Below, in pieces: positions 1 through 35,543 of a stretch of DNA of 35,543 nucleotides. Within the stretch, counting starts at the first letter, position 1. The number at the start of each line of letters is the position of its first letter. The notes beneath the pieces are model-generated. The model was not told the origin of the DNA and made no database searches. It saw only the letters and a list, made by a program, of their open reading frames with translations. The DNA comes from Ignavibacteria bacterium. Its GTDB lineage: Bacteria > Bacteroidota > Ignavibacteria > Ch128b. Location: the NCBI GenBank assembly GCA_016873845.1, contig VGVX01000023.1, positions 1-35,543 of the forward strand, given 5' to 3'. The translations under genes and the position numbers were made by a program.

Positions 1-338
1 GAAGTATCTGTCCATTCATAAATATCTTTGCCAGACACAATTCTTTTATAAGAAGTATCTAGCTCACCTCCACCAGTAATAAAAATCTGAGCCACATCGT
101 TATATCCGCCAAATGAAAAATTAATTGCGTTAATCTTCTCCATCACACTTTGAGGTGTTCCGATTCGATTATTCAGCGAATCGAGTTCAGAATATTGATA
201 GTTGAATATTTTTCCAGCAGTAAGAGAAAAGCTTACATTAATACCAGCTCCAGGTTCATTAGGGGAATCTTTTTTTGTACATGAAGCGATAAAAACTGCA
301 GCGGCAATTGCTGTAATAAAAATTATTTTTGATTTCAT
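1..338 (-). CDS. Lipoprotein of unknown function, C-terminal part cut by window edge
   Basis: An open frame runs from an ATG at 338 to the window edge without a stop, giving about 112 residues. It starts MKSKIIFITAIAAAVFIASC, a short basic N-terminus plus a hydrophobic stretch ending in an I-A-S-C lipobox, so Cys20 should be lipidated and the protein exported. The mature start is TKKDSPNEPG, a polar linker, followed by beta-rich sequence without a motif I recognise. A GAGAGGGA ribosome binding site lies about 5 nt upstream of the ATG, which supports the start. The anchored jelly-roll gene lies 60 nt upstream on the same strand, so the two may be co-transcribed. The product is hypothetical; the lipoprotein call itself is strong. 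Confidence 0.8.
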   Translation of the reverse strand, partial: MKSKIIFITAIAAAVFIASCTKKDSPNEPGAGINVSFSLTAGKIFNYQYSELDSLNNRIGTPQSVMEKINAINFSFGGYNDVAQIFITGGGELDTSYKRIVSGKDIYEWTDT

Positions 339-398
339 AGTTCCCTCTCTTAAAATATTTTAAGTTTAATTCTTTAATCAAAGTTAATTAATTGAATT

Positions 399-1055
399 TT
401 AATTTTCCTTTTCAGGTTTAAGAAAATATTTATGTGCAACCTCAACAGGAAACAACTCAAGTTTATCGAACCATACTTTTCCTTTCCCTTCGAGCGCACA
501 TTTTACAAGCAGGTAAGCGATGTTTTCGTTTTGTGTCCGAATCCAGGTCGTATAGTAAGTCCAATCCGTTGTACCTTCGATAAGATCTGTATTTGTGACT
601 GTTAAAAGACTATCCCTTTGATCATATAGTTCGAGTGAAATAAATGCAGCATCTGCATTTTCAGTTTTGATGAAAGAATTAAAAATTAGTTTTTTATCAA
701 AGGGGACATTTTCAAACTTCTGATATATAAATATCGAAACCGGTTCACTCCTCTCAAAAAATTTTTTATCTGAACTAATCACAAAAGATTTTCTTCCGTC
801 TTTATAATTCTCATCAGAATATTCCAAATTAACACCCGCGAAAAAATCATTTGCTTTTATCCAGTGATTGAAGCCGGGCTCTTCAAAAGAAGCATTCAAA
901 AGAATGTTTTTTGTGAATTCAATATCTTTAGTCGATTCTGACTCGGTTTTAGAGATATTAGAGTTTCGATTCACCGCAAATAGAATAACAAGCGTAACAA
1001 CTGTTGCGATTAGAGTAAGAATAAGAAGAAATTTCTTTCTTAATAATTCGTTCAT
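399..1055 (-). CDS. Membrane-anchored protein with a CBM4/9-like jelly-roll domain
   Basis: The chosen start (MNELLRKK) gives 218 residues. The frame is open further upstream, but that extension lies across the divergent promoter region and reads like translated intergenic DNA. Residues about 7-26 form one hydrophobic segment after a basic N-terminus, either an uncleaved signal anchor or a signal peptide. From residue about 48 the sequence has the pattern of carbohydrate-binding jelly rolls of the CBM4/9 type: an N-x-SFE-x-PGFNHW start, a central Y-x-D-G-x-K-S-F strand, and a closing G-K-V-W-F-D-K-L-E-L-F strand. A role in binding glycans or in protein contacts at the envelope is inferred. 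No enzyme motif is visible. A Bacteroidota-type promoter lies at 1128-1157. Confidence 0.7.
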   Translation of the reverse strand: MNELLRKKFLLILTLIATVVTLVILFAVNRNSNISKTESESTKDIEFTKNILLNASFEEPGFNHWIKANDFFAGVNLEYSDENYKDGRKSFVISSDKKFFERSEPVSIFIYQKFENVPFDKKLIFNSFIKTENADAAFISLELYDQRDSLLTVTNTDLIEGTTDWTYYTTWIRTQNENIAYLLVKCALEGKGKVWFDKLELFPVEVAHKYFLKPEKEN

Positions 1056-1104
1056 CTTAAATGTTTCACTTAGAAATTTTAATCGACAAATTAAAATTGT
1101 AAAT

Positions 1105-1130
1105 TTGAACAACCGAATTGTTCTGTTCAA
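1105..1130. promoter_or_regulatory. Nested inverted repeats, possible operator
   Basis: TTGAAC (1105-1110) pairs with GTTCAA (1125-1130), and GAACAA (1107-1112) pairs with TTGTTC (1118-1123). The element overlaps the TAACTTTG box and the likely start site of the leftward promoter, and lies just upstream of the rightward glycosyltransferase genes. An operator role is inferred from position and symmetry only. Confidence 0.3.
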
Positions 1131-1157
1131 AGTTACAATTACATTATTAATATACAA
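1128..1157 (-). promoter_or_regulatory. Bacteroidota-type promoter for the jelly-roll gene
   Basis: On the minus strand TTG (1155-1157) is followed after exactly 19 nt by TAACTTTG (1128-1135), matching the TTG-N19-21-TAnnTTTG form known for the Bacteroidota primary sigma factor. Transcription would start near 1121, leaving a leader of about 65 nt before the ATG at 1055. Confidence 0.55.
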
Positions 1158-1180
1158 TAAATAAGATAGATATTGCTGTA

Positions 1181-1987
1181 TTGAAAACTTCGATAATTAT
1201 TGCGTTTTACAATAGAATCGATTTTATTCAGCTTGTGCTTGCGGGATTTGAGAGACAATCGTTCAAAGAGTTTGAAATAATAATCGCTGACGATGGTTCA
1301 GATGAAAAATCTTTGTACGAATTGAAAGAAATTATTAAAAAATCATCGCTCAGTATAAAACATGTTTGGCATGAAGATAAAGGTTTCAGAAAAAATAAGA
1401 TTCTGAATAAAGCTGTAATTGAATCTGCGTCAGATTATCTCGTCTTTGTTGATGGCGATTGTATCCCTCATCGCGAGTTTACCGCCGAGCATTTCAGGAA
1501 CAGAGCGGAAAAAAAATGTTTGGCAGGCAGGAGAGTTAATTTATCTAAAAGGATCACTTCCAAATTAAATCCTGAAGAAATCAAAAATGGTTTTCTTGAA
1601 AAAAAGCTCGTTACAATTCTTTTCGATAGTATTTTTGGTAAAACTTATGATGCCGAAAAGGGCTTTTATATTAAATCGCAGTTTGTTAGAGAAATTATAA
1701 ATCGAAAAAAACGAGGGCTGCTCGGCTCAAACTTCTCTATTCATAAAAAAGATCTTTTGGACATCAACGGCTTCGATGAGCGCTACGACGGAGCTTCGGT
1801 GGGCGAAGATACAGATATTCAATTCAGATTAGAGCTTAATGGAGTTAAGATTGAATCGTTAAATAATGCAGCGATCCAATATCACATCTATCACGATTAT
1901 CAAGAAAGAGCAATGAAAAATTGGGAGATATTTAAATCTGTGAAAAAGTCCGGAATTTATTTTACGCCGTATGGAATCCAAAAATAA
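1181..1987 (+). CDS. Family 2 glycosyltransferase (GT-A fold)
   Basis: The 268-residue protein begins MKTSIIIAFYNR, the usual first strand of a GT2 enzyme. DDGSD (residues 37-41) fits nucleotide-sugar binding and DGDC (91-94) is the metal-binding DxD-type motif. FDERYDGASVGEDTD (198-212) resembles the C-terminal galactosyltransferase-type segment with the acidic ED pair expected for the catalytic base region. No transmembrane segment is present, so it is probably cytosolic or peripherally bound. The start codon is TTG at 1181; no ATG fits before the first conserved strand and no strong ribosome binding site is visible. The GT9 gene follows after 41 nt, and together they suggest transfer of sugars to an LPS core or surface glycan. 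The donor and acceptor sugars cannot be told from the sequence. Confidence 0.85.
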   Translation: MKTSIIIAFYNRIDFIQLVLAGFERQSFKEFEIIIADDGSDEKSLYELKEIIKKSSLSIKHVWHEDKGFRKNKILNKAVIESASDYLVFVDGDCIPHREFTAEHFRNRAEKKCLAGRRVNLSKRITSKLNPEEIKNGFLEKKLVTILFDSIFGKTYDAEKGFYIKSQFVREIINRKKRGLLGSNFSIHKKDLLDINGFDERYDGASVGEDTDIQFRLELNGVKIESLNNAAIQYHIYHDYQERAMKNWEIFKSVKKSGIYFTPYGIQK

Positions 1988-2028
1988 TAGCTCATTTTTA
2001 GTTTTTTCTACTGAACAAATCTTTAAAG

Positions 2029-3087
2029 GTGAAAAATAAATACTTGAAAATTTTGTCTCGCCCGGAAAAGGTCAAAAATATTCTTGTTGTTCGTCAGCAT
2101 AATCAAATTGGGGATATCATCGTCTCAGTTCCAATGTTTGCTGCATTGAAAAAAAAATTCCCGAATGCATCGCTCGCGCTTGCAGCAGCACAAACAAATT
2201 ATCCAGTTCCATTTTTAAAGATGAATCCCTATTTAAGCGAAGCGATCGTATTTGACAGATCTTCACTTATAAATGTAATTAAATTTTTTATCAAGCTGCG
2301 AAAAACTAAATTTGATATTGGCATTGTTCCATCTACAATAAAAATTTCGAGGACTTCCCATTTAATAAATTATCTTTCCGGTGCAAAAATTCGGATTGGC
2401 GTGAGGAGTGTCGGAAGTGTTTCAAATAAATCTTCCAGATTATTAAATATTAAATCCGATTACGAATGGATAAAAAATAACATTCATCAGATTAAAAGAA
2501 ACCTTGATGTTGTTCAGCAGATTGGTTGTTTCTTATCGGAGGAAGAAATTAACGATTGTCTGCAGAGTTCAATTCAGAGGAATCTTCCTTTTGCTGAAAA
2601 ATTTATTCACAACCAATACAAAAATAGGAATAAACCACTAATTGGAATTCATGTTGGGGCGGGACAGAAAAAAAATATCTGGCCAGCTTTGAATTATTTT
2701 CAGCTAATTGAAAAGCTGTTGGAAAAATTTGCATTGAATCTCTTGATTACTTGTGGACCTCTTGACAGTGAAATTGTCGAGAAATTGAGCCATAAATTTA
2801 AAAAGTTGAAAATAAAATATGTCGTCGAAAAGGAATTTGAATTAAATGATCTAACCGGGATTATTAGTAAAATGGATTTATTTATTACAAATAATACCGG
2901 AACTATGCACATTGCGGGAACCACCGGCGTGAACATGATTTCACTTTTTACTGAAGCAGAAGCGGCGGAATGGAATCCATACGGCGAGAACAAATTTTAC
3001 GTACAATCAAAAACAGATAACATCAACGATATATCCGTCAATGAAGTCTTGGAATTAGCGTTAAAAATTTTGAATAAGCAGAATTAA
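2029..3087 (+). CDS. Family 9 glycosyltransferase, ADP-heptose:LPS heptosyltransferase-like
   Basis: The 352-residue protein has the two-domain GT-B pattern of GT9. The N-terminal domain opens ILVVRQHNQIGDIIVSVPMF with the invariant IGD at residues 27-29, and the C-terminal domain has GIHVGAGQKKNIWP, then ITNNTGTMHIAG, the donor-site segment of WaaC/WaaF-like enzymes. The family usually adds ADP-activated heptose to the inner LPS core on the cytoplasmic face of the inner membrane. The start is GTG at 2029, immediately preceded by AAAGG, which is too close to act as its ribosome binding site; a TTG five codons further in (2044) would have better spacing and cannot be excluded. It follows the GT2 gene by 41 nt and probably shares its transcript. 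The sugar specificity is not readable. Confidence 0.88.
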   Translation: MKNKYLKILSRPEKVKNILVVRQHNQIGDIIVSVPMFAALKKKFPNASLALAAAQTNYPVPFLKMNPYLSEAIVFDRSSLINVIKFFIKLRKTKFDIGIVPSTIKISRTSHLINYLSGAKIRIGVRSVGSVSNKSSRLLNIKSDYEWIKNNIHQIKRNLDVVQQIGCFLSEEEINDCLQSSIQRNLPFAEKFIHNQYKNRNKPLIGIHVGAGQKKNIWPALNYFQLIEKLLEKFALNLLITCGPLDSEIVEKLSHKFKKLKIKYVVEKEFELNDLTGIISKMDLFITNNTGTMHIAGTTGVNMISLFTEAEAAEWNPYGENKFYVQSKTDNINDISVNEVLELALKILNKQN

Positions 3088-3389
3088 TTAAACACAATTT
3101 GTTTGAAATGTTTATTAACAGACGATCAGTGAAAATATTAACAAGAAGGGTATTAATCTTAGTGTATAACACTTTTCATTAATCAATTTGAAAAAATCAA
3201 AATCAAAAAATGAAAGTGAATGTGAAAATTACAACTAATACTATGATCACAGTTAAAATTAAATACTGAAATCGTTTTGAAGAGTCGTTGTTAGCCATTA
3301 ACTACTCCTTATAGTTATACTAAATTTCCCCCAATGTTCATTTAAATATTATCAATCAAAAAATAAATTGCAAGTCCATCTCGATATGA
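3088..3389. other. Intergenic stretch holding one short gene
   Basis: This 302-nt stretch separates the plus-strand GT9 gene from the minus-strand GH15-like gene. The only supported content is the 31-codon gene at 3203-3298 (minus). A weak 5-bp inverted repeat (AAACA/TGTTT) follows the GT9 stop, but it has no T-run in the right place and I do not call it a terminator. Confidence 0.6.
3203..3298 (-). CDS. 31-residue single-pass membrane peptide
   Basis: A 31-codon frame starts at ATG 3298 and ends in TGA at 3203-3205. The product is a short polar head (MANNDSSKRF) followed by about 20 hydrophobic residues (QYLILTVIIVLVVIFTFTFIF) reaching the C-terminus, so it should be one inner-membrane helix. 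A near-consensus AAGGAG lies 6 nt before the ATG and is among the best ribosome binding sites in the window; this is the main reason to accept so short a gene. The basic KR just before the helix predicts the N-terminus inside. It lies 91 nt downstream of the GH15-like gene on the same strand. Tail-end membrane peptides of this size often modulate membrane complexes, but no function can be assigned. Confidence 0.6.
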   Translation of the reverse strand: MANNDSSKRFQYLILTVIIVLVVIFTFTFIF

Positions 3390-5600
3390 TCACTCCCGAA
3401 TTTCAATTTGAGATAATATGTATACACCGGCACCAAATCCAACCATAGGACAAGCTCCTTCATAAGTTGAAGATTCTTCTCCATATAGTTCGGCAATCAA
3501 ATTAAAATTTAGTTTTGACTGTTCAACAATCCAATTTATTAATTGATTCGCTTTTCTCAATTCTCCGAATTTTTTAAGAGAAGAGGCTATCCTAAGGTTC
3601 AGAAAAATCCACTCCTGACTATCGTACCAATCGCCTTTGTTGATCCGAAAATAACCTCTCTGCTTTTCTTTGAATCTTAAATTACGTGCGTAATTGTTAA
3701 AATGAGAATTAAAAAGAGATTTATCTTTGATCAGTTCAAAATTAAATACTTCGAACGTCGAAGCATCAAAATGATCGTACTCATTCGGATTGACGGATTC
3801 AAAATTTCCTTTAAAATATTTTTTTTTGACAGTTAAATAATTATTTATTCCGCTAATCAATCTGTTATATGCAGTGAGAATCCATTTGGAATAATCAATA
3901 TCTTTTAAACGACAAAGTTCGGCAAATGACAATAATCCCCTCGCACAGGCGATAGTTGTATATGCAAATTGCTTCCCCGGCAAATGCCTTTCCCACGGAC
4001 CTGAATCCTTTCGGATTAGATTATTTTTTTCTATCGAATTAATTATTACATCCACTACTTTATTTTTAATTATCTCAAAATTTTCGTTGAGAAAATTTTC
4101 ATCGTTGCTATTTTTTACATATTCAGAAAAAGCCCAAAGGAAAAGTCCGAACCCATCTAATTCAATATTCGGTCCATTTTCATTATAGTCCGATTCTTCA
4201 ACTCCAGTACCAAAATATCTGCACACGGAAATTAAATAATCTGAACTGATGCCATAGTCAATTCCATCGGAGTGAATAAATTTTTTATAGAATCCTGTTT
4301 CCGCTTTAATGAAAAAGTTTAATGCACTCTTTGCTTCGCTTAAAAAACCGAGTTTTGTTAATGCAAAAATAGAGTAGGCAGCGTCACGTATCCAGCAAAT
4401 GTTCCACATCCCCGGTGGAAGCGATGCTAGAATTTGTCCGCGTGATTTCGGAAATATTTCACCTTGAGAAACTTGTGACATTTTCAAAACAGTTATTGAC
4501 TGCTCGAATAAATTCCGTTCATCTATACTCAAGTGTTGTGTAATATTTGCTCTCGCAAACAATTCCTGAGAAAAGTTTAATTCACGCTCAACAAAATCAT
4601 GAGAGGTAAGAATTATAGCTTTAGCATTTAGAAGAACTTTCGAATTATTATGCAGCGAATCGTTAAACGAAAAAAGAAAATACTTTTCCGTCTTGCCATC
4701 AGCTCTTTGTTTAATGATTTCTTCGGAAACAATTTCACCTGCAGCAGTAGAGTAGTTTACATTTATATTCTCAATTTTCTCAGCATTTCCTGTAATTGTG
4801 ATGTAGAAAACTTTATTATCCTCAGTAAAGGAAGTTAAATATCTGACTTCGAAATTTTTGTATTTAACTAAGATTAAATGTGAATTCTTCTCGTATTCAG
4901 TGGAAAAAGGGGAGTCATCAGTTTCCAACTTCAGATTTTTTATGAAGGGTAATACTTTTCTTGCAGAATCATAAGCAGCAAAAATATGAGGGTAAACATT
5001 TTCAATCAGATGCAATTTTTCATTGTAAACAGCAGCAATTAATCCGTTCGAAGTAACTAATTGATAAAATGATTTTTTCGGGCCAGGTCCGAGATTCAAT
5101 TCTTCAACATAATCCTGTTCATTAAAAATTCCCAAAATGCCGGAGTGAATTCCGCCAGGCGCACCCATATCATAGACCCGCACTGCAAGAACATTTTCCT
5201 GTTTTAGTAGTCCTTTTGGAATTTGATATGCCCTCTGCTGATTCCAAGTTGATTGAGCTAACGGTGGAAATTTACCTGATGATCCAATTAGTGTTCCATT
5301 CAAATAAGTTTCATCACTATCATCGACTTTTCCAACTAAAAGAAAAAGTTTTTCGTTTAAGTTTTTGATATCAACAGAAAAATGAAGCCTATACCAAGCG
5401 AATCCGTCATAATTTTCAAATCCGGAATTTTCCCAATGCGAAGGGACTTTTATTTTTTCCCAATCTGAATTATCGTAGTCGGTAAATTTATAATTCGCAT
5501 CATCTCCAACCTTAAATAACCATTCATTCGAAAACTGAATTACTTGAGAAAAACTACAGGCTTGATTAAGAATAAAAAAAAATAAAATTCTTATCATCAT
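3390..5600 (-). CDS. Exported GH15-like glycoside hydrolase with N-terminal jelly-roll domain
   Basis: The 736-residue protein has a signal peptide (MMIRILFFFILNQACSFS). Residues about 25-160 form a beta-galactosidase/sialate-esterase-type jelly roll, with WLFKVGDD, DWEKIKVPSHWE, WYRLHF and a YLNGTLIG strand. From residue about 390 the sequence turns helical with features of an (alpha/alpha)6 barrel: WNICWIRDAAYSIFALTKLG, IELDGFGLFLWAF, DSGPWERHLPGKQFAYTT, and a late LIAELYGEESSTYEG. WIRDA, a Glu in the PWE motif and a late acidic motif match the glucoamylase family GH15, where two glutamates are the general acid and base. Action on alpha-glucan or a related surface or scavenged glycan is inferred. 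Two adjacent ATGs (5600, 5597) are possible starts. The gene starts 4 nt after the lamin-tail protein's stop, so the two are probably translated from one message. It lacks the NPFNP sorting domain. Confidence 0.75.
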   Translation of the reverse strand: MMIRILFFFILNQACSFSQVIQFSNEWLFKVGDDANYKFTDYDNSDWEKIKVPSHWENSGFENYDGFAWYRLHFSVDIKNLNEKLFLLVGKVDDSDETYLNGTLIGSSGKFPPLAQSTWNQQRAYQIPKGLLKQENVLAVRVYDMGAPGGIHSGILGIFNEQDYVEELNLGPGPKKSFYQLVTSNGLIAAVYNEKLHLIENVYPHIFAAYDSARKVLPFIKNLKLETDDSPFSTEYEKNSHLILVKYKNFEVRYLTSFTEDNKVFYITITGNAEKIENINVNYSTAAGEIVSEEIIKQRADGKTEKYFLFSFNDSLHNNSKVLLNAKAIILTSHDFVERELNFSQELFARANITQHLSIDERNLFEQSITVLKMSQVSQGEIFPKSRGQILASLPPGMWNICWIRDAAYSIFALTKLGFLSEAKSALNFFIKAETGFYKKFIHSDGIDYGISSDYLISVCRYFGTGVEESDYNENGPNIELDGFGLFLWAFSEYVKNSNDENFLNENFEIIKNKVVDVIINSIEKNNLIRKDSGPWERHLPGKQFAYTTIACARGLLSFAELCRLKDIDYSKWILTAYNRLISGINNYLTVKKKYFKGNFESVNPNEYDHFDASTFEVFNFELIKDKSLFNSHFNNYARNLRFKEKQRGYFRINKGDWYDSQEWIFLNLRIASSLKKFGELRKANQLINWIVEQSKLNFNLIAELYGEESSTYEGACPMVGFGAGVYILSQIEIRE

Positions 5601-5604
5601 GAGT

Positions 5605-7842
5605 TTACTTCAGCTTGCGAGCTACGACAAGCGTTTTTTTAACCTTATCAACAACTCCATTGGTTTGATTTATTGCTTCGAGCAGAACTGCATAAATACC
5701 AATTCTCAGTGGCTGCTTGTGATCATCAAGACCATTAAAAATTATAGATCCTCCAGCACTGCTTGGTTGGTTATCCGCGAGGGTTCTTACGAGTCTGCCT
5801 TGGCTGTCATATATTCTGATACGGATCGATGCAGTCGATTGTGAAAGTTTGTAAGTGAAAATTGTAAAATCTTCGAATCCGTCATTATCTGGCGAAAATG
5901 GATTTGGAGAAATCTCAAGAGAAGATTGCGAAGGAAGAGTTCTCGTGAAGATACTGTTTTGTTTTCCAGGCGAACCGCCAAGTATATTTACTGAGGTACT
6001 CCAGTTTTTTGCATCAGTTGATGAAAGAAGTGGATTAATTCTCTCAAGTGATCTTCCTTTTGTATCTTCAATTTCAGAATTGTGCCATTTAGCATTGTAA
6101 AAAACACTGTCGATAGTATTTCCAAATAGATCGATAATTTTAACCATGTCTTCGGTATTTGATAAGCTGAGGTCAGAACGATTCGCAATTACAACATAAT
6201 AATTCGGTGAACCTTCAGCCAAATAAGAAAAGTGTTTTAAATTCGATGAATCCGCCGACAGAATAACATATCCACCAGGTGGAATTTTTTTGATCTTTCC
6301 CGATAAAGTTAAAGTCAATCCACCATTTTCAGTGTAACGCCAGCCGGCTATGTTTATTGTATCGGAGGTTGTATTATAAAACTCAACATATTCTGAAAGT
6401 CCGCTTAACTGATCAAACATTATTTCATTAATAACAAATGAATTTCTTGAATAGCTCTTTGCATCTTTAGCGCTGTTTTCTTGACCTGGCGTTCCGCCGC
6501 TGTCGGCGAACGATGCAACCCAATTCGATTGTTTGGTTGAACTTTCTGTTAAGCTAATTCTCTCGAGAGAATTTCCTTTTATTCCCCAGCTTGATAAATA
6601 AAACACAGAATCCATCACGGCACCTCGATGATCGTAAAGTACGACACCATCTTTGTCATTGTTTAAAGCAGGAATACTCACTCGTATAATTTTTGAAGGA
6701 ATTGATGCGTAGAAATTTTTTATTGCGGTTGTATCTGTTGCAAGAATTAAAAAAGATTTTGGCAAAAAATTAAAATCAGAATTCGTGATCGTCGCCAAGG
6801 TTGGAGTCGATAAAACGTCGGAGATTTTCCAACTTTTTAAATTTATTGTTCCATCAGTATTATTGAATAACTCAACCCACTCCGGCTCACCTGTTAAAGG
6901 ATCAAACATAAATTCATTTATGAGTATTGACTTCGGAGAAAGTCCAGGCTCTATTGAAATGGAAAAATTATTATTGGATAAATTTTCATCCTGTGTAAAT
7001 TCTATTGAACAAAACGCAACGACACGATTAAGGATCCTATTGATTTTTTGTGTCGCAATCACCAACAAAGAGTCTCTTGCATTTAAATTGGAGATTGGCA
7101 CGCTGGGCAAATCAATATCTGGAATCGAGTCGCCATTCGTATCGTATGAAAATTTAACGCTGAAATTCTGAGCAGGATTCAATCCCAAATTTTTTATCAT
7201 TGCACTAATGGAGATTGTATCGTTCAAAACCGGAGCAGACGGCGAAAAGAAAATTGATGTGACTCCAAGATCATACTCCTTTGGAGATACGCTATTCGAT
7301 CCTCCCGGTGAACCATTAATCACAAGACTATTAGCCCAATTACTCGCAGAGTTATTTGCGATAAGAATGACTTTTTCATCGGAGTAGCCAGTCGGATTAG
7401 GGACAGAATAAGTATAGGAAGAAGTTGTATCTCCTTTCGAGTTGATTAATTTTAACTCTCTTGCTTCAGTATTAGCCATTCCTGATGTACCGAATGAATG
7501 ATCATGAATCTTTAAGATAAGAGACGAAGAAGGAACGGTGTATCCACCTAAATAGTCTTGTTCAAAGATAATTGCATATTTTCTCGGTGCGAGTTTAGTT
7601 CCATATCCAGCATCTGTGATATTATCGGGCGTGGAAGCCGCATAACGGATTTTCCAGCTCGATAGGTTGAATGAATCAGTATAACTTGTATTGAACAGCT
7701 CGATAAATTCATTATTTGAAAATGAGGTCACCGGATTGAACATTATTTCAGAAAATACAATGGATGTATCCGACTGAGAAAAAACCAAGCTGACGTGCAG
7801 GACGATTGCCAGCATGGGAATAAAATAAAATTTTTGTTTCAT
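5605..7842 (-). CDS. Exported protein with three lamin-tail domains and a FlgD-like C-terminal domain
   Basis: Starting at MKQKFYFIPMLAIVLHVSLVFSQ the protein has 745 residues and a clear signal peptide; the longer open frame upstream lacks signal-peptide logic. Three lamin-tail domains are readable by their openings: IVFSEIMFNPV...NEFIELFNT (about 28-150), ILINEFMFDP...PEWVELFNNT (about 305-430) and FVINEIMFDQ...SEYVEFYNTT (about 468-600). A CARDB-like domain (YDLGVTSIFFSP...) lies between the first two. The C-terminus (about 645-745) is ISPNPFSPDNDGFEDFTIF...IRIYDSQGRLVRTL...NGLDDHKQPLRIGIYAVLL, a FlgD-Ig/CHU_C-like end that differs from the NPFNP domains elsewhere here. Bacterial lamin-tail proteins are surface proteins often found with nucleases or hydrolases. 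The GH15-like gene follows 4 nt downstream, so they form one unit. No ribosome binding site is visible, which is common in Bacteroidota. Confidence 0.82.
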   Translation of the reverse strand: MKQKFYFIPMLAIVLHVSLVFSQSDTSIVFSEIMFNPVTSFSNNEFIELFNTSYTDSFNLSSWKIRYAASTPDNITDAGYGTKLAPRKYAIIFEQDYLGGYTVPSSSLILKIHDHSFGTSGMANTEARELKLINSKGDTTSSYTYSVPNPTGYSDEKVILIANNSASNWANSLVINGSPGGSNSVSPKEYDLGVTSIFFSPSAPVLNDTISISAMIKNLGLNPAQNFSVKFSYDTNGDSIPDIDLPSVPISNLNARDSLLVIATQKINRILNRVVAFCSIEFTQDENLSNNNFSISIEPGLSPKSILINEFMFDPLTGEPEWVELFNNTDGTINLKSWKISDVLSTPTLATITNSDFNFLPKSFLILATDTTAIKNFYASIPSKIIRVSIPALNNDKDGVVLYDHRGAVMDSVFYLSSWGIKGNSLERISLTESSTKQSNWVASFADSGGTPGQENSAKDAKSYSRNSFVINEIMFDQLSGLSEYVEFYNTTSDTINIAGWRYTENGGLTLTLSGKIKKIPPGGYVILSADSSNLKHFSYLAEGSPNYYVVIANRSDLSLSNTEDMVKIIDLFGNTIDSVFYNAKWHNSEIEDTKGRSLERINPLLSSTDAKNWSTSVNILGGSPGKQNSIFTRTLPSQSSLEISPNPFSPDNDGFEDFTIFTYKLSQSTASIRIRIYDSQGRLVRTLADNQPSSAGGSIIFNGLDDHKQPLRIGIYAVLLEAINQTNGVVDKVKKTLVVARKLK

Positions 7843-7896
7843 AGCGGAAAAATAACATAAAATTATTGCAGTTGGAAGATACAAAGGAATTTTTAT

Positions 7897-7904
7897 CAAA
7901 GCTA
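7897..7904 (-). promoter_or_regulatory. Possible -7 box (TAGCTTTG) for the lamin-tail operon
   Basis: TAGCTTTG matches TAnnTTTG and lies 55 nt upstream of the ATG at 7842. No TTG is found at the usual 19-21 nt further upstream, so only half of the promoter pattern is met. Confidence 0.3.
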
Positions 7905-7943
7905 TTGGGAGGCGGGGGTAAAAATAGGGCAGACAAGTAGAGA

Positions 7944-7973
7944 TTGAATAAAAAAAAATATTTGTTATCTTTG
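7944..7973 (+). promoter_or_regulatory. Bacteroidota-type promoter for the STAS gene
   Basis: TTG (7944-7946) is followed after 19 nt by TATCTTTG (7966-7973), a full match to TTG-N19-21-TAnnTTTG. The predicted start site lies only a few nucleotides before the GTG at 7987, so the leader would be very short, with GAGG at 7979-7982 as the ribosome binding site. Confidence 0.55.
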
Positions 7974-7986
7974 CATTCGAGGAATA

Positions 7987-8328
7987 GTGAACTTTACTGA
8001 AAATAAAGCTCAGGATATTTATATAATTGGTGTTAAACTCAGTCGCACGAGTATTTATATGGCGAACGAGTTTAAAGACTTTTTAAATCAGGCAATTGAT
8101 AAAAAAGAGAAAAAAATTCTTGTCGATTTCTCTGAATGTGATTTCATCGATAGTACCTTTCTGGGAGTACTTGTAATCATATTAAAAAAAGTAGTGGCAA
8201 TTGGCGGCAGCATTCGATTAGTAATTAATAATCAAAATGTAAAATCATCTCTCGAAATGACCAGGATGAACAAAGTATTCAAGGTTTACGATGATCTCCA
8301 GACCGCTATTTCAAGCTTTAACGAATAG
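7987..8328 (+). CDS. STAS-domain anti-anti-sigma factor (SpoIIAA/RsbV-like)
   Basis: This 113-residue protein is a single STAS domain of normal length. The diagnostic segment is DFSECDFIDSTFLGVLVIILKK: Asp55-Ser56 aligns with the Asp-Ser pair of SpoIIAA, where the Ser is phosphorylated by a partner anti-sigma kinase. Known homologues release a sigma factor or feed a phosphatase/kinase partner switch. No anti-sigma kinase gene lies beside it, so the partner must be elsewhere. The start is GTG at 7987, supported by GAGG 4 nt upstream; MNFTENKAQD leads straight into the first strand. The gene is divergent from the lamin-tail operon and 54 nt upstream of the VCBS-repeat gene, with which it may be co-transcribed. 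Confidence 0.88.
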   Translation: MNFTENKAQDIYIIGVKLSRTSIYMANEFKDFLNQAIDKKEKKILVDFSECDFIDSTFLGVLVIILKKVVAIGGSIRLVINNQNVKSSLEMTRMNKVFKVYDDLQTAISSFNE

Positions 8329-8382
8329 TTCATCATTCTCAAACTTCTGTTAATTCATTCTCACTCAATAAGGAAAATAAAA

Positions 8383-10464
8383 TTGAGCAACTCTCCAGCT
8401 AGACATCGGCAATTAAATATAACTTTCGTCACATCATTTGTTTTTCTTATCCTGATGCTTTTTAGTAATCCATCCTATGCTCAGTTTTGGGAAAGAGTTG
8501 ATTCAATATTTAGTCCTTCCGGTGTAAATGTCAGCAGTTTCTCAGCTCCAAACTTTGCAGATTTGGATGGCGATGGCGATTATGATCTTATACTTGGAAC
8601 AACTTCTTCAAGCAGAATCAAATACTTTCAAAATATAGGAACAAAATTCCAACCCAAATTTAAGGAAGATACTTCAACGTTCTCTTCGATTTATTCCGGT
8701 GGTTATGTAGGGACAAATTCTTACTATCCTACTACCTGCGACATTGATAATGATGGAGATATTGATTTGATAATTGGCGGTTATAATGGACTATTATTTT
8801 ATAAGAACATTGGCGATTCGACTTTTCCAGTGTGGCAGAAAGTTGATACTCTCTTTCCTGGAATTAATTCGCAAATCGGTACTGATGCCAAACCTGAGTT
8901 TGCGGATTTGGATCGGGATGGAGATCTAGATTTGCTTATTGGAATTGGAGAATCCCTCTTCGGTGGACCAACTGCAGGCATAACGATGGGCTTCCGAAAT
9001 ACAGGAACAAATACATTACCAAAGTTTGTGAAGGACAATGCATTGGTACTTGATTTGCCTGATGCTGGACTCAATTCTTATCCTGCTTTAGCTGATTTAG
9101 ATTCTGACGGAGATTCTGAATTATTATTAGGGCGTGATCTATCGAGCTATCTTTATTATGCAAATACTGGAACAACTAATCCAGTTTGGACCCGCAATAC
9201 AACTCGCTTTCAAATGGTGGAGACAAAAACGTATTGGAAGAATCCAACTTTTTGCGATTTGGATGGTGACAATGATTACGATTTGATATATGGAACTTCC
9301 GATGGAACGTTATATTTTTATAAAAATATTGGTACGCCAACCTCTCCTGAATATCAATACGATGGTTCACAGTTTCAAGTAATAAGAATCGAGGGGGGGG
9401 CATCGACTGTTTCTTTGGCAGATTATGATAATGACGGTGATATTGATTTGATGAGCGGTGATTGGCTTGGAAAGTTTCAATATTTTAAAAACGAAGGAAG
9501 CAGCTTAAATCCAAAATTTAAAAAAACAGAAACGATTTTTACTAACATTGATATCGGTTCTTATTCTTCGCCGGTTTTTGTTGATCTCGATCAAGATGGC
9601 GACTACGACATCGTCTCTGGTGGATTGAATGGGAAAGTCTATTGTCACATTAATAATGGAATGTTTTTCGCGGCAAATACTACTTTGTTTGGGCATATTA
9701 ATGTTATTGGAAGAGCGGCGCCGGCATTTGTTGATATTGATGGTGATGGAGATTTGGATTTATTGGTTGCTGCTGAACTTTCAGCAAATGCTAAATTTTT
9801 TCTGAATGACGGATACAATAATTTCACGCAAAAAGATTCTTTAATATTGGGAGTGACTTTCCCGCGAGATGCACATCCGTCTTTGGCAGATGTTGATGGA
9901 GATTTTGATTTCGATTTAATTCTTGGCGGGATTGATGGAAAAATAATCTACTATGAAAATACTGGAAGCAAAACTAATCCAGTCTGGGAAAAAAATGATA
10001 CGTTCTTTGCCAATGTTCGTGTAAAGCAGCACGCCGCACCTGGATTCGCCGATCTCGACGGAGATGGAAAGCTTGATTTAATCCTCGGTGAGTACGATGG
10101 AAATTTTACGTACTTTAAAAACAATCTTTCGACTTCGTTTGTAAATTATTATGTAAGACCCCCCGATGAATTTATTCTATCGCAGAATTTCCCGAATCCG
10201 TTTAATCCTTCAACAAAAATTCGGTTTTCAATTCCTGTGGATAAAAATATTAATCAGCTTTATCGTGAAAGGGATGGAACGCTTAAAGTTTATAATGCTT
10301 TGGGACAGGAGATAGCTACTTTGTTCTCCGGGCCAATTCGTCCAGGAACTTATGAGGTCGATTTTATTGCTTCGACTTATAATCTGCCAAGCGGAGTATA
10401 TTATTATATGCTGACACTTTCAAACGGATACTTTGAAACGAAAAAGATGTTATATCAGAAGTAA
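8383..10464 (+). CDS. Exported FG-GAP/VCBS-repeat protein with type IX-type sorting domain
   Basis: The 693-residue protein has a signal sequence with the hydrophobic core FVTSFVFLILMLF and a likely cleavage at PSYAQ/F (about residue 34). It then repeats a 55-65-residue unit with DLDGDGDYDLILG, DIDNDGDIDLIIGG, DLDRDGDLDLLIG, DYDNDGDIDLMSG, DLDQDGDYDIVSGG, DIDGDGDLDLLVA and DLDGDGKLDLILG. These are the calcium-loop repeats of FG-GAP/VCBS beta-propellers, and the number suggests one or more closed propellers. The last 85 residues (FPNPFNPSTKIRFSI to TKKMLYQK) are a sorting domain for surface display. The start is TTG at 8383, supported by AAGGA 8 nt upstream. An uninterrupted G8 run at 9393-9400 lies within the coding region. 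A role in adhesion or protein binding is inferred. Confidence 0.88.
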   Translation: MSNSPARHRQLNITFVTSFVFLILMLFSNPSYAQFWERVDSIFSPSGVNVSSFSAPNFADLDGDGDYDLILGTTSSSRIKYFQNIGTKFQPKFKEDTSTFSSIYSGGYVGTNSYYPTTCDIDNDGDIDLIIGGYNGLLFYKNIGDSTFPVWQKVDTLFPGINSQIGTDAKPEFADLDRDGDLDLLIGIGESLFGGPTAGITMGFRNTGTNTLPKFVKDNALVLDLPDAGLNSYPALADLDSDGDSELLLGRDLSSYLYYANTGTTNPVWTRNTTRFQMVETKTYWKNPTFCDLDGDNDYDLIYGTSDGTLYFYKNIGTPTSPEYQYDGSQFQVIRIEGGASTVSLADYDNDGDIDLMSGDWLGKFQYFKNEGSSLNPKFKKTETIFTNIDIGSYSSPVFVDLDQDGDYDIVSGGLNGKVYCHINNGMFFAANTTLFGHINVIGRAAPAFVDIDGDGDLDLLVAAELSANAKFFLNDGYNNFTQKDSLILGVTFPRDAHPSLADVDGDFDFDLILGGIDGKIIYYENTGSKTNPVWEKNDTFFANVRVKQHAAPGFADLDGDGKLDLILGEYDGNFTYFKNNLSTSFVNYYVRPPDEFILSQNFPNPFNPSTKIRFSIPVDKNINQLYRERDGTLKVYNALGQEIATLFSGPIRPGTYEVDFIASTYNLPSGVYYYMLTLSNGYFETKKMLYQK
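9393..9400 (+). repeat. Poly-G tract (G8) inside a surface-protein gene
   Basis: Eight consecutive G bases encode part of the E-G-G-A segment of the VCBS-repeat protein, in an otherwise AT-rich gene. Such tracts can slip during replication and shift the frame; it is also a place where sequencing errors occur, although the frame is intact here. Confidence 0.9.
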
Positions 10465-10581
10465 TAAGTTTCTCGAGGATTGAAACACTGAACATTCGCG
10501 CCCAGCCTTTCTGAGAATCTGTGGTAAATCTTGTTATCTTTTTTAACCAGCAGTTCAACTTTATTAAAATGAATTTTTCAC

Positions 10582-10613
10582 AAAAAAAAGCAGTCCCGAT
10601 CTCTCGGGACTGC
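10582..10613 (-). terminator. Intrinsic terminator of the 2020-residue repeat protein gene
   Basis: GCAGTCCCGA (10590-10599) pairs perfectly with TCGGGACTGC (10604-10613) around a 4-nt loop. On the minus strand it is followed by eight T residues (A run at 10582-10589). It lies 30 nt beyond the stop codon at 10643. The plus side has no T-run, so it should not terminate the converging VCBS-repeat gene. Confidence 0.9.
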
Positions 10614-10632
10614 ATACGGGAAAGGAGAGTAT

Positions 10633-10656
10633 TTTTACAGAATTACTTCTGTAAAA
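10633..10656 (-). other. Hairpin enclosing the stop codon of the 2020-residue protein gene
   Basis: TTTTACAGAA (10633-10642) and TTCTGTAAAA (10647-10656) form a perfect 10-bp stem with the stop codon in the 4-nt loop. One arm encodes the end of the sorting domain (ILQK) and the other is untranslated. A related 8-bp version sits at the same place in the paralogue. Confidence 0.65.
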
Positions 10657-13600
10657 TCATTTTTCTCGTGGAGCTGAACGATTCGCTTTGAATTCTATAG
10701 ACATAGATTCCAGAAGTTAAACTGCTTGCATCAAATCTTGCAGAATATTTTCCCGGAGCTTTCAATTCATTTACTAATGTCGCGATCTCTTGTCCGAGAA
10801 CGTCATACACCTTCAATGTTACGAATTCGTTATTAGCAACTGAGTATTCAATCATCGTACTCGGATTGAATGGATTTGGATAATTTTGTGCGAGCTTGAA
10901 TTCTTGCGGCAGAGTTTCACCTTTCCCCTTATCTGAACCGCCCTTGCTTAAGAATGCAATATTCTTAATTTCGAATTCAAAGTTGGTAATATCTTTGTTA
11001 TCTCGTTTTTCCATCACAACGGAGATCTTTCTTACTAATTGAGGATTCAAAGTACTCGAGACTCCTTCTCTCTGTAAGAACAGGTCAAATGGAATCGTAA
11101 GAGTTTCCTCTGAGCCAGAAAGAGTGATTGATCTTGAATGGAAGTTGTAGTCTTTTACTCCATCTTGTTCAATTCGCAGCCAAATATTGCCTTGACCTTT
11201 AACTGTTAATCTGATTGCATTATAGTCGCTTAAGTCATAGGCCGAAGCATTAGCAGTCAATGATCTGAATAATGTGACCCAATCATTGAGCTGTCCTTCA
11301 ACTTTGGCACCTCCGGAAAGTACCAGCGATCCTTCTGGATAATCGCTCATTCTCTGCGGAGCATAAGCATTGGTTGTGAAGGTTGCAACGTTTGAGCTTG
11401 TACCATTCAGGTAAGTATAAGCGCCACCGCTTACAAACACTTCATCTCTGAAGCCGTTATTGGAGTAGAGATAAACATTTGCATCGGAAACAATACCAGT
11501 TTTGAATGTTATAGTGTTCAAGCCTGGTACTAAGGAATAAGTATTGGAATTTTCTTCACGACCGCCGGATTGTGTTGCACGTGAGCGAACGAGAATTGTG
11601 ACGTTATCTGCAACAAGCTGGGAGTTGTTAATTACAAGCTCAACAGTACCATTATGCTGATATTTACCTTTTTGTACATAGACAAGTGAAGTCGGAAGTG
11701 AATTGTTATTCAAATATTCCACATTACCTTTCGATTGGAACTGGTCGACAATTCCAAGTACAAGGTACATTGCATTGTTAAAGTTGTTTGCCCAAACTTG
11801 GAAGTTATAAATGTTGGTAACTCCAGCTGGGATTGTATAATCTTCGATCAGCCAACGTGAATCGACGCTGAACGTACCTCCGCGTTCATAAACACTGAAA
11901 TGAATCGTGTAATCTGTTACACCTTCATTTTGTTTGTGAAGCACTGAAGCAAAGTAATATTTACCGCCGATTTCAAGCTGAGTTAATGTTTGCATTTCTG
12001 CATCAATTAATCTATCACATATTGCCTTTGTATGTTCATAGATGTAAGGTGGATTTGTAGTCGTTGCAAACATGCTTGCAATTCTCGTATCACCTTTTGC
12101 GAGCTTTAAGTTATAGTCAACAGCATAAGCAGATGTTGCGTTTGAGATTCCAAGAATATCGAATGGAGTTGATTCACTTGGAGTTGAACCCATCGGACCG
12201 ACATTCGGGAATAATTCGTACAAACCATAGCTTGCTGTAAAGGCAATCTTCGGATTGCGTAATATCTTTGTGGTTTGTCCATATTCGATCTTAGTTAATC
12301 TTCTGAGTAAGAGATCAGCCAAGTTTGCATTTGATTCAACACCAGCATCAAAACCGCCGCCTGGCATATCAGGGTCTTTCGGGCAGGTCAAGTAACCTCT
12401 GCTGCAATCGCAGTTAAAGTTGGCATTAATTGATTCAACGACATTATTTAATATTGCTATAGAGAATGGAGTTGAAGAACCTCCGATTGCTTTATGCGCC
12501 ATAGCCAGTACTTCGGAGACTTTATAATCTTTCATTGGACCACTGGCAACGACCAAGTTTTTAAGTTTGGTGGTTGATGTAAATCCAAGGAATCCGGCAT
12601 CGTTGAATTGAACATTTAACTCTAATGCCGCAAGATTGCCGCCGAATACACCTGCCGAGGTTGTTGTTGGATTTGAATAATTAGTATTGAATGAGCCTGC
12701 GATACCGACTTGTGGTAAGAAGGCAATAACAGCCGAAGCTGAGCTAAATGTTGCTTTATAGCCCGATGAAATTCCACCTAGTGTCATTCCAGATGAAAAT
12801 ACTGAACTGAATTTACTAATCAGTAAAGACTTTGCAGGCTCTAAGCACCAGCTAGCATTTGAATAGGTCTTATATTTTGTAAGATCGCAAGGTTCTGGTG
12901 TTGGCTTTACTCTATCACCGAATTCAATACCACATTGATCGAAACCAGAAATAGTAATTAATTTTGAATTTGGCGTAGTGCTATAGTAACCGTCTGGGTC
13001 GATTTCTTGAACATGATACTGACCGTCAACGACATTCAAGAATTCGTATTTACCTTGAACATCAGTAAGAGTTGTTGCAATCAGGTTTGCCGAAGTTCCC
13101 CAGAGTTTAATTACAACATTTGCGATTCCAACTTCGCCGGCATCTTTTATTCCGTTTGCATTAACATCATTGAATACAAGTCCGCAGACTTTTGCACCTG
13201 TGATGCATTCGGATAGCCCTGCATCCCAAGTCATATCATTTTGTCCGGCTTTCAATTCGAAGCATGTAGTTTTGCCGGTAATTGGATCTGCATCAGAATC
13301 TTTTTTCTTATCAGTTCCTTGATTCTTTTGTGTGAAAAGGTAGCCAGTTGGGGCGAAGAATTGGACATAATAGTTTCCTGGCATTACATCTTCGAATTTG
13401 TATTTTCCTGTTGAATTAGTTGTGGTTGTACTCATTAAGTTATTTGAACAATCAAATAATTTAACTGTGATTCCTGAAATTCCAGGTTCGCCGGAATCTT
13501 GAATGCCATTCTTATTTAAATCGTACCATACAAAATCGCCGACCGATGCTTTTAGTCTGTAGATTCCAGCATCCCATCTTGTTGAATTGCTGTCGCAATG

Positions 13601-16600
13601 AGGCGGATCAATTGGGAAACAAACTGTTTTTCCAGTAAGAACATCGGCGTCAGAGTCTAACAGATCATTTCCGCCTCTATCTTTAGGACTGAATGCGTAA
13701 CTAGAAGGAAGTACAAATTGAATCTGATAGCTTCCTTTAATTACATTTTCGAATAAGTAAAGACCACTTTCGTTTGTCTTCTTTTCTGCAAGTTTGTTGC
13801 CCGAACAATCCATTAATCTGACCAGGACATCTTTCATTCCTTCCTCGCCGGAATCTTGAATTCCATTCATATTCACATCATTCCATACCTTATCACCAAT
13901 CGTGCAGACGGGAACTGGAGTCAGATAAATTCCTGCATCGACAGTTGTATTATTCTCACCAGGAGATAAAGTTATACAAATTGTCTTCCATGAGGTTGGA
14001 TTTACATCTGAATCTTTCGCATCGTCGCTTCCATGATCTTTTGGACTGAAAGAATGTCCATCAGGCAATTGAACTAAGATTACATAACTGCCCGGTTCAA
14101 GATTTGCAAACGAATATAATCCGTTTTCATTTGTTGTAGTTTGGGCGATGAATCCCTCGGCGCAATCATACAACTTTACGACAACGTCTTTCATTCCAAG
14201 TTCACCTTCATCTTGAATTCCATCTTTGTCTAAATCTTTCCAAATGAAATCACCGATTGAAGCTGGTTTCAAATACATTCCAGCATCGATTGTCAAGTTG
14301 TTTTCTCCAGCTGCGAGAGTTATGCATTCAGATTTCCAAGTGATTGGATCTATATCGGAATCCTTCGAATCATCCGAACCTTGATACTTTAAGCTGAATA
14401 AATAATCATCAGGAAGCTGTACTAAAACTTTATAACTTCCTGGAATTAAATTGTTGAATAAATAAATTCCATTCGCATTTGTTTTAACTTCTTTGATATA
14501 AACATCTGCACAATTGTAAAGTTTTACAGTTATATCTTTTATGCCGGGTTCACCTTCATCTTGAATACCATCTTTGTTTAAGTCTTTCCATACTTTATCG
14601 CCAAGCGATGCTTTTTTAATGATAAGACCTGCATCCCAGGTTAAATCATTCTCACTTGGGGAAAGAGTTGTACAAACTGTTTTTCCAGTTGACACATCAG
14701 CATCGGAATCTTTTGAGTCGTCCGAACCGGCATCTTTTGTGGTGAATAGAAAATCGGAAGGTTTTACGAACTGCAGATAATAATCGCCAGGGGTTAATTC
14801 ACTGAACAAATATTTACCATCTGCATCAGTTTTTACTTCCTTTTTGAAATTGTCTGCACAATCAAAAAGTTTAACTGTAATATCTTTTATTCCTGGTTCG
14901 CCGTCATCTTGTAAGCCGTTTTCATTTAAATCGTTCCAAACTTTATCGCCAATTGAAGATTTGCATTCTATTTTCACTGTCACGCTTGCAGTATGTTCAA
15001 CATCTGCCGAACCGTCTGCTGGATGACCAACAGCCTTCACCGTATTTACAAGATCTCCGCAATCGGATTCTTTTACGGTGTAAGTTTTGGTAAATGATTT
15101 TTTGTCACCAGGATTTATGGGTGAAATATTATTAATTTTGTGGGGAGCGACTGGATTAATTAAAGCATCGTAGAAATCTACACCGCCTGTAAGAGATATA
15201 TCACCACAATTTTCTGCAGTGAAAGTATATGTTATAACATCTCCAGGTTTGGCTGTAGTTTTATTTGATGATTTTGTAACACTGACGCAAGTTTTAAAGA
15301 AACCAAAATCAATTGTAATGTTATTTGCACAATTTAATGTAACAGAAACTGATTCATTCTTTCCTGCATCGCTGTCTTTTGAATCGTCTGAACCTTGATT
15401 TTTCTTTGTTGCATACCATTTTGTTTGAGCCGAACTGTACAATATACCACCGCTTGCATAATTTGATGCAGCGACTCTAACGCTGTATGTACCATTCGCT
15501 AAATTCGTAAATAAATATTTTCCAGCAGCATCAGTAGTTGAAGTTTGAATAACCGAAGTCCCTTTTAATAGTTCGACTACTACTCCTTCGATTCCCACTT
15601 CTCCAGCATCTTGGATGCCGTTGACATTTTTATCATGCCATACAAAATCGCCCAATGAATTTTTACAATCGCGGTAAATGCCAGCATCCCATTTAAGATC
15701 ATTTTGACCTGCTGCAAGAGAAATGATGATTGTTTTTCCAGTTGTAATATCAGCATCAGAATCTTTTGAATCATCAGTTCCTTGATCTTGCTGGCTGAAG
15801 AGATAGCCGGATGGAAGAACAAATTCAACTTGATAGCTTCCAGCCACAAGGTCACTGAACAAATACATCCCAGTTGAATTCGTAACTGTTGTTTTCAGAA
15901 GGGAACTACCGCTGTAGAGTTTTACAGTTACATTAGCGACTCCAGATTCATCAGCATCTTGGATCCCATTTTCATTTGCATCGAGCCATACTTTATCTCC
16001 AAGAGAACCTTTTGGTGGAGTACAATCGTACGGTGAAATTACATTTCCCAATCCATATTTATTTGGAGAATGATGCATATCGGGAACAGTAACTGAACCA
16101 TAGCCTGATGTGCCAAATGCGGCTTTGTCAATGGTCACTTCATAGATCATTTCGAATATCCAATTTGGATATGAAGGATTTGGATCATAATTAGAATTTG
16201 TAGCAGGAGAGTTTGTTGTGAGAACATATCCAAACTCATTGAAATTTCTGTTGAGGGAAGTGTTGTAGCTGAGCAGCCAGTTTGCTTGTCCAGTATAGAG
16301 TTTTCCATCACCACCAGAAATTCCGAGTGATCGATATTTTGAAGGGATGCTGTTATCCCCGTGTAAATAATCGAGATCAAAATCAAAAACGGTTGTGCCG
16401 CTTGCGTTTTTAAATACAAAATGAGCCTTGTCGCTGCCGACGAGATGATCGAATTTGTGATTGCCGCCTGGCCATCCGATTGAATTTGTCCCGTATGTAT
16501 TGTCGTTCAAAGTTTTTGCAACTGTCAAAACGACTTTAATATTATTATTTACGTCAAAACTGGTATTTAAAGTCGCAACCTGAGTTTTGACGCTAGATAT

Positions 16601-16705
16601 GTTAATACACAGATCTTTTATTTGGGCTGTACTTGAATTGTAGAATATTGCGATGAAAATAAAAGAGAGTGTAACACTCAAAAAAATGTTGAATCTATGT
16701 TTCAT
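10643..16705 (-). CDS. Giant SdrD_B-repeat surface protein with type IX-type sorting domain (paralogue A)
   Basis: From MKHRFNIFLSVTLSF the product has 2020 residues; AAAGGA about 8 nt upstream supports this ATG over the longer frame. After a signal peptide (cleavage near STAQ) comes a unique region to about 230. Eight SdrD_B-like domains follow, each opening like GDKVWxDxNxNGIQDxGE (about 232, 348, 583, 700, 817, 933, 1053, 1170), with a DUF11-like domain at about 472-580. Then come one TYTQGGWG-type domain (about 1273-1430), a 450-residue region shared with the neighbour, a CBM11/CIA30-like strand set (LSDYNAIRLTVKGQGNIWLR, about 1795-1918) and the sorting domain (YPNPFNPST...KMILQK). The DxNxNGxxDxGE loops resemble calcium-binding loops, and five repeats carry a Cys pair. 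It is probably a long stalk that displays a binding module. Function is inferred from architecture only. Confidence 0.85.
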   Translation of the reverse strand: MKHRFNIFLSVTLSFIFIAIFYNSSTAQIKDLCINISSVKTQVATLNTSFDVNNNIKVVLTVAKTLNDNTYGTNSIGWPGGNHKFDHLVGSDKAHFVFKNASGTTVFDFDLDYLHGDNSIPSKYRSLGISGGDGKLYTGQANWLLSYNTSLNRNFNEFGYVLTTNSPATNSNYDPNPSYPNWIFEMIYEVTIDKAAFGTSGYGSVTVPDMHHSPNKYGLGNVISPYDCTPPKGSLGDKVWLDANENGIQDADESGVANVTVKLYSGSSLLKTTVTNSTGMYLFSDLVAGSYQVEFVLPSGYLFSQQDQGTDDSKDSDADITTGKTIIISLAAGQNDLKWDAGIYRDCKNSLGDFVWHDKNVNGIQDAGEVGIEGVVVELLKGTSVIQTSTTDAAGKYLFTNLANGTYSVRVAASNYASGGILYSSAQTKWYATKKNQGSDDSKDSDAGKNESVSVTLNCANNITIDFGFFKTCVSVTKSSNKTTAKPGDVITYTFTAENCGDISLTGGVDFYDALINPVAPHKINNISPINPGDKKSFTKTYTVKESDCGDLVNTVKAVGHPADGSADVEHTASVTVKIECKSSIGDKVWNDLNENGLQDDGEPGIKDITVKLFDCADNFKKEVKTDADGKYLFSELTPGDYYLQFVKPSDFLFTTKDAGSDDSKDSDADVSTGKTVCTTLSPSENDLTWDAGLIIKKASLGDKVWKDLNKDGIQDEGEPGIKDITVKLYNCADVYIKEVKTNANGIYLFNNLIPGSYKVLVQLPDDYLFSLKYQGSDDSKDSDIDPITWKSECITLAAGENNLTIDAGMYLKPASIGDFIWKDLDKDGIQDEGELGMKDVVVKLYDCAEGFIAQTTTNENGLYSFANLEPGSYVILVQLPDGHSFSPKDHGSDDAKDSDVNPTSWKTICITLSPGENNTTVDAGIYLTPVPVCTIGDKVWNDVNMNGIQDSGEEGMKDVLVRLMDCSGNKLAEKKTNESGLYLFENVIKGSYQIQFVLPSSYAFSPKDRGGNDLLDSDADVLTGKTVCFPIDPPHCDSNSTRWDAGIYRLKASVGDFVWYDLNKNGIQDSGEPGISGITVKLFDCSNNLMSTTTTNSTGKYKFEDVMPGNYYVQFFAPTGYLFTQKNQGTDKKKDSDADPITGKTTCFELKAGQNDMTWDAGLSECITGAKVCGLVFNDVNANGIKDAGEVGIANVVIKLWGTSANLIATTLTDVQGKYEFLNVVDGQYHVQEIDPDGYYSTTPNSKLITISGFDQCGIEFGDRVKPTPEPCDLTKYKTYSNASWCLEPAKSLLISKFSSVFSSGMTLGGISSGYKATFSSASAVIAFLPQVGIAGSFNTNYSNPTTTSAGVFGGNLAALELNVQFNDAGFLGFTSTTKLKNLVVASGPMKDYKVSEVLAMAHKAIGGSSTPFSIAILNNVVESINANFNCDCSRGYLTCPKDPDMPGGGFDAGVESNANLADLLLRRLTKIEYGQTTKILRNPKIAFTASYGLYELFPNVGPMGSTPSESTPFDILGISNATSAYAVDYNLKLAKGDTRIASMFATTTNPPYIYEHTKAICDRLIDAEMQTLTQLEIGGKYYFASVLHKQNEGVTDYTIHFSVYERGGTFSVDSRWLIEDYTIPAGVTNIYNFQVWANNFNNAMYLVLGIVDQFQSKGNVEYLNNNSLPTSLVYVQKGKYQHNGTVELVINNSQLVADNVTILVRSRATQSGGREENSNTYSLVPGLNTITFKTGIVSDANVYLYSNNGFRDEVFVSGGAYTYLNGTSSNVATFTTNAYAPQRMSDYPEGSLVLSGGAKVEGQLNDWVTLFRSLTANASAYDLSDYNAIRLTVKGQGNIWLRIEQDGVKDYNFHSRSITLSGSEETLTIPFDLFLQREGVSSTLNPQLVRKISVVMEKRDNKDITNFEFEIKNIAFLSKGGSDKGKGETLPQEFKLAQNYPNPFNPSTMIEYSVANNEFVTLKVYDVLGQEIATLVNELKAPGKYSARFDASSLTSGIYVYRIQSESFSSTRKMILQK
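13195..16010 (-). repeat. Eight SdrD_B-like repeats encoded in paralogue A
   Basis: Units of roughly 340-360 nt encode the repeated GDxVWxDxNxNGIQDxGE...D(S)DAD...WDAGI pattern. They are diverged, not identical, and are interrupted once by the DUF11-like domain near 14960-15290. This is a protein-domain repeat, not a mobile or CRISPR repeat. Confidence 0.8.
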
Positions 16706-16842
16706 TTTTAGAATCCTTTCTATGGTTTTCACATATTTGTTCAACTTTGGTGCCAAGAAGATGGGAGGTTTTTAGAGAAATTTTGAATGAAGTAATTCTT
16801 TTAATGAATTAAAATGAGACGGGGTCTTACTTTGAGAAATAT

Positions 16843-16872
16843 AAAAAGGCATCCCGAGTTAATCGGGATGCC
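16843..16872 (-). terminator. Intrinsic terminator of the 1933-residue repeat protein gene
   Basis: GGCATCCCGA (16848-16857) pairs with TCGGGATGCC (16863-16872) around a 5-nt loop, followed on the minus strand by five T residues and then TAT-rich sequence. It separates the two giant paralogues, so the downstream one probably needs its own promoter in 16706-16847; I found no clear TAnnTTTG box there. Confidence 0.87.
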
Positions 16873-16889
16873 GTGCATGGAAGGGAGTA

Positions 16890-16913
16890 TTTACAGATTA
16901 TTACTTCTGTAAA
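16890..16913 (-). other. Hairpin enclosing the stop codon of the 1933-residue protein gene
   Basis: TTTACAGA (16890-16897) and TCTGTAAA (16906-16913) form an 8-bp stem with an 8-nt loop that holds the stop codon (16901-16903). It corresponds in position and sequence to the hairpin at 10633-10656. Confidence 0.55.
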
Positions 16914-19900
16914 ATCATCTTTTTAGTAGCAGTGTAAGACTCACTTTGAATCTTGTAGAGATAAACTCCAGAACTTAATCCATTCGCATCGAATCTAACT
17001 GAATGTACTCCAGGTTTTTTAGTTTCATTGACTAAGTTGGCGACTTCTTTTCCGAGAACGTTGTAAACTTTAATAGTTACAAACTCACTCTTGGCAACCG
17101 AGAACTCGATCAATGTACTTGGATTGAACGGATTCGGATAGTTCTGCGAAAGCTTAAATTCTGTCGGAACTGATTCGCCTTTACTTCTATCAGAACCATT
17201 CTTGCTCAAGAAAGCAATGTTCTTGATTTCGAATTCGAAGTTAGTTAGCGTGCTGTTATCTGCTTTATCCATATAGATGGAGATCTTTCTTACAAGAGAA
17301 GGATCGAATTTAGCAGTTGAGCTTCCAACTTGTTTGAGTTCGCTGAATGGAATTGTAAGATCTAGTGCTGAACCATCGAGTACAATTTGTTTTGCATGAT
17401 AGTTGAACCCACTTATACCATCTTGTTCTAATCTCAACCAAACTTTGCCGTATCCTCTCATCGTAACTTTGAGAGCATTGTAGTCGCTTAAGTCATAAGG
17501 TGCAGTATTGGCAGTAAGCGATCTGAACATTGAAACCCAATCGCTTAGTTTACCTTTTACTTTTGCACCGCCAGAGAGAATCAATGCTTCGCTAGGCAAT
17601 TCAGATGCAGATACAGTTGTGAACGTGTTGGTAACAAATTCATCAACTTTTGAAGCCGAACCATTCAAGTAGGTATAAGCACCGCCGCTGACAAATACTT
17701 CGTCTCTGAATCCGTTTGAAGATGAGATATACAGATTTGCATCTGAAATCACACCGGTCTTCAGATAGATTGTATTCAATCCAGGCTGTACACCGAATGA
17801 TTGAGAGCTTTCAATTTTGCCGCTTCCCTGTATTGACCGTGATTTGGTTTTAATTGTAATGTTATCTGCAACAACTTGATTGTTTTGGACAACTAGTTCG
17901 ATAGTTCCAGTATGACTGTATTTACCTTTTTGTACATAGACCAATGTTGGCGGTAAGGAAATGCTATTATTGTACTGAACCATTCCTCTTGAAGCGAATT
18001 GATCTATAATACTCATAACAAGGTACATAGTACTGTTGAAGTTACTTGCCCAAACTTGGAAGTTGTAAACATTGCTTACGCCGGATGGTACATCATAATC
18101 CTCAATTAACCAGCGTGAATCAACTATAAACGTTCCGCCTTTTTCATAAACGCTAAAGTTTATTGTATAGTCATACAGATTTTCAGCTTGTTTATAAAGA
18201 ACAGAAGCAAAGTAATAGTTGCCATTGATTTCAACATGTGATAAGTGCTGAAGTTCCGCATCGATTAATCTATCACAGATTGATTTTGTATGTTCATAGA
18301 CATAAGGCGGATTGGTTGTAGTTGCAAATATACTTGCAACACGAACATCACCTTTTGCCATATTAAGATTGTAATCAACAGCATATGCAGAGGTCGCGTT
18401 TGAAATTCCAAGAATATCGAACGGTGTAGTTTCTTTTGGTGTTGAGCCAAGAGGTCCAACGTTCGGGAATAACTCATTCAAACCATAACTTGCTGTGAAA
18501 GCAATCTTTGGATTACGAAGCATTTTTGTAGTTTGACCATATTCAATTTTAGTTAATCTTCTAAGTAAGAGATCAGCTAAGTTAGAGTTAGATTCTACAC
18601 CAGCATCGAATCCGCCGCCGCATGGATCTGGAGGAGGCGGGCAGACCAAGAAGCCGAGGTTGCAGTTATCAAAGTTTTCGTTAATCTTCTTAACAACGTG
18701 ATTCAGTGTCGCCATATCAAATGGGCTAACTGTTCCGCCGAGAGCTTTATTAACGATATTAAGTACTTCATAAACTTTGAAGTCTTTTAATGGACCGCTT
18801 CCAACAACTAAATTGCCAAGTTTTGTAGTGCTTGTATGACCGAGTAATCCAGCATCATTGTAAGCAAGATTTAAGGCCAATGCTAGAATGTGTCCAGCAA
18901 ATTCACCAGCTGGAGTGTTGACTGGATTAATATAGCTTTGATCAAGAGCATAGGGCACACCGGACTGCGGCATAAAGTTCTTTACTGCATTTGCAGAAGT
19001 GAATTTTATTTGATAACCAGCACCATGATCGCCAATTATTAATCCACTAGTGAATAATGTCGTGAACTTGGAATCGAGTAAATTGTATCCTTTAACACTC
19101 TTCCAACTATTCTGAGTCATGGTTGAGTATTTTGTAAGATCACATGGTTCTGGAGTCGGTTTTACTTTATCACCGAATTTCAGACCATATTTGTCCGCAC
19201 CTGCAATAGTGATGAATTCAGAATTTGGAGTCGTACTGACATAGCCCGGTAAATCAATTTCTTGAACGTGATATTGACCGTCAATTACATTCATGAATTC
19301 AAATTTACCGAGTGCATCAGTTAAAGTTGTTGCAATCAGATTTGCAGCAATTCCCCAAAGCTTCATTTCAACGTTTGCAATACCGACTTCACCAGCATCG
19401 TGTACGCCATTTCCATTGGCATCGTTAAAGACTTTGCCAGCAACTTTAACACCTGGAGGACATGAGATAATACCGGCATCCCATTTGGTGGAATTGCTGT
19501 CGCACCATGATGGATCGATATTGAAACAAGCCGTCTTTCCAGTTGCTGGATCAACGTCTGAATCGATAAGGTCGTTATGACCTGCATCTTTTGATGTGAA
19601 TGAATAACCGGCAGGAAGTCCTTCAAATTTTACTGTGTAGAATCCTTCAACGACACTGGGGAATAAATATTTGCCATCGTGATCGGTTTTGGTAGTAAAC
19701 AGTGGACTTGAAGTGCTGCAAGCGAATAATTTCACTGTAATATCTTTTACACCAGGTTCTCCAGCATCTTGGACGCCATTTTTGTTTTTATCTTCCCATA
19801 CACGGTCGCCTATTGCACACGTTGGCGGAGGAGTATGGAGATAAATTCCAGCATCCCATTTAGTGGAATTGCTATCGCACCAGCTTGGATCAATTGTGAA

Positions 19901-22702
19901 ACACGTTGTTTTTCCATTCGAGTATTCAACATCAGAATCGAATAAATCGTTTGTTTTATTTGCCGGGCTAAATTCATATCCGGTAGGTAATTCAAATTGG
20001 ATTTGATATTGACCAGCAATCACATCGGCAAATAAATAATTACCGTGTTCGTTTGTTTTGGTAGTTTTAATTGCGGTACTGCTGCTGCAGGCAGTTAATT
20101 TAACAGTAATATCTTTTACGCCTGGTTCACCAGAATCTTGGACGCCATTTTTATTTTTGTCTTCCCATACTCTGTCGCCGATTGAACATGTTGGCGGAGG
20201 AGCATCTTGATATATACCGGCATCCCACTTAGTCGAGTTACTGTCGCACCAAGATGGATCGATATTGATACAGTAAATTTTTCCTGTTGAAGGATCAACA
20301 TCTGAATCTAATAAGTCATTGTGTCCAGCATCTTTTGGACTGAATTTCCATCCTGCCGGAAGGTCTTCAAAAATAAGTGTATAGTTTCCAGCAGTAACAC
20401 CGGTAAATAAATACTTACCATCATGGTCGGTTAACTTCGTATCTATATAAACTGAAGAGCTGCAGGTTATTAGCTTAACTTTCACATTTGCCATACCTGG
20501 CTCGCCAGCATCTTGAATACCGTTTTTATTCTTGTCATTCCATACTCTATCACCGATTGAACAGGTTGCTGATAGGTACATTCCGGCATCAACATCTGCC
20601 TTATTTTGTCCGGCAGCAAGGTTTATACAATCGGTTTTCCAGGTGATAGGATCAACATCGGAATCTTTACTATCGTCGTGACCATTGTCTTTCGGACTAA
20701 ATGAAAATCCTGATGGAAGCTGAGCTAAAATTGTATAAGATCCGGAGCTCAGATCACCGAAATTATATTTTCCATCAGAAGCAGATTTTTTCTCTGCAAT
20801 CCAATTATCATGACAATCATAGAGTTTAACAGTTACATCTTTCATTCCAGGCTCGCCGTGATCTTGGACTCCATTTTTATTCAGATCGTTCCAAATTAGA
20901 CCACTGATCGAACCTTTATGAGGAGTAGCAAGCTTATCGCCAAAATTATTATTGTATTTTTTATCGCCCTGATTAGCTGTAACGGTTATTTCGTTTGGTG
21001 AAGTGCTTACATAACCGGCTGGATCAGTTTCTTTAACTTTATAGACATTTGGAATTAAATATCCAAAGCAGTATTCACCATTAACTCCAGTAGTAGTCGA
21101 AGCAACAAATTCTCCAGTTGCTTTAATGAATAATTCAACTAAAACGTCTTTAATTCCGAGTTCAGATGGATCTTTTACACCATTGCTGTTCAGATCATCG
21201 AAAACGATTCCGCAAATGTCGGCAGAAAGGATATCGCCAAAATTGTTATTCTGTGAACTTTCACCTGCAGAAATCATCAAATTAATCCAGTTCGAAGTTA
21301 CACTTCTATACATGTCTGGATCAATTTCTTCAACAGTGTAGATACCTGGAATTAAATCTCGGAATTCATAAAATCCAGCATCATCTGTTAGCATTGAAGT
21401 TTCAATTTGTCCATGTTCATCATAGAGTTTTATTACAACGTCCTTTAATGGGGCTTCACCTAATTCTTTAATGCCATTTTTGTTTGCATCAACGTAGGCA
21501 TATCCAGAAATCTTAGCGAGACTTGGACCACATTTGTAGCCAAAGTTGTTATTAGTTTTATTTTCACCTGAACCGAGTGTCAAATTAATCGGATTGTGTG
21601 TAGTAGTTAAAACTAATAATGGTGGATCAATTGCTTGAATTTTATATCCACCTGCTGGCAAATTGGAGAATTTATAAAATCCAAATTCATCAGTCAGTGT
21701 AACAGCTTTCTGAACTGAGCCCTCATACAACTTAACGGTTACGTGTTTTAATCCAAATTCAAAACTGTCGAATGAACCATTGGAATTCACATCGAAAAAT
21801 ACTGAACCTGAAATTGAACCAAGAACAGGTGTAGTTGGACATTTCAAAAATCCTTTATTGACTTTTCCTTCGTCAAAGTTTTCGTTGATGGCGGTCGCTG
21901 CATCATTCAATTGAGAATAAGAGTATGGAGTTGTTCCGCCGCTTAATGACTTATTAACAATGTCCATTACTTCATAAACAGTTTTCCCTGCAAGGGGACC
22001 AGCGCAAACAATTAACGAACCAAGTTTTACACTACCTGTACCAATTTTTCCTGCATCACTGAAAGCGATATTCATTTTTAGAGCAACCGCTTGTCCAGCA
22101 AAAACACCGGCCTTTGTCGATTTTGAATCAACATAATTTTTATCAAGTGCTTTTGGTGTTCCTCCGGCTGGCAGGAAATCTTTCACATCTTTTGCTTCGG
22201 AGAGTTTTAATGTAAAGCCACTGGACTGTCCAACGACTAATCCACTGGGAAACACAGATGGAAAATGAAGGTCGCGAATATTGCCGGGATTTGTTGAAGA
22301 AGAAGGAATGGTTTTTAATTCTGTAATCTTATATGTAAAACCATCTTTATTGACTTCCATCCCAACATAGATTGGCTGTGAACAAGAAGTATGTATGACA
22401 ACTGATTTTCCATTAGAATAGGTAAAGGTTGTATTAGAACCGAGCTTATCAGTTCCATTTCCTTTGGAGACTTCTTGTCCAGTTGGAAGCTGCTTAACAG
22501 TTATTTTCGTGACACCGTCACATAACTTTCCTCCTTTATTTCCCCATCCTCCTTGGGTATATGTGACGAAGTTATTCAAGTCACAGCTTCCCGATTGAGC
22601 GGACGCAGGATTATAAAGGGATATAATTGCCATTAATATTATGGCAAAGAGCAAATAGGTCTTTTGTAGAAAAGAACCTAACAATGTAGAATAGGATCTC
22701 AT
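16901..22702 (-). CDS. Giant SdrD_B-repeat surface protein with type IX-type sorting domain (paralogue B)
   Basis: The 1933-residue protein starts at ATG 22702 with AGGGGGA just upstream. A signal peptide (FAIILMAIISLYNPASAQS) leads into a first TYTQGGWG-type domain (about 47-285: FVTYTQGGWGNKGG, FPSGLVVG, AGVFAGQAVALKMNI, INENFDEG). Eight SdrD_B-like domains follow (about 294, 391, 494, 597, 714, 836, 957, 1081). Numbers 5-7 are nearly identical 122-124-residue units opening CSIGDRVW or CAIGDRVW and closing WCDSNSTKWDAGI. A second TYTQGGWG-type domain is at about 1187-1345. The rest (FDAGVESNSNLADLLLRRLT, CBM11/CIA30-like strands about 1704-1834, sorting domain YPNPFNPST to KMILQK) matches paralogue A closely. 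The pair therefore looks like a tandem duplication with reshuffled N-terminal halves. Surface display is well supported; a ligand is unknown. Confidence 0.85.
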   Translation of the reverse strand: MRSYSTLLGSFLQKTYLLFAIILMAIISLYNPASAQSGSCDLNNFVTYTQGGWGNKGGKLCDGVTKITVKQLPTGQEVSKGNGTDKLGSNTTFTYSNGKSVVIHTSCSQPIYVGMEVNKDGFTYKITELKTIPSSSTNPGNIRDLHFPSVFPSGLVVGQSSGFTLKLSEAKDVKDFLPAGGTPKALDKNYVDSKSTKAGVFAGQAVALKMNIAFSDAGKIGTGSVKLGSLIVCAGPLAGKTVYEVMDIVNKSLSGGTTPYSYSQLNDAATAINENFDEGKVNKGFLKCPTTPVLGSISGSVFFDVNSNGSFDSFEFGLKHVTVKLYEGSVQKAVTLTDEFGFYKFSNLPAGGYKIQAIDPPLLVLTTTHNPINLTLGSGENKTNNNFGYKCGPSLAKISGYAYVDANKNGIKELGEAPLKDVVIKLYDEHGQIETSMLTDDAGFYEFRDLIPGIYTVEEIDPDMYRSVTSNWINLMISAGESSQNNNFGDILSADICGIVFDDLNSNGVKDPSELGIKDVLVELFIKATGEFVASTTTGVNGEYCFGYLIPNVYKVKETDPAGYVSTSPNEITVTANQGDKKYNNNFGDKLATPHKGSISGLIWNDLNKNGVQDHGEPGMKDVTVKLYDCHDNWIAEKKSASDGKYNFGDLSSGSYTILAQLPSGFSFSPKDNGHDDSKDSDVDPITWKTDCINLAAGQNKADVDAGMYLSATCSIGDRVWNDKNKNGIQDAGEPGMANVKVKLITCSSSVYIDTKLTDHDGKYLFTGVTAGNYTLIFEDLPAGWKFSPKDAGHNDLLDSDVDPSTGKIYCINIDPSWCDSNSTKWDAGIYQDAPPPTCSIGDRVWEDKNKNGVQDSGEPGVKDITVKLTACSSSTAIKTTKTNEHGNYLFADVIAGQYQIQFELPTGYEFSPANKTNDLFDSDVEYSNGKTTCFTIDPSWCDSNSTKWDAGIYLHTPPPTCAIGDRVWEDKNKNGVQDAGEPGVKDITVKLFACSTSSPLFTTKTDHDGKYLFPSVVEGFYTVKFEGLPAGYSFTSKDAGHNDLIDSDVDPATGKTACFNIDPSWCDSNSTKWDAGIISCPPGVKVAGKVFNDANGNGVHDAGEVGIANVEMKLWGIAANLIATTLTDALGKFEFMNVIDGQYHVQEIDLPGYVSTTPNSEFITIAGADKYGLKFGDKVKPTPEPCDLTKYSTMTQNSWKSVKGYNLLDSKFTTLFTSGLIIGDHGAGYQIKFTSANAVKNFMPQSGVPYALDQSYINPVNTPAGEFAGHILALALNLAYNDAGLLGHTSTTKLGNLVVGSGPLKDFKVYEVLNIVNKALGGTVSPFDMATLNHVVKKINENFDNCNLGFLVCPPPPDPCGGGFDAGVESNSNLADLLLRRLTKIEYGQTTKMLRNPKIAFTASYGLNELFPNVGPLGSTPKETTPFDILGISNATSAYAVDYNLNMAKGDVRVASIFATTTNPPYVYEHTKSICDRLIDAELQHLSHVEINGNYYFASVLYKQAENLYDYTINFSVYEKGGTFIVDSRWLIEDYDVPSGVSNVYNFQVWASNFNSTMYLVMSIIDQFASRGMVQYNNSISLPPTLVYVQKGKYSHTGTIELVVQNNQVVADNITIKTKSRSIQGSGKIESSQSFGVQPGLNTIYLKTGVISDANLYISSSNGFRDEVFVSGGAYTYLNGSASKVDEFVTNTFTTVSASELPSEALILSGGAKVKGKLSDWVSMFRSLTANTAPYDLSDYNALKVTMRGYGKVWLRLEQDGISGFNYHAKQIVLDGSALDLTIPFSELKQVGSSTAKFDPSLVRKISIYMDKADNSTLTNFEFEIKNIAFLSKNGSDRSKGESVPTEFKLSQNYPNPFNPSTLIEFSVAKSEFVTIKVYNVLGKEVANLVNETKKPGVHSVRFDANGLSSGVYLYKIQSESYTATKKMILQK
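19460..21830 (-). repeat. Eight SdrD_B-like repeats encoded in paralogue B
   Basis: The three units between about 19460 and 20570 are about 365-372 nt each and are very similar to one another also at DNA level, sharing the segment encoding WCDSNSTKWDAGI. The other units are more diverged. The close similarity implies recent duplication or gene conversion and a risk of assembly collapse. Confidence 0.8.
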
Positions 22703-23178
22703 GGAGTCCCCCTAATTATTATTTAGTCATTAGTGATTTAGAAATTCCATATGTCTTTGTTAAAGACTCAAAAATTTTTCATTCAATTATGTTTCTCGCA
22801 CTATGTGTTTAATAGATCATTTTGCATCGATTTTCCTCTCAATGAGTTTTCATCTCCATCTTTTATTGTTTTCAATTCACTTATTGATTTTGAGCATATT
22901 AATTTCATGATCATTGAAGTCATTATTTATTCACGTTTGATAGTCGATCTTATCTGAAATATTTACCTCCTATCTAGTCTCCGCAGATTCAGATTTTTTA
23001 TTTGTGTCTTTTTGTGAGACTCATCATCTAGTTATTTCCTATTTTTCATAGTCAAAGTTTTGTTACCCAAGAGTTATGCCGAATATTTGGGAGCGTTTTT
23101 TCGACCTTTTTAAGGTTTTTGTGATATGAATTGTTTTGAAATGAGATTAATTCTTGATTTGAGATTTCAATTTGGTGC

Positions 23179-23210
23179 AAAAAAAATCCCAGAGGGAAAG
23201 CTCTGGGATT
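23179..23210 (-). terminator. Orphan intrinsic terminator
   Basis: AATCCCAGAG (23185-23194) pairs with CTCTGGGATT (23201-23210) around a 6-nt loop, followed on the minus strand by six T residues plus the stem's own T pair. No minus-strand gene ends upstream of it within 170 nt. On the plus strand it has no T-run. Confidence 0.8.
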
Positions 23211-23380
23211 AGTAGGAGGTCAGGAGAGTATTTTCATAATTGATAGGTGATAATAACGACTCAAGTCGCGTGCCAAACAATAAACGTTTAATTATTTAAA
23301 AAAAATAAATAAATTATTTTGTGAGAGTAAAAATTACATGAAAATATTACCTCCGAAGGAAAAAATTACGTCTATATATA
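23179..23380 (-). ncRNA. Possible short leftward RNA, or remnant of a lost third paralogue
   Basis: The orphan terminator is preceded on the minus strand by AAAATACTCTCC (23223-23234), the box found about 10 nt before the terminators of both giant paralogues, and similarity runs on to about 23241. A transcript starting near the rlmD promoter region and ending here would be 130-200 nt. No promoter is clearly identified, so the 5' boundary is a guess. A decayed gene copy explains the module equally well. Confidence 0.3.
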
Positions 23381-23389
23381 CTGGTTGAG

Positions 23390-24799
23390 ATGAAGAAAAA
23401 TGATATAATCGAATTGATAGCTGGAAAAATGGTTCATCAAGGAGTATGCCTTTCTGAATATGAAGGGAAAAAAGTTTTTATAGAAAATTGTATACCTGGC
23501 GAGCGTGTCAGAGTCCAGATAAAAAAGATTAAAAGAGATTTCTGCGAAGCGGAAGCGAAAGAGATAATTTTACATTCGCCTAGCAGGATCAATCCTCAAT
23601 GTCAACATTTTGGATTATGCGGCGGGTGTAAAATTCAGTATATGAACTATGAAGTACAGCTTGAAAATAAAAAGGAAATTGTTAAAGATGCATTGTCCAG
23701 GATCGGCAAACTGAAAAATATTGAAGTTGAAAACACAATAGGTTCAGATCGAATTTATCACTACAGAAACAAAATGGAGTATTCGTTTTCTAATAAACGA
23801 TGGTTAGAAACGGGAATTGAGTACTCGCCCGAAGAGAAATCATTTGCACTCGGACTCCATATCCCCAATGTGTTCGACAAGGTTTTACACCTAAATAAAT
23901 GTTACTTGCAGTCTGAGTTTTCGAATGATGTACGAAATATTATCGGCAAATTTTTCTTCAACAATAAAATTTCGGTTCATTCGTTGAAGAACAGAAATGG
24001 ATTATTAAAAGCACTTGCGATCCGAGAAAGTTACAATACTCCCGATAAAATGATTAATCTTATCACAACTCAATATGATAAAGATTTAATGCATGAACTA
24101 GGAAATATATTGAATCAAAACTTTCCACAAGTTACTACTTTCGTGAATAGTATCAGCATGCCGCATTTGAGCAGCGCTCTAAGTCATGAAGAACATGTGA
24201 TATTTGGAAAAGGTTATATCCAAGAGGTATTATTAAATAAACAATTTGAGATATTTGCAAACACATTTTTTCAAACAAATACACATCAAGCAGAAAAACT
24301 TTTTTCGATTGTGAAGCAAATAATTAGGAACGATAAAACTGAACTCAAAGGTAAAAAGCAAGCACTAATAGATTTATTCTGCGGAGTTGGAGTGATTGGT
24401 ATAGTTTTAGCCGATTTGTTTGAGTTTATTTATGGAATTGAAATTTCAGATTCTTCAATTCGAGCAGCAAAAAAGAATGCAGAAATAAATAATATTACAA
24501 ATTGTGAATTTTTTGTCACCAACTTAGAACATGGATTTAGTTTAGAAAGATTTAATCGTGATCAAAATGATGTTACAGTGATACTTGATCCACCTCGTGC
24601 TGGAGTATCAGAAAAAACTTTAATACAGCTTTGTCAAATTAAACCACGAAGAATTTATTATGTAAGTTGCAATCCATCTACACAGGCCAGAGATGTTGCT
24701 CGTCTTTCAGATCAATACAAGGTTGGTTTGGTCCAACCGATCGATTTTTTCCCCCATACGTATCATATTGAAAATCTTATAGTTCTGGAAATTCTTTAA
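23390..24799 (+). CDS. rlmD: 23S rRNA (uracil-C5)-methyltransferase RlmD
   Basis: The 469-residue protein matches the RumA/RlmD branch of the TrmA family, which transfers a methyl group from SAM to U1939 (E. coli numbering) of 23S rRNA. A TRAM-type beta domain occupies about residues 10-60. Cys71, Cys77, Cys80 (C-x5-C-x2-C) and Cys171 fit the four ligands of the iron-sulfur cluster. The SAM site is DLFCGVGVIGIVLAD (329-343) with FFQTN (293-297) before it, LDPPRAG (399-405) follows, the nucleophile is Cys427 in YYVSCNPST, and Glu461 in HIENL is the expected base. All key residues are present. The start is ATG 23390, with no clear ribosome binding site. Family members can methylate other uridines, so the exact target is inferred. 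Confidence 0.92.
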   Translation: MKKNDIIELIAGKMVHQGVCLSEYEGKKVFIENCIPGERVRVQIKKIKRDFCEAEAKEIILHSPSRINPQCQHFGLCGGCKIQYMNYEVQLENKKEIVKDALSRIGKLKNIEVENTIGSDRIYHYRNKMEYSFSNKRWLETGIEYSPEEKSFALGLHIPNVFDKVLHLNKCYLQSEFSNDVRNIIGKFFFNNKISVHSLKNRNGLLKALAIRESYNTPDKMINLITTQYDKDLMHELGNILNQNFPQVTTFVNSISMPHLSSALSHEEHVIFGKGYIQEVLLNKQFEIFANTFFQTNTHQAEKLFSIVKQIIRNDKTELKGKKQALIDLFCGVGVIGIVLADLFEFIYGIEISDSSIRAAKKNAEINNITNCEFFVTNLEHGFSLERFNRDQNDVTVILDPPRAGVSEKTLIQLCQIKPRRIYYVSCNPSTQARDVARLSDQYKVGLVQPIDFFPHTYHIENLIVLEIL

Positions 24800-24807
24800 A
24801 AAAATAC

Positions 24808-24836
24808 TTGACTTTTAATAATTATCTACTTAAATA
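24808..24836 (+). promoter_or_regulatory. Possible sigma70-like promoter of the exopolysaccharide operon
   Basis: TTGACT (24808-24813) is followed after 17 nt by TAAATA (24831-24836). The -35 match is good and the -10 match is weak. It lies in the only gap (67 nt) between rlmD and the BcsB-like gene; AAGGGAG at 24851-24857 then serves as ribosome binding site for the ATG at 24867. Confidence 0.35.
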
Positions 24837-24866
24837 TGCGCTAGTTATATAAGGGAGCTAAAGTAG

Positions 24867-26969
24867 ATGAAGAAGAAACTCCTACTATCTTTGGTCATAT
24901 TGCAGGTTACATTAGTCGTACTTGCACCGAGCGCTTCAATGGCGCAAGAACTCAGAACCTATACTCTTAAGGATATAGGATTTCAAAAAGACATTGTTCT
25001 TTATGGAATAACACCAGCACACACTTTCTTTTTTCCAATTCCACGTTCTGGGATAGATTTCTCAAACAGTTATTTTGAACTGCACTACTCTTTCTCGAGC
25101 ATTTTATCAGAATATTCTAATATAAAAGTATCTATCAATGATGTTCCAGTGTATACGTCTTTTTATAGAACCGCTGTTACGAGTCCCATTGTTAGGATTT
25201 CATTGGCAGGAGTTAAACAAGCTGATATATTGGAATCCGAAAAGCCTCTTCTAAAAATTGAAGTTGGCGGATATCTGAATATTACTGACGACAGGTGCAG
25301 GGATTTAGCAACGCAAGCTCTTTGGTTGGTGATAAGGCAAGATTCAAGATTGACTTTATCATTTCCAACGGATGTTTCGAAAAATCTAATCGCCGATTTC
25401 TTCTCGAGCCGGATGGAAAAAAACTTAATTTTAATTCCAAAAAACCTCGATCCTCAAGTTGCGGGTGCTGCTACTTGGGTAAACACACGGATGCTGGAAG
25501 ACGTCAAAACCTCAACTATCGATTATGATTCCTTTGAAGAATTCAATATTAATAAGATAGGGACATATTCGCATGTAATTTGTGTAGGGAAAATTGATAA
25601 TTTAATGAGTCTACCTATTCCACTTGCAACGAACCGGGATGGGATAAAGGAATATTTCAAGCAGGATCTCACTCCCGATGACGGTATACTCCTCACAAAA
25701 ACTTTCGGCGGTACAAAAGTCCTATATGTTTCAGGGGAAACTCCAACCGCAGTTCAGAAGGCCGGAGGAACATTAGTGAATCCAAAACATTATGCAAAGT
25801 TATTGAGTAATTTTGCGGTCATTCGCTATATTGAACCCTTCAAGATTAAATCCTTTAAAGATAACAAATATAAACTGACTCTTGATGAATTGGGTTATGA
25901 AAAATTGCAAACCAAAGGAATTGGTAGTCTAAGAATTACAATGTATTTTTCCGAATTAGATTTAGCAAAATCAATTGATAATGTTGATTTTTATCTGTAC
26001 TCAAAATACACTCCGGTCAAAGAAACTTTTCCAAATGGATTCTTAAATGTCTATTTGAATGATGTGCTAGTTGAAAGCAAACGTCTCGATGCAAGCGGAA
26101 CTTTTAACGGTTTGTATGTTTCGTTGCCGAAATATCTATTTAAAAAAGTAAACACATGCGATCTAGAGTTCAATTACTTTCCAGATGAAGGTGAGTGCAG
26201 AGACGATCTGACTCAATTCGTAGGTGAAATCTATTCATATTCTTACTTTGATATTACAACTGGAGTCGTTGAAAAAGTAAATAATTTCAGCAAATTCCCG
26301 AATTCGTTTTTACTAAATACTTACATGGTGTTTCAATCGAATCCACTTCCACAGCATATCGAAGCCGCTGCTTCTGTAATTCGATCGATTCAAACACTAT
26401 CTAGACAAACTCAATATTATCCCCCATCGATGAGTTTTGCTGAGATGTTTAATACTATGGAGAATTCGAGTAACAATTATATTGTAGTCTCTTCAGATGT
26501 AAGGTATAATAAAGAATCATTCGAATATCTGCCGCTCGATATGAATCAACGGTTTAAAATTATCAGCAGTTCTACAAAGCAAGTTATGTTCGAATATTCC
26601 GATGAAATGCCTATTGCAGTCATGCAGTTAACACGTACACTCACCAATAATGAAGTTCTTTTATTATCGAGCTATGGCGATCAAGGAAAGAATTATTTAG
26701 TTCAACTTGCCGATCACTTTAGTCAAAGAATAAGTAATGTTGATGGAAACGTCGCTATTTTGAGTGGAACAGATTATCCATTATTCTTTAAGACTACAGA
26801 AGCGATTGACAAAATACTTTATACAACAAAAGAAAACGTGCCTGTTGTTAAAATATCTTGGGATAAATATAAATATGTTTATTTATTGATTGGATGGATA
26901 CTGATCATAGCAATATCAATTTTACTTTACTTCAGAAGTCAAAGAGGAGTTAGAATTGCGCGCTCATAA
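24867..26969 (+). CDS. bcsB: BcsB-like periplasmic subunit of an exopolysaccharide synthase
   Basis: The 700-residue protein has a signal peptide (cleavage near ASMA/QE, residue 26), a long beta-rich periplasmic region and one C-terminal transmembrane helix (YVYLLIGWILIIAISILLYF, about 672-692). This is the layout of BcsB, which sits in the periplasm, hands the growing glucan outward and packs its tail helix against the synthase. Typical segments are SYFELHYSFSSILSEYSNIKVSIND and a second copy of the fold with GFLNVYLNDVLVESKRLD...LEFNYFPDEGECRDD, i.e. two carbohydrate-binding-like halves each ending in a C-R-D motif (DDRCRD, EGECRDD). It is somewhat shorter than E. coli BcsB (779). It opens a five-gene unit and overlaps the next gene by 14 nt. 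Confidence 0.85.
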   Translation: MKKKLLLSLVILQVTLVVLAPSASMAQELRTYTLKDIGFQKDIVLYGITPAHTFFFPIPRSGIDFSNSYFELHYSFSSILSEYSNIKVSINDVPVYTSFYRTAVTSPIVRISLAGVKQADILESEKPLLKIEVGGYLNITDDRCRDLATQALWLVIRQDSRLTLSFPTDVSKNLIADFFSSRMEKNLILIPKNLDPQVAGAATWVNTRMLEDVKTSTIDYDSFEEFNINKIGTYSHVICVGKIDNLMSLPIPLATNRDGIKEYFKQDLTPDDGILLTKTFGGTKVLYVSGETPTAVQKAGGTLVNPKHYAKLLSNFAVIRYIEPFKIKSFKDNKYKLTLDELGYEKLQTKGIGSLRITMYFSELDLAKSIDNVDFYLYSKYTPVKETFPNGFLNVYLNDVLVESKRLDASGTFNGLYVSLPKYLFKKVNTCDLEFNYFPDEGECRDDLTQFVGEIYSYSYFDITTGVVEKVNNFSKFPNSFLLNTYMVFQSNPLPQHIEAAASVIRSIQTLSRQTQYYPPSMSFAEMFNTMENSSNNYIVVSSDVRYNKESFEYLPLDMNQRFKIISSSTKQVMFEYSDEMPIAVMQLTRTLTNNEVLLLSSYGDQGKNYLVQLADHFSQRISNVDGNVAILSGTDYPLFFKTTEAIDKILYTTKENVPVVKISWDKYKYVYLLIGWILIIAISILLYFRSQRGVRIARS

Positions 26970-27795
26970 AAGTGTAATTTCAATATTGGCATTTATTGTA
27001 CTGCTTTCTTCAAATGGCAGTGCGAGTGTCTGGCAGCAAAAAGCCGGCAAATATTTCCTCTCCGGTGTGCAAACTTTTTATTCATCAGAAACTATCTTCA
27101 ATAGAAATGGGGACAGATTCTTTCTGCCGCTTGGTGGAATATTCACTAAATATGAAACCAATCTATACTATGAATTCGGATTGGAAGATAATATTATGTT
27201 CCTTTCCAATTTTTTCTTCTATGGACTAAGTTATCGTGATAGTATTGGATTGATAACAAACGGTGGATTTGGTGATCAAGAAGTTGGTCTCCAATTTCAA
27301 CTCACAAGAGATGCCCCTAGTGCAGCTTTGCAGTTTCTTGTTTCCTTTCCATTGTATAGCAATCCTGGCGATCCACCACTTGGTAACAGCCAAGTAGATC
27401 TTCAAGTTGGGGCGCTAGTTGGCTCCCCATTCGGATTTACAGGTACACAGGGTTTCTGGGAAATATTCTTTGCAATCAGAAAAAGATTCGAAGCTCCGTC
27501 GGATCAGCTTCGCGGAGGACTTACAATCGGGTTAAATATTTCACCCAGAGTGTCGATACTATTAGCAAGTAACCTGATTCTTGGTCTTGGAAATCATGAC
27601 AAAGTTGATTCTACATTAAGATTCAGTCAAATTTTCGAAAGAAATTTAGATTTTTCGCTTCTTAAAGTAGAACCAGCATTAATTTATAAGTTCAACAAAC
27701 ATTTATCAGGATATGTCGGATTCAGCGTGGACGCCTTTGGACGAGAAGTCGGTGCCGGAAGAGCTTTTAAGCTCGGAATCTGGTACCAGTCATAG
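26956..27795 (+). CDS. Predicted outer-membrane beta-barrel, candidate export pore
   Basis: The 279-residue protein has a signal peptide (SVISILAFIVLLSSNGSAS). The rest alternates hydrophobic and polar residues in strand-length blocks with many aromatic girdle residues and glycine turns: TKYETNLYYEFGLED, EVGLQFQLTRD, AALQFLVSFPLYS, WEIFFAIRKRF, GGLTIGLNISPRVSILLASNLILG, LKVEPALIYKFN and a final FKLGIWYQS. This suggests a 12-14-strand barrel; I cannot name the family. The TTG start at 26956 has AGGAG 6 nt upstream and overlaps bcsB by 14 nt, which indicates translational coupling. It lies between BcsB and the synthase, where cellulose systems need an outer-membrane exit, but it has no BcsC-like TPR region. 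Its role as the exporter is inferred from position. Confidence 0.65.
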   Translation: MRAHKSVISILAFIVLLSSNGSASVWQQKAGKYFLSGVQTFYSSETIFNRNGDRFFLPLGGIFTKYETNLYYEFGLEDNIMFLSNFFFYGLSYRDSIGLITNGGFGDQEVGLQFQLTRDAPSAALQFLVSFPLYSNPGDPPLGNSQVDLQVGALVGSPFGFTGTQGFWEIFFAIRKRFEAPSDQLRGGLTIGLNISPRVSILLASNLILGLGNHDKVDSTLRFSQIFERNLDFSLLKVEPALIYKFNKHLSGYVGFSVDAFGREVGAGRAFKLGIWYQS

Positions 27796-29638
27796 TCAAG
27801 CTTTACAAAGTGCTCTGCTAAAACATAGAGTATTTTCAAAAGCTCAGATAGAAGCTATTGAAGAACATGGAAAAAGTGAAAATCTATATTTTCCAAAAGT
27901 TCTTCTATTTTATGGACATATATCTCGCACGGATTATGAAACGATAATTCGGTGGGAAATTCCTGTTCATAAAATTGATCTCCTCAAGCAGGACATCGAT
28001 TACGAGCTTCTTGCAAATTTTGATCAAACTTACCTCAATGATAAACTCGTTGTACCAGTCAGGAGAGATGCGAATTCGCTCTTAATTGCCATGGTCAATC
28101 CGCTTGATGAGGAAGTGATTAACACAATTTATGATAAAATAAAAATGCCATTGAAAATTTATTACGCTACGGACGTCGACATTCAATGGGTTTTAAATAA
28201 AGCTTTTGGACAGGAATTAGCAAGCAGCGCAGTATATAGCTTATTCACGGAAGACGAGCGAAGTTCGGCTATTGAAACATTTACTCTACCACAAACTCTT
28301 GGTCTTGCATTGCTTGGAACTTTGTTGGTTATCGGTCTTGCGGTCGAACCGAGGACAACGACAATAATTCTGATGGCATTGGTGAATTTACTATACTTAT
28401 TCTCAATTGGTTTTAAGTTTATTCTCACCCTTGCTGGTGCAAGATTTGAAATGTACGAAAGTGTAACTCAAGCAGAAGTGAAGGAATTGGAAAATAAAGA
28501 CCTTCCACCATATAGTATTCTTCTGCCGGTTTACAAAGAACCAGAAGTAATCGAAACATTAATAGCTGGACTAAATAAACTCGATTACCCGAAAGATAAA
28601 TTAGACATAAAAATCCTTCTTGAGGAAGAAGATTTTCCAACGATCGATAAGATTCGTAATCTAAACATCCCATCGCATTTCGAGTGTATAATTGTACCAA
28701 ACATGCAGCCGAAGACAAAACCAAAAGCCTGTAATTATGGCTTGGTATTTTGTCGCGGTGACATTGTTACAATTTACGATGCCGAAGATATTCCAGAACC
28801 TGACCAGCTTAAGAAAGCAATAATAGGATTCAGAAAATTCCCCGAAGATGTAATCTGTATCCAAGCTCAGCTTAATTATTTTAATGCAAACGAAAACTTC
28901 TTAACAAGAATGTTTACACTCGAGTATTCATACTGGTTTGATTACATGCTTCCTGGTATGGATAGACTTAATGTACCAATTCCATTGGGGGGTACAAGCA
29001 ACCATTTTATTAAAGACAAGTTGATAGAGCTTAATGCTTGGGATCCTTTCAATGTTACCGAAGATGCTGATTTAGGTATTAGAGCATATGCAAAGGGATA
29101 TAAAATTGGTACTATAAATTCCACAACTTATGAAGAAGCAAACAAGCATACAGCAAGCTGGATTCGTCAACGTTCCCGTTGGGTAAAAGGATATATGCAA
29201 ACATTTCTTGTGCATTTGAGAAATCCTCTTTTACTTTTCCAAAGGATCGGTGTCCGAGGTATTTTCGCTTTCTTCATGTTTATCGGAGGTACTCCGGCGA
29301 CATTCTTGATAAATTTGCCATTGTGGATTCTGTTTGTAGTTTGGCTCGTCTTCAAGCCTGCGTGGATTTCTGATGTTTTCCCTGCGTGGGTTTTGTACAT
29401 ATCACTATTTAACCTGCTAATTGGTAACGCGATGGTTGTTTATATGAACATGCTTGCAGTATTTCGCAGAAGGCAATACAACCTTGTAACGTTCGCTTTG
29501 CTGAATCCTGTTTATTGGATTCTCCATTCATTAGCTTCGTATAAAGCATTGTGGCAATTAATTGTAAAGCCATTCTATTGGGAAAAAACAACACACGGAT
29601 TAACAACTTATTCCAAACCAGAAATAAAGAGTTCGTAA
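27713..29638 (+). CDS. Cellulose-synthase-like GT2 with N-terminal GspE_N/MshEN-like domain
   Basis: The 641-residue protein is a membrane processive-type glycosyltransferase. Residues about 27-165 resemble the GspE_N/MshEN domain: two helical units (QALQSALLKHRVFSKAQIE; FPKVLLFYGHISRTDYETII), then KLVVPVRRDANSLLIAMVNP. Two transmembrane helices (about 192-212, 215-240) precede the GT-A domain (about 266-500): PVYKEPE, KPKACNYGL, DAED (356-359), TED (449-451) and QRSRW (486-490, the QxxRW motif). Several more helices follow. There is no C-terminal PilZ domain. Known MshEN domains bind cyclic di-GMP; here the Arg and Gly of the first RLG are not preserved, so binding is uncertain. The layout resembles XagB-type synthases. 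The ATG at 27713 makes an 83-nt overlap with the barrel gene; GTG 27752 is an alternative start. The polymer is unknown. Confidence 0.85.
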   Translation: MSDSAWTPLDEKSVPEELLSSESGTSHSQALQSALLKHRVFSKAQIEAIEEHGKSENLYFPKVLLFYGHISRTDYETIIRWEIPVHKIDLLKQDIDYELLANFDQTYLNDKLVVPVRRDANSLLIAMVNPLDEEVINTIYDKIKMPLKIYYATDVDIQWVLNKAFGQELASSAVYSLFTEDERSSAIETFTLPQTLGLALLGTLLVIGLAVEPRTTTIILMALVNLLYLFSIGFKFILTLAGARFEMYESVTQAEVKELENKDLPPYSILLPVYKEPEVIETLIAGLNKLDYPKDKLDIKILLEEEDFPTIDKIRNLNIPSHFECIIVPNMQPKTKPKACNYGLVFCRGDIVTIYDAEDIPEPDQLKKAIIGFRKFPEDVICIQAQLNYFNANENFLTRMFTLEYSYWFDYMLPGMDRLNVPIPLGGTSNHFIKDKLIELNAWDPFNVTEDADLGIRAYAKGYKIGTINSTTYEEANKHTASWIRQRSRWVKGYMQTFLVHLRNPLLLFQRIGVRGIFAFFMFIGGTPATFLINLPLWILFVVWLVFKPAWISDVFPAWVLYISLFNLLIGNAMVVYMNMLAVFRRRQYNLVTFALLNPVYWILHSLASYKALWQLIVKPFYWEKTTHGLTTYSKPEIKSS

Positions 29639-31153
29639 ATGGGAATCAAATTACGTGACATACTTGTTTTTTTCTTTTTCTGGATAGCATTTTTCATTAT
29701 CGGTGTTTTCTTCTACACTAGCTATAGCTTCTACGCACAAGAAGGCATTTTCCTGATGGAAAAAGCGCAGCTTGCTATGCGTGGAAATCCACCCAGATTA
29801 GAAAATATGGGATTAATATATCCTCCTCTTCCATATCTATTTTATCTGCCATTATCGATTTCTTCTTCACCGATTGCATCATTAGTTATTTCGACATTTT
29901 GGGGTGCATTCTGTGTGGCACTTTGTGTAAGATATTTACGATGGATACCGGGAAACACTGCAATTAAGATTGTAGTTACTGTCTTGTTCTTCTTAAATCC
30001 AATCTTTCTATATGTGATGTTTGCTCAACCGAGCCTGACGCTTTACATGGTGTTTTTTGTGATCTTTGTTTATTCATTTTTCAGATTTCATGAAACAAGA
30101 ATCCCGTATTACATTGTTTTGTCTGGTGTAGCTTTGGGTGCAATGGCGGGCATCAGGTATGATACATTTTTTCTAACAATGGCTTTAATTCCTTTTGCTC
30201 CATTCTTGATATCTGAATCTACAGATTTCAATATTACTCGAATATTTGCACTTACAATGATGCTGGTTTTACCGACATTCATCGTGCTTGGATCATGGAT
30301 TTATCTTAATTGGATTTTTACTGGTGAACCGTTTTACTTTTATTTCAGTCCATATTCCTATTTCAAACAGGTTTCAAATGAAATGGCACTTCGTCCTGAG
30401 TTATTTGATGCGAAGGGGGATATAATTAAATCCGTTTGGGTAGTTTTAAAGATGGCATTCCTCGCATTCCCAGCTTACTTTTTTGTTCTTCCGACTATTC
30501 GGACAGTAACACTATTTGTCGCTGCAATCGCGCCAGTAATTCTTCAGATTATTGTTATCTTTTTGGGAATCTCATCATTGTCAGTCAGTTGGTTTGCAGT
30601 ATTGATCCCGATTACGATCATCGTAGTTTATTACTTTGTTAACTCTCCGAGTTATCAGCCTGCATATGGCGGATTAATATCGGTTTTAATGTTTGTATCA
30701 TTATTTTTTGGATATTATTCATTATCAAATTCGGTAGATTTTACAGAAGTTAATTTCACAAAAGCATTACAAGGCGAGCAGGTTCAAGATCTATTTGAGG
30801 AAGAATTAAATGTAGCAAAATTCCTTAAGCAGAATACAACAGAAAAAAGCAAAATACTTATCGATGATGCAGTTGGTTATCCGATAGTCTGTTTTTACAG
30901 CAATCCTGAGCAATTCTTTTTACCTTACCAACATGATTATTTGAGATCACTGCAGCAGCCGGCATTCAGAGCGGATTATATTGTAGTACCAAAACCAGAA
31001 ATTACTGCAACTGGATTTGATCAATTGACAGCAATGTATCCTGATGCATTTGAACAAGGATTTGATTATACTACACTTGTTTACCAGACTTCAAAATGGA
31101 GAGTCTATAGATCATCAGTTACAGAATCAAATTTATCTTATGAGGGACAATGA
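29639..31153 (+). CDS. Polytopic GT-C (PMT/ArnT-like) glycosyltransferase
   Basis: The 504-residue protein has about 11 transmembrane helices in its first 370 residues and a soluble C-terminal region of about 120 residues. The first extracytoplasmic loop carries SFYAQEGIFLMEKAQLAMRG followed by NMGLIYPPLPYLFY, the acidic-residue and YPP pattern typical of PMT-type GT-C enzymes that use lipid-linked sugars on the outer side of the inner membrane. The ATG begins directly after the synthase stop (TAA-ATG, no gap), so the two must be on one message. Its likely job is to add a sugar or another group to the polymer or its lipid carrier while it emerges. The sequence does not show the donor or acceptor, and O-mannosylation of protein is an alternative. 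Confidence 0.75.
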   Translation: MGIKLRDILVFFFFWIAFFIIGVFFYTSYSFYAQEGIFLMEKAQLAMRGNPPRLENMGLIYPPLPYLFYLPLSISSSPIASLVISTFWGAFCVALCVRYLRWIPGNTAIKIVVTVLFFLNPIFLYVMFAQPSLTLYMVFFVIFVYSFFRFHETRIPYYIVLSGVALGAMAGIRYDTFFLTMALIPFAPFLISESTDFNITRIFALTMMLVLPTFIVLGSWIYLNWIFTGEPFYFYFSPYSYFKQVSNEMALRPELFDAKGDIIKSVWVVLKMAFLAFPAYFFVLPTIRTVTLFVAAIAPVILQIIVIFLGISSLSVSWFAVLIPITIIVVYYFVNSPSYQPAYGGLISVLMFVSLFFGYYSLSNSVDFTEVNFTKALQGEQVQDLFEEELNVAKFLKQNTTEKSKILIDDAVGYPIVCFYSNPEQFFLPYQHDYLRSLQQPAFRADYIVVPKPEITATGFDQLTAMYPDAFEQGFDYTTLVYQTSKWRVYRSSVTESNLSYEGQ

Positions 31154-31524
31154 GCAATTATAAAATTTTAATCGTAGACGACAATCCACTTGTCGTAAAA
31201 ATGCACTTGCATTATTTAAAACGTGCCGGCATGGATGCCGATACAGCACCAAATGGTAAAGAGGCAAAATCAAAAATATCGGACAACCATTACGATTTAG
31301 TCATTCTTGACTTAATGATGCCTGAAGTCAGTGGATTTGAAGTATTAAAATTTCTCCGAACGAGTCCAAAGAATTCTTCTGCTAAAGTTATTGTTGCATC
31401 TGCATTAAATGACAAAGAAGTAGTTGAACTCGTGTTTCAGCTCGGAGCAAATCACTTTATTACTTCACCAGTATCGTACCAATCGTTAATTGAAAAAGTT
31501 AATGCTGCTTTAAAGGGAGAATAA
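31150..31524 (+). CDS. Stand-alone response-regulator receiver with altered active site
   Basis: This 124-residue protein is a single CheY-like receiver with no output domain. Asp10, Asp11 and Asp54 (LDLMMPE) form the acidic pocket and phospho-acceptor, and Ser84 (IVASAL) takes the Thr/Ser switch position. The Lys that normally precedes Pro near the end (KP) is replaced: the segment is NHFITSPVSY with Ser106-Pro107. That Lys is almost invariant in receivers and contacts the phosphoryl group, so signalling may be slow, altered or phosphorylation-independent. The ATG overlaps the GT-C stop (ATGA), making it the last gene of the exopolysaccharide unit, and a terminator overlaps its stop codon. 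Regulation of the synthase by protein contact is a reasonable inference; the hybrid kinase at 33429 could be its partner. Confidence 0.88.
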   Translation: MSNYKILIVDDNPLVVKMHLHYLKRAGMDADTAPNGKEAKSKISDNHYDLVILDLMMPEVSGFEVLKFLRTSPKNSSAKVIVASALNDKEVVELVFQLGANHFITSPVSYQSLIEKVNAALKGE

Positions 31525-31540
31525 AAATTCTCCCTTTTTT
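31515..31540 (+). terminator. Intrinsic terminator of the exopolysaccharide operon
   Basis: GGGAGAAT (31515-31522) pairs with ATTCTCCC (31527-31534) around AAAA, followed at once by TTTTTT (31535-31540). The left arm overlaps the last codons and the stop of the receiver gene. Confidence 0.93.
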
Positions 31541-31555
31541 ATAGTTGGGGTGAAA

Positions 31556-32242
31556 TTACTTATTAGTGTTATCTATTATCAAAACGAACTCGCACTTTTC
31601 ATTTAAACTTTCAATATCCAATAGTACGTCGCTAACTTTGCCGCGATAAAACATTTCCTTCTCAGTTGTTACATCACAAGCTAGAGAAATAATTTTTTCT
31701 TCGCCAAAAACTTTTTTAACATCATTGAGAAGCAGTTTAAGTCGATAGGGTGTCTCCATTATCGCAAGTGTTTTTTTTATACCAGTTAATTTTTTTAACT
31801 CATCGAGGCGCTTATCTTTTTTGGGAGAAAGCCATCCGGCGTAATAAAATCTGCTTATGTCAAAGCCTGATGAAACTAGTGATGGAATTAGCGAATCGAC
31901 GCCCGGTATTGGTGAAATGGAAATACCATTTTTAATAGCAAGTGGAATGAGATGATGTCCCGGATCCGCAAATATTGGCGTACCGGCATCGGAAATGATT
32001 GCGCAAGATTTACCAATAAGAAGTTCTTGAATGATATACAACGAGTTTTCCTCTTCGTTGTGTTCATTGAGAAGATGAAGCTCTTTTTCAAGGTTGAGTT
32101 GTTTTAAAATTCTTTTACCGAATTTATACCCTTCGCAAACAAGGAAATCTACTTCGGAAATAGTGCGTCTAGCCCTATAAGTTAAATCGTTCCAATTCCC
32201 TATTGGCGTTGAAACAATGAAAAGTTGACCAGCCAAGAACAA
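31556..32242 (-). CDS. rsmI: RsmI-like 16S rRNA 2'-O-methyltransferase (tetrapyrrole methylase fold)
   Basis: The 228-residue protein has the tetrapyrrole-methylase fold with the RsmI signature LFIVSTPIGNWNDLTYRA (residues 7-24), HNEEE (61-65), SDAGTPIFADPG (84-95) and a PIPGVDSLIPSLVSSG segment. RsmI uses SAM to methylate the ribose of C1402 in 16S rRNA. Two differences matter: the EDTR motif of classical RsmI is replaced by CEGYKFG, and the protein is about 60 residues shorter than E. coli RsmI, lacking its C-terminal extension. A divergent family member with another substrate is therefore possible. The start is TTG at 32242, directly after and in frame with the IlvE stop codon, so translation must depend on coupling. 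It converges on the receiver gene. Confidence 0.72.
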   Translation of the reverse strand: MFLAGQLFIVSTPIGNWNDLTYRARRTISEVDFLVCEGYKFGKRILKQLNLEKELHLLNEHNEEENSLYIIQELLIGKSCAIISDAGTPIFADPGHHLIPLAIKNGISISPIPGVDSLIPSLVSSGFDISRFYYAGWLSPKKDKRLDELKKLTGIKKTLAIMETPYRLKLLLNDVKKVFGEEKIISLACDVTTEKEMFYRGKVSDVLLDIESLNEKCEFVLIIDNTNK

Positions 32243-33322
32243 TTACTCGACTATACTTGTCCAGCCGTAAACGTCTTCGGATTTTCCATAATGCATCGAA
32301 GTAATGATGTCATAAAGATATTGACTCCATTCACCGATTTCATTGTTGTTTATTGTAATCATTTTCCCTCTGTAGCTCAACTTTCCAACAGGGGAAACAA
32401 CGGCGGCCGTCCCAGAGCCAAAGATTTCTTTTAACGTCCCTTTAGCATGAGCTTCGTATACTTCATCTATGGAAATTCTTCTTTCGGTTACTTTGAATTT
32501 CTCTCGTTTTGCAATTTTAATGATTGAATCGCGGGTAATTCCTGGCAATATCGTTCCTTCAAGAGGAGGAGTGATAAGTTCATCTCCAATTCGGAAGAAG
32601 ATATTCATTGTTCCAACTTCTTCAATCCATTTTTTTTCAACGGCATCAAGCCAAAGGACTTGTGTAAATCCTTTCGATTTTGCCCGCTCAGTCGAGAATA
32701 AACTTGCAGCATAATTTGCTGGAGTTTTCAGGTCGCCTAATCCGCCTGGAGCTGTGCGAGAATGTTCTTCTTCGACAAGGATTTTTACAGGGCTAAATCC
32801 TTCTGCATAGTAAGCTCCGACAGGACTAAGTACAATAAACATAGAAAATGTTTTTGAAGACTTAACTCCGAGAAGATTGTCACGGGCCACAATCAGCGGA
32901 CGAATATATATCGAAGTCCCTATAGAACTTGGATGCCACTCTTTCTCAATTATCAGTAATTCTTTTAAGTAGTCGATTACTTCGTCAGCATCGAATTGAG
33001 GGATGCACAATCCAGCAGAGGAACGATTAAACCTATTGAAATAATCTTTTACTCGGAAGAGTCTAATTTTACCATCTACTCCTAAAAAACTTTTCAAACC
33101 ATCAAAAACTGCCTGTGAGTAATGAAAAACAACACAACCCGGCTCGACTAATACCGAAGAGTAAGGTTGAATAGTCGGTTCCACCCAGCCAGTATCGGGG
33201 GAATAGTCCCAAACAAACATATGATCTGTAAAATGCACACCGAAACCTAATTCGCTTTCCTTTGGAAATTTTTTAGGAAGATTAGTTTTTTTAACAGTAA
33301 GGTTTGAGATATTTGTTTCCAT
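32243..33322 (-). CDS. ilvE: Branched-chain amino acid aminotransferase
   Basis: From METNISNLTVKK the protein has 359 residues, the normal size for the eukaryote-like BCAT group of fold-type IV PLP enzymes; the longer upstream frame covers promoter-like DNA. Key features are FHYSQAVFDGLKSF (66-79), RFNRSSAGLCIP (97-108), the PLP lysine Lys199 in GLGDLKTPANYAASL, EVGTMNIFF (235-243), and a late EIFGSGTAAVVSPV. It catalyses the last step of leucine, isoleucine and valine synthesis and the first of their breakdown, with 2-oxoglutarate/glutamate as partner, in the cytosol. There is no ribosome binding site, as often in Bacteroidota, but TATATTTA lies 11 nt upstream. The RsmI-like gene follows with no gap. 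Confidence 0.93.
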   Translation of the reverse strand: METNISNLTVKKTNLPKKFPKESELGFGVHFTDHMFVWDYSPDTGWVEPTIQPYSSVLVEPGCVVFHYSQAVFDGLKSFLGVDGKIRLFRVKDYFNRFNRSSAGLCIPQFDADEVIDYLKELLIIEKEWHPSSIGTSIYIRPLIVARDNLLGVKSSKTFSMFIVLSPVGAYYAEGFSPVKILVEEEHSRTAPGGLGDLKTPANYAASLFSTERAKSKGFTQVLWLDAVEKKWIEEVGTMNIFFRIGDELITPPLEGTILPGITRDSIIKIAKREKFKVTERRISIDEVYEAHAKGTLKEIFGSGTAAVVSPVGKLSYRGKMITINNNEIGEWSQYLYDIITSMHYGKSEDVYGWTSIVE

Positions 33323-33333
33323 AAAATTCACTG

Positions 33334-33341
33334 TAAATATA
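33334..33341 (-). promoter_or_regulatory. Possible -7 box for ilvE
   Basis: TATATTTA matches TAnnTTTG in all but the last base and lies about 11 nt before the ATG at 33322. The upstream -33 region is T-rich without a clean TTG at 19-21 nt. Confidence 0.28.
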
Positions 33342-33428
33342 CTGAAATTTTCACTTCGAATAAAAAAATTATCTTCCACATTTCCTTCAATTTTTATTAT
33401 TTTATTTACAATTCTCAAGGATTACGAA

Positions 33429-35378
33429 ATGAAAAAAGCTAAAACAGCAACAAAAAAGTCAAAAGAAATTAAGAACGTAAAAACCAAATCAGTTAAATCA
33501 TCAAAACCAAATGAGGCAAGTTTTGATTTTATTCAATATTCGAGTGAGGCAATTATTCAGATTAATTCACGCGGAATAATAAAATCTTGGCAAGGAGCCG
33601 CATCGAAGATTTTTGGTTTTACAGAAAAACAAATTCTTGACAAACACATTGGTGCTCTGATTTCCGAGTATGAAAGAGGACGAAATGAAATCGTCAGAGC
33701 AATCATCTCTGAAAAAAATCTGACTAACTATGAGACAAGACTTTTAACTAAGTCTGGTGTGGAGATTTATGCAAATGTTTCTATGCTGGCTTACAAGCAA
33801 AAGAAAAGAAAAACAAACGATTATATTTTAATTGTTCGTGATATAACTGAAGAGAAAAATTTCAGAGATAGATTATTCACACTTCAGAATGCTCATTCCG
33901 AAATTATTGATGGAATGTTAATGGGCATGTTGATTCTCGATAAGGAAACTGCAGAGATAATTTTCATGAATAAACGCGGTATGGAGATGTTCCAACTCAC
34001 TGGTAAAGAAAACATAGGAAGGAAAATTTGGGATTTAGTAGACCCAGATTTAGTAAGTGAAGTAAATGATTTGATCTCATCTGATGTTGAGTTCTATACT
34101 CAGCTGCCCAAGCAATTAAAAGTACATCGATATCGCGATAAAACGAAATTTTGGATCGATGTTTATGCTTCGCGTATAATTTTCCATAAGCGTCCAAGTT
34201 CATTGTTCCTCTTTTTTGATAATTCAGAATTACGAGATCACGTCAAGAAGCTCGAAGAGACAGTCAAACAAAAAGATTTGCAAGCGGCAACAAAATCCAG
34301 ATTCATGGCAAACATGTCACATGAACTCAGGTCTCCTATTAATATTATTCTTGGTTATGTGGATATTCTGATCAGTTTGGAAGTAGATGCAGAAGTGAAA
34401 GAATTTCTAATATACATTCAGAAGAGCGCAGAGCATTTATTAAAAACTTTAAATGACATTCTTGATCTTTCGAAAGCTGAAGCAAGCAAAATCAAATTGA
34501 TAGAGAAACCATATAATATAGTTACTCTAATGAAATCGGTCCTTTCCATGATAGAGGTGAAGTTGATTGGGAAGAAAGTTGCATTAGATTATAATTCAAA
34601 TATTGAACCGGATAGTTATTTCAGTATCGATGCTCATAACTTGCAGCGTGTATTGCTAAATGTTTTAGATAATGCAGTGAAGTTCACTGATGAAGGATTG
34701 ATCTCGGTAGATGTGAAATATAGAAACAAAACTCTGAATTTTTCGATCAGCGATACTGGAATTGGAATGACACAAGAAGAGCTGGATAGACTTTTCACCC
34801 CATTCGAACAGGCTCACTGGGAAATCTCACAGAAATATGGCGGCAGTGGTTTGGGTCTCGCTATCTCAAAAGAGATTTGTGCTTTATGGAAGGGAGAAAT
34901 TAAAATTGAAAGCAAAAAAAATGCAGGTACGACTGTGACTTTTACTTACCCAGCGGAGCGTGCTGAGCAAATTGAAGAAGCTGAAGTTTCTGAATTGCCA
35001 AAAGATTTATCTATTATCAAAGGAAAGAAAGTTTTAGTAATTGACGATCAGGAATACAATCACAAACTATTCAAACTTATGCTCAGTGAATGTGACGTTG
35101 AGACAGTATTCTCTGGTAAGCTTGCTCTAAACAAGTTAATTACTGAGGATTTTGATGGAATAGTTTTAGACCTTCGTTTGCCTGATATCGCAGGAATGGA
35201 TGTAATTAAGGAAATTAAAAAAAGAGAAAGATTAAAAGACTTAAAGATTGTAACAACCTCCGCAGATATTTTAAGCGGATTGAAGGAAGAAATTGAGGAA
35301 ATGGGTTTAGTTTTTATTCCCAAACCTGTCCGGCGTGCAGATTTATTGAATGCGTTGATTACTGCTTTTTCGAAATAG
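33429..35378 (+). CDS. Soluble PAS-PAS hybrid histidine kinase with C-terminal receiver
   Basis: The 649-residue protein starts with a Lys-rich tail of about 25 residues (MKKAKTATKKSK...). Two PAS domains follow (about 33-150, IIQINSRGIIKSWQGAASKIFG; and about 155-270, GMLILDKETAEIIFMNKRGMEMF). The HisKA helix carries His298 in MANMSHELRSPINIILGY. The ATPase domain (about 395-515) has the N box NVLDNAVKF, G1 DTGIGM and GGSGLGLAI. The receiver (about 530-645) has Asp581 in VLDLRLPD and the usual KP near its end. No transmembrane segment is present, so it senses a cytosolic signal; no heme or flavin motif is evident. The ATG at 33429 has AAGGA 9 nt upstream. The internal receiver implies a phosphorelay through an Hpt protein that is not encoded here. 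The receiver protein ending at 31524 is a candidate partner. Confidence 0.92.
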   Translation: MKKAKTATKKSKEIKNVKTKSVKSSKPNEASFDFIQYSSEAIIQINSRGIIKSWQGAASKIFGFTEKQILDKHIGALISEYERGRNEIVRAIISEKNLTNYETRLLTKSGVEIYANVSMLAYKQKKRKTNDYILIVRDITEEKNFRDRLFTLQNAHSEIIDGMLMGMLILDKETAEIIFMNKRGMEMFQLTGKENIGRKIWDLVDPDLVSEVNDLISSDVEFYTQLPKQLKVHRYRDKTKFWIDVYASRIIFHKRPSSLFLFFDNSELRDHVKKLEETVKQKDLQAATKSRFMANMSHELRSPINIILGYVDILISLEVDAEVKEFLIYIQKSAEHLLKTLNDILDLSKAEASKIKLIEKPYNIVTLMKSVLSMIEVKLIGKKVALDYNSNIEPDSYFSIDAHNLQRVLLNVLDNAVKFTDEGLISVDVKYRNKTLNFSISDTGIGMTQEELDRLFTPFEQAHWEISQKYGGSGLGLAISKEICALWKGEIKIESKKNAGTTVTFTYPAERAEQIEEAEVSELPKDLSIIKGKKVLVIDDQEYNHKLFKLMLSECDVETVFSGKLALNKLITEDFDGIVLDLRLPDIAGMDVIKEIKKRERLKDLKIVTTSADILSGLKEEIEEMGLVFIPKPVRRADLLNALITAFSK

Positions 35379-35477
35379 TAATTAAAGCTATGAAAGTTTT
35401 ATTAATATTCAAACATCTCTAACTGCGAGGTTACTTATAATCTTTGTATATCAGCCTCAATTTAGCAAAAATTAGCA

Positions 35478-35543
35478 TTACAACTTAAATGCACCGAGCT
35501 TTAATTCCGTCATCTCTTCAATTGCGTAACGAATTCCTTCACG
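35478..35543 (-). CDS. C-terminal end of an unidentified protein, cut by window edge
   Basis: On the minus strand the last 21 codons read REGIRYAIEEMTELKLGAFKL followed by TAA (35478-35480). The composition, helix-like pattern and codon use are those of a real protein end rather than of noncoding DNA. The gene continues beyond the right edge and converges on the hybrid kinase gene with a gap of 99 nt, in which I see no clear terminator. I cannot name the family from this fragment. Confidence 0.6.
   Translation of the reverse strand, partial: REGIRYAIEEMTELKLGAFKL

Follow-up and report, generated by a model that had tools for sequence, protein, structure and literature searches.

A Bacteroidota exopolysaccharide synthase operon whose MshEN domain has lost the c-di-GMP signature

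Cellulose-type synthases are regarded as model c-di-GMP effectors. The locus described here lies in a 35,543-nt stretch of DNA from Ignavibacteria bacterium (contig VGVX01000023.1; the whole stretch is called the window) and raises the question of which signal controls a synthase of this type when it has an MshEN domain and no PilZ domain.

A five-gene synthase operon

Five open reading frames, all on the forward strand, form one operon and encode, in order, a BcsB-like subunit, a beta-barrel, an MshEN-GT2 protein, a GT-C enzyme and a receiver. The genes are joined by a 14-nt overlap, an 83-nt overlap, a 0-nt junction and a 4-nt overlap (ATGA), and the operon ends in an intrinsic-terminator-like hairpin of 11 pairs with a T tail (31512..31537, +), all of which agrees with the preliminary description. 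A search of the operon locus for Rfam elements, c-di-GMP riboswitches included, found none.

The first gene (24867..26969, +) encodes a BcsB-like periplasmic subunit of 700 aa with a signal peptide and a C-terminal membrane anchor (PF03170, 79.2 bits, cut-off 21). This is the only BcsB match in the window's genome, and bcsB adjoins the GT2 gene in 90+ loci. The third gene (27713..29638, +) encodes the 641-aa MshEN-GT2 synthase, in which both the GT2 region (PF13632/PF13641; 70.8 bits) and PF05157 score above the Pfam cut-offs. Its DAED (DxD-type; residue 356; 28778..28789, +), TED (residue 449; 29057..29065, +) and QRSRW (residue 486; 29168..29182, +) motifs are invariant across 19 aligned synthase sequences and, together with the adjacent BcsB, define a processive GT2 (DxD, TED, QxxRW) of the kind partnered by BcsB.

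For the products of the second gene (26956..27795, +; 279 aa, TTG start) and the fourth gene (29639..31153, +; 504 aa), the Pfam search returned nothing above cut-off; both were modelled with AlphaFold2 using family alignments and the models compared with known structures using Foldseek. The second protein is predicted to form an outer-membrane barrel of 12-13 long strands (pLDDT 83.1) whose nearest structures are FapF (E 5e-10) and a COG4313 channel (E 3.5e-9) at TM 0.6-0.7, and its relative at locus L160 matches PF13557. We consider it a candidate export channel. The model of the fourth protein (pLDDT 83.5) has the GT-C superfamily fold, with PglB, ArnT, DPY19, OST and ALG12 as top matches (prob 1.0; TM 0.4-0.5 for PglB, ArnT and ALG12), and its counterpart in Geobacillus is annotated as GT39. 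The gene after the synthase is thus predicted by modelling to encode a membrane glycosyltransferase of the GT-C type, an identification that is new here. Since these two folds are backed by models and the other domains, including that of the lone receiver, exceed their Pfam cut-offs, the domain assignments made earlier from the sequence stand. The reading of the locus as a secreted-glycan synthase operon is likewise supported, as is the statement that PilZ, a TPR exporter and a cellulase are missing: profile searches of the 98% complete assembly found no PilZ, BCSC_C or GH8 domain in the entire genome.

To place the operon among its relatives, synthase sequences were drawn from 99 related genomes, from a phylum draw of 395 genomes (11 positive) and from contigs of named genomes (best 80 of 306). 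The genes are kept together: the BcsB-(barrel)-MshEN-GT2-GT-C core occurs in at least eight Bacteroidota lineages and 90+ loci, with its order conserved in the window family (f1), Kryptonia (f16), Mucilaginibacter/Pedobacter, Spirosoma/Fibrisoma, f31, f53, f38 and f35. In f6 the order is kept in part, with BcsB-GT2-GT-C followed by a second GT-C gene and a barrel gene downstream, and no four-helix MshEN subdomain can be recognized in the synthase. A tree of the synthases unites the window family with f35 (94/98), both of which carry a receiver gene directly 3' of the GT-C gene, and places Kryptonia and the Bacteroidia lineages in a separate group (94/89). A conjugative plasmid of Geobacillus stearothermophilus carries BcsB-GT2-GT39 and no barrel gene; its absence from this Gram-positive copy fits a role of the barrel as an outer-membrane exit. 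The Mucilaginibacter loci also have no barrel gene between bcsB and the GT2 gene, and a hidden one could be ruled out in the gaps examined, which measure 37-183 nt and contain no long frame. We found no published account of the Bacteroidota operon in the literature searched.

The 83-nt overlap between the barrel and synthase genes has the same length in all five window-family members measured, the window included. Where computable, the synthase frame within it shows pS of 0.03-0.08 (nearly fixed) and pN of 0.14-0.15. A pS below pN fits a constraint exerted by the barrel frame, which encodes its last strand there, so that residues 1-27 of the synthase are probably of no importance by themselves.

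Loss of the c-di-GMP signature

Residues 1-170 of the synthase are assigned to a GspE_N/MshEN domain on the strength of profile matches, in line with the fold first proposed for them. The MshEN profile (PF05157) scores 53.5 bits against a cut-off of 23.1 over residues 82-169, the C-terminal subdomain, and longer models span both subdomains (PilB, residues 31-173; NfrB, residues 26-174). A phmmer search matched the PilB structures 5tsg/6olj weakly over residues 26-172 (E 0.0087).

MshEN domains bind c-di-GMP through a motif with the consensus RLGxx..LxxQ (PMC5013675), and we took two RLGxx..G..LxxxLxxQ motifs separated by 5 residues as the mark of a c-di-GMP receptor. The window protein keeps the 24+5+24 spacing and has lost the signature itself at the positions of motif 1 (residues 30-53; 27800..27871, +; ALQSALLKHRVFSKAQIEAIEEHG) and motif 2 (residues 59-82; 27887..27958, +; YFPKVLLFYGHISRTDYETIIRWE). 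Neither motif retains the Arg, Gly-3 or Gln, and every contact residue that is charged, a glycine or a glutamine has been substituted in both. Among about 90 Bacteroidota sequences, neither the Arg nor Gly-3 is present at its key position in either motif (0/90 each), and the Gln is kept in 4/90 and 2/90 for the two motifs; this sample consists mostly of Mucilaginibacter, and a table with one sequence per lineage agrees for Arg and Gly. Even a relaxed motif is absent from all Bacteroidota sequences, and it occurs once each in the Geobacillus protein and NfrB and twice at locus L133. Geobacillus keeps RLG..Q and PLG..Q, NfrB keeps PLG and RLG..Q, so that both retain the Gly of both motifs, and a copy on an alphaproteobacterial plasmid keeps most motif residues.

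The domain has residues of its own that are nearly invariant in Bacteroidota, namely K62 (89/90), G68 (90/90) and R72 (90/90), all in motif 2. The one-per-lineage comparison shows K62 and R72 to be conserved between lineages, most of which also have S71. Furthermore, pN lies well below pS in both subdomains; saturation of synonymous sites meant that dN/dS could not be calculated in most cases. The near-invariant residues and the purifying selection rule out simple decay of the domain.

Mutagenesis of the GSPII-A domain of Thermus PilF showed that the Arg at position 1 of motif 2 and both Gln residues are needed for measurable binding, and that Gly-3 is required for high affinity (PMC12002112). 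The window domain has none of the residues found to be needed there. The two cases differ in that GSPII-A sits in a pilus ATPase whose sister domains do bind (PMC12002112), whereas the signature considered here is lost across a whole synthase family.

The genomes that carry the operon point in the same direction. Profile searches found no PilZ and no EAL domain in the window's genome, and the one GGDEF domain in it is degenerate, its signature reading DTNKF. Across 51 operon-bearing genomes, GGDEF domains were absent from 40, only degenerate in nine (the window and Kryptonia families) and apparently intact in two, both Mucilaginibacter; three further genomes had none. As judged from these searches, most hosts seem unable to make c-di-GMP. 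The implied role of MshEN as a c-di-GMP switch in place of PilZ is therefore not supported, with its contact residues replaced and most carriers lacking a usable GGDEF protein. Together, the loss of the binding residues and the general lack of the messenger suggest that the synthase is now probably controlled by a different signal.

Two-component genes beside the operon

The last gene of the operon (31150..31524, +) encodes a single-domain receiver of 124 aa (PF00072, 86.8 bits). An alignment shows that the acidic pocket and the Asp are kept and that the conserved Lys is replaced by Ser in the window family and by Val in f35. The residue set of a phospho-switch (acidic pair, Asp, Thr/Ser, Lys) is thus incomplete, and loss of the Lys makes normal phospho-switching doubtful. 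The window gene encodes no output domain, which rules out a transcription factor, and we detected no DNA-binding domain in the flanking receivers examined.

Counting Sphingobacteriaceae and Spirosomataceae (Bacteroidia) as one, seven of eight lineages have two-component genes (receiver and/or histidine kinase) beside the operon; Kryptonia has no adjacent two-component gene. In 68 of the 81 testable loci, a membrane histidine kinase gene precedes bcsB at a distance of -23 to +51 nt, and these kinases have an N-terminal transmembrane region in common. A histidine kinase gene is also found beside the operon in f31, f53 and f38. Receiver genes take various positions: at the 3' end of the operon in f1 and f35, beside bcsB in f6, upstream as an additional gene in Fibrisoma and f38, and just past the operon on the opposite strand in f53. 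In some of the linked kinases the H-box is degenerate. The window's genome encodes 37 receiver domains; if ~2,600 genes are assumed, adjacency by chance would amount to a few percent per lineage and jointly to ~1e-7, a figure that is only indicative because the choice of lineages was not blind and they have ancestry in common. The proposal that regulation runs through the receiver is strengthened by these recurrent neighbors, from which we infer its regulatory role.

A precedent exists in Myxococcus, where the single-domain receiver EpsW directly activates the exopolysaccharide enzyme EpsZ (PMC12802240). Like the operon described here, that system places a single-domain receiver in an exopolysaccharide gene set, and EpsW acts on an enzyme of glycosyl transfer. 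However, EpsZ is a phosphoglycosyl transferase and EpsW needs phosphorylation (PMC12802240), whereas the operon receiver has no conserved Lys and scores 55 bits against the 200 of the EpsW equivalog NF041866.

Control of the synthase and relation to known systems

Our main reading, to which we give a probability of about 0.6, is that the operon encodes an exopolysaccharide synthase and exporter whose MshEN domain no longer answers to c-di-GMP and most likely takes receiver or kinase input instead. The GT2 domain would polymerize a nucleotide sugar and pass the chain across the inner membrane to BcsB. Once in the periplasm, the chain may be decorated by the GT-C enzyme, using a polyprenyl-phosphate sugar, and the small barrel could let the polysaccharide out. 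MshEN would descend from a c-di-GMP switch that in its Bacteroidota form no longer binds the messenger and, being under purifying selection, would most likely be the site at which another input docks or acts allosterically. For this input the best candidates are the linked two-component proteins, i.e., the lone receiver here and a membrane histidine kinase or receiver elsewhere, which would act post-translationally, as EpsW does on EpsZ (PMC12802240). That MshEN has become the docking site for the operon-encoded receiver or kinase itself, so that direct two-component control replaces a second messenger, is a more tentative proposal, which presumes a contact between receiver and MshEN.

It is also possible, though we are inclined to doubt it, that MshEN is only a structural or dimerization element without signal input, control being transcriptional and the receiver or kinase acting on expression or on something else. 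The f6 branch, which lost the four-helix subdomain and keeps synthase and operon, and the degeneration of some linked kinases and of the receiver Lys are in keeping with this; the conservation of K62, R72 and mostly S71 across lineages, the recurrence of two-component genes in distant lineages and the lack of a DNA-binding domain in the flanking receivers examined speak against it. A switch of ligand, to another nucleotide or a phosphorylated metabolite held by K62 and R72, is unlikely. Basic residues are indeed near-invariant in motif 2, and K62 directly follows the old Gly-3 contact, but the canonical Geobacillus protein has R72 as well, the motif position of this residue would place it at the end of the helix-turn, outside the guanine pocket (inferred from PMC5013675), and there is no candidate ligand.

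We regard it as improbable that MshEN still binds c-di-GMP, perhaps with low affinity or through a non-canonical motif, and that the synthase is activated in the manner of NfrB. The fold scores above the Pfam cut-off, NfrB sets a precedent (PMC8669469), some proteins with imperfect motifs still bind (PMC5013675) and in two Mucilaginibacter the GGDEF signature is apparently intact. Against this, the Arg and Gly of both motifs and almost all Gln residues are replaced in the ~90 sequences, comparable substitutions abolish binding in PilF (PMC12002112), and the window's host has no usable GGDEF, EAL or PilZ protein. An ordinary cellulose (bcs) operon is very improbable: BcsB and the DxD/TED/QxxRW signature of the GT2 are shared with BcsA-BcsB, but the synthase scores 55 bits against a cut-off of 699 for the BcsA (CelA) equivalog TIGR03030, has MshEN in the place of PilZ, comes from a genome without BcsC or GH8 (BcsZ) and is accompanied in nearly every copy by a GT-C gene.

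The architecture itself is not new. Stalk clusters of iron oxidizers (sfz/sfb, xag-like) combine a BcsB-like protein with an adjacent GT2 that has an N-terminal EpsE/GspE_N-like domain (IPR007831; Sfz1-Sfz2), so that the operon falls within this architecture (PMC8250860, PMC4643136). Sfz3, of ~500 aa and unknown function, matches the GT-C gene in length and position only. As far as the published descriptions consulted go, the stalk cluster differs in having a GH10-like Sfz4, in being thought c-di-GMP-dependent and in that a barrel, receiver or kinase is not described, whereas the operon has a barrel and a receiver (PMC8250860, PMC4643136). E. coli NfrB is likewise a GT2 fused to MshEN (PMC8669469), and the NfrB/NfrA/YbcH system resembles the operon as an exopolysaccharide synthase with an outer-membrane partner (PMC8669469, PMC8669472). 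However, the MshEN of NfrB is C-terminal and binds c-di-GMP, and its system has a TPR-barrel exporter and neither BcsB nor GT-C (PMC8669469, PMC8669472); the window synthase, with its N-terminal MshEN and an operon without a TPR barrel, scores 26.7 against the 1170 bits of the NfrB model NF008411.

What is new is the family-wide loss of the c-di-GMP signature in Bacteroidota while the family's own residues are conserved, together with hosts that mostly have no usable messenger system and two-component genes linked to the operon. Many of the Bacteroidota examined have no usable c-di-GMP system, and an inherited c-di-GMP switch appears to have been retained and re-specialized where the messenger seems to be missing, with a concrete and testable prediction of what replaced it. 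Not every MshEN-GT2 protein should thus be taken for a c-di-GMP receptor, and the GT-C enzyme offers a candidate function for the third gene of the iron-oxidizer stalk cluster.

A second MshEN protein and a degenerate GGDEF domain

Besides the synthase of the operon, the window genome encodes a second MshEN/GspE_N protein, a PilB/GspE-type ATPase (locus L050, 2138-3931), whose gene adjoins another ATPase gene and a PilC-like gene. Its MshEN motif appears likewise degenerate. The only GGDEF domain of the genome, itself degenerate, lies in a GAF-like protein (locus L049, 2694-4523), and one degenerate homologue was found in each family member searched.

Operon variants and plasmid-borne relatives

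In Kryptonia, an additional protein without a Pfam match is encoded between bcsB and the barrel gene (locus L041, 9420-10589). In the f6 loci L044 and L045, the four-helix subdomain of MshEN is not recognisable in the synthases, and two divergent GT-C genes are oriented oppositely. A conjugative Geobacillus plasmid (L132) carries a BcsB-MshEN-GT2-GT39 operon with a canonical MshEN domain, preceded by a mannose-1-phosphate guanylyltransferase-like gene. A Frigoribacterium plasmid (L134) encodes a GT2, at 47% identity, in which the N-terminal helical subdomain is missing and MshEN is reduced to its second half.

Other genes of the window

The C-terminus of a very large SdrD-like repeat protein (16901-22702) is type A secretion-sorting-like (YPNPFNPST...), and the gene for this protein adjoins a second ORF, of 2037 aa (10643-16756). 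A hybrid histidine kinase with the domain order PAS-PAS-HisKA-HATPase-receiver (33429-35378) is encoded downstream of the lone receiver, at a distance of 1.9 kb and with two opposite-strand genes between them; the protein that follows at locus L037 is receiver-bearing and similar in length. The kinase is a possible partner of the operon's lone receiver.
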